DNA of 64,000 nt, taken from NCBI RefSeq assembly GCF_001713355.1, contig NZ_CP016448.1:2728001-2792000 (forward strand), written 5' to 3'. The DNA is from Methyloversatilis sp. RAC08 (GTDB lineage Bacteria > Pseudomonadota > Gammaproteobacteria > Burkholderiales > Rhodocyclaceae). The notes below the pieces were generated by a model that was not told the origin of the DNA, did not search any database, and worked only from the letters and a program-made list of their open reading frames with translations. The translations under genes were made by a program, and so were the position numbers. Shown one piece after another: positions 1-64,000 of the stretch. Every line of letters begins with the position of its first letter. Position 1 is the first letter of the stretch.

Positions 1-219
1 TCCGGTGTGTTCTACTCCATCCACTCGCTGCCGGCGTTCTGGCAGACGGTGTCGCACGTCAATCCATTTTTCTACATGATCGATGGTTTCCGCTACGGCT
101 TTTTCGGCCAGTCGGATGTTTCGCCGTGGATCAGTGCCCTCGTCGCAGGCGGCAGTTTCGTGGCCTTGACTTATGCCACGCTGAAAATGCTGGCCCGCGG
201 CTACAAATTGAGAAATTGA
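1..219 (+). CDS. ABC-2 type transporter permease, C-terminal fragment
   Basis: The reading frame is open from the first base and ends at TGA 217-219, so only the last 72 residues are present. They contain the HVNPFFYMIDGFRYGFFG stretch and a final membrane helix, typical of the C-terminus of the YadH/NodJ-type ABC-2 permease family. Such proteins are inner-membrane subunits of an ATP-driven exporter whose ATPase gene normally lies just upstream, here outside the window. The stop is followed after one base by bolA, so the two are probably co-transcribed. Substrate unknown. Confidence 0.85.
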   Translation, partial: SGVFYSIHSLPAFWQTVSHVNPFFYMIDGFRYGFFGQSDVSPWISALVAGGSFVALTYATLKMLARGYKLRN

Positions 220-220
220 T

Positions 221-1724
<1,504 letters not shown>

Positions 1725-1756
1725 GCGCCGCCGAATCACCCATCAAGAGGCACACC

Positions 1757-2398
1757 GTGCAAGGCATCACCCTCGCCCTGTCCAAGGGTCGCATTTTCGA
1801 AGAAACGCTGCCGCTGCTCGCGGCAGCCGGCATCGAACCGACCGATGATCCCGAAACGTCGCGCAAGCTCATTATCGGCACCAACCGGCCGGATGTACGC
1901 CTGGTCATCGTGCGCGCGTCGGATACACCGACCTATGTCCAGTACGGCGCGGCCGACATCGGCATCGCCGGCAAGGATGTGCTGCTGGAACACGGCGGCG
2001 CCGGCCTGTACCAGCCGATCGACCTGAAGATTGCGTGCTGCCGGCTGAGCGTGGCAACGCAGGCCGGTTTCGACTACGAGCAGGCGGTGCGCCGCGGCGC
2101 GCGCCTCAAGGTGGCGACCAAGTATGTGCACACGGCGCGCGAACATTTCGCGGCCAAGGGCGTCCACGTCGACCTGATCAAGCTGTACGGATCGATGGAA
2201 CTGGCGCCGCTGGTCGGTCTGGCCGACGCCATCGTCGATCTGGTCAGCAGCGGCGGCACGCTGCGTGCGAACAATCTGGTCGAGGTCGAACACATCATGG
2301 ACATCAGCTCGCGTCTCATCATCAATCAGGCTTCACTGAAGGTGAAGCACGATGCGCTGTCGCCGATACTCGAGGCGATCGCCGGGGCGGTGCAATGA
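1757..2398 (+). CDS. hisG: ATP phosphoribosyltransferase, short form
   Basis: A 213-residue catalytic subunit that condenses ATP with PRPP in the first step of histidine synthesis. It begins at GTG 1757 with the typical [13 protein letters not shown] start. At 213 residues it is the short HisG type, which lacks the C-terminal regulatory domain and in known cases works in a hetero-octamer with HisZ. No hisZ is present in this window. The stop overlaps the hisD start (ATGA), implying translational coupling. Confidence 0.97.
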
Positions 2399-3699
2399 GT
2401 ACGGCCATCCGACGCATGGATTCCGGCGCGCCGGATTTCATCGAACAGCTCGATGCGCTGCTCGCCTTCGATGCTTCGACCGACGACGCCATCGAAGCGG
2501 CCGTGGCCGGCATCCTGCGCGACGTGCGCGCGCGCGGCGACGAAGCCGTACTCGACTGCACGCGCCGCTTCGACCGCCTCAACGCGGCGTCGATGGTCGA
2601 ACTCGAACTGCCACGCAGCGTGCTCGACGAGGCCTATGCAAGCCTGGGCGACGAGCAGCGTGCGGCGTTGGTGGAGGCGGCCGACCGCGTGCGCCTGTAT
2701 CACGAGCGCCAGAAGCAGGTGTCGTGGGAATACACCGAAGCCGACGGCACCAAGCTGGGCCAGAAGGTGACGCCGCTTGATCGTGTCGGCCTGTATGTGC
2801 CGGGCGGCCGCGCGTCCTACCCCAGTTCGGTGCTGATGAACGCCGTGCCGGCCAAGGTGGCGGGCGTGTCGGAATTGATCATGGTCGTGCCGACGCCGGG
2901 TGGCGAGCGCAATGCGCTGGTGCTTGCGGCCGCCGCCATCACCGGGGTCGATCGCGTGTTCACGATAGGGGGCGCCCAGGCGGTCGGAGCGCTAGCCTAC
3001 GGCACACAAAGCATTCCGCAGGTGGACAAGATCGTCGGTCCGGGCAATGCCTACGTGGCCAGCGCCAAGCGCCGGGTGTTCGGTACGGTCGGCATCGACA
3101 TGGTGGCCGGTCCGTCCGAGGTGCTGATCATTTCCGATGGCCACGGCAATCCGGACTGGGTGGCGATGGACCTGTTCGCCCAGGCCGAGCATGACGAGCT
3201 GGCTCAGTCCATACTGCTGTGCACCGATGCCGCGTTCATCGATCGCGTTCATGCTTCGATCGACCGCATGCTGCCCGGCATGCCACGGCGCGACACCATC
3301 ACCACGTCCCTCGCCAATCGCGGGGCGCTGATCAAGGTGCGCGACCTGGGCGAGGCGTGCGACATCGCCAACCGGATCGCGCCGGAGCACCTGGAAATCT
3401 GCACGGAAACGCCGCGTGATTGGGTGGACCGCATCCGGCACGCGGGCGCGATGTTCCTTGGCCACTACTCGGTCGAGGCACTTGGCGACTACTGCGCCGG
3501 CCCGAACCACGTGCTGCCGACCATGCGCAGCGCGCGCTTCTCCAGCCCGCTCGGCGTGTACGACTTCCAGAAGCGCACGTCCATCCTCGAAATTTCCGCT
3601 GAAGGCGCGCAGAAGCTTGGTCGCATCGCGTCGGTGCTCGCGCATGGCGAAGGTCTGCAGGCGCACGCTCGTTCGGCGGAAATGCGCCTGAGGGACTGA
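2395..3699 (+). CDS. hisD: Histidinol dehydrogenase
   Basis: A 434-residue zinc enzyme that makes the last two NAD-dependent oxidations of histidinol to histidine. The family signature region [18 protein letters not shown] and the motifs IVGPGNAYV and AGPSEVLI are present. The frame is open further upstream, but the start overlapping the hisG stop at 2395 gives the expected N-terminus and length. In related genomes hisC follows directly. Here the plus-strand histidine genes stop at this point and a hairpin follows the gene. Confidence 0.97.
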
Positions 3700-3713
3700 T
3701 TCCCCCGACTGCG

Positions 3714-3743
3714 GTGACTCGGCGTACAGTGGCGCCGGGTCAC
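3714..3743 (+). other. Hairpin downstream of hisD
   Basis: Two 11-base arms, 3714-3724 and 3733-3743, can pair with one G-U pair around an 8-base loop. No T-run follows, so it is not a textbook intrinsic terminator. It sits just after hisD, where the ancestral operon would have continued into hisC. It may mark the 3' end of the murA-hisGD transcript or protect it. Function inferred from position only. Confidence 0.4.
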
Positions 3744-3800
3744 GCGTCGGCAGGGTAGTCGGCGCGCATCAATGCAGTGATGCGGATGAGGGGAGTGCGC

Positions 3801-4610
3801 ATGCAGCCATCGGAACTGCCGACCGGAGACAGTCCGGCCCGGGGTGATGCACAGGGGCTTCCGTTTCCGGTCGTCCGCGAAGTGGGTTTGTTCGCGCCGT
3901 TCGACTGGCTTGCCAAGGGCGCTGCGGATCTAGCAGGCAATCCGGCCGCCAGCATTTTCTATGGCGGCTGCTTCGCCTTCATGGGTGTGCTGCTTTCAGT
4001 CGTGTTCAGCCATGCCTATCACCTCACCTCGGCGCTGGTCTGCGGCTTCCTGCTGCTGGGTCCTTTCCTTTCGCTCGGCCTGTACGACCTGTCGCGCCGA
4101 CGCGAAGCCGGTGAATCTCCCATGCTGGCGCATTCGCTCACCGCTGGCCAGCATAACGCGGGGGCAATCGGCGTATTCGCCGTGGTACTGATCATCATCT
4201 TTCTCGTGTGGGCGCGCGCGTCGCTCGTCGTCTTCGCGCTGTTCTATACCTCTGAAATGCCGTCCGTCAGCCGCTTCGTCGAACAGGTGGTCAGCCTGCA
4301 GAACGTCGAGTTCCTGATGGCCTATGCGCTGGTCGGCTTCATCTTTGCGTCACTTGTATTCGGTGCCAGTGTGGTCGCCATACCGTTGATGCTGGACCGG
4401 CGGCAGGACGCGGTGACTTCGATGCTGGCGAGCCTGATCGCGCTCGGCCGCAACCCCGGCCCGATGCTGGTGTGGGCGGTGCTGATCGTATTGCTGACCG
4501 TGGCCGGCTTCACGACGCTGTTCCTCGGCCTGATCGTGCTGATGCCGCTGATCGGGCACGCGACATGGCATGCCTACAGGGCGCTGGTCGAACCGCTGCC
4601 AGCGCCCTGA
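3801..4610 (+). CDS. DUF2189 family integral membrane protein
   Basis: About 269 residues if started at ATG 3801, preceded at good spacing by AGGGGAG. An in-frame ATG at 3777 lacks such a site. The protein has a short cytoplasmic N-terminus followed by about six hydrophobic segments and contains LGLYDLSRRREAGE, matching the uncharacterised DUF2189 family. No enzymatic motif is visible. It lies inside the interrupted histidine cluster and has no obvious role there. It faces the PEP-CTERM gene convergently, 26 bases away. Confidence 0.8.
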   Translation: MQPSELPTGDSPARGDAQGLPFPVVREVGLFAPFDWLAKGAADLAGNPAASIFYGGCFAFMGVLLSVVFSHAYHLTSALVCGFLLLGPFLSLGLYDLSRRREAGESPMLAHSLTAGQHNAGAIGVFAVVLIIIFLVWARASLVVFALFYTSEMPSVSRFVEQVVSLQNVEFLMAYALVGFIFASLVFGASVVAIPLMLDRRQDAVTSMLASLIALGRNPGPMLVWAVLIVLLTVAGFTTLFLGLIVLMPLIGHATWHAYRALVEPLPAP

Positions 4611-4636
4611 GCTCTCCCGCCCGGCGCGCCGGTGCG

Positions 4637-5365
4637 TTATCGGCGCAGGCGCGCGGCCACCAGCGCAAGGCCTGCCAACATCATCCAGCCTCCGGACACT
4701 TCCGGCACTGGCGACACCGATACCGAAAATGCTGCGAGGTCTGGTTGCGCGCTCGCGTGGTCGCCGTCCGTGAAGCCGGTCCAGTTCGATGCGGCATTGA
4801 CCAGCAGCCGATAGGCCGCGAAATCCGCTTCGCCGCTGCGCGGCCCGGTGTATTCGGCGAAGTCGGTGCTGGCCGGCAGAATGACGGCGTTGACGCCGGC
4901 CTGCAGCCCGGCGGCAGCCAGCGCGATCGTGGCCGCGGCGTTTGCTTCGGACGACACCGCGGCGAGGAAGGTGGTCGGGCTGTTGGCAGCCGTGCCCAGG
5001 TAGGCGTACACGGTTTCGGCCGTGCTGCTCAGCGCGCGGCTGCCTGACGAGGTCAGCGTGCCGATCGATGCCGCGCGGCCGGCCTGATCGATCTGGCTGA
5101 AGCGGATCACGCTGCCGGCCGAAATAGCTGCCGCGCCGATACTCCAGGTGTGAAAGCCCTCGGCGCTTGAAAATGCGGCGCCGCCCCAGTTGCTGTCCGT
5201 GAAGTAGATCGTGCTGTCGGCAGCCAGTTCGGCCAGGGCGACGATCGCCCAGCCGTCTTCATCGGTATTCAGTGCGGTGAACGCAATGTCACCGGTACTC
5301 AGTGCGAATGTGTGCTGCGCCGACAGGCACAGCGAGACAGCCAGAAGCTTGCGTGCTGACAACAT
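4637..5365 (-). CDS. PEP-CTERM sorting-domain protein (exosortase substrate)
   Basis: A 242-residue secreted protein with a signal peptide of about 21 residues. The middle is rich in Ala, Ser and Thr, with STIYFTDSNWGG and FHTWSIGAAA segments like lamin-tail-like extracellular proteins. It ends with VPEVSGG, a hydrophobic helix and RLRR, the tripartite PEP-CTERM layout recognised by exosortase in EPS-producing bacteria. A GGAGAG site precedes ATG 5365. A GC-rich hairpin (5393-5411) lies in the 181-base gap upstream. No exosortase is encoded here, so processing genes must be elsewhere. Confidence 0.8.
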   Translation of the reverse strand: MLSARKLLAVSLCLSAQHTFALSTGDIAFTALNTDEDGWAIVALAELAADSTIYFTDSNWGGAAFSSAEGFHTWSIGAAAISAGSVIRFSQIDQAGRAASIGTLTSSGSRALSSTAETVYAYLGTAANSPTTFLAAVSSEANAAATIALAAAGLQAGVNAVILPASTDFAEYTGPRSGEADFAAYRLLVNAASNWTGFTDGDHASAQPDLAAFSVSVSPVPEVSGGWMMLAGLALVAARLRR

Positions 5366-5546
5366 GGGACTCTCCTCGGGAAATGTGACGAACCGCCCCG
5401 GTGGGGGGCGGATTTCTTCGGGTGTGTCCCTGGCAGCCCTACAAATGCTGCTTGTCTATTTATTCATTGTGCATACACCCGGCCCAAGAGTATTCCATGC
5501 GGATGAAATGATCAAACGCCGTAGCTTCGGGCAACGTAGGGCGGAG

Positions 5547-6164
5547 TCAGCGCAAGGTCATGCCGGTCCAGCCATCCTTGCGCAGGCAGTCGTACAGGCC
5601 GCGGGTGACGGTCTTGGCGACCGGATCGGGTTCGTGGCCGGCGCCAAGTGTCGACAGGCAGACTGCCTGTGAAGCCATCAGTGCGGAGCCATCGGCGCCG
5701 GCCTTGGCCCACATGGCAATGGTGATGCGTGACAGCGGATCTTTCGGCACCGCCGGTTTGGCAGCGACGGCGGTTGCCGGACGGGCTGCGCCGGCCTTCT
5801 TCTCTGCCGGTGCAACGCCGGAATAGGGGGCCGCAGCCGGCTTGGAATCTGCAGCGGCGCCCGCAGCCCCGGCAGAAGCCGCTGCCGCGGCCACTGGCGC
5901 GGCAGCGGCTTCTTCGGCATCGACTGCATCCTCATCCACGGGCGCGAATCCGAGCTGCGACAGTTCTTCCATTGACCGCGTCCACCAGCCCTTTTCGTCC
6001 ATGCACCGGGAGAAGGCGCTGCGCTCCGAAGTGGTGCGCTTGCATTCGGCTTCAGCGCGGCGGAAGTCCTCACCGCCGGCGCCTTGCTTGAATGAAATGC
6101 CGGTGCAGCCGGCGAGTGCGGCGATCAGGGCGGACTGGAGCAGGGTGCGGGCAAAGCGATGCAT
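5547..6164 (-). CDS. Putative lipoprotein with Ala/Pro-rich linker
   Basis: About 205 residues from ATG 6164. The N-terminus is a type II signal peptide with lipobox LAGC, so Cys18 or so would be lipidated. A conserved-looking N-terminal part (AECKRTTSERSAFSRCMDEKGWW) is joined by a low-complexity Ala/Pro/Lys linker to a C-terminal part ending CLRKDGWTGMTLR. The two halves resemble each other around C-x-x-x-K/R-GW, suggesting a duplicated small domain with paired cysteines. No function recognised. A longer start at 6236 would bury the signal peptide and was rejected. Confidence 0.7.
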   Translation of the reverse strand: MHRFARTLLQSALIAALAGCTGISFKQGAGGEDFRRAEAECKRTTSERSAFSRCMDEKGWWTRSMEELSQLGFAPVDEDAVDAEEAAAAPVAAAAASAGAAGAAADSKPAAAPYSGVAPAEKKAGAARPATAVAAKPAVPKDPLSRITIAMWAKAGADGSALMASQAVCLSTLGAGHEPDPVAKTVTRGLYDCLRKDGWTGMTLR

Positions 6165-6232
6165 GACTGAACGACCGGAGAAAATGTACCCGAAGGCTCT
6201 AGCAAGAAGCGCTCCGCAGTTGCGAAAGCCGG

Positions 6233-7309
6233 TCAAGAAACCTGGAGGATGTCCCGCAACGCTGCGACCAGCGATGCGCAGTGCGCATCGGTTCCGACCG
6301 TGATGCGCAGAAACCGGTCGATGCGCGCGGCCTTGAAGTGCCGTACCAGGATGCGCCGCTCGCGCAGTGCCAGCGCCAGCGCGGCGGCGTCGTGCGCCGG
6401 ATGGCGGGCGAACAGGAAGTTGGCCGCAGATGGCAATACTTCGAAGCCCAGCGCGGACAGGTCAGCGCGCAGCACTTCCCGGCTCGCCATGACGCGCCGG
6501 CGCGTCTGTTCGAACCATTCGACATCCTCGATCGAAGCCGTGGCGCCAACAAGGGCCAGGCGGTCGAGCGGGTAGGAGTTGAAGCTGTCCTTCACCCGCG
6601 TCAGCGCTTCGATCAATGCCGGGTGACCAACGGCGAAACCCACGCGCAGACCGGCCAGCGAACGCGATTTCGACAGCGTCTGCGTGACCAGCAGATTGGG
6701 GTGGCGATCAATCAGCGCGACCGCCGACTCGCCGCCGAAATCGATGTAGGCCTCGTCGATGACCACCGGGCAATCGGGCACTGCAGCAGCAAGCCGGTCG
6801 ATGTCGTCCAGCGGCAGCAGGCAGCCGGTCGGTGCGTTCGGATTCGGAAAGATCACCGCGCCGGGCCGGCGCGCGATGAGGTCGTCGACACGGATCTTGA
6901 ACTGAGCGTCCAGCGGCACGCGCTCGAAGGCGATGCCGTACAGCTGACAGTAGACCGGGTAGAAGCTGTAGGTGATGTCCGGGAAAACCAGCGGCCGGTC
7001 GTGCTTCAGCAGACCGATGAAGGTGTGCGCCAGCACCTCGTCGGAACTGTTGCCGACGAAGACCTGATCCGGCCCGATACCGAAACGTGCGGCGATCGCT
7101 TCGCGCAGCATCTGACCCGTCGGTTCCGGGTACAGCTTCAGCCGGTCGCCGTCACGGCCCAGTTCGGCCTGTATGGCCGCCACGGCGCGCGGGCTCGGCG
7201 GGTAGGGGCACTCGTTGGTGTTGAGCTTGATCAGGCCTTCGATTTTCGGTTGTTCGCCCGGTGTGTAGGGCGACAGGGTGCGGACGACGGGGCTCCAGAA
7301 CTGGCTCAT
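6233..7309 (-). CDS. hisC: Histidinol-phosphate aminotransferase
   Basis: A 358-residue PLP-dependent aminotransferase of fold type I, converting imidazole-acetol phosphate to histidinol phosphate. The N-terminus [18 protein letters not shown] and the lysine site [13 protein letters not shown] are diagnostic. The start at ATG 7309 is chosen because it gives the usual N-terminus; the frame stays open far upstream only as a shadow of hisB and hisH. The gene is inverted relative to all other his genes here and is divergent from hisB, with 150 bases between the two starts. Confidence 0.96.
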
Positions 7310-7371
7310 GATGATCGCGGCGGTGACATGTTGAAACGGAAAACGGGCAGCCAGCGCGACGGGCGTCGCAA

Positions 7372-7399
7372 ATGACCCTGTGCGAGTCGATGTTATCAT
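7372..7399 (+). promoter_or_regulatory. Candidate sigma-70 promoter for hisB
   Basis: TATCAT at 7394-7399 (5 of 6 to the -10 consensus) with a weak -35-like ATGACC at 7372-7377, 16 bases apart. It lies in the hisC-hisB divergent gap. A small hairpin (7415-7429) falls in the predicted 5' leader of hisB. Since hisC is inverted, hisB-HAFIE needs its own promoter. Prediction from bases only. Confidence 0.35.
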
Positions 7400-7459
7400 T
7401 CGCCACTTGCGATTCCGGCGTTGCGCCGGGGCGATTTTCCGACGGCGATCCGACCATTC

Positions 7460-8047
7460 ATGCGGCAAGCAGACATCACGCGCAACACGCTCGAAACCCA
7501 GATCAGCGTGCGCATCAATCTCGATGGCAGCGGCCAGGGCAAGCTCGACACCGGCATTCCGTTCCTTGACCACATGCTCGACCAGATCGTTCGCCACGGC
7601 CTGATCGATCTGGAAGTCAGTGCGAAGGGCGACCTCGAAATCGATGCCCACCACACGGTGGAAGATGTCGGCATCTCGCTGGGTCAGGCCTACGCCAAGG
7701 CGGTTGGCGACAAGAAGGGGCTGCGCCGCTACGGCCACGCCTACGTGCCGCTCGACGAAGCGATGTCGCGCGTCGTGGTTGATCTGTCCGGCCGTCCGGG
7801 CCTTGTCTACAACGTCGATTACACGCGGGCGCGCATCGGAGATTTCGACGTCGACCTGGTGCGCGAATTCTTCCAGGGCTTCGTCAATCACGCGCTCGTC
7901 ACACTGCACATCGACAATCTGCGCGGAATCAATGCCCACCATCAGTGCGAAACAGTGTTCAAGGCCTTTGCCAGAGCCTTGCGTGCGGCCAGCGAGCGCG
8001 ATGATCGCGCCTCCGGCCAGATGCCGTCGACCAAGGGCTCGCTCTGA
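7460..8047 (+). CDS. hisB: Imidazoleglycerol-phosphate dehydratase
   Basis: A 195-residue monofunctional dehydratase of the histidine pathway. It shows the metal-binding signatures [24 protein letters not shown] and NAHHQCET. There is no HAD phosphatase domain, unlike the bifunctional enterobacterial HisB, so histidinol phosphatase must be encoded elsewhere. ATG 7460 gives the normal N-terminus; an upstream alternative at 7421 adds 13 atypical residues. It is the first gene of the hisBHAFIE run. Confidence 0.97.
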
Positions 8048-8104
8048 GCGTTCGCCTGATTTCGAGCCCCACCATTCCGCGTCCCACTCCTTTCCGCGCC
8101 ACTC

Positions 8105-8740
8105 ATGACCCGCGTTGTCATCATCGATTACGGTATGGGCAACCTGCGTTCGGTCGCCAAGGCGATCGGACACATTGCGCCGGCTGCTGACGTCGTCGTC
8201 AGCAGCGACCCGCGCGATGTCGCAGCGGCCGATCGGATCGTTTTTCCGGGGCAGGGGGCCATGCCCGACTGCATGCGCGAACTCGATCTGCGCCAGTTGC
8301 GCAGCACGGTGATCGATGCTGCCGCAACGAAGCCTTTCCTCGGCATCTGCATCGGCCTGCAGATGTTGTTCGAACACAGCGAAGAGGGTGATCATCCGGG
8401 CCTTGGTGTGCTGGATGGCGAAGTCCGGCGTTTCGACAATCCGGTCGACCCGGTTGGCGGCGCCCGCCTGAAGGTGCCGCACATGGGCTGGAACGGCGTG
8501 CGGCAGACAGTGAAACACCCGCTCTGGGCAGGAATTCCCGATGAAGAGCGTTTCTACTTCGTACACAGTTACTATGTGGTGCCGCGGAACGCTGCCGTGA
8601 CTGCAGGTGAAACCTGTTATGGCGCGCCCTTTACCAGCGCCATAGCGCGGGATAATATTTTCGCCGTTCAGTTCCATCCTGAAAAGAGCGCACACGCCGG
8701 ACTGCGCCTGCTGGCCAACTTCATCGACTGGACACCCTGA
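8105..8740 (+). CDS. hisH: Imidazole glycerol phosphate synthase, glutaminase subunit
   Basis: A 211-residue class I glutamine amidotransferase that supplies ammonia to HisF. The nucleophile elbow [13 protein letters not shown] (Cys about residue 83) and the His-Glu pair in VQFHPEKS are present. It begins with [14 protein letters not shown], the family N-terminus. It lies 57 bases after hisB and before hisA, the normal order. Confidence 0.97.
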
Positions 8741-8816
8741 TGAACGAAGCCGGGCAGCGCAGCCCGACGATGAACGCCACAGACACCCCTTTTCTGACCC
8801 GACCCGACCTCGTGCC

Positions 8817-9563
8817 ATGCTGCTGATTCCTGCCATCGACCTCAAGGACGGCCACTGCGTACGCCTCAAGCAAGGCGACATGGATGTGGTGACCGTATTT
8901 TCGGAAGACCCGGCTGCCATGGCCCGGCACTGGCTGGACGCTGGCGCGCGCCGCCTGCATCTGGTCGACCTGAACGGCGCCGTGGCCGGAAAGCCGAAGA
9001 ACGAATCAGCCATCAAGGCCATCGTGCGTGAGCTGGGTGACGAAATCCCGATCCAGCTCGGCGGGGGCATTCGTGACCTGGACACCATCGAGCGCTACCT
9101 CGATGACGGCATCAGTTACGTCATCATCGGCACCGCGGCAGTGAAGAGCCCGGGTTTCGTGCATGACGCCTGCGGTGCGTTCCCAGGGCACATCATCGTC
9201 GGGCTGGATGCGCGCGACGGCAAGGTTGCGGTCGACGGCTGGTCCAAGATGACCGGTCACGACGTGGTCGACCTGGCGAAGAAGTTCGAGGATCAGGGCG
9301 TCGAAGCGGTCGTATACACCGACATCGGTCGAGACGGCATGCTGGGTGGTGTGAACATCGAGGCGACCGTCAAGCTTGCCCAAGCCCTGCGCATTCCCGT
9401 CATCGCCTCGGGTGGAGTAACCAATATGGACGACATCCGCGCGCTGTGTGCGGTCGAGGACGAGGGCGTCATGGGCGCCATCACCGGACGTGCAATCTAT
9501 GAGGGTACGCTCGATTTCGCGGCGGCCCAGGCCGAAGTCGACCGTCTCAACGGCGACGCCTGA
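8817..9563 (+). CDS. hisA: Phosphoribosylformimino-5-aminoimidazole carboxamide ribotide isomerase
   Basis: A 248-residue TIM-barrel isomerase acting fourth in histidine synthesis. The N-terminal [17 protein letters not shown] strand with catalytic Asp8, the YTDIGRDGM motif with the second catalytic Asp, and the phosphate-binding VIASGGV motif are all present. It is paralogous to the neighbouring hisF, as usual. Start ATG 8817 gives the exact family N-terminus. Confidence 0.97.
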
Positions 9564-9596
9564 TCCACTTTTTGTCGCGCGCGGCGCGGGAGTTCC

Positions 9597-10367
9597 ATGC
9601 TGGCCAAGCGCATCATTCCCTGTCTGGACGTCAATGCCGGCCGCGTGGTCAAGGGTGTCAATTTTGTCGCCCTCAAGGACGCTGGCGATCCGGTTGAAAT
9701 TGCCCGTCGCTACGACGAACAGGGCGCAGACGAACTGACCTTCCTCGACATCACCGCCAGCTCGGACGCGCGCGACATCATCCTGCACGTCGTCGAGCGG
9801 GTCGCCGATCAGGTGTTCATCCCGCTGACGGTGGGCGGTGGCGTGCGCGCGGTAGAAGACGTGCGCCGCCTGCTCAACGCCGGCGCCGACAAGGTGAGCA
9901 TGAATACGGCGGCGATCAACGATCCCGAACTGGTCGCCCGGGCATCCGGCAAGGTCGGCTCGCAGTGCATCGTGGTCGCGATCGACGCAAAGCGGGTAGC
10001 CGACCGCGACGGTCAGCCGCACTGGGAGGTTTTTACCCACGGCGGGCGCAACGCCACCGGGCTGGACGCAATCGCCTGGGCGCAGAAGGTCGAATCACTC
10101 GGTGCCGGTGAAATCCTGCTCACCAGCATGGATCGCGATGGAACGAAGAGCGGTTTCGATCTGGCGCTGACGCGCGCGGTGTCGGACGCGGTGCGCATTC
10201 CGGTCATCGCCTCGGGAGGTGTCGGCACACTCGACCATCTGGTAGACGGCGTGCTCGAAGGCGGCGCCGACGCCGTGCTGGCGGCCAGCATTTTCCACTT
10301 CGGCGAACACACGGTGCGAGAGGCCAAGGAACGCATGCGCAGCCGAGGCATCGAGGTCAGGCTGTGA
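9597..10367 (+). CDS. hisF: Imidazole glycerol phosphate synthase, cyclase subunit
   Basis: A 256-residue TIM barrel forming the IGP synthase with HisH, producing imidazole glycerol phosphate and AICAR. It shows [20 protein letters not shown] with catalytic Asp11, the [11 protein letters not shown] motif with the second Asp, and VIASGGVG. A good GCGGGAG ribosome site precedes ATG 9597. Its TGA overlaps the GTG start of hisI (GTGA), indicating translational coupling. Confidence 0.98.
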
Positions 10368-10753
10368 GCGGGCCGGCCTGGGCTGACGAAGTCGAGTGGG
10401 ACGCCAACGGCCTGCTGCCGGTCATCGTGCAGGAGGCATCGAGCGGCGATGTGCTGATGTTCGCGTGGATGAATCGTGAAGCGCTGGCCCGCACGGCTGA
10501 ACTGCGCGAAGCCGTCTTCTGGTCGCGTTCGCGCGGCCGGCTGTGGCACAAGGGCGAGGAATCGGGCCACACGCAGAAGGTGCTGGACATTCGCCTCGAC
10601 TGCGACCGCGACGTGCTGCTGCTGAAAGTTGAACAAACAGGCGGAATCGCCTGCCATACCGGACGTCACAGCTGCTTTTTCCATGCCTTGACGGACGACG
10701 GCTGGGAAACGACCGAGCCCGTACTCAAGAATCCGGACGACATCTACAAATGA
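10364..10753 (+). CDS. hisI: Phosphoribosyl-AMP cyclohydrolase
   Basis: A 129-residue zinc enzyme that opens the adenine ring of PR-AMP. It contains [23 protein letters not shown] and the metal/cysteine motif [10 protein letters not shown] followed by [10 protein letters not shown]. It is the stand-alone form, separate from hisE. It starts with GTG overlapping the hisF stop, and its own stop overlaps the hisE start (ATGA). Confidence 0.96.
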
Positions 10754-11073
10754 TCGATATTGAAGTGTTGCATCGAGTGGCGCAGACCATCGCCGAACGC
10801 AAGCTGGCTGAACCCGGCTCGTCGTATGTGTCGTCGCTGCTGCACAAGGGCACCGACGCGATCTGCAAGAAGGTGATCGAAGAAGCGGCGGAAACCATCA
10901 TGGCTTCGAAGGATGGCGACGCCGGTCACCTGGTGAAGGAAGTGTGCGACCTCTGGTTCCACAGCATGGTGCTGCTTGCGCACCACGGCCTGACGGTCGA
11001 TGACGTGCTGCACGAATTTCGTCGCCGCGAAGGCATTTCCGGTCTGGACGAAAAACGTTCGCGCACGACCTGA
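10750..11073 (+). CDS. hisE: Phosphoribosyl-ATP pyrophosphatase
   Basis: A 107-residue all-alpha MazG-type NTP pyrophosphohydrolase performing step two of histidine synthesis. The core [18 protein letters not shown] and the KEVCDLWFH metal-binding helix are visible. It overlaps hisI by 4 bases and ends the uninterrupted histidine run. The next gene is a HIT protein 72 bases on, the standard betaproteobacterial continuation. Confidence 0.96.
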
Positions 11074-11145
11074 CGTGCTGTTGCAGGCACACAATACGGT
11101 AATACGCGTATCCCAGAATGCGCCCCTCACGGACACACTGACGCC

Positions 11146-11505
11146 ATGCAAGACAACGACTGCATCTTTTGCAAGATCATCAGCGGCAAGATTCCGTCGC
11201 GCAAGCTGTACGAGGATGACCTGATCTATGCCTTCCACGACATCAATCCCGTCGCGCCGGTGCACTTCCTGATCATTCCGAAGGCCCACATCCCGACGCT
11301 GTCTGACGCCGGTCCGGCGCATGAGGCGGCGCTGGGCCGCATGCTCGGCAAAGTCGGCGAACTGGCACGCGAAGCCGGTTGCACCGATGGCTATCGCACG
11401 CTGATCAACTGCGGAAGGGTGGGTCGGCAGGAGGTGTATCATCTTCATATGCATGTCGTGGGCGGGCCGGATCCCCTGCCGCCCATGCTCGTTTTCGAGA
11501 GGTAA
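11146..11505 (+). CDS. HIT (histidine triad) family nucleotide-binding protein
   Basis: A 119-residue HinT-like protein. The N-terminal [15 protein letters not shown] segment and the C-terminal triad HLHMHVVGG define the family, whose members hydrolyse AMP-linked phosphoramidates such as adenosine 5'-monophosphoramidate. The two N-terminal cysteines suggest the zinc-containing HINT subgroup. It ends 2 bases before tatA, so it is probably co-transcribed with the Tat genes. Physiological substrate unknown. Confidence 0.95.
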
Positions 11506-11507
11506 TC

Positions 11508-11732
11508 ATGGGTTCATTCAGCATTACGCACTGGCTTATCGTTCTGGTCATCGTGCTCCTCATCTTCGGCACGAAGAAGCTGCGCAACATCGGCTCTGAC
11601 CTTGGTGGTGCAGTCAAGGGTTTCAAGGACGGCGTGAAAGGGGGCGAAAACACCACCGACACGCCGGAGCAGCCGGCCGCGCAGGTTGGTCGCACCATCG
11701 ACGTCAAGGCCGAAGAGAAGATCAAGTCCTGA
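11508..11732 (+). CDS. tatA: Sec-independent translocase subunit TatA
   Basis: A 74-residue protein with one short N-terminal membrane helix ([18 protein letters not shown]), the FG hinge and an amphipathic helix [17 protein letters not shown], followed by a polar tail. TatA oligomerises to form the passage for folded twin-arginine proteins. The frame is open upstream inside the HIT gene, but ATG 11508 gives the true N-terminus. First of a tatABC cluster. Confidence 0.96.
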
Positions 11733-11813
11733 CCCTTGTGACCGGCCGCCTGTCGGGTCGCGTCGTCACACGGCCACCGGGACGCAGTTCCCGGTGCCTC
11801 ATCCGTCCAGTCC

Positions 11814-12269
11814 ATGTTTGACATCGGTTTTTCCGAATTCCTGATCATCGGCGTCGTCGCGCTGCTGGTGCTCGGCCCCGAGAGGCTGCCGCGCGCTGCG
11901 CGCACGGCCGGGCATCTGCTTGGTCGTCTGAAGCGTTACGTGAGCGATGTGAAATCTGACATTTCGCGCGAAATGCAACTGGACGAGCTGCGCAAGCTGC
12001 AAGCCCAGGTTGAACAGCAGGTACGCGATGTCGAGCGTCAGGTCGATGAAACTGCGGCTGGCGTCAATAACGAAGCGGCCGGGCTGAGTGACCAGATGCG
12101 CGCAGCGATGGCCGAGCAGGACAAATACGCCGCTGTCGAAAACACCCTGATGGACCCGCCCCCGCCGGCCAACCCAGCCGTGCCGGCCGAAGATCCTGCA
12201 TCCGGCCAGCTGTCGCTCGACATCCCGCCGCCCGGCGCGATCGAGCCGGCGAATCGCGAAAAGGCATGA
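11814..12269 (+). CDS. tatB: Sec-independent translocase subunit TatB
   Basis: A 151-residue protein starting [20 protein letters not shown], with the conserved membrane Glu and [12 protein letters not shown] motif of TatB. An amphipathic, coil-forming region and a proline-rich tail follow. With TatC it forms the receptor for twin-arginine signal peptides. It lies 81 bases after tatA and 10 before tatC. Confidence 0.96.
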
Positions 12270-12279
12270 GACGTCGGGT

Positions 12280-13026
12280 ATGAACGAACAGACCGAAAGC
12301 TTCGTATCCCATCTGGTCGAACTGCGCGACCGGCTGCTGCGCGCCGTCATTGCGGTGGTTGTGGTGTTCGTGTGCCTGATGCCCTGGGCGGCGGACATCT
12401 ACGACATCCTTGCCCATCCGCTGATGGTGGCGTTGCCGGAAGGCACGAAGATGATCGCCACCGGCGTCGTGACGCCGTTCTTCGTGCCGGTGAAGGTGAC
12501 GCTGATGCTCGCCTTCCTGATTTCGCTGCCGGTGGTGCTCTACCAGGTATGGGCCTTTATCGCGCCCGGTCTGTACGCGCACGAAAAGCGGCTCGGACTG
12601 CCGCTGATCATTGCCAGCACGCTGCTGTTCATCACCGGCATGGCTTTTTGCTACTTCCTAGTCTTCGGCGTCGTGTTCAGCTTCATCGCGGAATTTGCAC
12701 CGAAAAGCATCACGCCGGCGCCGGATATCGAGCAATACCTGTCCTTCGTGCTGACCATGTTCACCGCCTTCGGTGTCACGTTCGAAGTACCCATCGTGGT
12801 CATCGTGCTGGTGCGCTTCGGGCTGGTGACGATTGCGCAACTGAAGGAGGCTCGCCCTTACGTGATCGTCGGAGCCTTCGTCGTGGCGGCGATCGTCACA
12901 CCGCCGGATGTAGTGTCGCAGCTGCTGCTCGCGATACCTCTGTGCATTCTGTACGAGCTCGGCATCCTTTTTTCACGCTTCATCAAGGCGTCGCCCGAGC
13001 GCAGCAAGGCAGCGCAGGACGCCTGA
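12280..13026 (+). CDS. tatC: Sec-independent translocase subunit TatC
   Basis: A 248-residue inner-membrane protein with six predicted helices. The N-terminal SFVSHLVELRDRLLRAV signature and the periplasmic-loop FIAPGLYAHEKR motif are diagnostic. TatC binds the twin-arginine signal. It ends the his-HIT-tat run. Its TGA abuts the stop of the convergent HtrA-like protease with no spacer, leaving no room for a terminator between them. Confidence 0.97.
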   Translation: MNEQTESFVSHLVELRDRLLRAVIAVVVVFVCLMPWAADIYDILAHPLMVALPEGTKMIATGVVTPFFVPVKVTLMLAFLISLPVVLYQVWAFIAPGLYAHEKRLGLPLIIASTLLFITGMAFCYFLVFGVVFSFIAEFAPKSITPAPDIEQYLSFVLTMFTAFGVTFEVPIVVIVLVRFGLVTIAQLKEARPYVIVGAFVVAAIVTPPDVVSQLLLAIPLCILYELGILFSRFIKASPERSKAAQDA

Positions 13027-14229
13027 TCACTCGTCGCGGCGCTGCACCTGCGCGGTGACGGGGCGCTTGCCGACCGTCACACCGAGATCCTTTTCGCCGC
13101 CGCTGCGGTAGATTTTCAGCGTAGCCTGCTGACCCGGCACGAGGGCCGCGATCAGCTGCAGCATGCCCGAGGCGTCCTTCACCTTCCTGCCATCGACTTC
13201 GAGCAGCACATCGCCCGGGCGGACGCCGCCACGATCGGCCGGACTGCCGCGCATCACACCGGCGATCAGTGCGCCACCAGTCGCGGGGACCTTGAAGCTT
13301 TCCGCCAGTTCGGGCGTCAGTTCCTGAACTTCCACGCCGACCCAGCCACGTGTGACCGAACCGTTGGCGACGATCTGTTCCATCACGCTGCGTGCCGTGC
13401 TGACCGGAATCGCGAAACCGATGCCCAGCGAGCCGCCGCTGCGCGAGTAGATCGCGGTGTTGATGCCGACCAGATTGCCATCGGCATCGACCAGTGCGCC
13501 GCCCGAATTGCCCGGGTTGATCGCGGCATCGGTCTGGATGAAGTTCTCGAAGGTGTTGATGCCCAACTGCGAGCGGCCGAGCGCCGACACGATGCCCATC
13601 GTGACGGTCTGCCCGACGTCGAACGGGTTGCCGATGGCCAGCACCACGTCACCGATGCGCAGACCGTCGGTCTCACCGAAACTGGCCGCCGGCAATTTGT
13701 TAGGCGCCTTGACACGCAGCACTGCCAGATCGGATTCGGGGTCGCTTCCGATCAGCGTTGCCGGATACTTGCCGCCGTCGTTCAGCGATACCTCGATCTC
13801 GTCGGCGGCCTCAACCACATGGTTGTTGGTGAGCACTACGCCATCCTCGCTGACGATGACGCCGGAACCGAGTCCCATCTGGCGCTGTGGCTGATTGCCG
13901 AGCCGGTCGCCGAAAAAGTGCCGGAACACCGGATCATTCATCAGCGGGTGCTGCGGGGTCTTCACCGCCTTGGTCGTAAACACATGTACCACCGAAGGTA
14001 GCGCCTTCTGCGCCGCATCCGCGTAGGTCACGACCCTGGCGGCTTCGATGCGCGCGGGGGCCGTCACCACATCCGGCAGCAGGGCTGCCTGTGAGGCAGA
14101 TACCGTCGCACCGCCGCCTGACTGGCCATTGCGTGCCGGCAACCAATCGGGGCGCAGCGTCGCAATGACGAAAAGCACGGCCAGTGCGGCCGTGACCGAT
14201 TGAGCGAAGACAAGCCACAGACGCTGCAT
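13027..14229 (-). CDS. HtrA/DegS-like periplasmic serine protease with one PDZ domain
   Basis: A 400-residue trypsin-like protease anchored by an N-terminal hydrophobic segment ([16 protein letters not shown]). The catalytic His is in [15 protein letters not shown], Asp in ESDLAVLRV and Ser in [14 protein letters not shown]. One C-terminal PDZ domain follows ([18 protein letters not shown]). One PDZ and a retained anchor point to the DegS/AlgW type that starts envelope-stress cleavage, though other degQ-like roles are possible. ATG 14229 is chosen as the start; 27 bases separate it from the divergent Nif3 gene. Confidence 0.92.
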
Positions 14230-14256
14230 AATCAGGAAATGGAAACCGGGGGGAAA

Positions 14257-15003
14257 ATGGACAGGACGCAGCTGCAAAGACATCTCGATGAACTGCTGGA
14301 TGCCGCGCGCTTCAAGGATTATTGCCCAAACGGACTGCAAGTGGAAGGCGCGTCAGAGGTGTCGAAAATCGTCTGCGGTGTCAGTGCCAGCCTGGCCCTG
14401 ATCGATGCTGCAATCGAGCGCGATGCGCAGGCCTTGCTGGTGCACCACGGCTGGTTCTGGCGCGGTGAGGATGGCCGGGTGACCGGTATCCGACGCGCCC
14501 GGATCGCGCGCGTGCTGGCGCATGACATCAACCTGTTTGCCTATCACCTGCCGCTGGATGCGCATCCCGAACTGGGCAACAACGCGCGCCTCGGCCGCCT
14601 GCTCGGTTTCCGGCCGACCGGCACGACCGGAGAACAGGGTTTGCTATGGCTGGGGGAGCCCGGGCAGCCGGCTACGGCTGGCGAACTGTGCAAACGTGCC
14701 GAGATCGTGCTTGGGCGCACGCCCTTGCTGGTCGGTGACCCGCAGCGCAGGGTGCATCGCGTCGCCTGGTGCACCGGCGGGGCGCAGGGATACTTCGAAC
14801 AGGCTATCGATGCCGGAGTCGATCTGTACATATCGGGCGAAATTTCCGAACCGACCACCCATCTCGCGCGCGAGTCGGGCGTGCCCTATATCGCAGCCGG
14901 TCATCATGCGACCGAGCGCTATGGCGTCATGGCACTGGGCGCTCATCTGGCCGAGCGTTTCGGCGTGACCGTCGAGTTCGTCGATATCGACAATCCGGCT
15001 TGA
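14257..15003 (+). CDS. Nif3-like dinuclear metal-centre hexameric protein
   Basis: About 248 residues starting at ATG 14257 after a GGGGGG site. N-terminal [22 protein letters not shown] and the metal ligands in [12 protein letters not shown] and [11 protein letters not shown] are typical of the YbgI/Nif3 family. These form toroid hexamers with two metals per subunit. YbgI has been associated with nickel handling and GTP cyclohydrolase-like activity, but a general function is not settled. Divergent from the HtrA gene, convergent with the FimV-like gene. Confidence 0.93.
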
Positions 15004-15008
15004 TCCGC

Positions 15009-15031
15009 GCACTGCTGTCTTACAGCAGTGC
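15009..15031. terminator. Hairpin between convergent Nif3-like and FimV-like genes
   Basis: A perfect 10-bp stem (15009-15018 with 15022-15031) and a 3-base loop. It spans the 16-base gap between the two stop codons and includes the stop codon of the FimV-like gene. No T-run follows on either strand. Position suggests a bidirectional transcript end or 3'-end stabiliser. Confidence 0.4.
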
Positions 15032-17215
15032 CAGCCGGGACGTCTGGGTTTCGGTGATCGACGGGTTGGCGATCAGCCATTCGAGCATGGCCTTCAACAG
15101 CAGGATGTCGTCGATCACACCGAGCGGGAAGCCGACGCGGGCACCGGCGCGGTTGTCCCGCAGCAACTCCACCAGGTAGTCCAGACAATCCTGGTTCGGC
15201 CAGCTCGCATTGATGCGCGCCATGATGTGTCCGAACTGCTCGACCGATTCCGACGTAGTGGGACCGCTGAAATGCTCCCAGTCCGGCACCTTGGCGTTGA
15301 ATGCGCGATTCAGCTTGGGCGCAAGATCGTCATATTCGCCGCGCCGGCCGCTCGAGTGGTAAAGATCGAGCAGCTTGAGCCACGGAATGATCGACTCCTT
15401 CGGGTAATCGCGCAGGAATTCGGACAGCGTCTGCGCCGCGCCTTCGGCACGACCGAAGGACATCATGATTTCGGCCAGTTCGAGCACGTGCTCGGGGGAC
15501 GGCGGCGCCTCTTCATTGGCGGGCCGGGCGGTCTGGTCGAAACTGAGGGCAGTGGGTGTGGTGGCCGTACTGCTGACCAGCCTCGGCCCGAGCGGTGCAG
15601 CGCTGGGTGCGGTTGCGCCAAGGCTGCTCGTCGAACCGGTGAAGCTGTCGAATTCGAGGTCGAGCCGAATCGGCGTCCCCGCTTCGTTTCCGTCGATCTG
15701 CCCCAGTTCGAAATCAACGGCGTGCGCATCTGCGGAAGTCGTTGCGTCCGCGACGGGGCGGTGCTGCGCAATATTCAGGTCCTCAATGTTCTCGGCGGGT
15801 GCTTCGCCGGGAAAATGTTCGAACGAGGGGGTTTCGGGCGCGCCTGCAGTCGGCCGGACCGGATATTCGGGGGCATTTTGCCGGGGCGGCATCCCGGTCG
15901 TCGTAGCCGCATCATCCTGCGCGGCCTGCGTGTCCACCGTCAGCGGCGGCAGTGTCTGGCTCATCATCATGCGGGTGATGGCCTCTTCGGCATGGCGGCT
16001 GCGCAAGGCTGCGGTGGCCGCGAGCTTGCGGGCGCGACGGCGCCATATCCAGGCGCCGGCCAGTACGGAACCGGCGGCCAGTGCACCGAGTGCTGCGACC
16101 AGCCAGTTCACGCCGCTCGCCTCGGGGGCATCCGGCACGGTATCGGGTGGCAGCTTGTTGATGACACGTACCGGTTCGTTGGTCAGTCCGGCGGGCGGCG
16201 CGACAACCTCGTCCGGTTTTGATGGTGCCTCGGCCGCGTCAGATTCGATCGTCGGGCTGTCTTCGGCAGGCGCCTGCTGAATCAAGGCATCCGGTTCGAC
16301 GGTGGATGCCGCTGGCGCTGCCTGCGTGACGTCAGGCCGGGCAGTGACGGGCGTCGAGGCTTGCTCCGGCGGCAAGGCGGCGTTCATCGATGTTTCGGTC
16401 CGACCGAGCTGCTTCTGCAGTTCGGCCATGCGTGCCTCGAGCTGCTTGACCTTGTCGGCGATGGCGAGATGGGTCGCGATCTGCTCGTCGAGCGCGGCGA
16501 GCAGCCGCTGCTCCGTGCGCAGCACCTCGCGTTGGGCTTCACTGGCCTCGGCGCGGCGCGACAGGCCACCCGACATTTTCAGTCCGTTCCCGGCATCGGC
16601 ATTTGGCGCCACCCACAGGCGGTCGACAGTCACGGCTTCCTTCGGGCGTCGCGTCTTGCGTTCCGGCCTCGGCTTCGGCTGCGCTGGCTGCTCATTGGCC
16701 ACGGATGCCGTCGGGGCGTTGATCGGGGGGCTGGCCGCAGCACGGCGTGCCGGAACCACTGCGGGTGCAGTCGGTGCGGGCGCCACGGTGTCCTCGATCT
16801 GCGGCGCGCCGGACGGCTGCATCAACACGGCGTATTCGCGCGCCAGTTCGAAGCCACAGCCTATCCGCACGCCGACCATCAGGATCGGTTCGTTGATGGC
16901 TTGCGCGCTGCTGATGAAAACGGTGCGCCCCTGCGTGCGGATGCGGGCACTCGACAGCCACGGCAGATCGTCCGCCGCAGCCGTGGCCGGCGCATCGATC
17001 GAAAAGCAGGTGCTGGCCGGAACAGCTTCACCTTCACCGAGTACGTTGATTTCTGCGCGGAACGGCTCGCCGATGACCGATTTGGTCCTGATCGCACCCA
17101 ATCCGAGTGCGAACGCATCCTGTGCGTGCAGACCTGCAGCGAGCAACGCGGCTGCAAGAAGGGTCGGACGCAAGTAGTGAAGCGTGCGTGGATGTAGCGG
17201 ACGTCGAGGGGTCAC
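15020..17215 (-). CDS. FimV-like pilus assembly/polarity protein
   Basis: A 731-residue protein with a signal peptide (about 37 residues) and a FimV-type periplasmic start, LGLGAIRTKSVIGEPFRAEI. A low-complexity stretch and a coiled coil (about residues 225-275) follow. One transmembrane helix lies near residues 368-390 with an RRRARK stop-transfer. The acidic cytoplasmic part ends in a helical TPR-like domain. I do not see a LysM domain. FimV organises type IV pili and pole-localised signalling, and in Pseudomonas affects cAMP through the cyclase. That makes its presence in the same window as a cyclase and pilA suggestive. Confidence 0.8.
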   Translation of the reverse strand: MTPRRPLHPRTLHYLRPTLLAAALLAAGLHAQDAFALGLGAIRTKSVIGEPFRAEINVLGEGEAVPASTCFSIDAPATAAADDLPWLSSARIRTQGRTVFISSAQAINEPILMVGVRIGCGFELAREYAVLMQPSGAPQIEDTVAPAPTAPAVVPARRAAASPPINAPTASVANEQPAQPKPRPERKTRRPKEAVTVDRLWVAPNADAGNGLKMSGGLSRRAEASEAQREVLRTEQRLLAALDEQIATHLAIADKVKQLEARMAELQKQLGRTETSMNAALPPEQASTPVTARPDVTQAAPAASTVEPDALIQQAPAEDSPTIESDAAEAPSKPDEVVAPPAGLTNEPVRVINKLPPDTVPDAPEASGVNWLVAALGALAAGSVLAGAWIWRRRARKLAATAALRSRHAEEAITRMMMSQTLPPLTVDTQAAQDDAATTTGMPPRQNAPEYPVRPTAGAPETPSFEHFPGEAPAENIEDLNIAQHRPVADATTSADAHAVDFELGQIDGNEAGTPIRLDLEFDSFTGSTSSLGATAPSAAPLGPRLVSSTATTPTALSFDQTARPANEEAPPSPEHVLELAEIMMSFGRAEGAAQTLSEFLRDYPKESIIPWLKLLDLYHSSGRRGEYDDLAPKLNRAFNAKVPDWEHFSGPTTSESVEQFGHIMARINASWPNQDCLDYLVELLRDNRAGARVGFPLGVIDDILLLKAMLEWLIANPSITETQTSRLALL

Positions 17216-17384
17216 AAGGATCTCCGAACCTGCATGCGCCTGAGAGAATTGATCGATGTCAGTTCTTTCGGCCGCAAGAGGGGAAACTTTACTTTAATGG
17301 CGCAATCCGGCCCGAGCCGCGCCGTGCCAAGCGATGCCGCTGCAGGCAAACTTGTGTGTCACGACAATCCTGCAGGTGCCTGCC

Positions 17385-18083
17385 ATGCCGATGCTGCTGT
17401 TTCCGCTGCCTCGACCGACGCTTCCGGTACGCGGTGAAGAAGCCCTTTTTCCGGTTCGGCGCATCTATTGTGTCGGGCGAAATTACGCCGAGCACGCGCG
17501 GGAGATGGGCCATGATCCGGCCCTCGAAGCGCCTTTTTTCTTTGCCAAGCCAGCCGATGCGCTTGTAAACGCGCCCGCTGCGGTGGCCTATCCGCCTGCG
17601 ACACGTGACCTGCAGCATGAAGTGGAACTGGTGGTGGCGCTGCACGGGGGTGGTCGCAACCTGGACAGTGCGCAGGCGCGCGCCTGCATCTTCGGCTACG
17701 GCGTCGGGCTGGACCTGACCCGGCGCGACCTGCAGCGTGCGGCACGCGACAAGGGGCAGCCATGGGACATGGGCAAGGGCTTCGACCAGAGTGCGCCCGT
17801 ATCGCAACTGGTGCCGGCCACGTTGTGCGGACATCCGCGCGTCGGGCAGATCGAACTGTCGGTGAACGGGCAGTTGCGTCAGCGGGGCGACCTGTCCGAC
17901 ATGATTCTGGATGTCGACACGCTGTTGATCAGGCTTTCGCGGCTGGTCGAACTGTGCGCGGGCGATCTGCTGTTCACCGGCACGCCGGCGGGCGTTGCGG
18001 CACTGCAACCCGGCGACCGCGTTGACGCACGCGTAGACGGTGTTGCCGAGCTCAGGGTGGATATTGCGCCGCCGCAAGATTGA
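17385..18083 (+). CDS. Fumarylacetoacetate hydrolase family protein
   Basis: About 232 residues from ATG 17385, preceded by AGGTG. The signature IYCVGRNYAEHAREMGHDP and the metal-binding HEVELVVAL region identify the FAH superfamily. Members are Mg-dependent hydrolases, decarboxylases or acylpyruvases of 2-keto acids. The small single-domain form here resembles acylpyruvate/oxaloacetate-acting members. Two later Met codons and one earlier are possible starts. No linked catabolic genes define the substrate. Confidence 0.9.
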   Translation: MPMLLFPLPRPTLPVRGEEALFPVRRIYCVGRNYAEHAREMGHDPALEAPFFFAKPADALVNAPAAVAYPPATRDLQHEVELVVALHGGGRNLDSAQARACIFGYGVGLDLTRRDLQRAARDKGQPWDMGKGFDQSAPVSQLVPATLCGHPRVGQIELSVNGQLRQRGDLSDMILDVDTLLIRLSRLVELCAGDLLFTGTPAGVAALQPGDRVDARVDGVAELRVDIAPPQD

Positions 18084-18105
18084 TCGGCGTTTTGCCGTTG
18101 CGAGG

Positions 18106-18133
18106 TTTCAGCGCAGCTTATGAGCTGTATAAT
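18106..18133 (+). promoter_or_regulatory. Candidate sigma-70 promoter for sucCD
   Basis: A perfect TATAAT at 18128-18133 lies 141 bases before sucC, with a poor -35-like TTTCAG 16 bases upstream. The -10 box is strong, but the -35 is weak, so an activator or alternative spacing may apply. The 5' leader would be about 130 bases. Confidence 0.45.
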
Positions 18134-18273
18134 TATGGATTATACGAGGCGGTGCGCACGCCGCCCCGTTGGATGGTGCGCCAACCGGCGCCCCGTGCCT
18201 GAAGGACCTGTCCGGTGGAACGCGCCGGGCAGGCATTCCAGCAACAGTGCGGACAACAAGGCGAGGAATACGC

Positions 18274-19440
18274 ATGAAGATCCATGAGTATCAGGCGAAA
18301 GAGGTATTGCGCCGTTTCGGTGTAGTGACACCGCGGGGCGTGCCCTGCTTCGAAGCTGATCAGGCCGTGGCAGCGGCCGAGTCGCTGGGTGGCAAGGTAT
18401 GGGTGGTGAAGGCGCAGATTCACGCCGGTGGCCGCGGCAAGGGCGGCGGCGTCAAGGTGGCCAAGTCGCTCGACGAGGTGCGTGAATTCGCCAATCAGAT
18501 CATGGGCATGCAGCTGGTGACTCACCAGACCGGCCCGGCGGGCCAGAAGGTCCGCCGCCTGCTGATCGAGGAAGGCGCCGACATCAGGAAGGAATACTAC
18601 GTCGCCGCGCTGACGGACCGCGCCACGCAGAAGGTGGCGCTGATGGCGTCCAGCGAAGGCGGCATGGACATCGAGGAAGTCGCCCACAACACGCCGGAAA
18701 AGATCATCAAGGTGTTCGTCGATCCGCTGGTCGGACTGACCGACGCGCAGGCGAAGGAACTGGCGGATGGCATCGGCGTTCCGGCGGCGTCGCAGGCCCA
18801 GGCCATCGACACCTTCAGGAAGTTGTACACCTGCTACATGGAAACCGACGCCTCGCTGGCGGAGATCAATCCGTTGATTCTCGAAGGCAACGGCAACATC
18901 AAGGCGCTGGACGCCAAGTTCAATTTCGACTCGAACGCGCTTTACCGTCACGAAGACATCGTGGCCTTCCGTGATCTGGACGAAGAAGATCCGGCGGAAA
19001 TCGAAGCGTCGAAGTTCGATCTGTCCTACGTGTCGCTGGACGGCAACATCGGCTGCCTGGTCAATGGCGCCGGTCTGGCTATGGCCACGATGGACGTGAT
19101 CAAGCTGTACGGCGCCGAGCCGGCCAACTTCCTCGATGTCGGCGGTGGTGCCACGACCGAGAAGGTGACCGAGGCGTTCAAGATCATGCTGCGCAATCCC
19201 AATGTACGCGGCATCCTGGTCAACATCTTCGGCGGCATCATGCGCTGCGACACCATTGCGACCGGCGTGGTCGCCGCGGCGCGCGAAGTGCACCTGACCG
19301 TGCCGCTGGTGGTGCGCATGAAGGGCACCAATGAAGACCTGGGCAAGCAGATCCTGAAGGATTCGGGTCTGCCCATCATTGCGGCCGACAGCATGGCGGA
19401 TGCGGCACAGAAGATCGTGGCCGCCGTGGCCGGACACTGA
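18274..19440 (+). CDS. sucC: Succinyl-CoA synthetase, beta subunit
   Basis: A 388-residue ATP-grasp subunit, exactly the length of the E. coli protein. It starts [17 protein letters not shown] and carries the nucleotide-binding [14 protein letters not shown] segment and the C-terminal [13 protein letters not shown] CoA-ligase motif. With SucD it converts succinyl-CoA, phosphate and NDP to succinate, CoA and NTP in the TCA cycle. ATG 18274 was chosen over an upstream in-frame codon because it gives the family N-terminus. Confidence 0.98.
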
Positions 19441-19454
19441 GGGGAACACAACAC

Positions 19455-20348
19455 ATGTCGATTCTGATCAACAAGGACACCAAGGTCATCACCCAGGGCA
19501 TCACCGGGAAGACTGGCCAGTTCCACACCCGCATGTGCCGCGACTACGCGAACGGCAAGAACTGCTTCGTCGCCGGCGTCAATCCCAAGAAGGCAGGCGA
19601 AGACTTCGAAGGCATTCCGATCCACGCCACCGTGGCGGAAGCCAAGGCGGCAACCGGCGCCACCGTGTCGGTGGTCTATGTGCCGCCCCCGGGCGCGGCC
19701 GCTGCAATCTGGGAAGCGGTCGAAGCCGACCTCGATCTGGTCATCTGCATCACCGAAGGCATTCCGGTGCGCGACATGCTGATGGTGCGCAACCGGATGA
19801 AGGCCAAGGAGGCAGCCGGCGGCAAGCGCACGCGACTGCTCGGTCCGAACTGCCCGGGTCTGATCACGCCGGACGAAATCAAGATCGGCATCATGCCGGG
19901 CCATATCCACAAGAAGGGCCGCATAGGCGTGGTCAGCCGCTCCGGCACGCTCACCTACGAAGCAGTCGGTCAGCTGAGCGAGATCGGCCTCGGCCAGTCG
20001 AGCGCTGTCGGCATCGGTGGCGACCCGATCAACGGTCTGAAGCACATCGAAGTGATGCAGCTGTTCAACGATGATCCGGACACTGACGCGGTCATCATGA
20101 TCGGTGAAATCGGCGGTCCGGATGAAGCGGAAGCGGCCGAGTGGTGCAAGGCCAACATGAAGAAACCCATCGTCGGTTTCATCGCAGGCGTCACCGCGCC
20201 GGCCGGCAAACGCATGGGCCACGCCGGTGCGCTGATTTCCGGCGGTGCCGACACGGCCGATGCCAAGCTGGAAATCATGGAGGCGTGCGGCTTCACGGTG
20301 ACGCGCAATCCGTCGGAAATGGGCAAGCTGCTCAAGGGGCTGCTCTGA
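19455..20348 (+). CDS. sucD: Succinyl-CoA synthetase, alpha subunit
   Basis: A 297-residue subunit with an N-terminal Rossmann CoA-binding domain (TGKTGQFHTRMCRDY) and the phosphohistidine loop GKRMGHAGALISGG. It lies 14 bases after sucC behind an AGGGGAA site, forming the sucCD operon. A strong terminator follows 32 bases after the stop. Confidence 0.98.
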   Translation: MSILINKDTKVITQGITGKTGQFHTRMCRDYANGKNCFVAGVNPKKAGEDFEGIPIHATVAEAKAATGATVSVVYVPPPGAAAAIWEAVEADLDLVICITEGIPVRDMLMVRNRMKAKEAAGGKRTRLLGPNCPGLITPDEIKIGIMPGHIHKKGRIGVVSRSGTLTYEAVGQLSEIGLGQSSAVGIGGDPINGLKHIEVMQLFNDDPDTDAVIMIGEIGGPDEAEAAEWCKANMKKPIVGFIAGVTAPAGKRMGHAGALISGGADTADAKLEIMEACGFTVTRNPSEMGKLLKGLL

Positions 20349-20380
20349 TTCCGGCGCACTGACGGACAGAGGTGACGAAG

Positions 20381-20410
20381 AAGGCCACCGCCTGGGCGGT
20401 GGCCTTTTCA
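20381..20410 (+). terminator. Intrinsic terminator of sucCD
   Basis: A perfect 10-bp GC-rich stem (20383-20392 with 20395-20404) with a very tight 2-base loop, which in practice would open to 4 bases. TTTT follows. It closes the sucCD operon before the TerC-family gene. Confidence 0.85.
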
Positions 20411-20475
20411 TTTGTGCTCGTCATGCGGCAGCACCGGTAGAATCCGCGCTTCCGCAATTCGAATGCAAGACCATC

Positions 20476-21219
20476 ATGGATTTCAGTTCTCCCGAATTCT
20501 GGCTCGCTGTCGGTCAGATCATCATGATCGACATCCTGCTCGGCGGCGACAACGCGGTGGTGATCGCGCTGGCCTGCCGCAAACTGCCGCCGGCGCAGCG
20601 TCGACTGGGCATCATGTGGGGTACCGCCGGGGCCGTCGTGTTGCGCGTGGTGCTCATCATGTTTGCGCTGACGCTGCTCAAGCTGCCTTTCCTGAAGCTG
20701 ATCGGCGCGCTGCTGCTGCTGTGGATCGGCATCAAGCTGCTGATGGCCGATGATGATGATGACCACGCCAACATCAAACCCAGCGACAAGCTGTGGGCCG
20801 CAGTGAAGACCGTCATCGTGGCCGACTTCGTGATGAGCCTCGACAACGTGATTGCCATCGCCGGCGCAGCCGAAGGTGCCGGTGCCGATCACCAGTTCGC
20901 GCTGGTGGTATTCGGCCTGGTCGTGTCGATCCCCATCATCGTGTGGGGCAGCCAGATCGTGCTGGGACTGATGACCCGATACCCCATCATCATCACGCTC
21001 GGTGCAATGTTGCTCGGCTGGATCGCCGGCACCATGGCAGTCGGCGATCCGGCGATCACGCCTTATCTGCCGCTGATCGAGCCCGCTACGCCGACGGCGG
21101 CGCCGGAAGCGATTGCGGCCGTGCGCTACGGCGCAGGCATCGCCGGCGCGATCTTCGTGCTGGCACTCGGCAAGGTCCTCGGCGCGCGCAACAAGCCGGT
21201 CGACTACCCGATCCAGTAA
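20476..21219 (+). CDS. TerC family integral membrane protein (YjbE-like)
   Basis: A 247-residue protein with about seven membrane helices. It carries the paired family motifs GGDNAVVIAL (helix 1) and DFVMSLDNVIA (mid-protein), whose acidic residues lie in the membrane. A charged MADDDDDHAN loop separates the halves. TerC proteins are linked to metal (often manganese) efflux and tellurite resistance; the exact substrate here is unknown. It is 6 bases upstream of the next gene, likely one operon. Confidence 0.9.
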   Translation: MDFSSPEFWLAVGQIIMIDILLGGDNAVVIALACRKLPPAQRRLGIMWGTAGAVVLRVVLIMFALTLLKLPFLKLIGALLLLWIGIKLLMADDDDDHANIKPSDKLWAAVKTVIVADFVMSLDNVIAIAGAAEGAGADHQFALVVFGLVVSIPIIVWGSQIVLGLMTRYPIIITLGAMLLGWIAGTMAVGDPAITPYLPLIEPATPTAAPEAIAAVRYGAGIAGAIFVLALGKVLGARNKPVDYPIQ

Positions 21220-21225
21220 CCCGCC

Positions 21226-22179
21226 ATGGCGCTCTACCTCACCGAAGGCGACATCCGTCAGGTACTGACCTTGCAGGACGCGCTGTCGGCGGTGGAAGAC
21301 GCACACCGCTGGCATGCCACCGGCGATGCCATCGACACGCCGCGCGCGCGCAGTCGTACGCCGACCTCGGCGCTGCACATCCTGCATGGCGCCGTGCTGC
21401 CGCTCGGCGTGATCGGCTACAAGAGCTACACGACCAGCCGCGAGGCGGCGCGTTTCTGGGTCCATCTGTTCGACGCCGCTACCGGCCGCGCACTGGCGGT
21501 CATCGAAGCCGACTACCTCGGCATGATGCGCACGGGCGCTGCAGGCGGACTGGCGGCCCGGCTGCTGTCGAATCCGGCGTCGAAAGTCGCCGGTGTGTTC
21601 GGCGCCGGATGGCAGGCGCAAAGCCAGATCGCTGCGCTGTGTGAGGTGCGCGACCTGGACGAAATCCAGGTGTTCGCCCGCAAGCGCGACAAACTCGAAG
21701 CCTTCTGCGCCGAACAGTCGGCGCGGCTGGACCGTAAGATTCGTCCGGCTGCAAGTGCCGAGGAGATGGTGAAGTCGGCGGACATCGTGGTGACCATCAC
21801 CACGGCCAGCGAACCGCTGTTCGACGGGCGCTGGCTCAAGCCCGGTGCGCACGTGACGGGCGCCGGTTCCAACGCGCTCATCCGTCGTGAAATCGACGAA
21901 ACCGTTATCCGCCGGGCTGCCGTGGTTGCGGTCGACGCGCGCGCGACGGCGCTGCGCGAATCCGGCGACCTGCTGCCGGCGCTCGAAAAGGGGCGCCTGG
22001 TCGAATACGGAATGGTGGAACTGGGCGAATTGTTGAACGGCATGCGGCCGGGCCGCGAATCGGATGACCAGATCACGCTGTTCGAATCGCAGGGCATGGC
22101 GATCCAGGACCTCACGCTGGCATCGCGCCTGCTTGAAAAGGCCAGGATTGCCGGCCTCGGGCGCGAGCTTCCGTACTGA
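21226..22179 (+). CDS. Ornithine cyclodeaminase / mu-crystallin family protein
   Basis: A 317-residue NAD(P)-binding protein with the GVFGAGWQAQSQ Rossmann motif at about residue 125, an N-terminal dimerisation domain and the GYKSYT segment. The family includes ornithine cyclodeaminase, alanine dehydrogenase and ketimine reductases, which cannot be told apart here. Six bases after the TerC-like gene. A 213-base gap follows with a small inverted repeat (22184-22190 with 22208-22214) and no clear promoter. Confidence 0.88.
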   Translation: MALYLTEGDIRQVLTLQDALSAVEDAHRWHATGDAIDTPRARSRTPTSALHILHGAVLPLGVIGYKSYTTSREAARFWVHLFDAATGRALAVIEADYLGMMRTGAAGGLAARLLSNPASKVAGVFGAGWQAQSQIAALCEVRDLDEIQVFARKRDKLEAFCAEQSARLDRKIRPAASAEEMVKSADIVVTITTASEPLFDGRWLKPGAHVTGAGSNALIRREIDETVIRRAAVVAVDARATALRESGDLLPALEKGRLVEYGMVELGELLNGMRPGRESDDQITLFESQGMAIQDLTLASRLLEKARIAGLGRELPY

Positions 22180-22392
22180 AGTCCTGCGCAATGTGACGAT
22201 TTGAATGTGCGCAGCGTGATATTCCACCGCGCAGGGTGAAGCCCCGTTTGACGGAGTTGAGGCTGAACTGCAAGAATATGTGACAGACGACTGTTTTCTC
22301 GCGAGACTTGAGCTCGCGCAAGCACAGGCGGATCAAACAAGAACGAGCAGGTCGCCGGCATCCAGCACTCAGGGGGCCACAAATTTTCGGGG

Positions 22393-24999
22393 GTGAGCGT
22401 GGCCAAAGCCGCTGTATGGAAGACGGATTGGTTCCTGGGCGTCATCATCAGCCTGCTGTTCCTTTTCTCCACCCAGACCGACCTGATCCAGAGCCTCGAA
22501 CGAAAGGCCTACGACGTCGGCGTGGCAGCGACCGACCGCAGCCCCAGTCCGCGCATTGCGATCATCGCGATCGACCAGCAGAGCATCGACAACATCGGCC
22601 GCTGGCCGTGGCCGCGCGATGTGCATGCCCGCATGATCGACAAGCTGGCCCAGGCACAGGCAAAGGTGGTCGGAACAACGATCTTCTTCGCCGAACCGCA
22701 GCTCGACCCGGGTCTTGTCTATATAAACAGGTTGCTCGCACTGGAGCAGCAGGCGCGTGATCAGATTGTCGTGCCGATCGAGCCGTCGGCCGAAGCTGAT
22801 CCGATGGCCGAACCGTCGGCACCGGCCGTCAATCCGCTCGACGCGTTCGGGGCGACCCTGCGCGAAGCCGAAGCGGCGTTGAACACCGACCGGCAGCTCG
22901 CCGACAGCATGAAGAAGGCGGGCAATGTCGCGCTGCCGATGCTGTTTCTCGACGGCGAGCCGCAGGGCCGTCCGGACAAGCCGCTGCCCGAGTTCGTGCG
23001 CGCCACCGCGCTGACGAATGTCAGTGGTAGCGAGCCGCTGCCGCCATTGACGCTGGACGTGTCTGCGGGCGTCATCGAACAACTGGGTACGGTTGCCGCA
23101 GCGGTCGGTCACCTGAATCCGTCGATAGACCGCGACGGCGGCCTGCGGCTGCATCCGCTGGTGATGACCCATTTCGACCAGTTCTACCCGTCGCTGCCGC
23201 TGCTGATCGCGGCAAGAAGCCTGAATCTCGGCGTCGCTGATATCAAGGTCACGCTGGGCGAGTCGGTGTCGCTGGCCCGACTGAACGTGGCCACCGACCC
23301 GAGTCTGGGCATGTACAGCTTCTACTACCGCGGCGAAGGCGGCAAACCGGCCTTTCCGGTCGATTCCTTCTTTGACGTCATGAGCGGAAAGATCCCGCTC
23401 GACAAGTACCGCGACCGCATCGTGCTGATCGGCCAGACCGCACCGGGCATCGGCAATTTCTACGCCACGCCGGTGTCGCCGGCCATGTCGTCGGTCGAAG
23501 TGATGGCGCACGGCCTGTCCAGCATCCTGCAGGAGCATTTCTTCGTGTCGCCGCCCTGGTCGGTGGCGGCCGAGTTCGGCGTATTCCTGCTGGTGGCGCT
23601 TTACCTCATCGTGCTGCTGCCGCGTTTGAAGGCCGGCCTGGGTGCTGGCATTACCGCTGCCATCTTTGTTGCACTGCTGGCAACCCACTTCGTGCTGATG
23701 ACCAGCCAGCTCGTCTGGCTGCAGCTCATGTTGCCTGCCGCACTGCTGCTGGTCGGCCACTTGCTGCTGACCACCAAGCGCTTCCTGGTGACCGAGCGCG
23801 GCAAGGTGAAGTCGGATGAGCAGTCGGCCGAGTCGAACCGCATGCTGGCGCTGGCCTTCCAGGGACAGGGCCAGCTCGACATGGCGTGGGACAAGTTCCG
23901 CCAGGTGCCGCTGTCCGACGCGGTGATGGAAAACCTCTACAACCTGGCGCTCGACTTCGAGCGCAAGCGCCAGTTCAACAAGGCGGAAAGCGTGTTCCGC
24001 CACATGGCGGAGTTCAACCCCAAGTTCCGCGATCTGGAAACACGGGTGAAGCGCGCCAAGGCGATGTCGGAAACCGTGATGCTCGGCGGCGGCAGCGGCG
24101 GCCGCACGAATACCAGCATCCTCGAGGACGGCACGGTCGAAAAGCCGATGCTCGGGCGCTACCAGGTCGAGAAGGAACTGGGCAAGGGCGCCATGGGCGT
24201 GGTCTATCTCGGGCGCGATCCGAAGATCAACCGTGTCGTGGCGATCAAGACGATGGCCCTGTCGCAGGAATTCGACGAAGAAGAGCTGGCCGACGTGAAG
24301 GAACGCTTCTTCCGCGAAGCTGAAACCGCCGGGCGCCTGAACCATCCGAACATCGTCACCATCTTCGATGCCGGTGAAGAGCACGACCTCGCCTATATCG
24401 CGATGGAGTTCCTGAAGGGGCGTGACCTCGTTCCGCAAACCAAGCCGGGTCAGCTCCTGCCGCTGCCGAAGGTGATGGATGTCGTGGCGCGCGTCGCCGA
24501 AGCTCTCGCCTACGCGCACGGCAACCAGGTCGTGCATCGCGACGTGAAGCCCGCCAACATCATGTACGAGGCGGAGTCGGACCAGGTCAAGGTGACCGAC
24601 TTCGGCATCGCGCGCATCACCGATTCGTCGCGCACCAAGACCGGCATGGTGCTCGGTACGCCGTCCTACATGTCACCGGAACAGCTGGCTGGCAAGAAGA
24701 TCGATGGCCGCTCCGACCTGTTCTCGCTCGGTGTCATGCTGTTCCAGATGGTGTGCGGCAAGCTGCCCTTCGAAGGCGATTCCATGGCGCAGTTGATGTT
24801 TCGCATTGCGAACGAAGCACATCCGGACATCCGTGACATCCGTCCTGACGTGCCGGATTGCCTGTCGGCCATCATCGACCGCGCGCTGGCCAAGGACGTC
24901 GAGGCGCGTTATCAGTCGGGCGGAGACATGGCGGCCGACCTGCGAACCTGCGCTGGCAACCTGACACAATCCATCACCCAAGTTGATTTCGATATCTGA
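22393..24999 (+). CDS. CHASE2-domain membrane Ser/Thr protein kinase
   Basis: An 868-residue receptor kinase. One N-terminal membrane helix (about residues 12-28) is followed by a periplasmic CHASE2 sensor domain to about 385, three more helices (about 387-466), a TPR-like helical linker and a C-terminal Hanks-type kinase. Kinase residues are intact: glycine loop GKGAMG (597-602), VAIK with Lys619, HRDVKPAN with Asp717, DFG 736-738 and GTPSYMSPEQL. It starts with GTG after CGGGG. First gene of the signalling run; the PP2C phosphatase and FHA protein that follow are its natural partners. Ligand and substrates unknown. Confidence 0.95.
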   Translation: MSVAKAAVWKTDWFLGVIISLLFLFSTQTDLIQSLERKAYDVGVAATDRSPSPRIAIIAIDQQSIDNIGRWPWPRDVHARMIDKLAQAQAKVVGTTIFFAEPQLDPGLVYINRLLALEQQARDQIVVPIEPSAEADPMAEPSAPAVNPLDAFGATLREAEAALNTDRQLADSMKKAGNVALPMLFLDGEPQGRPDKPLPEFVRATALTNVSGSEPLPPLTLDVSAGVIEQLGTVAAAVGHLNPSIDRDGGLRLHPLVMTHFDQFYPSLPLLIAARSLNLGVADIKVTLGESVSLARLNVATDPSLGMYSFYYRGEGGKPAFPVDSFFDVMSGKIPLDKYRDRIVLIGQTAPGIGNFYATPVSPAMSSVEVMAHGLSSILQEHFFVSPPWSVAAEFGVFLLVALYLIVLLPRLKAGLGAGITAAIFVALLATHFVLMTSQLVWLQLMLPAALLLVGHLLLTTKRFLVTERGKVKSDEQSAESNRMLALAFQGQGQLDMAWDKFRQVPLSDAVMENLYNLALDFERKRQFNKAESVFRHMAEFNPKFRDLETRVKRAKAMSETVMLGGGSGGRTNTSILEDGTVEKPMLGRYQVEKELGKGAMGVVYLGRDPKINRVVAIKTMALSQEFDEEELADVKERFFREAETAGRLNHPNIVTIFDAGEEHDLAYIAMEFLKGRDLVPQTKPGQLLPLPKVMDVVARVAEALAYAHGNQVVHRDVKPANIMYEAESDQVKVTDFGIARITDSSRTKTGMVLGTPSYMSPEQLAGKKIDGRSDLFSLGVMLFQMVCGKLPFEGDSMAQLMFRIANEAHPDIRDIRPDVPDCLSAIIDRALAKDVEARYQSGGDMAADLRTCAGNLTQSITQVDFDI

Positions 25000-25082
25000 C
25001 ATGACACAGCCCGCATGCCCGCACCACCTGCTGTCCCCGGAGGGGAAGTGTCCGTGTATCTGCTTGCGCGGGCGGTACTGAT

Positions 25083-25886
25083 ATGACCCGGGATCTCGGT
25101 CAGGCGCTGCAGATGGTCAGTCGCACCCATTCCGGCATGGTGCGCACACACAACGAGGACGCGGTGTTCACGCAGCCCGGTGTCGGCCTCGCGATACTGG
25201 CTGACGGCATGGGCGGTTACAACGCCGGTGAGGTGGCAAGTGGCATGGCCACAGCGGTCATCGGCGCTGAGCTTGCGCAGGGCCTGCAGGAGGCGAAACA
25301 CGGCGTGTCGCAACTGCTGGAATCGGTCATCGGCCGCGCCAACAGCGCGATCTATCAGGCCGCCGAGAGCCAGCCGCAGTATTCGGGCATGGGCACGACG
25401 CTGGTCATGGCCGTTTTCCGCGACAATCACATATCCGTCGCGCATATCGGCGATTCGCGCATGTACCGGCTGCGCGACGGCGCCTTCGAGTGCGTCACAC
25501 GTGACCACTCGCTGTTGCAGGAGCAAATCGACAGCGGCATGATTACGGAAGAGGACGCCCGCCGTTCCCAGAACAAGAACCTCGTGACGCGCGCGCTGGG
25601 CGTCGACCCGGAAGTCGAGCCCGAAATACACACCTACGAAGTGGTTCCCGGTGACGTATATCTGTTCTGTTCCGACGGACTGAACGACATGGTCGAGAAC
25701 GACGACATCGCGCTCACGCTTCAGGCTTTGTCCGCCAACCTCGATCTGGCGGCCGAACAACTCGTACAGATGGCGAACGACAACGGCGGACGCGACAATG
25801 TGTCGGTGATACTGGTCAGGGTGCTGCAGGCCTTTCCTGCCACCGAACGCGGCTGGCTTGCGCGCCTGCTTGCATGGTTGAAGTAA
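25083..25886 (+). CDS. PP2C-family Ser/Thr phosphatase
   Basis: A 267-residue metal-dependent phosphatase. All motifs are present: RTHNEDAV, LADGMGGYNAGEVAS, GMGTTLVMAV, AHIGDSRMYRLRDG, CSDGLNDMV and GGRDNVSVIL. This is the PrpC/Stp1 type that reverses bacterial Ser/Thr kinases. It follows the kinase by 83 bases and precedes the FHA gene by 12, so its likely job is to remove phosphates placed by the CHASE2 kinase. No membrane segment, so cytoplasmic. Confidence 0.95.
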   Translation: MTRDLGQALQMVSRTHSGMVRTHNEDAVFTQPGVGLAILADGMGGYNAGEVASGMATAVIGAELAQGLQEAKHGVSQLLESVIGRANSAIYQAAESQPQYSGMGTTLVMAVFRDNHISVAHIGDSRMYRLRDGAFECVTRDHSLLQEQIDSGMITEEDARRSQNKNLVTRALGVDPEVEPEIHTYEVVPGDVYLFCSDGLNDMVENDDIALTLQALSANLDLAAEQLVQMANDNGGRDNVSVILVRVLQAFPATERGWLARLLAWLK

Positions 25887-25898
25887 AGGGACTGGAAA

Positions 25899-26711
25899 AT
25901 GGCAAAACTGATACTCAGCATGGATGGACTGGTCCTCAAGGAGTTGCCGCTCGCCAAGGAGCGCACCACCATTGGGCGCAAACCGCACAACGACATCCAG
26001 ATCGACAATCTTGCGATCAGCGGCGAACACGCGGTCATCGTCACCATCCTCAACGATTCCTTCCTTGAGGACATGAACAGTACGAACGGCACCTATGTGA
26101 ACGGGCAGCCGATCAAGAAGCACTTCCTGCAGAACAACGATGTGGTCGAGCTCGGCAAGTACCGGCTCAAGTACATCAACGAGACGCCGACCGTTGCGCA
26201 GTCGCCTGATTTCGAGAAAACCATGGTGTTGCGTCCGGACATGATGCGCAAGGCGCCGGCCGATGCACCGTCTGCGCCGGCTCCGGTGCGCGCCCAGACC
26301 GATACGCAGACCGGTTTCCGTCCAGGTCAGTCGATGCCGGCCGGTTCGTCGCTCGGTGGTTCGAATCTGCCGCCGCCTCCGCCGCCGCTGGCACCGCCGC
26401 CGCCGCTGGCACCGCCGCCGCCGCCGCCGCCGGCCGCGAGCGCCAATCAGGTCGGCGCGATCCAGATCCTCAATGGCGCCAACGCCGGGCGCGAACTTGA
26501 ATTGACGAAGACCTTGACCACACTCGGCAAGCCGGGGCTGCAGGTCGCAGTCATCACGCGTCGCCCTCAGGGTTACTTCATCACCCACGTCGAAGGCTCG
26601 AACATGCCGGTCGTCAACGGTCGCCAGCTCGATGCCCAGGCGCATCCGCTCGAGGATCATGACGTGATCGAAATCGCCGGTGTGAAGATGGAGTTCTTCA
26701 TCAAGCGCTGA
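25899..26711 (+). CDS. FHA-domain protein with polyproline linker and second degenerate FHA domain
   Basis: A 270-residue cytoplasmic protein. Residues 1-95 form a canonical FHA phospho-threonine reader with TIGRKPHNDIQID, SGEHAVI and STNGTYVNG. A Pro-rich linker (about residues 155-180) of runs of six to seven prolines separated by LA follows. The C-terminal part (about 183-270) looks like a second FHA fold (TLTTLGKPG, NMPVVNGRQLD) lacking the usual Arg and Ser-x-x-His ligands. It probably recognises phosphorylated partners of the adjacent kinase. Confidence 0.92.
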   Translation: MAKLILSMDGLVLKELPLAKERTTIGRKPHNDIQIDNLAISGEHAVIVTILNDSFLEDMNSTNGTYVNGQPIKKHFLQNNDVVELGKYRLKYINETPTVAQSPDFEKTMVLRPDMMRKAPADAPSAPAPVRAQTDTQTGFRPGQSMPAGSSLGGSNLPPPPPPLAPPPPLAPPPPPPPAASANQVGAIQILNGANAGRELELTKTLTTLGKPGLQVAVITRRPQGYFITHVEGSNMPVVNGRQLDAQAHPLEDHDVIEIAGVKMEFFIKR

Positions 26712-26828
26712 CGACTTCCGGCCCGAGCCTGTCATGCTGCCGCGTCCGGCGCCTGTCGTCCGCCGCCTCCCGGGGCATGTGCCGGATGAGGCGCAGCGTG
26801 CGTTCGGATTTGTTGCCGGTTGTCCGCA

Positions 26829-29066
26829 ATGAACCAGAACACGCTGCGCTACGGCATCGGTCTGCTGTTCCTGCTGATCCTGCTCGGCCATGCGGCCCGT
26901 CTTTACCAGATACCGGTGCTGGGCAATCTTGATCACATCGCCTACGACACCAAACTGTCGCTGACGATGCCGGGGGGCATCGATGACCGGGTGGTCATTC
27001 TCGACATCGATGAAAAATCGCTGGCTGAAGTCGGTCGTTGGCCGTGGGGGCGGGAACGGCTCGCAGTGCTGATGGACCTGTTGTTTGACCGCTACGGCGT
27101 CAGCCTGCTTGGCGTCGACGTTGTTTTTGCGGAACCGGACACCAGTTCCGGCCTGCCGGCGCTGGAAGGCCTGGCGCAGGGCGTGCTGGCCGACAACGCA
27201 GATTTTCGTGCGTCGCTCGACGCGCTGAGGCCGCAACTCGATTACGACCAGCGTTTTGCCGCCTCCCTCAAGAACCGACCCGTGCTACTGGGCTATTACT
27301 TCGGCAACCGCGATGACGGTCTGAACAGCGGCGCGCTGCCGGAACCGGTCTTGCCGGCCGGTACATTTCGTGGCCGCAACATCGCGTTTGCGACCTTCAA
27401 CAGCTTTGGTGCCAACCTGCCGCGTTTCCAGCAGGAAGCGCTCGGCGCCGGCCACTTCAATCCGCTGCCCGATTTCGATGGACTGAACCGGCGCGTACCG
27501 ATGCTGGTGGAGCACAAGGGCGCCTATTACGAATCGCTTTCGCTCGCCATCGTCCGCACGCTGCTGGGCAGTCCGAAGCTGGCACCCGGGTACGCCGAAA
27601 GCGGGTTCTTCTCCACGTCCAGCCGTGACTATGCCGGACTCGAATGGCTGGAAATGCCGACCAGCAAGGGCACGCTGCGCGTACCGGTCGACGAGAACGT
27701 GGCTGCGCTGATCCCCTATCGCGGCCTGCAAGGCAGTTTTGCGTATCACTCGCTGGCCGATGTGCTCGCCGGCCGCACGCCAGTCGATGCATTGAAGGGG
27801 CGGATCGCGCTGCTCGGCACCACCGCGCCCGGGCTGCTTGACCTGCGTGCCACGCCGGTCGGCAGCACCTACCCGGGGGTGGAAATTCACGCCAACCTGA
27901 TCGCCGGCATGCTCGATGGCCGCATCAAGCATCGCCCGCAGTACGTCACCGGGTTCGATGTGGTCGTGCTGCTCGTGATCGGCGGCCTGCTCATCTGGTC
28001 GCTGCCGCGGCTGTCGCCTCAGTACGCGACGCTGCTGGCCGGCGGCGCGTTGCTCGCATTGGTCGGCATGAACTTCGCGTTCTGGCATTTCGCCGACTTC
28101 GTTCTGCCGCTGGCGGCATCGGTGTTGCTCGTGGTCGGGATTTATGCGCTTAACATGTCGTACGGCTACTTCTTCGAGTCACGTTCGAAGCGCCAGTTCA
28201 CCCGCATGTTCGGGCAGTACGTGCCGCCCGAACTGGTCGAGGAAATGAGCCGCAATCCTGAGCACTACAGCATGGAGGGGCGAAATGCCGAGCTGACCGT
28301 GCTGTTTTCGGACATCCGGGGCTTTACCAGCATTTCGGAAGGGCTCGAACCGAAACAATTGACACAGCTCATGAACGATTACCTGGGCGCAATGACTGCA
28401 GTGATTCAGGATCAGCGTGGGACGCTCGACAAATACATCGGTGACGCCATCATGGCGTTCTGGGGTGCGCCGGTCGATGACCCCGAACATGCCCGGCACG
28501 CCGTGGCCGCAGCGCTGCGCATGCATGCGGCGCTGGCCGATCTGAACCGTTCGCTGATGGCGCGTGGCTGGCCGGAACTGAAGATAGGCGTGGGTTTGAA
28601 CACGGGTCCGATGACGGTCGGCGACATGGGGTCACCCGTACGCAAAGCCTATACTGTCATGGGTGATGCGGTGAATCTGGCGTCCCGCCTTGAGGGGCTC
28701 ACGAAGCAGTACGGTGTTGGCGTACTGGTTGGCGAAGCGACGCGGCGCGCGGTCAAGGATGTCGTCTTTCGCGAGATCGACCGGGTCCGGGTGAAGGGCA
28801 AGGACGAGCCGGTATCGATTTTCGAACCGCTCGCCTTCGAAAGCGAATTCGACCGCAGTCGGGTCGAAGAACTGAAATTGTGGAATCTCGCATTGCGACA
28901 GTTCCGCGGCCAGGAGTGGGATCAGGCTGAACTGACCTTGTTCAACCTGCAGCGCATCGCGCCGGACTGCGGACTGTACAGGCTGTACGCCGAACAGATT
29001 GCCGACTACCGCCGCCACCCGCCCGGCAAGGATTGGGACGGCGTACGGACATTTGAAACGAAGTAG
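26829..29066 (+). CDS. CHASE2-domain class III adenylate/guanylate cyclase
   Basis: A 745-residue membrane cyclase with an N-terminal helix, a periplasmic CHASE2 domain, three helices (about 374-450) and a cytoplasmic class III cyclase domain. Both metal aspartates are present, in FSDIRGFTS (Asp495) and IGDAIMAFWGAP (Asp539). The catalytic region continues through VGLNTGPMTVGDMG and YTVMGDAVNLASRLEG. ATG 26829 is preferred over TTG 26820; neither has a strong ribosome site. It shares its sensor type with the upstream kinase. Product is most likely cAMP, inferred from the phosphodiesterase that follows 21 bases on. Confidence 0.93.
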   Translation: MNQNTLRYGIGLLFLLILLGHAARLYQIPVLGNLDHIAYDTKLSLTMPGGIDDRVVILDIDEKSLAEVGRWPWGRERLAVLMDLLFDRYGVSLLGVDVVFAEPDTSSGLPALEGLAQGVLADNADFRASLDALRPQLDYDQRFAASLKNRPVLLGYYFGNRDDGLNSGALPEPVLPAGTFRGRNIAFATFNSFGANLPRFQQEALGAGHFNPLPDFDGLNRRVPMLVEHKGAYYESLSLAIVRTLLGSPKLAPGYAESGFFSTSSRDYAGLEWLEMPTSKGTLRVPVDENVAALIPYRGLQGSFAYHSLADVLAGRTPVDALKGRIALLGTTAPGLLDLRATPVGSTYPGVEIHANLIAGMLDGRIKHRPQYVTGFDVVVLLVIGGLLIWSLPRLSPQYATLLAGGALLALVGMNFAFWHFADFVLPLAASVLLVVGIYALNMSYGYFFESRSKRQFTRMFGQYVPPELVEEMSRNPEHYSMEGRNAELTVLFSDIRGFTSISEGLEPKQLTQLMNDYLGAMTAVIQDQRGTLDKYIGDAIMAFWGAPVDDPEHARHAVAAALRMHAALADLNRSLMARGWPELKIGVGLNTGPMTVGDMGSPVRKAYTVMGDAVNLASRLEGLTKQYGVGVLVGEATRRAVKDVVFREIDRVRVKGKDEPVSIFEPLAFESEFDRSRVEELKLWNLALRQFRGQEWDQAELTLFNLQRIAPDCGLYRLYAEQIADYRRHPPGKDWDGVRTFETK

Positions 29067-29087
29067 TGTTTTCTGGATCAGGAACTG

Positions 29088-29855
29088 ATGAGGATACGGG
29101 TGCTCGGTTGCAGTGGTGGTATCGGTGGTGCAAATCTGCGCACCACCTCACTGCTCGTGGACAACGACATCCTGATCGACGCCGGTACCGGCGTGGGCGA
29201 CCTGTCGATCGCTGAGCTTTCGCGCATTGACCATGTGTTCGTCACGCACAGTCATCTCGATCACATCGCCTGTCTGCCGCTGATGGTCGATACGGTCGGC
29301 GAGTTGCGCGACAAGCCGCTGACCGTATGGACGACCGGCCCGACGCTCGAAGTCCTTCGTCGCCACATCTTCAACTGGTCGATCTGGCCAGACTTCACGG
29401 AGATTCCATCTGCCGAGAAGCCCTTCCTGCGCTTTCGCGAACTTCGTGTCGGCGACGAGATCGAGTTGGGCGACCGAGCCATCCGGGTGCTCCCGGCGCA
29501 ACACACCGTTCCGGCAGTCGGCTACGCCGTGCGTTCGGCCGGCGGCACGCTGGCGTTTTCCGGCGACACCACGGTATGCGACGAATTCTGGTCGGCGGTG
29601 AACGCGTTGCCTGACCTGCGCTACCTCATCATAGAAACCGCCTTTCCGGACCGCGACCGCCAACTGGCGGTGATGTCGCGCCACCTGTGCCCGGACATGC
29701 TGGCGAGCGAGCTCCAGAAACTGGAACATCCTGCCGAAATCTACATCACGCATCTGAAACCAAGCCAGATGATCATGACCATGCGCGAGATCGCCGAAAC
29801 ATTGGGCGCACTCCAACCCCGCATGTTGCGCAACAATCATGTTTTCGACTTCTGA
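29088..29855 (+). CDS. MBL-fold 3',5'-cyclic-nucleotide phosphodiesterase
   Basis: A 255-residue metallo-beta-lactamase-fold hydrolase with metal motif THSHLDHIACLP, further ligands in AQHTVPAVGY and FSGDTTVCDE, and a terminal RNNHVFDF. The THSHLDH motif and overall layout resemble class II cyclic-nucleotide phosphodiesterases (PDE1/CpdP type). Its position 21 bases after the cyclase supports cAMP hydrolysis. Other MBL activities, such as RNase Z-like ones, cannot be excluded. An AGGA site precedes ATG 29088. Confidence 0.85.
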   Translation: MRIRVLGCSGGIGGANLRTTSLLVDNDILIDAGTGVGDLSIAELSRIDHVFVTHSHLDHIACLPLMVDTVGELRDKPLTVWTTGPTLEVLRRHIFNWSIWPDFTEIPSAEKPFLRFRELRVGDEIELGDRAIRVLPAQHTVPAVGYAVRSAGGTLAFSGDTTVCDEFWSAVNALPDLRYLIIETAFPDRDRQLAVMSRHLCPDMLASELQKLEHPAEIYITHLKPSQMIMTMREIAETLGALQPRMLRNNHVFDF

Positions 29856-29924
29856 CCTGCTTTCAGCACCTCTGCGCGACGCCGTCGCGCGGGGTGCGCC
29901 GGCCGGCGGCAACGAGGTGATCGA

Positions 29925-32300
29925 ATGAGTGCAGTGATGCCGCCGGCGAGTGATCTGGGCGCCATGAGCGATGTATCGAGCCGGCTGGCCTTCTTCAAGA
30001 ATCTTCAGGGCGTCACGACGAAGATTCACGCCACCACGAACATCGACGAAATCATGCTTGAGCTGTCGCAGGAGATTTCTGCGCTGTTCAACGCCGACCG
30101 CCTCACCATCTACGTGCTGGGCGACGACAAGTCCACCATCGTGTCCAAGGTCAAGACCGGCCTGAATTCGTTCAAGGACCTGCGATTGCCGCTCACCGAG
30201 CAGTCCGTGGCGGGTTTCGTCGGCATGAGCCGCCAGCTGTTGAATCTGCGCGACGTGTACGACGAAGAGGAACTGAAGTCGCATTCGCCCAGCCTGCGTT
30301 TCCTCGACGGTGTCGACAAGAAGACCGGCTACCGCACCAAGCAGATGCTGGTCGCTCCCATCCTCGATCCGGAGAAGAAGGATCTGCTCGGGGTCGTCCA
30401 GCTGATCAACAACAAGTCCGGCCAGCCTTTTTCGGCACTCGCGGAAGAGGGCTTGCTGAGCATGGCGCACACGCTGGCAGTCGCTTTCCAGCAACGCAAT
30501 CGAGTCGCCCACGTCGTGAAGTCGAAATACGACTACCTCGTGGTCGATGGCGTCATGTCGCCGCAGGAGTTCGATCTGGCATCGCGTGCTGCGAGGCGCA
30601 AGGGCGTCGATGTCGAGGACGTGCTGGCGCGCGATTTCCAGGTCAAGCAGCAGGCGATCGGCGCGTCGCTGTCCAAGTTCTTCGGCGTCGCCTACGAATC
30701 CTTCCGGCCGGAACGCATCAAGCCGTTCGACCTGATCAAGAACCTGAAGCGCGAGTACCTCGAAGAGCAGCAATGGGTGCCGGTGGAAGAGGGCAAGGAC
30801 GGTATCGTCGTGATGGCGCTCGATCCGGAAAAAGTCAAGGGTGCGCGCGTTGTCAACAACATCTTTCCGAAGTCCAAACTGCTGTTCCGCGTCACCACGA
30901 CGAAGGAATTCGTGCAGACGCTCGATCAGTTCTACGGCTCGACGATGGACGAGACCAGCGTCGGCGACCTGCTGTCGGACATGCTGGGCGAAGACGAATC
31001 TGCGCAGGATGGCGGCAATGACGACGTCAGCGCTGCCGCCGACAATGAGCTGGTGCGGCTGGTGAACAAGATCATCATCGATGCCTACCAGCAGGGCGCG
31101 TCCGACATCCACATCGAACCGCGTCCGGGCAAGGACAAGACTCACGTGCGCTTCCGCAAGGACGGCACGCTGCACCCTTACATCGAAGTGCCCGCCAGCT
31201 ACCGGAGTGCGCTGGTCACCCGACTGAAGATCATGTGCGATCTCGACATTTCCGAGCGTCGCAAGCCGCAGGACGGCAAGATCAAGTTCCGCAAGTTCGG
31301 TCCGCTCGACATCGAACTGCGGGTGGCGACCATTCCTTCAGCGGGTGGCGTCGAAGATGTCGTGATGCGTATCCTGGCGGCCGGCGAGCCGATTCCGATG
31401 GACAAGCTGGGTGTCCTGCCGGCCAACCTCACCAGGCTGAAGGACGCGGTCAGCAAGCCCTACGGCCTGTTTTTCGTCTGCGGCCCGACCGGCTCCGGCA
31501 AGACCACCACGCTGCATTCCATACTCGGCTACATCAATACGCCGGAAACCAAGATATGGACCGCCGAAGATCCGGTCGAAATCACGCAGAAGGGCCTGCG
31601 GCAGGTACAGATCAACAAGAAGGCGGGGCTGGACTTTCCGGCCATCATGCGCGCCTTCCTGCGGGCCGACCCGGACGTGATCATGGTCGGTGAAATGCGC
31701 GACAAGGAAACGGTGGCGATCGGCATCGAAGCTTCGCTCACCGGTCACCTCGTGTTCTCTACGCTGCACACCAACAGCGCACCGGAATCCATCGTGCGCC
31801 TGCTCGACATGGGCATGGATCCGTTCAACTTCGCCGATGCGTTGCTCGGCGTGCTCGCTCAGCGCCTCGCCAAGCGGCTGTGTCCGGTGTGCAAGGAAGC
31901 CTGGCACCCGAGCGACGACGAAATGAAGCATTTTCTGCAGGAGTACTGCGAGGAAATGCGCAATACGCCCGATTTCGTGGTCGATGCCGAAGGCGCGATG
32001 GCGCGCATCTTCAACGAATGGAAAAAGGCATACGCCGACGACAAGGGCCGCTTCACGCTCTACCGTGCCAAAGGGTGCCCGGAGTGCGGTGAGACGGGCT
32101 ACCGCGGGCGGCTCGGCCTGCACGAGCTGATGATCGGCACCGACGCAATCAAGAAGAACATCCAGGAGCGCGAGCGCGTGGCCACCATGCTGGCGACCGC
32201 GCTGCAGGAAGGCATGCGCACGCTGAAGATGGATGGCATGGAAAAGGTCTTGTCGGGTGCGACCGACATGAAGCAGGTTCGCGCGGTCTGCATCAAGTAG
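29925..32300 (+). CDS. GAF-domain GspE/PilB-type secretion or pilus ATPase
   Basis: A 791-residue fusion. Residues about 20-180 are a GAF sensor, about 195-345 a GspE/MshE N-terminal domain (LSKFFGVAYESF), and the rest a hexameric secretion ATPase. Walker A is GPTGSGKTT (from 520), Walker B DPDVIMVGEMRD (from 582), with histidine box STLHTNSAPES. A four-cysteine zinc site lies at 653/656 and 718/721. PilB/GspE proteins power pilus extension or pseudopilus secretion; an N-terminal GAF is unusual. No other motor or secretin gene lies nearby except pilA. Preceded by GAGGTGA. Confidence 0.93.
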   Translation: MSAVMPPASDLGAMSDVSSRLAFFKNLQGVTTKIHATTNIDEIMLELSQEISALFNADRLTIYVLGDDKSTIVSKVKTGLNSFKDLRLPLTEQSVAGFVGMSRQLLNLRDVYDEEELKSHSPSLRFLDGVDKKTGYRTKQMLVAPILDPEKKDLLGVVQLINNKSGQPFSALAEEGLLSMAHTLAVAFQQRNRVAHVVKSKYDYLVVDGVMSPQEFDLASRAARRKGVDVEDVLARDFQVKQQAIGASLSKFFGVAYESFRPERIKPFDLIKNLKREYLEEQQWVPVEEGKDGIVVMALDPEKVKGARVVNNIFPKSKLLFRVTTTKEFVQTLDQFYGSTMDETSVGDLLSDMLGEDESAQDGGNDDVSAAADNELVRLVNKIIIDAYQQGASDIHIEPRPGKDKTHVRFRKDGTLHPYIEVPASYRSALVTRLKIMCDLDISERRKPQDGKIKFRKFGPLDIELRVATIPSAGGVEDVVMRILAAGEPIPMDKLGVLPANLTRLKDAVSKPYGLFFVCGPTGSGKTTTLHSILGYINTPETKIWTAEDPVEITQKGLRQVQINKKAGLDFPAIMRAFLRADPDVIMVGEMRDKETVAIGIEASLTGHLVFSTLHTNSAPESIVRLLDMGMDPFNFADALLGVLAQRLAKRLCPVCKEAWHPSDDEMKHFLQEYCEEMRNTPDFVVDAEGAMARIFNEWKKAYADDKGRFTLYRAKGCPECGETGYRGRLGLHELMIGTDAIKKNIQERERVATMLATALQEGMRTLKMDGMEKVLSGATDMKQVRAVCIK

Positions 32301-32328
32301 GCCGCGGGCGCTGACAGGAACGCACGCC

Positions 32329-33960
32329 ATGGACACGCTAGACGATCTGCTGCGGCGCCTGGAACAGCTCAACGAGATCGGCAGCGCCTTGTCGAACGAG
32401 CGCAACATCGATGCGCTGCTCGAAAAGATCCTGCTGGCGGCCAAAACCATCACCCATGCCGATGGCGGTACGCTGTACCGCATCGACGAAGCGGGCGAGC
32501 ACCTTCGCTTTGAAATCCTGCGCACCGATTCGCTGGGCATAGCGATGGGCGGCAGCACCGGCAAACCGATCGCCTTTCCGCCGCTGCCGCTGCATCTCGA
32601 CGACGGCTCGCCCAACCTGTCGATGGTGGCGGCCTACAGCGCGTTGAAGGGGCAGACGGTCAATATCGCCGATGCCTACCGCGCCGAAGGTTTCGACTTT
32701 TCCGGCACGCGCGCCTTCGACGCGCGCACCGGCTACCGCTCGACCAGCTTCCTGACCGTGCCGATGATGAATCACGAAGGCGCGGTCATCGGCGTGCTGC
32801 AGCTGATCAATGCAGTGCATCCGGTGACCGGCGCGGTCGGCGTGTTCTCCGGTTCCGACCGCCAGCTGGCCGAATCGCTCGCGTCGCAGGCCGCCATCGC
32901 GCTGACCAACCGGCAACTGGTGAGCCAGCTCGAAGCGCTGTTCGAATCCTTCATCACGCTGATCAACAATGCGATCGACGAAAAGTCACCCTACACCGGT
33001 GGTCACTGCCAGCGTGTGCCGACGCTGACCATGATGCTGGCCGAAGCCGTGAACGACACGCAGGATGGCCCGCTCGCCGGCTTCACGATGACCGAGGCCG
33101 ACCGCTACGAACTGAAGATCGCCGGTCTGCTGCACGATTGCGGCAAGGTCACGACCCCGGTGCATGTGGTCGACAAGGCCACCAAGCTGCAGACCATTTT
33201 CGACCGCATCGAACTGATCGACACCCGCTTCGAACTGATCCGGCGCGATATCGAACTGGCGACACTCAACAGCCGCTTCGCTGCCGGCCTCAATGCCTCG
33301 CCGGCCGTGCTGGCCCAGATCGAGCGCCACGGTGCCGACCGGCTGCGTGACATCGACGAAGACCGTGCCTTCCTGCATCACGCCAACATCGGTTCCGAAC
33401 GCATGAGCGACGCCGACGTCGAGCGCGTCCATGCGATCGCCCGCCGCTGGCGCTGGACCGATTCACAAGGCGCCGAACGATCCTGCCTGAGCGATGAAGA
33501 AGTCGAAAACCTGACCATACGCGCGGGCACGCTGACTGGCGCCGAGCGGGAAATCATCAATTACCACATCGTGTCGACGATACGCATGCTCGAAGCGCTG
33601 CCCTGGCCGCGCCACCTGACCAATGTGCCGGAGTACGCCGGCGGTCACCATGAGCGCATGGATGGCAAGGGCTATCCGCGCGGGTTGGCGCGCGACCAGA
33701 TGAGCGTGCAGGCGCGGGTCATGGGTATCGCCGACATCTTCGAAGCACTGACCGCAAAGGACCGGCCGTACAAGCGCCCGATGCGCCTGTCCGAAGCCCT
33801 GCACATCCTCGGCAAGTTCCGCCTCAATGGCCACATCGATCCCGACCTGTTCGATGTGTTCGTGCGCCGCAAGGTCTATCTCAAGTACGCCGAAACCTTC
33901 CTCGACCCGGAGCAGATCGACGACGTCGATCTGTCGGCCATCCCCGGCTTCCAGCCCTGA
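32329..33960 (+). CDS. GAF-HD-GYP domain protein, probable c-di-GMP phosphodiesterase
   Basis: A 543-residue soluble protein. An N-terminal GAF domain (to about 200) resembles that of the upstream ATPase. The HD-GYP domain has His269-Asp270 in LLHDCGKV and the canonical HHERMDGKGYP at 440-450. Between them lie about 170 residues, roughly 100 more than usual; the extra segment is about 285-395. HD-GYP enzymes hydrolyse c-di-GMP, and the key residues look intact. It follows the ATPase by 28 bases and ends 196 bases before pilA. Confidence 0.93.
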   Translation: MDTLDDLLRRLEQLNEIGSALSNERNIDALLEKILLAAKTITHADGGTLYRIDEAGEHLRFEILRTDSLGIAMGGSTGKPIAFPPLPLHLDDGSPNLSMVAAYSALKGQTVNIADAYRAEGFDFSGTRAFDARTGYRSTSFLTVPMMNHEGAVIGVLQLINAVHPVTGAVGVFSGSDRQLAESLASQAAIALTNRQLVSQLEALFESFITLINNAIDEKSPYTGGHCQRVPTLTMMLAEAVNDTQDGPLAGFTMTEADRYELKIAGLLHDCGKVTTPVHVVDKATKLQTIFDRIELIDTRFELIRRDIELATLNSRFAAGLNASPAVLAQIERHGADRLRDIDEDRAFLHHANIGSERMSDADVERVHAIARRWRWTDSQGAERSCLSDEEVENLTIRAGTLTGAEREIINYHIVSTIRMLEALPWPRHLTNVPEYAGGHHERMDGKGYPRGLARDQMSVQARVMGIADIFEALTAKDRPYKRPMRLSEALHILGKFRLNGHIDPDLFDVFVRRKVYLKYAETFLDPEQIDDVDLSAIPGFQP

Positions 33961-34084
33961 ACTGACAATTTCCGTCACATGATGCCTGTGCGCGTCATCA
34001 CATAGGCATCTGTTGCGAACTGTGTCAGCACGTTCGGAAATAAAAACCTCAATGATTCAACGATTTGTAAAAAATCGCTAAAGC

Positions 34085-34100
34085 TGGCACCCGCCTTGCT
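34085..34100 (+). promoter_or_regulatory. Sigma-54 promoter of pilA
   Basis: TGGCAC at 34085-34090 and TTGCT at 34096-34100, with 12 bases from the GG to the GC, match the -24/-12 sigma-54 consensus almost perfectly. It lies 57 bases before the pilin ATG. pilA is a classic sigma-54/PilR-dependent gene in Pseudomonas and many Betaproteobacteria. The bound activator is not encoded here. Confidence 0.8.
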
Positions 34101-34156
34101 CGATATTCACCCTGAGCGCACAGGCGCCCGTTCCGTTCAAATTTCAGGAGAGTGAT

Positions 34157-34618
34157 ATGAAGAAGGTTCAACAAGGCTTTACGCTGATCGAACTGATGAT
34201 CGTGGTTGCCATCATCGGTATTCTGGCCGCGATCGCGATTCCGCAGTATCAGGACTACGTTACGCGTGCCCGTTGGTCGGACAACATTTCCAGTGCTGCA
34301 TCGCTCAAACTGGCGATTGGCGAATGTCTGCAGAATCGAGGTGGAGTTCAGGCTGACTGCGACTCGATTGCTGAACTGAACACGAATGGCTTCTTTCCGT
34401 CAAACGTTGATCCTGTGCTAACGAACACGGGTTCGATGACGGTAATCGCTGGCGAAGGCGGCGCTCCGGCCATCCAGATTACGGGTACGGGCCAGTTGGG
34501 TTCGCCTGCCTGCCGCGTGTTACTTACTGGAGCGTCCAATGTGGCAACGGTTCGGTGGGTTGCGAGCAACGCACAGGTTGCCGGATGTGGTCGCTCCAAG
34601 ACCGGCGTAGGCACCTGA
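34157..34618 (+). CDS. pilA: Type IV pilin (major pilin type)
   Basis: A 153-residue type IVa prepilin. The 7-residue leader ends in Gly, followed by Phe+1 and Glu+5 in [18 protein letters not shown], so prepilin peptidase would cut before the Phe. An alpha-1 helix, a variable head and cysteines follow, including a C-terminal pair (PACR and AGCG) that could form the D-loop disulfide. It has a strong CAGGAGAG site, a sigma-54 promoter and its own terminator. A TfpO-like ligase follows, and the mature pilin ends in Thr. Confidence 0.95.
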
Positions 34619-34642
34619 TTTGTTGCTGGGGTTCCTGCATGG

Positions 34643-34676
34643 AAAAAAGCTCCCGATGGTCGGGAGCTTTTTTTTA
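34643..34676 (+). terminator. Intrinsic terminator after pilA, overlapping the next start codon
   Basis: A 9-bp stem (34648-34656 with 34660-34668), a 3-base loop, an A-run before it and a run of eight Ts after it. It is 30 bases after the pilin stop. The preferred ATG of the next gene (34656-34658) lies at the stem-loop boundary, so downstream expression needs read-through and opening of the hairpin. Confidence 0.92.
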
Positions 34677-36011
34677 TTGTTTTCCGTCGTACCGCTGTTC
34701 GTGTTTCCCGCGACCGGGCTGTCAGAACACGACGCGCAGCGCATCTGTCAGTGGGCGCTGTTCACGGTGGCCGGATTCCATTCCCTCAAGCTCAAAGTCG
34801 CCATCTCGTGGCGCTGGGTTGGTGTGGTCTTGGCAATGCTGGGATACGGGCTGGCATGCGGCCGCTGGGCGCTGATTGAATCCGTTCATCTGGTTCTGCT
34901 GCTCGCCCTGTTCACGGTGTGGACGACATCGCTCCGTGAGCGTCCGGAATCCGCACTGCCTCAAGTGTATGCAGGCATTGCGCTGTGCTATCTGGTTCTG
35001 ATGCTCCCGCGCTGGGCTGCCGTCATCATTGAAGGTTTGCCGTTTCACCCCCAGGAGTTCTATTTCGGGTTTTCAAACCAGCGCTTCTTCGGTCACTGGG
35101 TAACCTTGTCGCTCCCGATGGTAGTACTGGCGCGCGACCGCCTCGCCGCGCTCACGCGTTCGCCGTGGGTGCTCGATGTTGCGATGGGCGCATGGATATC
35201 TTTTGCACTGGCATCCGGTACACGCGGGACGTGGATTGCTCTGGCGCTGGCGATAGTCGCCGTTGCCGGCTGTGGAAAGGGCGGGCGGGCCTTCGCGTCG
35301 CGACTGATACGCGGCATTGCAATCGGGACCGTCGCCTATGGTGCGATGTTCGTGCTGCTGCCGTGGATGACCGGAAGTACCCAGACAGCGCTGCCAGGCG
35401 TGGGCCGTGCGCTGGAGGGCGCGCATTCTTCGGGTCGAGGCACCCTCTGGCTGTTTGCACTGGATGGCATCGAGGCACGACCCTGGATCGGTAACGGACC
35501 CATGTCCTACGCCATAACCGATGATACCTATGCGCGGCATCCCCACAATCTGCTGCTCCAGGTTGCGTACGAATGGGGGGTTCCGCTGGCATGCGTTATT
35601 GCTGCGCTGATCGCACGGATGCTGCTGCTGCAGATTCGGCGCGCGATCAGCCATGATGGAAGGGATCCGCTGCACCTTGCCTTGCTTGCGGTCATCGTGG
35701 GCGGACTTGCGCAAGCCCAGGTCGACGGGATCCTGATAATGCCGTTTTCCCAAGTGTGTTTCGTTCTGGTTTGCGCCATGCTCTGTTCGCTGCAGCCCGG
35801 GCAGAAGGTGCCGGCTGGAAACGGGCTGCCCGGCAGCCACCTTTATTTTTCGGTGGGCATTCTGTCGCTTGCCGCTGCGCAGTTATTCCTGATGTGGCCC
35901 GAGCTGTCGCGCTTTCTCGACTGGGAGGCTGAAAGCCTTGCCGCGACCGGCGTTCCGATGTATCAGCCGCGCTTCTGGCTGCAAGGCGTGATCGTCCCGG
36001 GCTGGGACTAA
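34656..36011 (+). CDS. O-antigen ligase/Wzy family protein, likely pilin glycosylation ligase (TfpO/PglL-like)
   Basis: About 451 residues with some ten to twelve membrane helices. The large periplasmic region carries Wzy_C-like features: SGTRGTWIALA, the Arg- and Gly-rich SSGRGTLWLFAL segment, and NGPMSY...RHPHNLLLQ with the conserved histidines. The family transfers lipid-linked glycans to O-antigen core or to pilin. Position directly after pilA matches the pilA-tfpO (pilO) pair of Pseudomonas. Start unclear: ATG 34656 is in the pilA terminator, and TTG 34620, one base after the pilin stop, is an alternative that could be coupled. Confidence 0.85.
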   Translation: MVGSFFLLFSVVPLFVFPATGLSEHDAQRICQWALFTVAGFHSLKLKVAISWRWVGVVLAMLGYGLACGRWALIESVHLVLLLALFTVWTTSLRERPESALPQVYAGIALCYLVLMLPRWAAVIIEGLPFHPQEFYFGFSNQRFFGHWVTLSLPMVVLARDRLAALTRSPWVLDVAMGAWISFALASGTRGTWIALALAIVAVAGCGKGGRAFASRLIRGIAIGTVAYGAMFVLLPWMTGSTQTALPGVGRALEGAHSSGRGTLWLFALDGIEARPWIGNGPMSYAITDDTYARHPHNLLLQVAYEWGVPLACVIAALIARMLLLQIRRAISHDGRDPLHLALLAVIVGGLAQAQVDGILIMPFSQVCFVLVCAMLCSLQPGQKVPAGNGLPGSHLYFSVGILSLAAAQLFLMWPELSRFLDWEAESLAATGVPMYQPRFWLQGVIVPGWD

Positions 36012-36228
36012 CCGAGGCGAGCCGAAAGAAGCTTGTAGCTCTCGTTGAAGGGCCGAGAGGCGGTGGCCGATGCAACCCGTGGCGGCGATGTCCGGCGCTG
36101 GGCGATTTCCCGCCGGATATCCACGGACAGGACCAACGCGTCGCTGAACCTCATGACTTCGAACTCAGCTCAGCCCCCTGTGCCACTCGTCGCCACAGTG
36201 AACAAGGCGGAAGCCCACCTTGCGTCAC

Positions 36229-36690
36229 TCAGTTTGTCTCCGTCGCTTCCGACGAAATGCTCAAGCGCAACACCGTCTGCGTCTCACCGTCCCGCACCCG
36301 GTTGCTGAACCACCATACCGCGCCCTTCTTCACCGTCCAGTCCGCTTCCTGACCGGACAGCAGCAGGGCGGCGAGGCGCCCGAGCGTGGGTTGGTGGCCG
36401 ACGATGAGCACTGCGCCGCCACCAGTCGGCCATTCGGATGCGGCGATCAGATCGGCGACCGAGCTGTCGGTCGACAACAGGCGTGACGTCTCGAAGTCGA
36501 GGCCGAGTGCCTGTGCGGTCTGCTGGCAGCGGGTGGCCGGGCTGGCCAGGATGCGCGTCTGTTTCGGCAGCCTGGGCTTGAGCCATGCAGCCATCTGTGC
36601 TGCCTGGCGTTCGCCCCGGCCGGACAGGCGGCGCGTGGCGTCGGGCAGGGCGTCGACCGCTTCCGCGTGGCGCCACAGTATCAATTCCAT
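36229..36690 (-). CDS. sixA: Phosphohistidine phosphatase SixA
   Basis: A 153-residue histidine-phosphatase-superfamily protein. Its LILWRHAEA motif carries the catalytic His, with a second His in LIVGHQPTLGRL. SixA removes phosphate from phosphohistidine, for example on HPt domains or PTS proteins. ATG 36690 follows a strong GGAGGAGA site; an earlier in-frame Met is less likely. It is 78 bases downstream of the CYTH-CHAD gene on the same strand. The 217 bases between this gene and the ligase hold nothing I recognise. Confidence 0.92.
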   Translation of the reverse strand: MELILWRHAEAVDALPDATRRLSGRGERQAAQMAAWLKPRLPKQTRILASPATRCQQTAQALGLDFETSRLLSTDSSVADLIAASEWPTGGGAVLIVGHQPTLGRLAALLLSGQEADWTVKKGAVWWFSNRVRDGETQTVLRLSISSEATETN

Positions 36691-36768
36691 GTCTGTCTCC
36701 TCCATCATATTCAGGGCGCGCAGCAGTGTGGGTGCCGGGCGTGACAGTGGAATGAATGCACGGCAATT

Positions 36769-38256
36769 TCAGCGCGGCAACGGCATGCGCGACAGGCGTT
36801 TCAGAAGCTTCGGAGCGTCGCTGACTATCCTGCGGTAGCGCGGCAGGTGATGACGTGCGATCAGCGCCACGGCCGCCACGAGGTCGGGGTCGTCGCCAGC
36901 GGCGGCGAGCAGGCGCGGGCCGGCCTGGCTCAGGTCATTCAGGAAGCCGAGATCTTCCTGTGCCTGCATCAGCGCACCGATCGCCCGTTTGGTCTTGCGC
37001 GGGCCAAGCAGCGGCGCGAAGAACTCGATCGCGTAGCGCAAGCGCTTGATGTCGATGCGCAGCGCATGCAGCGCACCGATGTCGCCATCGGCCGCGTGCC
37101 GGCAGCCATCGACCATGCGCGCATGGGCGCGGGCGAGGCGCTTGTGCGCCAGCGTGCGCAGATTGCCTTCGTCATCCGGCGGCAGGTCATGCAGCGCGCG
37201 CAGCAGCGCCATCATCAGTCTGGCCTGCCTGCCGTCCTGCAGCGCCTTCTGCACGCGGTCGCGCACTTGCTGCCGGGTGGCATGCAGCGCCGCATCGAGT
37301 GCGTGCAGATTTTCGGCAGCGTTGTGCGCGAGCACCGGCGCGAGCAGTTCGGACTGCAGCACGTCGCGATCGCGCAACTCGCCCAGGTCACCGGCGAGCG
37401 CGCGCAGCGGCAAGGCAAGATCGGCCGCCATGCCTTCCGGGAGCGCGGGTGCGAACAGTCGCAGCGCGCTTCTCAGGCGGCGCAGCGCGACCCGCATCTG
37501 GTGGACGAATTCCGGCGCATCGGACTGCAGCGCACCGACTTCGTTGGACTGGTAGTGCTGAATGCAGTCCAGCGCGACGGCGCGGAACGCATGCCGGGCG
37601 CCGCCGTGCGGATCGATTGGCGACCGCGTCGCACGCACCGGCTGATACGCCTTGTCTTCGATCAGCGCGTACCCGCGTTCTGCCTTGCTGCGCGATTCGG
37701 CGCGCAGAGGCAGCGTGCGCACCAGTGTGTCGGCGTGGTCGAGCAGCGCTTCGATCGGCGCGCCGGCCAGTTCCAGTTCCAGTTCGGAAATGCTGTCGCG
37801 TCGCCCGGCCGCTTCAATCATCCCGCGGTCGGCCATCAACAGCAGTTCGCCATCACCCGACGCGAAACGCCATTCGCGCCGCTCGAAATTCGTCTCGAAC
37901 ACCTGCGCCAGCAAGCCGCGGTCGCGCAGGCCTTCGAGCAGGCGACGCAGTGCCGCATCATCGACCTGCGAAAAATCGAACAGGCCGGTAAAGGGTTGTT
38001 CCCACTCCGGTCGGGAGGACAGGCCGGCGCTGGCCGCACTGGCACATTTCACCGTCTGCAGCCAGCGCCTGCCGACGCGGCGCAACCGCAACGCGACGCG
38101 CTGCTCGCGCAGCCGGAAATCCGGCGTGTCGAAATAGAGGTTGCGCAGGGTGTGCGTCTGCGGCGCGGCGGCTGCCTGACGCAGCAGCGGGTGCCGCGAA
38201 AAGGCACGCCATCCGTGTTCGGCGAGCGCCAGCTTGAGTTCCGTTTCCCGGCCCAT
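36769..38256 (-). CDS. CYTH and CHAD domain protein, inorganic triphosphatase-like
   Basis: A 495-residue cytoplasmic protein. The N-terminal CYTH domain (to about 200) has the ETELKL signature and the triphosphate-tunnel residues, as in YgiF. The C-terminal CHAD domain (about 225-495) is rich in His, Arg and Lys (VHQMRVALRRLRSALRL, LRIDIKRLRYAIEFF). CYTH enzymes hydrolyse inorganic triphosphate, and CHAD domains bind polyphosphate, so a polyphosphate-related role is likely. SixA next door is a frequent neighbour. Confidence 0.93.
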   Translation of the reverse strand: MGRETELKLALAEHGWRAFSRHPLLRQAAAAPQTHTLRNLYFDTPDFRLREQRVALRLRRVGRRWLQTVKCASAASAGLSSRPEWEQPFTGLFDFSQVDDAALRRLLEGLRDRGLLAQVFETNFERREWRFASGDGELLLMADRGMIEAAGRRDSISELELELAGAPIEALLDHADTLVRTLPLRAESRSKAERGYALIEDKAYQPVRATRSPIDPHGGARHAFRAVALDCIQHYQSNEVGALQSDAPEFVHQMRVALRRLRSALRLFAPALPEGMAADLALPLRALAGDLGELRDRDVLQSELLAPVLAHNAAENLHALDAALHATRQQVRDRVQKALQDGRQARLMMALLRALHDLPPDDEGNLRTLAHKRLARAHARMVDGCRHAADGDIGALHALRIDIKRLRYAIEFFAPLLGPRKTKRAIGALMQAQEDLGFLNDLSQAGPRLLAAAGDDPDLVAAVALIARHHLPRYRRIVSDAPKLLKRLSRMPLPR

Positions 38257-38350
38257 GACTGTCCTGTCGCATCGGGCGTCACTGCCCGGAAGGCGCCGAT
38301 GGTAGAACGAAACGGCCCCGCTTCGTCACCTTGCGGCGGCGCGGCACGAT

Positions 38351-38848
38351 TCAGTCCGCCTGCCAGTGCCCCGATTTGCCGCCGGCCTTCTCGAGCAGGC
38401 GGATGCCACCGATCTGCATGCCGCGGTCCACCGCCTTGCACATGTCGTAGATGGTCAGCAGGGCCACGCTGACCGCGGTCAGCGCTTCCATCTCGACGCC
38501 GGTCTGGCCGGTGGTGCGTGCGGTGACTTCGCAGTGCACGGTGCTGCCGGCTGCATCGAGCGTGAAATCCACGCTGACCTTGGTCAGTGCGATCGGATGG
38601 CACAGCGGAATCAGGTCGGACGTGCGCTTCGATGCCTGGATGCCGGCGATGCGTGCCACGCCCAGTACGTCGCCCTTTTTCGCCGTGCCATCGCGCACCA
38701 GTTCGAACGTGGCCGGAAGCATGGTGATCGATCCGGCGGCGCGCGCCACGCGCGCGGTGTGCGCCTTGTCGCCGACATCGACCATGTGGGCCTGGCCTTC
38801 GGCATCGAAGTGGGTGAGTTGAGCGGGCAGCGGCATGTCGGTACTCAT
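38351..38848 (-). CDS. moaC: Cyclic pyranopterin monophosphate synthase
   Basis: A 165-residue enzyme making cyclic pyranopterin monophosphate in the first stage of molybdenum cofactor synthesis. The motifs [32 protein letters not shown] and the terminal GGKSGHW are all present, including the catalytic lysines. It lies 12 bases downstream of the response regulator gene. The other moa genes are not in the window. Confidence 0.97.
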
Positions 38849-38860
38849 GATGTCAGGCTC

Positions 38861-39331
38861 TCAGCGCGCCATCGCCGACGGATGCGGCGGCTGGATGTTC
38901 AGTTCGAGCCAGTAGCGGGCCAGCAGGGTCAACGTTTCGGAAAAGCTCACGAAGTCGAGCGACTTGCGGACGAAGCTGTTGGCGCCAAGCTGGGCTGCGG
39001 TGCGTATGTCGCGCTGCTGCGAGGAAGCGGACACGACCACCACCGGCAACACGTGCGTCTGCGGGTCGGCGCGTACCAGACGCAGCACTTCCATGCCGTT
39101 GATGCGCGGCAGCGTGAGGTCCAGCATGATCAGTGCGGGTTGGTAACGCGTGTCGCGTCCGGCGTAGTTGCCGCGCCCGAACAGGTAATCGAGCGCTTCC
39201 TCGCCCGAGGGGACGACCTTGATCTGATCGGCCGGTACGATGGTACGCAGTGCCGTGGTGATGAGCTTCACATCCTCGGGCACATCTTCAATCAGCAGCA
39301 GTGCGTGCGAACCAACCGGAATCGATGACAT
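38861..39331 (-). CDS. Single-domain response regulator (Rcp1-like)
   Basis: A 156-residue receiver domain without an output domain. The acidic pair is in LLIEDVPEDV, the phospho-acceptor Asp in ALIMLDLTLPRINGMEVL, Thr/Ser in VVVSASS and Lys in FVRKSLD. The long loop with an ALDYLFGRGNYAGRD segment is typical of Rcp1-like regulators linked to phytochrome-type or hybrid kinases. No cognate kinase is adjacent. Followed by moaC, an unusual pairing. Confidence 0.92.
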   Translation of the reverse strand: MSSIPVGSHALLLIEDVPEDVKLITTALRTIVPADQIKVVPSGEEALDYLFGRGNYAGRDTRYQPALIMLDLTLPRINGMEVLRLVRADPQTHVLPVVVVSASSQQRDIRTAAQLGANSFVRKSLDFVSFSETLTLLARYWLELNIQPPHPSAMAR

Positions 39332-39521
39332 CGGGAGCGTAGGCGTGAATGGGTGAGGATGGCTGTCGGGCTATGCCTGCGTCACGTGGCAGACGACGCC
39401 CTGCAGGTGCCCGACTCGCTGCCGGTTGTGCAGCGAGCCATCTGGGCTGCGCAGCGACGTTACAGGCCCGGATACCGGAACCGAACGATCGTTCACTTCG
39501 CTTCGTTATCATAGCATCGCC

Positions 39522-40973
39522 ATGAGTCACTTCTTCACCCGCCGCAGCCTGCGCACTGCAGTCGTTGCGCTGCTTCTGCTGCCGCTTTCCGTCCCCGCGC
39601 AGCCGCTGCCGGATCTGGGCGATTCGGCCCAGGCTGACCTGTCACCCGCGCTCGAGAACCGCATTGGCCTTGCGTTGTGGCGCGACATGCGGGTGCGCGA
39701 GCGCGCGTATATCGATGATCCGGAAATCAACGGCTATCTCAATCACCTCGCCGACCGGCTCACCGAAAAGCTGCCCGGATCGACGCAGGACTTCGAACTG
39801 TTCGCGCTGCGCGATCCGAGCCTCAATGCGTTTGCCTGGCCGGGCGGCTTCATCGGCGTGCATAGCGGCCTCATCGTCACCGCGCAGAGCGAATCCGAGC
39901 TGGCATCGGTCATCGCGCACGAAATTTCACACGTGACGCAGCGTCACATCGCGCGCCAGTTTTCCAATCGCGGCCAGTCGACCATCATCGCGCTGGCGTC
40001 GCTCGTCATCGCCGTGCTGGCGGCGCGCGGCAATTCGCAGGTTGCGCAGGGCGCCATGATCGCGGGCCAGGCGGCGACGGTCGCGTCGCAACTTGCGTAC
40101 ACCCGCGATTTCGAGCGCGAAGCGGACCGCATCGGACTGCAGATGCTCGACAGCGCGGGCTTCGACACGCGAGCGATGGCGGCATTCTTCGAACGCATGC
40201 AGCGTTCGGCGCGCTTTTATGAGAGCAATTCGCCGGCCTATCTGCGCACTCACCCACTAACGGTCGAACGCATCACCGACGCCAGTGCGCGCATCGAGGA
40301 AACCGCCTACCGGCAGGTGCCGGACAGCCTGGATTTTCTGCTGGTGCGCGCCAAGCTGCGCGCCTACGAAGGCGATGCAAGGGAGGCGTTTGCCGAGTTC
40401 GACAACCGGATGCGCGACGTGCAGGGCAGTATCCGGCTTGCCACGCGGTTCGGCCTGGCGCATGCCGCATTGCGCAAGCGAGATTTCGCCCGAGCGCAGC
40501 AAGAGGTGGATGGCCTGCGCGCCGAGCGCTTCGAATCGCCGATGCTCGATAACCTTGCCGGCCTGATCAGTCTCGAGTCGGGTGATGCCAAAGGCGCCAT
40601 CGAGCGCTTTCGCGACGGTCTGAAGCGTTCGCGCTCGCGCGCACTCACCTATGGCCTGATCGAGGCTCTGCTCGCCGACCGGCGTGCCGCCGAGGCGCTC
40701 GCCCTGATCAATGACGAGGTATTGGCCTATACGCAGGACCCGCGCCTGTATCGCTACCAGGCGCGCAGTCATGCGCTGCTCGACCAGCGGCTGGCGCAGC
40801 ATCGCTCACAGGCCGAGGCCTACGCACTCAACGGGCAGTATCAGGCGGCGATCGAACAGCTGGAAATCGCACAGCGCGCCGCCGACGGCGACTTCTATCA
40901 GCAGTCGGTGGTCGACGCGCGCTTGCGCGAACTGCGTGAAAAGCTGGCCGAACTGAAGCGCGACGGGCTGTGA
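39522..40973 (+). CDS. Periplasmic M48 metalloprotease with TPR repeats (BepA/YfgC-like)
   Basis: A 483-residue secreted protein with a signal peptide ending near VPAQ. The zinc motif HEISHVTQRH lies at about residue 133, with a downstream Glu ligand in FEREADRIG. The C-terminal half is built of TPR-like helices. BepA of E. coli assists folding or degradation of outer-membrane LptD, and the two-domain layout here is the same. ATG 39522 was chosen because it gives the signal peptide. Confidence 0.93.
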   Translation: MSHFFTRRSLRTAVVALLLLPLSVPAQPLPDLGDSAQADLSPALENRIGLALWRDMRVRERAYIDDPEINGYLNHLADRLTEKLPGSTQDFELFALRDPSLNAFAWPGGFIGVHSGLIVTAQSESELASVIAHEISHVTQRHIARQFSNRGQSTIIALASLVIAVLAARGNSQVAQGAMIAGQAATVASQLAYTRDFEREADRIGLQMLDSAGFDTRAMAAFFERMQRSARFYESNSPAYLRTHPLTVERITDASARIEETAYRQVPDSLDFLLVRAKLRAYEGDAREAFAEFDNRMRDVQGSIRLATRFGLAHAALRKRDFARAQQEVDGLRAERFESPMLDNLAGLISLESGDAKGAIERFRDGLKRSRSRALTYGLIEALLADRRAAEALALINDEVLAYTQDPRLYRYQARSHALLDQRLAQHRSQAEAYALNGQYQAAIEQLEIAQRAADGDFYQQSVVDARLRELREKLAELKRDGL

Positions 40974-41041
40974 ACACCGGGTCGGGCGGACCGGTGTAAA
41001 CTCGCGCTCCTTTCATCGCGACCCGAGCGACCGGAGCAGAC

Positions 41042-41269
41042 ATGGAATTCGACAAGGAACTCGACGCGCGCGGCCTGAACTGTCCGCTGCCCATCCTGCG
41101 CACGAAGAAGGCGCTGTCCGAAATGAGCAGCGGTCAGGTATTGCGCGTCGTCGCGACCGACCCCGGTGCGGTGCGCGACTTCGAAGCCTTCGCTCGCCAG
41201 ACCGGCAACACGCTGCTCGAAAGCAGCGACGCAAACAAGGAATTCGCCTTCCTGCTGCGCCGCAAGTAA
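41042..41269 (+). CDS. TusA family sulfur carrier protein
   Basis: A 75-residue protein with the ARGLNCPLPILRTKKAL motif, the sulfur-accepting Cys being residue 14. TusA-type proteins relay persulfide sulfur, for example to tRNA thiolation or molybdenum cofactor enzymes. It lies 68 bases after the BepA-like gene. The 324 bases that follow have no gene but carry inverted repeats. Confidence 0.93.
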   Translation: MEFDKELDARGLNCPLPILRTKKALSEMSSGQVLRVVATDPGAVRDFEAFARQTGNTLLESSDANKEFAFLLRRK

Positions 41270-41281
41270 GCCACGTCGCAT

Positions 41282-41303
41282 GCTGGGGCGGTCTCGCCCC
41301 AGC
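41282..41303. repeat. Hairpin after the TusA gene
   Basis: An 8-bp stem (41282-41289 with 41296-41303) around a short loop, 12 bases after the TusA stop. No T-run. It may protect the mRNA end or belong to the repeat-rich block that extends to about 41450. Confidence 0.45.
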
Positions 41304-41342
41304 CAGGACCGCGACGATCTGCCAATCGCAGGTGCGGCGGCC

Positions 41343-41424
41343 TGTGGGAGCGGCGGCCTCGCCGCGATAGTGCCGTGACCCTCATTGTGCAGAGTGGTAT
41401 CGCTGCGAGGCCGCCGCTCCCACA
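41343..41424. repeat. REP/BIME-like inverted repeat
   Basis: Two 27-base arms, 41343-41369 and 41398-41424, are reverse complements with a single mismatch, separated by 28 bases. Each arm starts with TGTGGGAGCGGCGGCCTCG, closely resembling REP elements of Pseudomonas and relatives. A degenerate third unit (CCGCCGCTACCACAGGG) lies at 41430-41446. The block fills the 324-base gap between the TusA gene and the end of valS. Such elements are usually moved by RAYT transposases; none is present here. The rest of the gap shows nothing I recognise. Confidence 0.85.
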
Positions 41425-41593
41425 AGACCGCCGCCGCTACCACAGGGCCGCTTTCAAAGGCCACCGCTCGCCATCCCCGCGCGGATGGCCGCCTGCAGAG
41501 CGGGCGGGTCATACAGGGCCAGTGTGGTGAGCGGCTGCCCGGTGCGGACCCTGCAGGAGTGGTCCAGGGGCGCTGTCTACATGCATCTGCGCG

Positions 41594-44569
41594 TCAGCCC
41601 AGACGGCCGAGCTGTTCCTTCAATTTGCCGAGCAGATCGCCGAAGTCGGTCATGCGCTTGCGCTCCTGTTCGACCACATTGGCTGGCGCGCGGCCGACGA
41701 AACTTTCATTCCCCAGCTTGGCTTCGCACTTGGCGATCTCGCCGCTGACGCGCGCGATTTCCTTGCCGATACGCTCGCGTTCGGCCGCCACGTCGATCTC
41801 GATCTTCAACAGCAGGCGGAAGTCGCCGACCACCTGCACGGGTGCAGGCGAGGCCGGCAACTCGTCGCCGACCGCCTGCACCTCGCTCAGTCTGGCCAGC
41901 GCCGCGAGGTAGGGCGCATAGCCGGTGATCGCCTCGACATTGCCGGCGGCCAGCAGCGGCACCTTCTGCGCCGGCGACACGCCCATTTCGCCACGCAGGC
42001 TGCGGCAGGCGTCGACCATCGACTTCAGTTCGATCACCCAGGCATCGGCCGTCGCGTCGATCCGGCTCGGCACCGCCTGCGGATAGCGCACGATCTGGAT
42101 CGAGTCGCCGTCCTTGCGTGCCGCCAGCGGTGCGACCGTCTGCCACAGTTCTTCGGTGATGAACGGAATCAGCGGATGGGCCAGACGCAGCACGGTTTCG
42201 AGCACGCGCAGAAGGGTGCGGCGGGTGGCACGCTGCTGCGCCGGTGTGCCGTTCTGGATCTGCACCTTGGCCAGTTCGAGATACCAGTCGCAGTACTCGT
42301 CCCACACGAAACGGTAGATGGCCTGCGCCACCAGATCGAAGCGGTAATCGCCGAACTGCTTCTCGACTTCGGCTTCTACGCGCTGCAGTTCGCTGACGAT
42401 CCACAGGTCGGGCGCCTGGAAGTGCAATGCGCCTTCGGGGCCGCAGTCTTCGTTGCACGGCGCCAGCCCGCAGTCCTGCCCTTCGCAATTCATCAGCACG
42501 AAGCGGGTGGCGTTCCACAGCTTGTTGCAGAAGTTGCGGTAGCCCTCGCAGCGCTGCATGTCGAACTTGATGTCGCGCCCCGGGCTGGCCAGCGAGGCGA
42601 AGGTGAAGCGCAGTGCATCGGTGCCGAAGGCAGGGATGCCGTCCGGAAACTCCTTGCGGGTGCGCTTCTCGATCTGTTCCGCCTGCTTCGGATTCATCAG
42701 GCCGGTGGTGCGTTTTTTCACCAGCTCGTCGAGCGCGATGCCGTCGATCAGGTCGATCGGATCCAGCACATTGCCCTTGGACTTCGACATCTTCTGGCCT
42801 TCCGCGTCGCGGATCAGGCCGTGCACATAGACGTCGCGGAACGGGATGCGGCCGGTGATGTGCGTGGTCATCATGACCATGCGCGCCACCCAGAAGAAAA
42901 TGATGTCGAAACCGGTCACCAGCACTGACGACGGCAGGTAGAGGTCGAGCGCCGGATTGCTCTTGTCCGGATTGCCGGGCTCCCAGTCCGGTGTCCAGTC
43001 CAGCGTCGAGAACGGCCACAGCGCCGACGAGTACCAGGTGTCGAGCACGTCTTCGTCGCGCTTGAGCAGCGGCAGGTTTTCCTTGATGGCGTAGTTGCGG
43101 CCGACTTCGGGCAATGTGTCGCCGGACATTTCGCGCGCCATCGCGGTGGCGACGGCGAGGCGCTTCAGGTCCGCGTTCGATTGCGCCAGATGCTCGAAAT
43201 ACTTCTGGTAGGCCTCGGCTTCCGAATGCGCGACGAACACGTTTCCGCTGTCGTCGTACCAGGCCGGAATCTGGTGGCCCCACCAAAGCTGGCGCGAAAT
43301 GCACCAGTCCTGGATGTTGTTCAGCCACTGGTTGTAGGTGTTCACCCAGTTTTCCGGGTGGAAGCGGATTTCGCCGCTGGCCACGACGTCGAGCGCCTTC
43401 TGCGTGATGCTCTTGCCGTCGGCACCCGGCTTGCTCATCGCGACGAACCACTGGTCGGTCAGCATGGGCTCGATCACGGCATTCGTGCGGTCGCCGCGCG
43501 GCACCTTCAGCGTGTGCTTGTCGGTCTTGTCCAGCAGGCCGGCCGCTTCGAGATCGGCAACGATGGCCTTGCGCGCGGCGAAGCGGTCCATGCCCTGATA
43601 CTTCGCGGGCGCGTGCTCATTGATCTTCGCGTCCAGCGTGAGGATGGAAATCATCGGCAGACCATGCCGCTGGCCGACCGCGTAGTCGTTGAAGTCGTGT
43701 GCCGGGGTCACCTTCACCACGCCGGTACCGAATTCGCGGTCGACATAGTCGTCGGCGATGACCGGGATTTCCCGCCAACCGCGCGCGTCGAGAGCGTCGG
43801 TTCCAACACTCGTCAGCGGCAGCTTCACCGTCTTGCCGATCAGCGCGGCGTAGCGCTCGTCCTCCGGGTGCACCATCACGGCCACGTCGCCCAGCATGGT
43901 TTCCGGGCGGGTGGTGGCGACGGTCAGATGCCCCGAGCCGTCTGCCAGCGGATAGCGGATGTGCCACAGCGAGCCGGCTTCTTCCTCCTGTACCACTTCG
44001 AGGTCGGACACCGCCGTGCCCAGCACCGGGTCCCAATTCACGAGACGCTTGCCGCGGTAGATCAGGCCCTCTTCATGCAGGCGGACGAAGGTTTCGGTGA
44101 CGATTTTCGACAGGCCTTCGTCCATCGTGAAGCGCTCGCGCGTCCAGTCGGGCGAGGTGCCAAGCCGGCGCATCTGGCGCGTGATGGTCGAGCCGGAAAA
44201 CTCCTTCCACTCCCACACCTTCTTCACGAAGGCTTCGCGGCCGAGGTCGTGGCGGGAGATGCCCTGGGCGTCGAGCTGGCGCTCGACCACGATCTGCGTG
44301 GCGATGCCCGCGTGGTCGGTGCCCGGTTGCCACAGCGTGTTGTCACCGCGCATGCGGTGGTAGCGCGTGAGCGCGTCCATCAGCGTCTGGTTGAAGCCGT
44401 GACCCATGTGCAGCGTGCCGGTGACGTTGGGCGGCGGCAGCAGGATGCAGAAGTTCGGCTTGTTCGGGGTGTCTGTGTCCAGGCCGGCAGCGAAATAGCC
44501 GCGCGATTCCCACTCGGGGTACCAGCGGCGCTCGATGTCGGCCGGTTCGAAGCTCTTGGCCAGCGTCAT
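41594..44569 (-). CDS. valS: Valyl-tRNA synthetase
   Basis: A 991-residue class Ia aminoacyl-tRNA synthetase. The HIGH-type motif is TGTLHMGHG at about residue 55, and KMSKSKG lies at about 593. The editing domain ([10 protein letters not shown]) and a C-terminal coiled coil ending [13 protein letters not shown] are present. ATG 44569 gives the standard [20 protein letters not shown] start region; an in-frame Met 21 bases earlier is less likely. It follows the VT-repeat gene by 29 bases, in line with holC. Confidence 0.98.
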
Positions 44570-44598
44570 GACGGGTTCGCGTGAAAGCAAACCGTCGA

Positions 44599-45351
44599 TT
44601 ATAGAGGCTGGTCCGGTGCTTCCGACGGGTCGCGGGACAGCGCGGCGGTGACCACCGCCACACTGCGCGCCTCGATTTCGCCAGCGATGGTGTCACGCAG
44701 GTCAAGTACCGCCTGCTCGCGGATGCGCGCCGTGGCGTTGTCGACCGCGGCGCCCATCGCGGCTTCGAGCGCGGCACGCAGTTCAAGCCCGACCAGCGCC
44801 GGCAAGGTGGTGCGGCTCCAGTCGTCGATCAGGCTCTGGAGCAGCGGCGCCAGATCGCCGAACTGTTCCGTCAGGGCATGTGAGGTGTTCTGCTGCAGCA
44901 CGTCCCGGATTTCCGCGTTGATCTCCGCCCGGACCGCATGACGGGCCTCGTCCAGCAGATCCAGCCGTGTCTGCGCGGCGACTTCCTGCGTGACACGCTC
45001 GGTGACGTCGCGCGTGACCTGTTCGGCGACCTGCGCGCTGACCTGCTGCGTCACGTCTGCCGTCACCGCAGCAGTGACTTCAGCGGTGACGCGTGCCGTG
45101 ACCTCGGCGGTGACACGTTCGGTCACGGCTGCAGTCACTTCGGCCGTGACGCGCTCCGTGACCTCGCTGGTGACCTGTGCGGTGATCTCCGCCGTACGGT
45201 CTTCCGGTTCGGCGATCAGCGCGTCGAGATCAATGGTTTCGGTGAGCAGCGGAATGCCGTCGTCGACCGGGGCCGGCGCGGCATGACCGGCGACGAAGCT
45301 GCGGCTGCGCCGCATCAGGCTGTCCGCCCGTCCAAGCAGATCATCACTCAT
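44599..45351 (-). CDS. Hypothetical protein with V-T-x-x tetrad repeats
   Basis: A 250-residue protein of unknown function between holC and valS. Residues about 55-125 consist of about 17 consecutive four-residue units of the form V-T-x-x, with Glu/Ala/Arg at the variable sites (for example [18 protein letters not shown]). The rest is helical and acidic, with no membrane segment or known catalytic motif. The start overlaps the holC stop (ATGA), so it is translationally coupled to holC. The strict repeat could form an extended coiled rod. Confidence 0.8.
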
Positions 45352-45776
45352 GCGGGCTCCGCCGTGGCGTGTCGGGTGTGCAGGTCGCAGCCGTGCTGCC
45401 GGTAGAGCACGAAGCGCGCACGGGCGGCTTCGCGGTCCTCGGCGTCGCGGCCGACGATTTCGACGATGTGCTCGCGCTGCTCGAAGCCTTCGGGTACCTG
45501 GGCCGACAGGTTCAGCAGCACCGCATCGGCCGGCGCCAGCGCAGGATCGCGACCGATGCGCACCGGGCTGGCGTCGGCCAGCGGGTGGCCGTCGCGTACA
45601 TGCGGCACGAAGGCGAGGTGCTCGAAGGTCCACAGCATCTGGTCGACGCGCGCCGCGAGCAGGTCATCTGCGCAGTGGATCCACACTCGGCGCCCGGCTG
45701 TGTGCCAGCCGGCGACCAGTTCGCAGGCGTGGCGCAGCTTGTCGGGCGCGTCGTGATGGAAGTCGACCCGGGGCAT
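45348..45776 (-). CDS. holC: DNA polymerase III subunit chi
   Basis: A 142-residue protein with the HolC features: an N-terminal VDFHHDAPDKLRHACEL, WIHCADDLLAARVDQMLWTFE and a VLLNLSAQVPEGFEQREHIVEIV core. Chi bridges the clamp loader psi subunit and SSB at the replication fork. It sits 4 bases after pepA, the common proteobacterial pepA-holC-valS order, with an extra gene before valS here. Confidence 0.95.
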   Translation of the reverse strand: MPRVDFHHDAPDKLRHACELVAGWHTAGRRVWIHCADDLLAARVDQMLWTFEHLAFVPHVRDGHPLADASPVRIGRDPALAPADAVLLNLSAQVPEGFEQREHIVEIVGRDAEDREAARARFVLYRQHGCDLHTRHATAEPA

Positions 45777-45780
45777 GGGC

Positions 45781-47274
45781 TCAGAGCTTGCCGGCGCGTT
45801 CGAGCAGGAAATTCACCAACAGCGGCACCGGCCGGCCGGTCGCGCCCTTGTCCTTGCCGCTCTTCCAGGCCGTACCGGCGATGTCCAGATGCGCCCACTT
45901 GTACTTCTTCGTGAAGCGCGACAGGAAGCAGGCTGCGGTGATGGAGCCCGCCGGGCGCCCGCCGATATTGCCCATGTCGGCGAAGTTGCTCTTCAACTGC
46001 TCCTGGTAGTCGTCCCAGATCGGCAGCCGCCAGGCGCGGTCGAGCGCACTCTGGCCGGCGGCCAGCAATTCGTCGGCCAGCGCGTCGTCATTCGCCATCA
46101 GGCCGCTGGTGACGTGGCCAAGCGCGATGATGCAGGCACCGGTCAGCGTGGCGATGTCGACCACGCAGGCCGGTTCGAAGCGCTCGGCGTAGGTCAGCGC
46201 ATCGCACAGGATGAGCCGGCCTTCGGCGTCGGTGTTCAGGATTTCGATGGTCTGGCCGGACATCGACTTGACCACGTCGCCCGGCCGGGTTGCCGCACCG
46301 CCCGGCATGTTTTCGACCGTCGGGATCAGACCGACCACATTGATCGGCAGCTTCATCGCCGCGATGGCCTGCATCGTGCCGAGCACGCTGGCGGCGCCGC
46401 ACATGTCGTACTTCATTTCGTCCATGCCTTCGCCGGGCTTCAACGAAATGCCGCCGGAGTCGAAGGTGACACCCTTGCCGACCAGCACCACGGGCGCATC
46501 GGCCTTCTTGCCGGCGCGATACTCCATGGCGATGAATTTCGGCGGCTGACGGGTGCCGGCCGATACCGACAGCAGCGAACCCATGCCCAGTTTCTGCATG
46601 TCGGCGCGCTCCAGCACGGTCACGGCGATGCCGCTCTTGCGGCCCAGTTCCAGCGCCTGCTCGGCCAGATAGGTCGGGGTGCAGACATTGGGCGGCAGGT
46701 TGCCGAGGGTTTTCGTGAAGGCGACCGCGTGGCCGATGGCGGCACCCTGCACCAGTGCCTCGTCGGCTGCGCTGGCGCTGCATTTCTTCGGCAGCGTGAA
46801 GGCCATCTTTGCCAGCGCGCGCGATTCATCCTTCTTGTGGCGCGCGTGCGTGTCGTAGCGGTACAGCACGTCGAGCACTGCGCTGGCCGCCTGACGCAGC
46901 GCGCGCGCGCCGCCGGACTTGCGCGGCGCCTCGTCGGCCAGCGCGCACACCGCATCGGCTGCACCCGTGTCGCGCAGCGCGCGCACGGCTGCCGCCACTG
47001 CGTCGCGGTACTCGCGGGCACCGAATTCCTTTTCCTTGCCCAGACCGACCAGCAACACGCGTTCGGCGGCAACGCCGGGCAGCTTGTGCAGCAGCAGCGT
47101 GCTGCCCGCCTTGCCTTCCATGTCGCCACAGCCGGTGATTTCGCCGATGCGGCCCTTGCTCGCCGCGTCCAGCGCGGCGGCGGCGGCAGTGAGCTTGCGG
47201 GATTCGTAGATGCCGACGATCAGCGCACCGGTGCGCAGTTTCTCGGGGCTGCCGCTCTTTATGCTAAATTCCAC
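45781..47274 (-). CDS. pepA: Leucyl aminopeptidase
   Basis: A 497-residue M17 family dizinc aminopeptidase. The signature NTDAEGRL and the metal-binding VGKGVTFDSGGISLKP segment are present. It starts with GTG 47274 after a good GAGGAG site. In E. coli PepA also binds DNA as a regulator and recombination accessory factor; whether this one does is unknown. It is divergent from lptF and leads the pepA-holC-VT repeat-valS run. Confidence 0.97.
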   Translation of the reverse strand: MEFSIKSGSPEKLRTGALIVGIYESRKLTAAAAALDAASKGRIGEITGCGDMEGKAGSTLLLHKLPGVAAERVLLVGLGKEKEFGAREYRDAVAAAVRALRDTGAADAVCALADEAPRKSGGARALRQAASAVLDVLYRYDTHARHKKDESRALAKMAFTLPKKCSASAADEALVQGAAIGHAVAFTKTLGNLPPNVCTPTYLAEQALELGRKSGIAVTVLERADMQKLGMGSLLSVSAGTRQPPKFIAMEYRAGKKADAPVVLVGKGVTFDSGGISLKPGEGMDEMKYDMCGAASVLGTMQAIAAMKLPINVVGLIPTVENMPGGAATRPGDVVKSMSGQTIEILNTDAEGRLILCDALTYAERFEPACVVDIATLTGACIIALGHVTSGLMANDDALADELLAAGQSALDRAWRLPIWDDYQEQLKSNFADMGNIGGRPAGSITAACFLSRFTKKYKWAHLDIAGTAWKSGKDKGATGRPVPLLVNFLLERAGKL

Positions 47275-47401
47275 CCGCTTCTCCTCAAGTCAATTCGCGC
47301 CGCTTCAAACCGCCTGATTATCGGCGTGAAGCCGCACACGAGTCAAAAAAGAACGCTGCGAGGCGCCCCGGCGCTGAGTCGTTCCGCACGGAGCCCCAGG
47401 C

Positions 47402-48484
47402 TTGATCTTCCAGCGCGCCGCCCTGCGCGAATTCGCCAGCACAGCCTTGACGGTCTTCGTGGCCCTGTTTGCCATCGTGCTGTCCACTCAGCTCGTCCGT
47501 CTGCTCGGACAGGCGGCCGGCGGAAAGGTGGCATCCGAAGCGGTGATGGCGCTGCTCGGCTTCGGCGCGCTGCGCTACATGTCGGTCATCCTGTCGCTCA
47601 CGCTGTTCATTGCCATCCTGCTGTCGATGTCGCGCAGCTGGCGCGATTCGGAAATGGTCGTGTGGTTTTCGACCGGCGTGTCGCTGACTGCCTGGATACG
47701 CCCGGTGCTGGTGTTTGCCTTGCCGCTGACCGTACTGGTGGCGGTGCTGTCGCTCTATCTGGCGCCCTGGGCGCTCAACAAGAGCGCCGAATTCCGCACC
47801 CGCATGAGCAACCGGGATGACGTGGCGCAGATGTCGCCTGGCAGCTTCCGCGAGTCGTCCCAGGCAGACCGCGTGTTCTTCGTCGAAAGCGGCGAGGGCA
47901 AGGAGGGTGCGGTCAAGAACATCTTCGTCAGCACGACCGACAAGGGCAAGCTGGGTGTGATGGTGGCCGGCGACGGCTACACGCAGACGGTTGAAAACGG
48001 CGACCGCTTCGTCGTGATGCTCGAAGGGCGGCGCTATGAGGGCGTTCCGGGCAGTCCGGAGTATCGCGTGATGGAATTCGAGCGCTACGCGGTACGCATC
48101 GAAACACGCGAGGCACAGGGCGTCGAGGCACGGCCTTATCTGCGCACGGTCGAGGAACTGCTGGCCGATCCTACGCCGCCGAACAACGGCGAACTCGCGT
48201 TCCGCATCGGGTTGCCGATCGCTGCGCTCAATCTGGCGCTGCTGGCGATTCCGCTCTCGTTCGTCAATCCGCGCGCGGGCCGCGCCACCAATCTGCTCAC
48301 CGCGCTGCTGATCTATCTGATGTATTCGAACCTGCTGAGCATCACACAGGCCTGGGTCGCACAGGGCAAGCTGTCGCTTTCCGGCGCGCTCTGGTCGTTG
48401 CACGGCGGCATGTTCCTGCTGCTCGCCCTCCTGTTTGCGTGGCGTGCGTACGCTCATGTGCCACGGGCCTGGGCGAACCGCTGA
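47402..48484 (+). CDS. lptF: LPS export ABC transporter permease LptF
   Basis: A 360-residue permease with membrane helices at each end and a large periplasmic jellyroll domain between them. The N-terminus IFQRAALREFASTALTVFVA and the segment LSLTLFIAILLSMSRSWRDSEM are typical. LptF, LptG and LptB extract lipopolysaccharide from the inner membrane. The only start giving the correct N-terminus is TTG 47402, 8 bases after GGAG. It ends 2 bases before lptG. Confidence 0.95.
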   Translation: MIFQRAALREFASTALTVFVALFAIVLSTQLVRLLGQAAGGKVASEAVMALLGFGALRYMSVILSLTLFIAILLSMSRSWRDSEMVVWFSTGVSLTAWIRPVLVFALPLTVLVAVLSLYLAPWALNKSAEFRTRMSNRDDVAQMSPGSFRESSQADRVFFVESGEGKEGAVKNIFVSTTDKGKLGVMVAGDGYTQTVENGDRFVVMLEGRRYEGVPGSPEYRVMEFERYAVRIETREAQGVEARPYLRTVEELLADPTPPNNGELAFRIGLPIAALNLALLAIPLSFVNPRAGRATNLLTALLIYLMYSNLLSITQAWVAQGKLSLSGALWSLHGGMFLLLALLFAWRAYAHVPRAWANR

Positions 48485-48486
48485 CC

Positions 48487-49560
48487 ATGCTGATACACGA
48501 ACGCTACCTGCGTCGCGAAGTCGTGCTGGCCACCTTGCTGGTGCTGGCGTCCTTTCTCGGGCTGTTCGGCTTTTTCGACCTGATCAACGAACTGGACAAC
48601 CTCGGGCGCGGCAATTACGGGCTGGAACACGCGGTGATGTACACCGTACTGACCATGCCCGGTCGGGTGTATGAAACGCTGCCGATCGCGGTGTTGATCG
48701 GCGGGCTGTATTCGCTGACCACGCTGTCGCGCCATTCCGAAATCACCGTGCTGCGGGCGTCGGGCGTGTCCACGCCGCAACTGCTGCGTCTGCTTGCACG
48801 CATTGGACTGCCCTTTGTGGTGCTGACCTTCGTGACCGGCGAGTTCATCGCGCCGCCCGCCGAGAAGGCGGCGCAGGAACTCAAGCTCGCCGCACGTTCG
48901 CAGCTGCTGACCAGCGAATTCCGCAGCGGATTCTGGATCAAGGACGAGAACGATTTCGTGAACGTGGGCAGCGTGACGCCCGACGGCAAACTGCAGGAGC
49001 TCCGCATCTTCGAGTTCAACGACAGCCGTGTGCTGCTGTCGGTGCTGGAGGCCGCCGGAGCCGCCTATCTGCCGCCCGAGGGCTGGACGCTGACCGACGT
49101 CACCCGCACTGAATTCACCGACAGAGGTGCGCGGGTGAGTCGATCGGACAGCCTGGTGTGGCAGTCGGGTCTGAGCCCCGATGTGATGAGTGTCATGCTG
49201 GTCGTGCCCGAACGCATGTCGGCCTGGAAGCTCTGGTACTACATCCAGCACCTGATCGACAACCGGCAGGAAACCGGTCGCTATGAAATTGCGCTGTGGA
49301 AGAAATTCACCTATCCGCTCGCCTGCATCGTCATGCTGGCACTCGCACTGCCGTTTGCCTACATGCACAACCGCAATGCCGCGGTCAGCATCAAGGTGTT
49401 CACCGGCGTGATGATCGGCGTGTTCTTCCACATGCTGAACGGGCTGTTCTCCAACCTGGGCGCCATCAACTCGTGGCCTCCCTATGCGGCAGCCCTGACG
49501 CCGGGCCTGCTGTTCATGTTCGCCGCTGCCGCCATGCTGTGGTGGGAGGATCGACGCTGA
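48487..49560 (+). CDS. lptG: LPS export ABC transporter permease LptG
   Basis: A 357-residue partner of LptF with the same architecture. It shows LIHERYLRREVVLATLLVLA and LPIAVLIGGLYSLTTLSRHSE, containing the coupling helix region. ATG 48487 gives the correct N-terminus although the frame is open earlier inside lptF. The gene is convergent with the RDD protein gene, 30 bases apart. Confidence 0.96.
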   Translation: MLIHERYLRREVVLATLLVLASFLGLFGFFDLINELDNLGRGNYGLEHAVMYTVLTMPGRVYETLPIAVLIGGLYSLTTLSRHSEITVLRASGVSTPQLLRLLARIGLPFVVLTFVTGEFIAPPAEKAAQELKLAARSQLLTSEFRSGFWIKDENDFVNVGSVTPDGKLQELRIFEFNDSRVLLSVLEAAGAAYLPPEGWTLTDVTRTEFTDRGARVSRSDSLVWQSGLSPDVMSVMLVVPERMSAWKLWYYIQHLIDNRQETGRYEIALWKKFTYPLACIVMLALALPFAYMHNRNAAVSIKVFTGVMIGVFFHMLNGLFSNLGAINSWPPYAAALTPGLLFMFAAAAMLWWEDRR

Positions 49561-49590
49561 ATCGCCAGCTGGGCCACTGTTTCAAGTGCC

Positions 49591-50022
49591 TCACTTGACG
49601 CGGATCACCCGCGTGCCGGCCAGCCGGTCGTGCAGGAACTGGCGTTCGCGATCGAACAGCGCCCAGATCAGTCCGGCGCCGCAGAACAGCACAGAGGGCC
49701 AGCTCAGCAGATAGCGCAACATCGCGCGGCGCCAGTGCGGCGGCTTGTCCTGCGTCGCGTCGACCACCCGGATGCCCCAAGTCTGCATGGCCAGCGTCTG
49801 GCCGCCGCTGTGCCAGTAATGCACGAAATACAGACCGAGCAGCAAGGTGGCGTGCAGCCAGGCAAACCAGCCCTGTGGAGCAACCTCGAAAAACAGCCCT
49901 ATCACCAGATACGGCAGCATGAAGCCAGCGGCCAGTACGCCCAGCAACAGCAGGGATTCGTAAAGCAGCGAGGCGAGGCGGCGGCGCAGGCCGGCGGCCG
50001 GAAAACGGATGAGGTCGGACAT
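49591..50022 (-). CDS. RDD family membrane protein
   Basis: A 143-residue protein with three hydrophobic segments and the family residues Arg in AGLRRRLASLLYESLLL, Asp in RVVDATQDKPP and Asp in LFDRERQFLHDRLAGTRV. The RDD family is poorly characterised; some members are proposed ion/proton exchangers. It is 86 bases downstream of the DUF3106 gene on the same strand, a conserved betaproteobacterial arrangement with the sigma factor. Confidence 0.9.
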   Translation of the reverse strand: MSDLIRFPAAGLRRRLASLLYESLLLLGVLAAGFMLPYLVIGLFFEVAPQGWFAWLHATLLLGLYFVHYWHSGGQTLAMQTWGIRVVDATQDKPPHWRRAMLRYLLSWPSVLFCGAGLIWALFDRERQFLHDRLAGTRVIRVK

Positions 50023-50108
50023 CGGGCAGTAAGCGAGTGTGGAACGACAACCCAGGGCCTGGCGGAATGCGAAATCCGCTGGCGAACCACGGGAAACGAA
50101 TACGTAGT

Positions 50109-50561
50109 TTACTTGCGTACCGGGGTCGCGGCGGCAGCGCCCGGTGCTTTCTCTGCCGGGCGTTGACTGTCATTGAAGCGTTTGCGTTCTTCGCGCGACA
50201 GGCTTTCGTAGGCTTCCCACCTGCGTGCCAGCGCTTCGCGCTGATCGGGCGGCATGGCCTGCAGGCGCTTGTAGCGCTCGCGTGCTTCGACTCGCTCTTC
50301 CGGGGTAAGGCTGGACCAGTAGCTCATGCGTGCGCGCATGCGTGCCTGTTCATCGGGCGTCATCGACGGAAATCGCTGCGCCAGTTCAAGCCATTTCCGG
50401 CGCCTGTCATCGTCAAGGTGGTTCCAGTCACCCCCCAGCGGGGCAAGTACATCACGCTGCGCCGCGCTCAGCTGCTGCCAGTCGGGCTGCTCGCCCGCCT
50501 GTGCAGGAACTGCTGCGGTGATGGCCAGCAAGACCGAAACCACGCACAGCAGGGCGCGCAT
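50109..50561 (-). CDS. DUF3106 family secreted protein
   Basis: A 150-residue protein with a cleavable signal peptide (AVPAQAG) and a helical, charged domain of repeated L-x-P-x-x-R and L-T-P-E-E-R elements (SAAQRDVLAPLGGDW, SMTPDEQARMR, SLTPEERVEARERY, SLSREERKRF). This matches DUF3106, which resembles the Spy/CpxP LTxxQ chaperone pattern. It overlaps the DUF3619 gene by one base (TGATG). Possible periplasmic stress sensor or chaperone for the sigma factor system; inferred from context. Confidence 0.9.
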   Translation of the reverse strand: MRALLCVVSVLLAITAAVPAQAGEQPDWQQLSAAQRDVLAPLGGDWNHLDDDRRRKWLELAQRFPSMTPDEQARMRARMSYWSSLTPEERVEARERYKRLQAMPPDQREALARRWEAYESLSREERKRFNDSQRPAEKAPGAAAATPVRK

Positions 50562-50983
50562 CAGACGCCTCCCTGGTGCGCGACCCAGGCGGCAAAGCCA
50601 CGGTCGAGGTAGGCATCGATCGGCAGGTCGTCAGTCAGCAGTGCGCTGTCGATTTCAATGACCTCGCTGTGATTCGCGTTCGCGGCATATTGCCCGGCAA
50701 AGGTGGCGACCGCGGCCAGCATGACGATGCCGAGCGCTGGAGTGATGACGTCGCGCAGCCAGTGCTGGCCGGTGCCCGGAAAGCCGACCAGCTGAAACAG
50801 CGCGATCGGCGCCCGGCGTTTCGATGCATGCAGCGCAAGCGCCTTCTCGCGCGACTGGCCCAGACGGAACACGATGTCGGATGGCAGTGCCGCACTGGCG
50901 GCTTCCAGTGCGGCATGTGCGCGCTGGCCGATCGCCGCTTCTTCAAGCGCACTTGGCCGGAGTCGGGTGACGGAATTGTTCAT
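50561..50983 (-). CDS. DUF3619 family protein, candidate anti-sigma factor
   Basis: A 140-residue protein with a cytoplasmic N-terminal half, one membrane helix (ALGIVMLAAVATFAGQYAA) and a short periplasmic tail. This is the layout of a membrane anti-sigma factor. It matches DUF3619, consistently encoded after this sigma factor type. The start overlaps the sigma factor stop (ATGA). ATG 50983 was chosen for that coupling. Anti-sigma function is inferred, not demonstrated by motif. Confidence 0.85.
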   Translation of the reverse strand: MNNSVTRLRPSALEEAAIGQRAHAALEAASAALPSDIVFRLGQSREKALALHASKRRAPIALFQLVGFPGTGQHWLRDVITPALGIVMLAAVATFAGQYAANANHSEVIEIDSALLTDDLPIDAYLDRGFAAWVAHQGGV

Positions 50984-51672
50984 AGCTTGACGCCGCGCAG
51001 TTTCAGGGCGGCGGCCAAAGAATGCGTCGCACGCGAACAGTGTGTCTTCACGCTGCCCTCGGAACAGCCCATGACCGCCGCAGTTTCGGATATGTCCATT
51101 TCTTCCCAATAACGCATCAGGAACGCCTCCCGTTGACGGCCCGGAAGCCGGGCAATTTCCCGCTCGATCAGTGCCATCACTTCCGCTTGCCCGACGTTCT
51201 GCTCCGGGCTGCGGCCGAGCGACGACGGGTCGTCGATCACCATGGTGTCAAGCGGGTCGTAATCATCATCATCGTCCGCGCCGGAGAAGGCAGACAGCAG
51301 CGTCGTCCAGGTCGAGCGTACCTTGCGCCGCCGGAATGCGTCGCGGATGACGTTCTGAAGGATGCGCTGGAACAGCATGGGAAACTCGCCCACCGGCCGG
51401 TCACAGTACTTTTCGGCCAGTTTGAGCATTGCGTCCTGCACGGCATCGAGCGCAGATTCATCGTTGCGCAACGCGAAAACAGCCTGTTTGAAGGCGCGGC
51501 GTTCTACGGCGGCGAGAAAGCTCGACAGTTCTTCTCTGGAGGCCAGATTGATTCCTTCTCGGGGTGATCTGCGCCGAACGGTCAGTGTGTTCTGGATCGA
51601 TCGGGTGGGGGCTTGGTTCCCGGCGGACGGGGTACCATGATCTGCCCGGATTGTCGGGCCGGTGGCGGACAA
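50980..51672 (-). CDS. ECF-like RNA polymerase sigma factor
   Basis: Sigma region 2 (AVFALRNDESALDAVQDAMLKLAE) and region 4 (RLPGRQREAFLMRYWEEMD, with helix-turn-helix ISETAAVMGCSEGSVKTHCSRA) are clear. They are separated by an acidic linker with five Asp. The only canonical start is TTG 51672 (230 residues), but this adds 42 low-complexity residues and reaches into the ilvB promoter region. Conserved sequence begins at the CTG codon 51546-51544, 6 bases after AAGGA, which would give 188 residues. The true start is therefore uncertain. First of sigma-DUF3619-DUF3106-RDD. Confidence 0.9.
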   Translation of the reverse strand: MSATGPTIRADHGTPSAGNQAPTRSIQNTLTVRRRSPREGINLASREELSSFLAAVERRAFKQAVFALRNDESALDAVQDAMLKLAEKYCDRPVGEFPMLFQRILQNVIRDAFRRRKVRSTWTTLLSAFSGADDDDDYDPLDTMVIDDPSSLGRSPEQNVGQAEVMALIEREIARLPGRQREAFLMRYWEEMDISETAAVMGCSEGSVKTHCSRATHSLAAALKLRGVKL

Positions 51673-51742
51673 ATGCCTTGACCACGCAACAGGTGCAGGC
51701 TACCCTCTGGCGCTTTTCCGGAAATTTTATACAGGTGCTTCA

Positions 51743-55184
<3,442 letters not shown>

Positions 55185-55198
55185 TTCGGTATCGGCGC

Positions 55199-55241
55199 AG
55201 CCCGATCCGTCCGCGCGCGTGCGCGGACCGATCGGGCTTTT
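55199..55241 (+). terminator. Intrinsic terminator after ilvC
   Basis: A long GC-rich stem with outer arms 55199-55206 and 55231-55238 and an inner stem of alternating GC, followed by TTTT. It lies 15 bases after the ilvC stop and closes the ilvBNC operon before pssA. Confidence 0.85.
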
Positions 55242-55370
55242 CCATTCCGGGACGGGATGATTCCGGTCGCGCGTTGCGATCGGAATCGTTCATGAAGGCA
55301 GACCGATCGACCTGAACGCAGTGTTCTGCCTTGCGCGCAGCCGTCGCACGAGGATTGCAGGAGTGAATGC

Positions 55371-56138
55371 ATGTCAGAGTACGACCCGCAATATGTGAAA
55401 CCGGCCGATCCGCTCAAACGTCGGCGCGGCATCTATATCCTGCCCAACCTGTTCACCACTGCATCGCTGTTTGCCGGTTTTTACGCGATCGTACAGGCCA
55501 TGAACGGACGCTACGAGTACGCGGCAGTCGCCATTTTCGTGGCCATGGTGCTGGACGGTCTGGACGGACGTGTGGCACGCCTTACGCGCACCCAGTCGGC
55601 GTTCGGTGCCGAATACGACTCGCTGTCGGACATGGTGTCCTTTGGTGCCGCGCCTGCGCTGATCGCCTACGAGTGGGCCATGCGCGGCCTCGGAAAATGG
55701 GGCTGGATTGCTGCCTTCATCTACTGCGCAGGCGCGGCGTTGAGACTGGCGCGCTTCAATACCAATCTCGGCACGGTGGACAAGCGCTATTTCCAGGGCT
55801 TGCCCAGTCCGGCTGCGGCCGCGCTGGTGGCCGGCCTCGTGTGGGTCACGACCGACAATGGCTACACCGGCCCCGACATGCGTTGGGCGGCTTTCGCGAT
55901 CACCCTGTTTGCAGGCCTGACAATGGTCAGCAATGTGAAATTCTGGAGCGGCAAGGACATCAATCTGCGGCGCAGCGTGCCCTTCATCGTCATTTTCGGT
56001 TTCGTGCTTGCCTTCGTTGCGGTGTCGGTGAACCCGCCGATCGTGCTGTTCGGCCTGTTTGTCGCCTATGCATTGTCCGGCTACGTCATGCTGCTGGCGA
56101 AATTCTTCACCCGGAAATCAACCCCGCCTCCGGCCTGA
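55371..56138 (+). CDS. pssA: CDP-diacylglycerol-serine O-phosphatidyltransferase
   Basis: A 255-residue membrane enzyme that makes phosphatidylserine, the precursor of phosphatidylethanolamine. The CDP-alcohol phosphotransferase motif D-G-x2-A-R-x8-G-x3-D-x3-D is complete in GLDGRVARL through YDSLSD (about residues 65-87). About seven membrane helices follow an N-terminal basic segment. It lies between ilvC and leuA, a frequent betaproteobacterial arrangement. Confidence 0.95.
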   Translation: MSEYDPQYVKPADPLKRRRGIYILPNLFTTASLFAGFYAIVQAMNGRYEYAAVAIFVAMVLDGLDGRVARLTRTQSAFGAEYDSLSDMVSFGAAPALIAYEWAMRGLGKWGWIAAFIYCAGAALRLARFNTNLGTVDKRYFQGLPSPAAAALVAGLVWVTTDNGYTGPDMRWAAFAITLFAGLTMVSNVKFWSGKDINLRRSVPFIVIFGFVLAFVAVSVNPPIVLFGLFVAYALSGYVMLLAKFFTRKSTPPPA

Positions 56139-56153
56139 ACCGGACAACGGACA

Positions 56154-56182
56154 TTGCCGGACCGCGGAATTGCATTTATATT
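56154..56182 (+). promoter_or_regulatory. Candidate sigma-70 promoter for leuA and its leader peptide
   Basis: TTGCCG at 56154-56159 and TATATT at 56177-56182 are spaced 17 bases apart, with 5 of 6 matches at -10. Transcription would start at about 56189-56190, on or next to the ATG of the leader peptide. The leader mRNA could therefore be leaderless. Confidence 0.55.
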
Positions 56183-56189
56183 CGGGTGC

Positions 56190-56276
56190 ATGAACGCGAT
56201 CCGCCTTCCGTCGTCCTCCCTCTCGCTGCGCCGCCTGCTGCTGGCCCGGCCGCTGCTGCGCTCGCGCGCACACTAA
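56190..56276 (+). CDS. Leucine-rich leader peptide upstream of leuA
   Basis: A 28-codon reading frame ending TAA, 99 bases before leuA. Leu occupies 8 positions: 6, 11, 13, a triplet at 16-18 and a pair at 22-23. Arg occupies 6. This is the composition of an attenuation or arrest peptide that senses charged Leu-tRNA. Start context is a predicted leaderless AUG. I see no intrinsic terminator with a T-run before leuA, so control may be through translation coupling or Rho. Too short for routine gene calling; assignment inferred from composition and position. Confidence 0.6.
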   Translation: MNAIRLPSSSLSLRRLLLARPLLRSRAH

Positions 56277-56375
56277 TTCCTCCCCACAATTTGCTGACGT
56301 CTGCCCGCCGTGCGCCAACGCCACCGCGGTGCGATCCCGTACGCCGAACATTCCAGTCTGATACCGGAGAAAGTC

Positions 56376-57920
56376 ATGTCTGAACGATTGATCATTTTTG
56401 ACACCACCTTGCGCGATGGCGAACAGAGCCCCGGCGCATCAATGACGCGCGACGAGAAGTTGCGCATTGCCCGCCAGCTCGAACGCATGCGTGTCGACGT
56501 CATCGAAGCCGGCTTCGCGGCTGCGTCGAACGGCGACTTCGAGTCGGTGCGCGCGGTGGCGGAAACCATCCGCGAATCCACCGTGTGCTCGCTTGCCCGT
56601 GCCAGCGAGAACGATATCCGCCGGGCCGGCGAGGCGATCAAGCCGGCCGCCAGCGGGCGCATCCATACCTTCATTGCGACCAGCCCGATCCATATGGAAA
56701 AGAAGCTGCGCATGACGCCCGATCAGGTCGTGGCGCAGGCGATCAAGTCGGTAGGATGGGCGCTCGAGTACACGGATGACGTGGAGTTCTCGGCCGAAGA
56801 CGCAGTCCGCAGCGACATCGATTTCCTGGTCCGCGTCTTTACCGAAGTGATCAAGGCGGGTGCCCGGACCATCAATGTGCCGGACACGGTCGGTTACTCG
56901 GTGCCGGCGCAGTGGGCCGAGCGCATGAAGCAGCTCATCGAGCGGGTGCCGGGTGCCGACAAGGTGATCTGGTCGACGCACTGTCACAACGATCTCGGGA
57001 TGGCGGTCGCCAATTCGCTTGCCGCGGTGATGGCCGGTGCACGTCAGGTCGAGTGCACGATCAACGGCCTGGGTGAGCGGGCAGGTAATGCGTCACTCGA
57101 GGAAATCGTCATGGCCGTGCGTACCCGGCGTGATGTGTTCGGCCTTGAGACGCGCATCGATGCCACGCAGATCGTGCCGGCGTCGCGACTGGTGTCGACC
57201 ATCACCGGCTATCCGGTGCAGCCGAACAAGGCAGTGGTCGGTGCCAATGCGTTTGCGCACGAGTCGGGCATTCATCAGGACGGTGTGCTCAAGCACCGCG
57301 AAACCTACGAGATCATGCGCGCAGAGGATGTCGGCTGGAACACCAACAAGCTGGTGCTGGGCAAACATTCGGGACGAAACGCATTCCGCGCCCGCCTGAA
57401 CGATCTGGGCATCGTGGTCGAGTCGGAAGAACAGTTGAATGTCGCATTCGCCGCCTTCAAGGAGCTGGCCGACAAGAAGCACGAAATCTTCGATGAGGAC
57501 CTGCAGGCGCTGATGAGCGACGAGTCGGTCACGCCCGAAGAAGAGCTGTACAAGCTGGTCGCCATGAGCGTGCGTTCGGAGACCGGTGAGACGCCTTACG
57601 CAGCAGTGACGCTGATCGATGCAGGCCGCGAAGCGACCGTCGAATCGAAGGGCAGTGGCCCGGTCGATGCGGCGTTCCGGGCGATCGAAATGGTGGCGGC
57701 GAGCAAAGCCGAACTGCTGCTCTATTCGGTCAACGCGATCACCACCGGTACCGACGCGCAGGGCGAGGTGACCGTCCGTCTTGCGAAGGGCGGCCGCATC
57801 GTGAATGGTCAGGGCGCGGACACCGACATCATCGTGGCTTCGGCCAAGGCCTACATCAACGCGCTGAACAAGCTGCGCGGCGGTCAGAAGCTGAATCCCC
57901 AGGGCGAAAGCCCGATCTGA
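56376..57920 (+). CDS. leuA: 2-isopropylmalate synthase
   Basis: A 514-residue enzyme joining acetyl-CoA with 2-ketoisovalerate in the first committed step of leucine synthesis. The TIM barrel begins [16 protein letters not shown] and includes the metal motif [28 protein letters not shown] lies in the linker. A C-terminal LeuA dimer domain provides leucine feedback inhibition. ATG 56376 follows GGAG; an upstream in-frame start at 56310 would overlap the leader control region. Confidence 0.97.
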
Positions 57921-57924
57921 CCTG

Positions 57925-57954
57925 AAGGCCGGCGCCAGGGGCGCCGGCCTTTTT
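57925..57954 (+). terminator. Intrinsic terminator of leuA
   Basis: A perfect 10-bp GC stem (57927-57936 with 57940-57949), a 3-base loop and TTTTT. It begins 5 bases after the leuA stop and touches the stop of the convergent DUF2069 gene. Confidence 0.9.
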
Positions 57955-58313
57955 CATTCGGCTGCTGGCATCCGGCTTGGCGCCGTCAGTTTGGAATAGA
58001 ACATGCAGCCAAAGAACAGCGTCGTCGTCAGCACGGTTGCGACGGCCGCCAGCTGTGCCGACAGCCCGCTGTCGGACGTCGCGCGCACGATGCCCTCCGT
58101 CAGGTAGACCAGGCTGAGCAGCGACATCCACTGATGCGTGTAGCGCTTGCCGCGCAGGATGCCGAACAGTGCGACAAGCAACGGCACGATCTTAAATACT
58201 AGCCCGGACCCACCCGGGCGCAGTGGGGCAAGCCACAGCTCCCACGCCAGGCCGAGCAGGATGAGGGCGACCAGGCTGATGCTGGCCATCAGGTTCCAGT
58301 GACGTGCGGTCAT
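57954..58313 (-). CDS. DUF2069 family membrane protein
   Basis: A 119-residue protein with four predicted membrane helices and the family segment GKRYTHQWMSLLSLVYLTEGIVR (residues about 55-77; key Thr-His-Gln-Trp). Function unknown. It starts one base after the stop of the WrbA-like gene, a frequent pairing, so the two form an operon. Its end meets the leuA terminator. Confidence 0.88.
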   Translation of the reverse strand: MTARHWNLMASISLVALILLGLAWELWLAPLRPGGSGLVFKIVPLLVALFGILRGKRYTHQWMSLLSLVYLTEGIVRATSDSGLSAQLAAVATVLTTTLFFGCMFYSKLTAPSRMPAAE

Positions 58314-58314
58314 G

Positions 58315-58974
<660 letters not shown>

Positions 58975-59008
58975 TCACCGAATTTCCCCGTCCTTCCTCC
59001 CGTAAGAC

Positions 59009-59854
59009 ATGTCTTTCCGTTTCCAGGTTTCGCTCCTCCGCATCTTTCGGACACTGGCGGCCGCAGCCCGACGCCATCGGGACGCCCACGCGGCCCAATC
59101 CGCCGCCGCACTGGCCCTGGCGCTGCTGTTCGCGCTGGTGCCGCTGCTGGTGCTGGCGCAGCAGCTCGCCGACCTGTTGCCCGACGCGTTGCGCGTTGCC
59201 AGGCCGCTGCGCGCCTACCTGACCGGAGCGCTGCTGCCGGATGAAACCGGCGCATCCGTGGTCCGCCACGCCATGCGATTCGTCGCAAAGGCGCGCCGCC
59301 TTTCACCGGCCGATCTGCTGGTGCTGCTGGTCAGTGCCTGGGTGTGGGTGCGCACCGCGGACCATGCGCTCAATGCGATGTGGTCAGAGGCGCCGCGCCG
59401 CAGGCTGCGCCAGACCGTTCTGGTTTATCTCGGCCTGCCGCTTCTGGCACCGCTTGCCCTTGGCACCGGTGCTGCGCTGAGCCTGTATCTGGTCACAGCG
59501 TCGCTCGGACTGATCGACGAGCCGACCTGGTTCAAGCTCGCGGCGCTGCGCACGGCTGCCGCGCTGGTCACCGCCGGCTTCCTGCTGCTGCTTTACGGCA
59601 CGCTGCCCCGCGCTCGCGTATCGCTGCGCTACGCGGTGACCGGTGCGCTGGTCGCCACGGCGCTGCTGTCGCTGATGCAGAAGGCACTCAGCGTCTATAT
59701 CGATCACGTGCCGGGCTATGAGCTGGTGTATGGCGCGCTGGCGACCTTGCCGGTTTTCCTGCTGTGGCTCTATCTGTTCTGGAGCATCGTGCTGTTCGGC
59801 GCCAGCCTGACGGCGGAGCTGCACGCAGGCGTGCGCTCGGGCAACAGACCCTAG
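59009..59854 (+). CDS. YihY/BrkB family inner-membrane protein
   Basis: A 281-residue protein with about six membrane helices and a basic N-terminus. The YihY/UPF0761 pattern is visible in [19 protein letters not shown] and the terminal GALATLPVFLLWLYLFWSIVLFGA region (residues about 235-270). Once named ribonuclease BN by error; actual function unknown. It overlaps the convergent PilZ-like gene by four bases at their stops (CTAG). Confidence 0.88.
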   Translation: MSFRFQVSLLRIFRTLAAAARRHRDAHAAQSAAALALALLFALVPLLVLAQQLADLLPDALRVARPLRAYLTGALLPDETGASVVRHAMRFVAKARRLSPADLLVLLVSAWVWVRTADHALNAMWSEAPRRRLRQTVLVYLGLPLLAPLALGTGAALSLYLVTASLGLIDEPTWFKLAALRTAAALVTAGFLLLLYGTLPRARVSLRYAVTGALVATALLSLMQKALSVYIDHVPGYELVYGALATLPVFLLWLYLFWSIVLFGASLTAELHAGVRSGNRP

Positions 59855-61371
59855 GACGTCATCAGTTCTTCAAGTTCGAACAGTTCGAAGGCGTGGGTTT
59901 GCAGGGTGAGGTCCGACAACCGGGCATCGCCAAGCCGCAGGCGCTCGCCGGAGGCATGCGCGATGAGGATGTCGCGCCCGACCGCGGCCCCTGTTTGCAG
60001 CATCAATGCCGGCTGCGGTCGGCGCGAGGTCAGCGGCGGCAGCCGCAGTGCCGCGACCGACATGCGACCGGATGCGCGCTCGGTGCCGAATATCACGGTG
60101 GCCGCCTGTGCGCCGTGGCTGAGCAGTTCGACACCGATTTCCATCCGGTCCGCCTGACCGCTGCGTGCCCAGCGCACCACGCAGATCATCCATTTTCGCG
60201 AATCGACGCCCTTGATCATGACCGGCGTTCCCGGGCGGACCAGTCCGGTCTGGCCGCTTGCCAGGCTCAAAGCGAAGCCGCTTGCACTGTCGTTCTGAAT
60301 GATCCAGTGCGAACTGCAGTTCTGCCAGTCCGGCGAGGCATCGCGCCGTTCGAGCAGTGCCCATATCGCGTCGAACCCGATCAGCATGCGCACGTCCTGG
60401 ATGCGCTCACGGCGCGCCTGCTGGCGTCTTGGCATCGACATCCAGCGCGACTGAAGCATGCGCATCAGCCGGCGTGTCGGCAGTTGTTCGAGACAGGCAG
60501 GCAGGTGCAGTTCGCCAGCGCTGCCCCCTTCGTCGATCAGGTCGAGGTGCTGGCCGAGTACCTGCCCCAGCCGCTGACATGAACAGTAAAGAATGTGCCC
60601 GGTACGTTCCATGTCGGCCGGTGTGCGCAACAGCGCGGTGGGACCATGGTCGATCTCGTCGTCGAGCCAGAACCATGAATCCAGGTCGCGATGCGGGGGT
60701 TGTACCTGCATCTGCACCGCCCCCGAGTAGCTGCGCACGTATTCGGCCACCCGGAAGAAATCGGCGGGTGCAAGGTTGGGCGGCTGGGCCAGCGCCAGCG
60801 CGACCAGTTGCCGGTAAAGCTGTTCCGCGTCAGCAGAGCCCGGCCGGCTTGTCATCGGCGCGGCTACGGTCCGCGCATGCATCAACAGCGCATTGGCGGT
60901 GCCCCACATGCCCGGCGGGTCGTCGGCCGCGATCAGCACATTGAGTGCGTAGGCGTCGAGTACGCACACCATCGCATGGCCTGCGGTACGTGCCGGCCGA
61001 TGGGCCGCGCCCTCGGCAAGTGCATCGAGATAGGCGCGGGCGAGCCGCATGTGCAGCAAACAGAGCAGTTCCGCGGTGTCACGCATCGCGTGTTCGACTG
61101 GAAGGGCGCTCGCCGCAAGTTCGGGCTTCAGCGCAGCTGCGCAGTTTCGTGCTCGGTCGTGGAAGATGTCGAGGATGCGCACGCGGGCAGTCTGTGCCAC
61201 GTTCGCCTCGTCGAGCATGTCAAGGTGTGCGGACAACGCAGCCGATTCATCCGCGACTCGGGCGTCGGCCGGCTTCGCAAGCCAGTCAAGCACCGTTCTC
61301 ATGCCCTGTCCCGTCCGCGCATCGCGGATGAGCCCTTCGAGTACGGGCGATACGGAAGCGGGAAAAGACAT
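59851..61371 (-). CDS. Large helical protein with C-terminal PilZ-like domain
   Basis: A 506-residue cytoplasmic protein. The first ~340 residues are helical, with no motif I recognise. The C-terminal part has a PilZ-like strand pattern: IIQNDSASGFAL matches the N-x-S-x-x-G c-di-GMP motif, followed by PGTPVMIKG, a WMICVVRWARSG strand and MEIGVELLSHG. The preceding R-x-x-x-R element is not evident, so c-di-GMP binding is uncertain. Stands alone, convergent with YihY and divergent from pyrF. Possible c-di-GMP effector; inferred. Confidence 0.65.
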   Translation of the reverse strand: MSFPASVSPVLEGLIRDARTGQGMRTVLDWLAKPADARVADESAALSAHLDMLDEANVAQTARVRILDIFHDRARNCAAALKPELAASALPVEHAMRDTAELLCLLHMRLARAYLDALAEGAAHRPARTAGHAMVCVLDAYALNVLIAADDPPGMWGTANALLMHARTVAAPMTSRPGSADAEQLYRQLVALALAQPPNLAPADFFRVAEYVRSYSGAVQMQVQPPHRDLDSWFWLDDEIDHGPTALLRTPADMERTGHILYCSCQRLGQVLGQHLDLIDEGGSAGELHLPACLEQLPTRRLMRMLQSRWMSMPRRQQARRERIQDVRMLIGFDAIWALLERRDASPDWQNCSSHWIIQNDSASGFALSLASGQTGLVRPGTPVMIKGVDSRKWMICVVRWARSGQADRMEIGVELLSHGAQAATVIFGTERASGRMSVAALRLPPLTSRRPQPALMLQTGAAVGRDILIAHASGERLRLGDARLSDLTLQTHAFELFELEELMTS

Positions 61372-61465
61372 CGTGAGCGATCGTTGCAGCGGAAGAAGGA
61401 AGGGATGATTCTAGTAAACTCGGGCTTTTAGTGCGCAGGCCATACGCCTCACTTCATTCTTGATC

Positions 61466-62206
61466 ATGACCGACTTTCGACCTGCCAGTGCTGAACGCCC
61501 CATCATCGACCCGGCCGACCGGCTGATCGTTGCCCTGGATGTACCGAGTGCGGATCAGGCGCGCGCCGTCGTCGACCAGCTGGGCGACGCAGTCCGCTTC
61601 TACAAGATCGGTCTGGAGCTGTTCATGACCGGCAACTACTTCGAGCTGCTCGACTGGCTGGTGAAGCGCGACAAGAAGGTGTTCGTCGACCTGAAGTTCT
61701 TTGACGTGCCCGAAACCGTGCGTTCGGCAGTCCGCGCGCTGTCCTCCAGCGGAGCGACCTTTGCGACGGTGCACGGCAATCAGGCCATCATGGAAGCGGC
61801 CGGCGCCGACAAGGGCGCATTGAAAATACTCGCAGTGACCGTGCTGACCAGTCTCGATCGCGGCGATCTGGACGACCTCGGCTTTGCCTGTGATGTCGAA
61901 GCACTTGTCCTGTCGCGCGCGCGCCGTGCGCTGGCCGCCGGATGCGATGGTGTCGTGTCGTCCGGTCTTGAAGCGCCGGCGATCCGCGCCGAACTCGGTT
62001 CGCGCGTGTTGGTCGTGACGCCGGGCATCAGGCCGGTCGAGAACAGGCCGTCGGACGATCAGAAGCGTACCGTCGATGTCGCGCAGGCGTTGGCCAACGG
62101 CGCCGATTACCTTGTGGTCGGGCGCCCGATCCGCAATGCGTCCGACCCGGCCGCGGCCGCGCGCCGGATGCAGCAGCAGATCGCACAGGCGCTGGGTGTG
62201 TGCTGA
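61466..62206 (+). CDS. pyrF: Orotidine-5'-phosphate decarboxylase
   Basis: A 246-residue TIM-barrel enzyme for the last step of UMP synthesis. The catalytic D-x-K-x-x-D motif is in VFVDLKFFDVPETV. The start LIVALDVPSADQARAVVDQL and the phosphate-binding VVTPGIRP and LVVGRPI are class I features. ATG 61466 is preferred to TTG 61460. Its promoter region is shared with the divergent PilZ-like gene. Confidence 0.97.
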   Translation: MTDFRPASAERPIIDPADRLIVALDVPSADQARAVVDQLGDAVRFYKIGLELFMTGNYFELLDWLVKRDKKVFVDLKFFDVPETVRSAVRALSSSGATFATVHGNQAIMEAAGADKGALKILAVTVLTSLDRGDLDDLGFACDVEALVLSRARRALAAGCDGVVSSGLEAPAIRAELGSRVLVVTPGIRPVENRPSDDQKRTVDVAQALANGADYLVVGRPIRNASDPAAAARRMQQQIAQALGVC

Positions 62207-62348
62207 CAGAAAACCTGCGCACGTCATCAGCCCTTCGGATGATGATTTGCGCGTGAGCCTTGCAGCATACTCATCGTGTCTTCAGTCAGCGTCGGGGCAG
62301 TACCGCGTTCACGTGCTTGCGTCGGCACCTACACCCGCCCGGTGGTCC

Positions 62349-63269
62349 ATGCGCTCCCGGTTCTCCCGGGCGGCCAGGGCGCTGCTGTGCGCCTTTCTCC
62401 TGCTTGGTGCGCCAGCCGCGTTCGCGGCGTCCGTGCTGGTCCTGCTCAGTGAACCGGGGGGCGCCTACGCGGAGTTTGCCGATTCATTGAAGGCTGAGCG
62501 CGGCGCGCGTGGCGGCTATTCGATCGCCGTGCTGTCGCGGGCAGATTTTTCGCCGGAAGCGCTCGAGCCGCATGATCTTGTGGTCGCGGTCGGTGCGAGT
62601 GCGCTGCGCACGCTTGTGCAGAGCGAGGTCAAGGTACCGGTGCTGTCCACGCTGGTGCCGAAGGCGGCCTACGAAGCCCTGGTTGCCGGTGATGCGCGCA
62701 GGTGGTCGGCCATCCATATCGATCAGCCATTTTCGCGCCAGGTGGCGCTGATCCGTCTGGCACTGCCCGACGTGCGGCGCATCGGCGTGGTCGCTGATGC
62801 CGATACGCCGCAACGCCTGCAGCCGCTGCGCGAGGCGATGACCGGCACGCCGCTCCAGTTGGTGTCTGCGTCCTTTACCGGCGAGGCGTCGCTTTTCTCG
62901 TCGCTCACACAGGTGCTCGAGCAGTCTCAACTGTTTCTTGCACTGCCGGATCCGCGCGTGCACAACGCCGGTACCGTGCGCAATCTGCTGCTTACATCCT
63001 TCCGTGCCCGCATACCGGTAGTCGGATTTTCCGCCGCCTACGTACGTGCCGGCGCAGTGATGTCGCTTTACTCGACGCCCGAACAGATGGCGAGACAGGC
63101 CACCGACGCGATGATCGGCTGGACACGCGAACGCAGCTGGCCGCCTGCGCGCTTTCCCCGTCACTTCACGGTGTCGGTGAATACCCATGTTGCACGCTCG
63201 CTTGGCCTGCGGATCGCCGATGCCGAAGCCTTGCGCGACCAGCTGGTGCAGCAGGAGAAATCGCCATGA
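62349..63269 (+). CDS. Periplasmic ABC-type substrate-binding-like protein
   Basis: About 306 residues from ATG 62349 with a clear signal peptide (LLLGAPAAFAAS). The fold resembles the ABC_sub_bind (TrpX-like) family: ASVLVLLSEPGGAYAEFADSL, VAVGASALRTL, and the second lobe IPVVGFSAAYVRAGAVMSLY. No transporter genes follow. Its stop overlaps the start of a membrane histidine kinase (ATGA), so it probably presents a ligand to that kinase rather than to a permease. Confidence 0.85.
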   Translation: MRSRFSRAARALLCAFLLLGAPAAFAASVLVLLSEPGGAYAEFADSLKAERGARGGYSIAVLSRADFSPEALEPHDLVVAVGASALRTLVQSEVKVPVLSTLVPKAAYEALVAGDARRWSAIHIDQPFSRQVALIRLALPDVRRIGVVADADTPQRLQPLREAMTGTPLQLVSASFTGEASLFSSLTQVLEQSQLFLALPDPRVHNAGTVRNLLLTSFRARIPVVGFSAAYVRAGAVMSLYSTPEQMARQATDAMIGWTRERSWPPARFPRHFTVSVNTHVARSLGLRIADAEALRDQLVQQEKSP

Positions 63270-64000
63270 AGCACTGGGGAATCCGATCCCGCGTTCTGCT
63301 GGTGGCACTTGCGCCCCTGCTGGTATCTGGCCTTGTCGGTGGCGTGTGGCTGGTGCTGGATCGCCTGGCCGCGCTCGAAAGCGCTCTGGTAGAACGGGGT
63401 CACGCCACTGCGCGTCAGGTTGCGGCGTCCGCCGACTACGGTGTGTTTTCCGGCAACACCGATGCACTGGTGGCGCTGATCGAGGCCGCGCGGCGGGAAC
63501 GTGACGTCACCGGCATCATGGTATCGAATCGCGACGGAGACCTCGTGGTGTCGGGCGGTTTGCTCAGCCGGGAAGCCTATGTGCCCGGTGCCCGGCCGGC
63601 CGGATTGGCACTGGTCGAACTTGAATCGTCGACCCTGTTCATCGAGCCCATCGTGCGCAGTGCGGTGATCGGGGATCAGGACATGTTCGACGGACTGACC
63701 GAAGGCTCGGTCGACAATCGCCCCGCCGGGTGGGTACTGGTCGAAGTGTCGCGCAAGCGGGTCGATGCGCTGAAGACCGATTTCGCCGTGACGAGTGCGA
63801 TCGTCATCGCCTGCGCGCTGCTGGCGGCCAGCGCCTTTGCGATCCGCATCAGCCATACGGTGACCCGACCGGTGCGGGAAGTATCGCGCGTCGTCCGGCG
63901 CATCGGCGACGGTCATCTCGACGAACGTGTGCCGGTGGCGGGAGGCGGGTCGCTGCGCATACTCGGCGAAGGCGTGAACAACATGGCCGAGCGGCTGACT
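63266..64000 (+). CDS. Membrane sensor kinase, BarA-like, N-terminal part
   Basis: The frame is open to the window end (245 residues seen). An N-terminal helix (VLLVALAPLLVSGLVGGVWLV), a periplasmic domain with SADYGVFSGNTDAL as in BarA-type sensors, a second helix (IVIACALLAASAFAI) and a HAMP domain (TRPVREVSRVVRRIGDGHLDERV) are present. Kinase domains must lie beyond the window. Coupled by a 4-base overlap to the periplasmic binding protein. The BarA-like call rests on this N-terminal half only. Confidence 0.85.
   Translation, partial: MKHWGIRSRVLLVALAPLLVSGLVGGVWLVLDRLAALESALVERGHATARQVAASADYGVFSGNTDALVALIEAARRERDVTGIMVSNRDGDLVVSGGLLSREAYVPGARPAGLALVELESSTLFIEPIVRSAVIGDQDMFDGLTEGSVDNRPAGWVLVEVSRKRVDALKTDFAVTSAIVIACALLAASAFAIRISHTVTRPVREVSRVVRRIGDGHLDERVPVAGGGSLRILGEGVNNMAERLT

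Follow-up and report, generated by a model that had tools for sequence, protein, structure and literature searches.

A run of seven co-directional open reading frames on the forward strand (22393-33960) of the window, the 64,000-nucleotide stretch of the Methyloversatilis sp. RAC08 genome analysed here, is conserved as a module among relatives. With slightly more confidence than doubt, we read it from its sequence as a module carrying envelope signals to type IV pili, in which one product, a pilus-type ATPase, would serve as an accessory motor under the control of cAMP and of phosphorylation. The genes, which we take to encode a kinase (K), a phosphatase (P), an FHA protein (F), a cyclase (C), a metallo-hydrolase (M), a GAF-ATPase (A) and a GAF-HD-GYP protein (H), follow in this order with gaps of 83, 12, 117, 21, 69 and 28 bases. 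An earlier note on this DNA had described the same layout, and all its positions and gap sizes agree with the open reading frames. From its wider interpretation, the conserved hub with intact writer and eraser pairs, the ATPase, the link to pili and the lack of a link to type VI secretion were upheld, whereas c-di-GMP is not predicted to be a direct input to the ATPase and the adjacent pilin seems to form a unit of its own.

Conservation of the gene run

Conservation was examined in 80 named loci, which lean to close relatives because they are the best 80 of 547 matches, and in 40 loci from the same taxonomic order, hand-picked and spread over families from genomes listed without loci (one paralog-only genome, L206, included). 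Incomplete loci, with a contig end or no full A frame, were left out (25 of the 80 and 7 of the 40). The identical seven-gene order on one strand was found in 51 of the 88 complete loci of this sample, indicating more than chance and, contrary to the refuting case named in the earlier note, conservation beyond close strains; the run is therefore a widespread betaproteobacterial module. Counted gene by gene over the same 88 loci (best 80 of 547 plus 40 hand-picked), M was present in 80, F in 73, P in 72, H in 70, C in 65 and K, the gene most often absent, in 57.

It might be proposed that these are independent regulators merely co-located beside a pilin gene, with no shared output. Partial clusters among relatives (P-F-M-A, C-H-M divergent from A, and A alone) and a weak terminator-like site in the F-C gap (26790-26804) fit such a proposal, to which we give little weight, as the identical order in 51 of the 88 complete loci (best 80 of 547 plus 40 hand-picked) speaks against it. 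So does the arrangement outside the taxonomic order, where one GAF-ATPase gene adjoins a C-like gene and another adjoins M, with H near.

Association with type IV pili and the neighbouring pilin

A (29925-32300, forward strand) carries Pfam GAF, MshEN and T2SSE domains, and its T2SSE domain (31038-32279) contains Walker A GPTGSGKTTT and Walker B GEMRD. The PilB/GspE-class ATPase reported earlier for the run is thus intact: A scored 390.5 bits against the T2SSE superfamily PF00437 (gathering score 24.9), and Walker A and Walker B were kept in 113 and 116 of 117 orthologs, respectively. Against the PilB equivalog TIGR02538 (463.2 bits, cut-off 675.65) and GspE TIGR02533 (440.1 bits, cut-off 630.25) it stayed below the cut-offs, and in the tree it stands apart from the PilB-like protein of the same genome (L159). 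A is predicted to be an accessory type IV pilus motor.

The genomes counted as carriers were 121 of the 129 with matches, the eight paralog-only genomes not being counted. Two carriers, G340 and G305, are split over contigs, and in a third, G352, A has an internal stop. The pilus gene pilM was found in 118 of 121 carriers versus 110 of 179 non-carriers (p 5e-15), and gspL in 54 of 121 versus 65 of 179 (p 0.15), indicating that the module tracks type IV pili and not type II secretion. Type VI secretion is served by a kinase-phosphatase-Fha set, which the K-P-F triad resembles, and F weakly matches TagH (48.6 bits, cut-off 120.25). The triad might therefore be a type VI threonine-phosphorylation pathway, or A might serve type II secretion. 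Both are very improbable, since neither TssB nor GspL gave a match in this genome, TssB was depleted among carriers (19 of 121 versus 51 of 179 others), and GspL has no association with the module. The absence of a TssB match agrees with the earlier view that the run has no type VI link, and type VI and type II secretion are both disfavoured as its output by co-occurrence.

A type IV pilin gene with an N_methyl motif lies just downstream (34157-34618, forward strand) and probably encodes the major pilin. Pilin matches numbered 56 in 290 kb within 3 kb downstream versus 6 in 439 kb beyond. The earlier note had this pilin tuned by the hub; its gene looks like a separate transcription unit, because it has its own sigma-54-type promoter site (TGGCAC-N5-TTGCT, 34085-34100, 56 bases upstream of the pilin ATG), identified by the sigma-54 consensus, and a terminator-like hairpin of 18 pairs with a T tail directly on its 3' side (34639-34677), both on the forward strand. 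Promoter and terminator scans gave chance-level numbers (2 versus 3.1 expected and 10 versus 10.7 expected, respectively) and nothing firm on a single transcript.

Extra extension ATPases have precedents. TfpB of Acinetobacter baylyi is a second extension ATPase besides PilB (PMC11656802). A resembles TfpB in being additional to PilB in a genome with type IV pili, but its score of 396.4 bits lies below the TfpB cut-off (850), and it has a GAF domain and attached signalling genes. The accessible text of a Ramlibacter genome paper mentions three PilB paralogs and nothing else of the set (PMC3164672). The literature searched, which covered few subscription journals and preprints and was partly accessible, yielded no description of this gene set or of a GAF/cAMP pilus ATPase.

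Nucleotide signals and the ATPase

C (26829-29066, forward strand) is a class III cyclase with Pfam CHASE2 and Guanylate_cyc domains, the catalytic one scoring 83 bits against a cut-off of 21.9. Its start is placed at ATG 26829; the mechanical open reading frame opens at TTG 26820. By pattern, the purine-pair Lys was found in 81 of 81 orthologs and the Thr in 78 of 81, residues that we take to be of the adenylyl type, so that C looks like an adenylyl cyclase. The cyclase pattern FSDIRGF, found in 7 of 81 orthologs, was too narrow and was set aside. The next product, M (29088-29855, forward strand), is a metallo-beta-lactamase-fold hydrolase with the motif THSHLDH, and looks like a class II cyclic-nucleotide phosphodiesterase. 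It matches Pfam Lactamase_B_2 and PDEase_II (PF02112, 51.6 bits over part of the model, cut-off 23.7), and among PDB entries it comes closest to cyclic-nucleotide phosphodiesterase 1 (4OJV, 3e-10). The metal motif was kept as [TS]HxHxDH in 100 of 100 orthologs and as HxHLDH in 93. Against NF041851, the model for cyclic nucleotide-degrading MBL phosphodiesterases, M scored 44.5 bits, below the cut-off of 400, and by profile and PDB matches it is also like RNase Z.

The GAF domain of A (30042-30485) is the likely site of direct cAMP input, as judged from its residues. Among the distinct PDB sequences matched below E 1e-3, 19 of 20 were GAF domains of cyclic-nucleotide cyclases or phosphodiesterases, with Anabaena CyaB2 first by about 5 bits per domain, a rank that rests on two summed domains and for that reason slightly lowers the odds of our main reading and those of the cAMP-receptor proposal given at the end. 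R59, T61, V76, D131 and T134 of A align with the cAMP contacts of CyaB2; R59, T61 and D131, corresponding to CyaB2 R291, T293 and D356, were invariant in 23 of 23 sequences, 4 of them from outside the order, and the CyaB2 Ile and Asn contacts are Val and Thr in A. Strict patterns for the contacts were found in 104 and 96 of 117 orthologs. In the NKFDE signature N162 and F169 are invariant, and the Asp is Ala in the window protein. CyaB2 is thus the closest solved GAF protein by sequence, at that small per-domain margin, with Arg, Thr and Asp kept; A differs from it in having a single GAF where CyaB2 has a tandem and, as output, a pilus-type ATPase in place of a cyclase.

An alternative reading keeps the link to pili but gives the GAF domain of A a different ligand, such as cGMP, some other nucleotide or a metabolite, and makes M a different MBL hydrolase. 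Fold comparison was rejected as proof of the ligand, since GAF domains with different ligands cannot be told apart by fold, and the small CyaB2 lead, the RNase Z likeness of M and the occurrence of M-A pairs without C in 17 complete loci (best 80 of 547 plus 40 hand-picked) all leave room for such a ligand. Against these stand the adenylyl-type residues of the C orthologs and the retained Arg, Thr and Asp contacts in A; we regard the other-ligand reading as unlikely, though of appreciable weight.

The earlier note had three signals tune ATPase A, which can be read to mean a direct action of c-di-GMP on it, as in MshE. A indeed matches the MshEN Pfam model (30684-30947, 31.0 bits, cut-off 23.1), although this region aligns only weakly with a solved PilB (E 0.01), and H (32329-33960, forward strand; Pfam GAF and HD_5) is an HD-GYP c-di-GMP phosphodiesterase type of protein with its motifs kept (HDxGK in 93 of 93 and HHExxDGxGYP in 92 of 93 orthologs) and alignable to 4MCW. 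The c-di-GMP receptor motif of MshEN, given as RLGxx..LxxxLxxQ (PMC5013675), was however absent as an RLG pattern from all 117 A orthologs, whereas, of 10 distinct relatives without GAF in the larger clade to which A belongs, 8 carry an R/KLG form. Direct c-di-GMP control of A was therefore rejected as disfavoured, c-di-GMP is not predicted as a direct input, and the three-signal reading is improbable. The c-di-GMP-regulated pilus ATPases MshE, PilB2 and Myxococcus xanthus PilB resemble A as extension-type ATPases with an N-terminal second-messenger domain and an MshEN-like domain; A differs by the missing c-di-GMP motif, the extra cyclic-nucleotide-type GAF, and the cAMP and kinase genes in its run.

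A link from cAMP to c-di-GMP through the GAF domain of H is only a guess, because the arginine contact is Gly in the window protein; an ADG/ADA-x-T/S pattern was found in 93 of 93 orthologs. Bdellovibrio Bd1971 is reported to be a cAMP-sensing c-di-GMP phosphodiesterase (PMC6717892), a precedent for such control, but Bd1971 combines a CRP-family sensor with EAL, and H a GAF lacking the Arg contact with HD-GYP.

Phosphorylation and the proposed circuit

K (22393-24999, forward strand) joins CHASE2 through a linker to a Hanks-type Ser/Thr kinase (Pfam CHASE2 and Pkinase), and its motifs VAIK, HRDVKPAN and DFG were all present in 61 of 61 orthologs. P (25083-25886, forward strand) is a PP2C phosphatase of the Stp1 family, above the cut-off of NF033484 in NCBIfam (254.9 versus 230 bits). 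F (25899-26711, forward strand) had been called a double-FHA protein, of which one half stands: Pfam gives a single FHA (25965-26156), and no match in the second region (26448-26708), which was recognised in a model and by eye. From residue 181 the model builds it with confidence, and entirely from strands (blocks at pLDDT of about 80-95), and by eye, against the FHA consensus, the phosphothreonine residues are missing, so that the second FHA looks degenerate. Trust in this model is limited to the second region, because its mean pLDDT is 66.8 and the first FHA is partly below 50.

Between the two regions F carries a conserved threonine motif, FEKTM (T108, 26208-26234). FEKTM-type motifs were found in 61 of 63 loci with K and in 11 of 18 without K (p 2.5e-4); this table excludes 11 of the 92 F-bearing loci, whose upstream sequence was too short, and the pattern, at first too strict, had been widened after its misses were inspected. 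Locus L121 was scored negative under the wide pattern, though MDKTM is read there. GarA and OdhI are FHA partners of Hanks kinases with a conserved Thr outside the domain, and their FHA domains were the best Foldseek matches of F, in a table silent on which region of F matched. F shares with them the FHA fold, the conserved Thr outside it and the Hanks kinase partner, but scored 56.5 bits against the OdhI cut-off of 200 and has the extra degenerate FHA-like region.

In the circuit that we propose, the CHASE2 membrane proteins C and K would sense signals outside the cytoplasm, C producing cAMP and K phosphorylating Ser/Thr residues. Each signal could be turned off, since M would degrade cAMP and P would remove phosphate. 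In A, a GAF domain that binds cAMP would have taken the place of the customary c-di-GMP input, and A would share the pilus platform of the genome. F may act as a phospho-switch, T108 in its linker being phosphorylated by K and bound by FHA1 within F or on a partner, with docking or release of A or the pilus base as the outcome, and H may lower c-di-GMP locally.

Direct c-di-GMP input is known for pilus motors, and the best-studied cAMP route to pili is transcription. The module shares with the Chp-CyaB-cAMP-Vfr system of Pseudomonas aeruginosa the tie between cAMP and type IV pili; in that system cAMP acts on transcription through Vfr (PMC11656802), whereas for this module we predict that cAMP acts directly on the ATPase. 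We propose tentatively, short of an even chance, that a betaproteobacterial pilus ATPase itself serves as receptor for cAMP, with cAMP made and destroyed by the products of the cluster gating extension without transcription, and the kinase with a self-binding FHA protein forming a second, independent gate. If so, a motor in which a cAMP pocket replaces the c-di-GMP site would connect sensing at the membrane to the behaviour of the pilus by a new and fast path, and a module retained in many betaproteobacteria would thereby have a function assigned to it.

Gene order and conservation

The seven genes lie on the + strand at 22393–33960, in a genome of 3.94 Mb on a single contig, and encode in order a CHASE2 kinase (K), PP2C phosphatase (P), FHA protein (F), CHASE2 cyclase (C), metallo-beta-lactamase-fold hydrolase (M), PilB/GspE-class GAF-ATPase (A) and GAF-HD-GYP protein (H). 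Place, order and gaps in the earlier note agree with the frames, and the domains were confirmed by Pfam and NCBIfam searches. Directly upstream (18169–22179) are sucC and sucD, both identified from Pfam domains, a gene for a TerC-family membrane protein and an ornithine cyclodeaminase/mu-crystallin-like gene; relatives, including some without K (loci L107 and L131), retain portions of it upstream. Downstream, Pfam matches and frames indicate a type IV pilin gene, followed directly by an O-antigen-ligase-like gene (34620–36011) with a weak TfpM match below cut-off. The listed TTG start of the latter overlaps the pilin terminator, and its actual start is therefore probably further on. A CYTH-CHAD protein is encoded at 36769–38256 on the − strand.

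The earlier note had called for a survey of conservation of all seven genes. We examined 80 named loci (the best 80 of 547, with the A alignment as query) and 40 loci hand-picked from genomes of the order; of these 120, 88 were complete around A, on which all order and partner counts rest. The order K-P-F-C-M-A-H on one strand was found in 36/55 named and 15/33 order loci, bearing out its conservation. Among the matches listed, the nearest named one to A, at 93% identity, came from a Methyloversatilis bin. M accompanied A most constantly (80 of 88), followed by F (73), P (72), H (70) and C (65); K was the least constant partner (57). Variants included P-F-M-A (e.g. Accumulibacter, Zoogloea), C-H-M divergent from A (e.g. 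Herbaspirillum, Undibacterium), and A alone. A metagenome bin titled Bordetella parapertussis, a name that looks doubtful, carries K-P-F-C-A-H (L081).

From a class sample of 185 genomes, stretches around 12 relatives of A were inspected, and four were full-length GAF-ATPases from other orders. One adjoins a convergent C-like gene (L153); for another (L156) the neighbour is M, in divergent orientation, while H lies a few kb off and the end of a C-like frame is visible where the stretch stops. None of the seven-gene partners matched near the other two (L152, L154), and K, P and F had no match in any of the four stretches. Around the non-GAF relatives L147–L151 and L155 the neighbourhood search covered the seven genes; a distant C-like gene (31%) also occurs near L149, and GAF-ATPases are thus not alone in keeping such company.

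Predicted cyclic nucleotide enzymes and the GAF domain of the ATPase

C carries the Lys and Thr of adenylyl-type cyclases, present in 81/81 and 78/81 orthologs. PDB matches of C include CyaB (3R5G, 7.9e-35). For M, the best PDB match was cyclic-nucleotide phosphodiesterase 1 (4OJV, 3e-10), followed by an RNase Z (3.8e-6); the best NCBIfam match, well below cut-off, was RNase Z, and the THSHLDH of M agrees with the class II phosphodiesterase motif described in PMC9293780. M accompanies A without C in 17 complete loci; five of those genomes have a C ortholog elsewhere (47–49% identical), and in five no C-like cyclase reaches E <= 1e-25.

Under E 1e-3, the PDB matches of the A GAF domain comprised 20 distinct sequences: 19 were GAFs of cyclic-nucleotide cyclases or phosphodiesterases and the remaining one was the HD-GYP protein 4MCW. 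The top match was Anabaena CyaB2 (1YKD; 2.6e-26, a sum over two GAF domains), with scores per domain of 50.5 bits (CyaB2), 45.7 bits (4MCW) and 45.4 bits (PDE2A). The CyaB2 cAMP contacts R291, T293, I308, D356 and N359, as reported in PMC4411481, align to R59, T61, V76, D131 and T134 of A (numbering offset our own). R59, T61 and D131 were invariant in 23/23 sequences and T134 nearly so; strict patterns for the contacts matched 104/117 and 96/117 orthologs. The AlphaFold model was good (pLDDT 82.3), and fold-comparison scores did not single out cAMP GAFs.

By pattern search, the c-di-GMP motif of MshEN, the c-di-GMP-binding domain of pilus-type ATPases, as given in PMC5013675, was absent from 117/117 A orthologs, which argues against c-di-GMP as a direct input to the motor ATPase. 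In the tree, GAF-ATPases formed one clade (100/99) inside a larger one (100/99) excluding the PilB-like ATPase of this genome and other such ATPases, some being long branches. The R/KLG motif occurred in 8/10 distinct non-GAF relatives within the larger clade and in none of five outgroup rows. L147–L151 and L155, related pilus-type ATPases with an N-terminal part that did not align to the A GAF, carry this c-di-GMP-type motif.

In H (32329–33960), HD and GYP motifs are present; its GAF is most similar to PDE5, with Gly at the position of the CyaB2 Arg contact. Relative to 4MCW, about 100 additional residues lie between its HD motif and GYP part.

The phosphorylation pair and the FHA protein

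The expected motifs are present in K, P and the FHA1 domain of F. The linker of F holds a nearly invariant threonine, T108, within an FEKTM motif, found in 61/63 loci with K versus 11/18 without (p 2.5e-4) and with zero matches in 334,496 residues of other system proteins. For the seven loci lacking both K and motif, full K was not found anywhere in 7/7 genomes; of the 11 that keep the motif without a K at the locus, two have a full K elsewhere in the genome. Since the best folds for F were the FHA domains of GarA and OdhI and the motif is statistically associated with K, we propose that F acts as a GarA-like switch.

Association with type IV pili

Among 300 genomes of the order (121 with a GAF-ATPase ortholog, 179 without), and with relatedness and genome size ignored, pilM was present in 118/121 carriers versus 110/179 others (p 5e-15), the type VI gene tssB was rarer in carriers (19/121 versus 51/179, p 0.012), and the type II gene gspL occurred in 54/121 versus 65/179 (p 0.15). 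The genome studied here has pilM and no match to tssB or gspL. Pilin matches lay within 3 kb downstream in 31/75 loci having enough sequence, at about 14 times the density further on. A sigma-54-type pattern is matched exactly at the pilin of the window and at one other site in the 64 kb (allowing one mismatch gives 43 matches versus 36 expected, near chance), and the pilin also has a long terminator-like hairpin, a kind of site whose count in the window is at chance level; the two features would fit a separately controlled major pilin. Elsewhere in the genome a PilB-like ATPase is followed by frames read, from lengths and sequence, as PilC and PilD; A would therefore have to work with this same platform. 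Acinetobacter baylyi offers a precedent for a cell with two extension ATPases (PMC11656802).

A literature search aimed at the gene set found no description. In the available text of the same 2024 review of PilB control (PMC11656802), cAMP works via Vfr transcription, c-di-GMP acts on PilB-type ATPases, and GAF has zero occurrences. Second-messenger-regulated pilus ATPases are known; judged from sequence, what would be new in the A system is a different messenger for a pilus ATPase, with a proposed phospho-switch attached.
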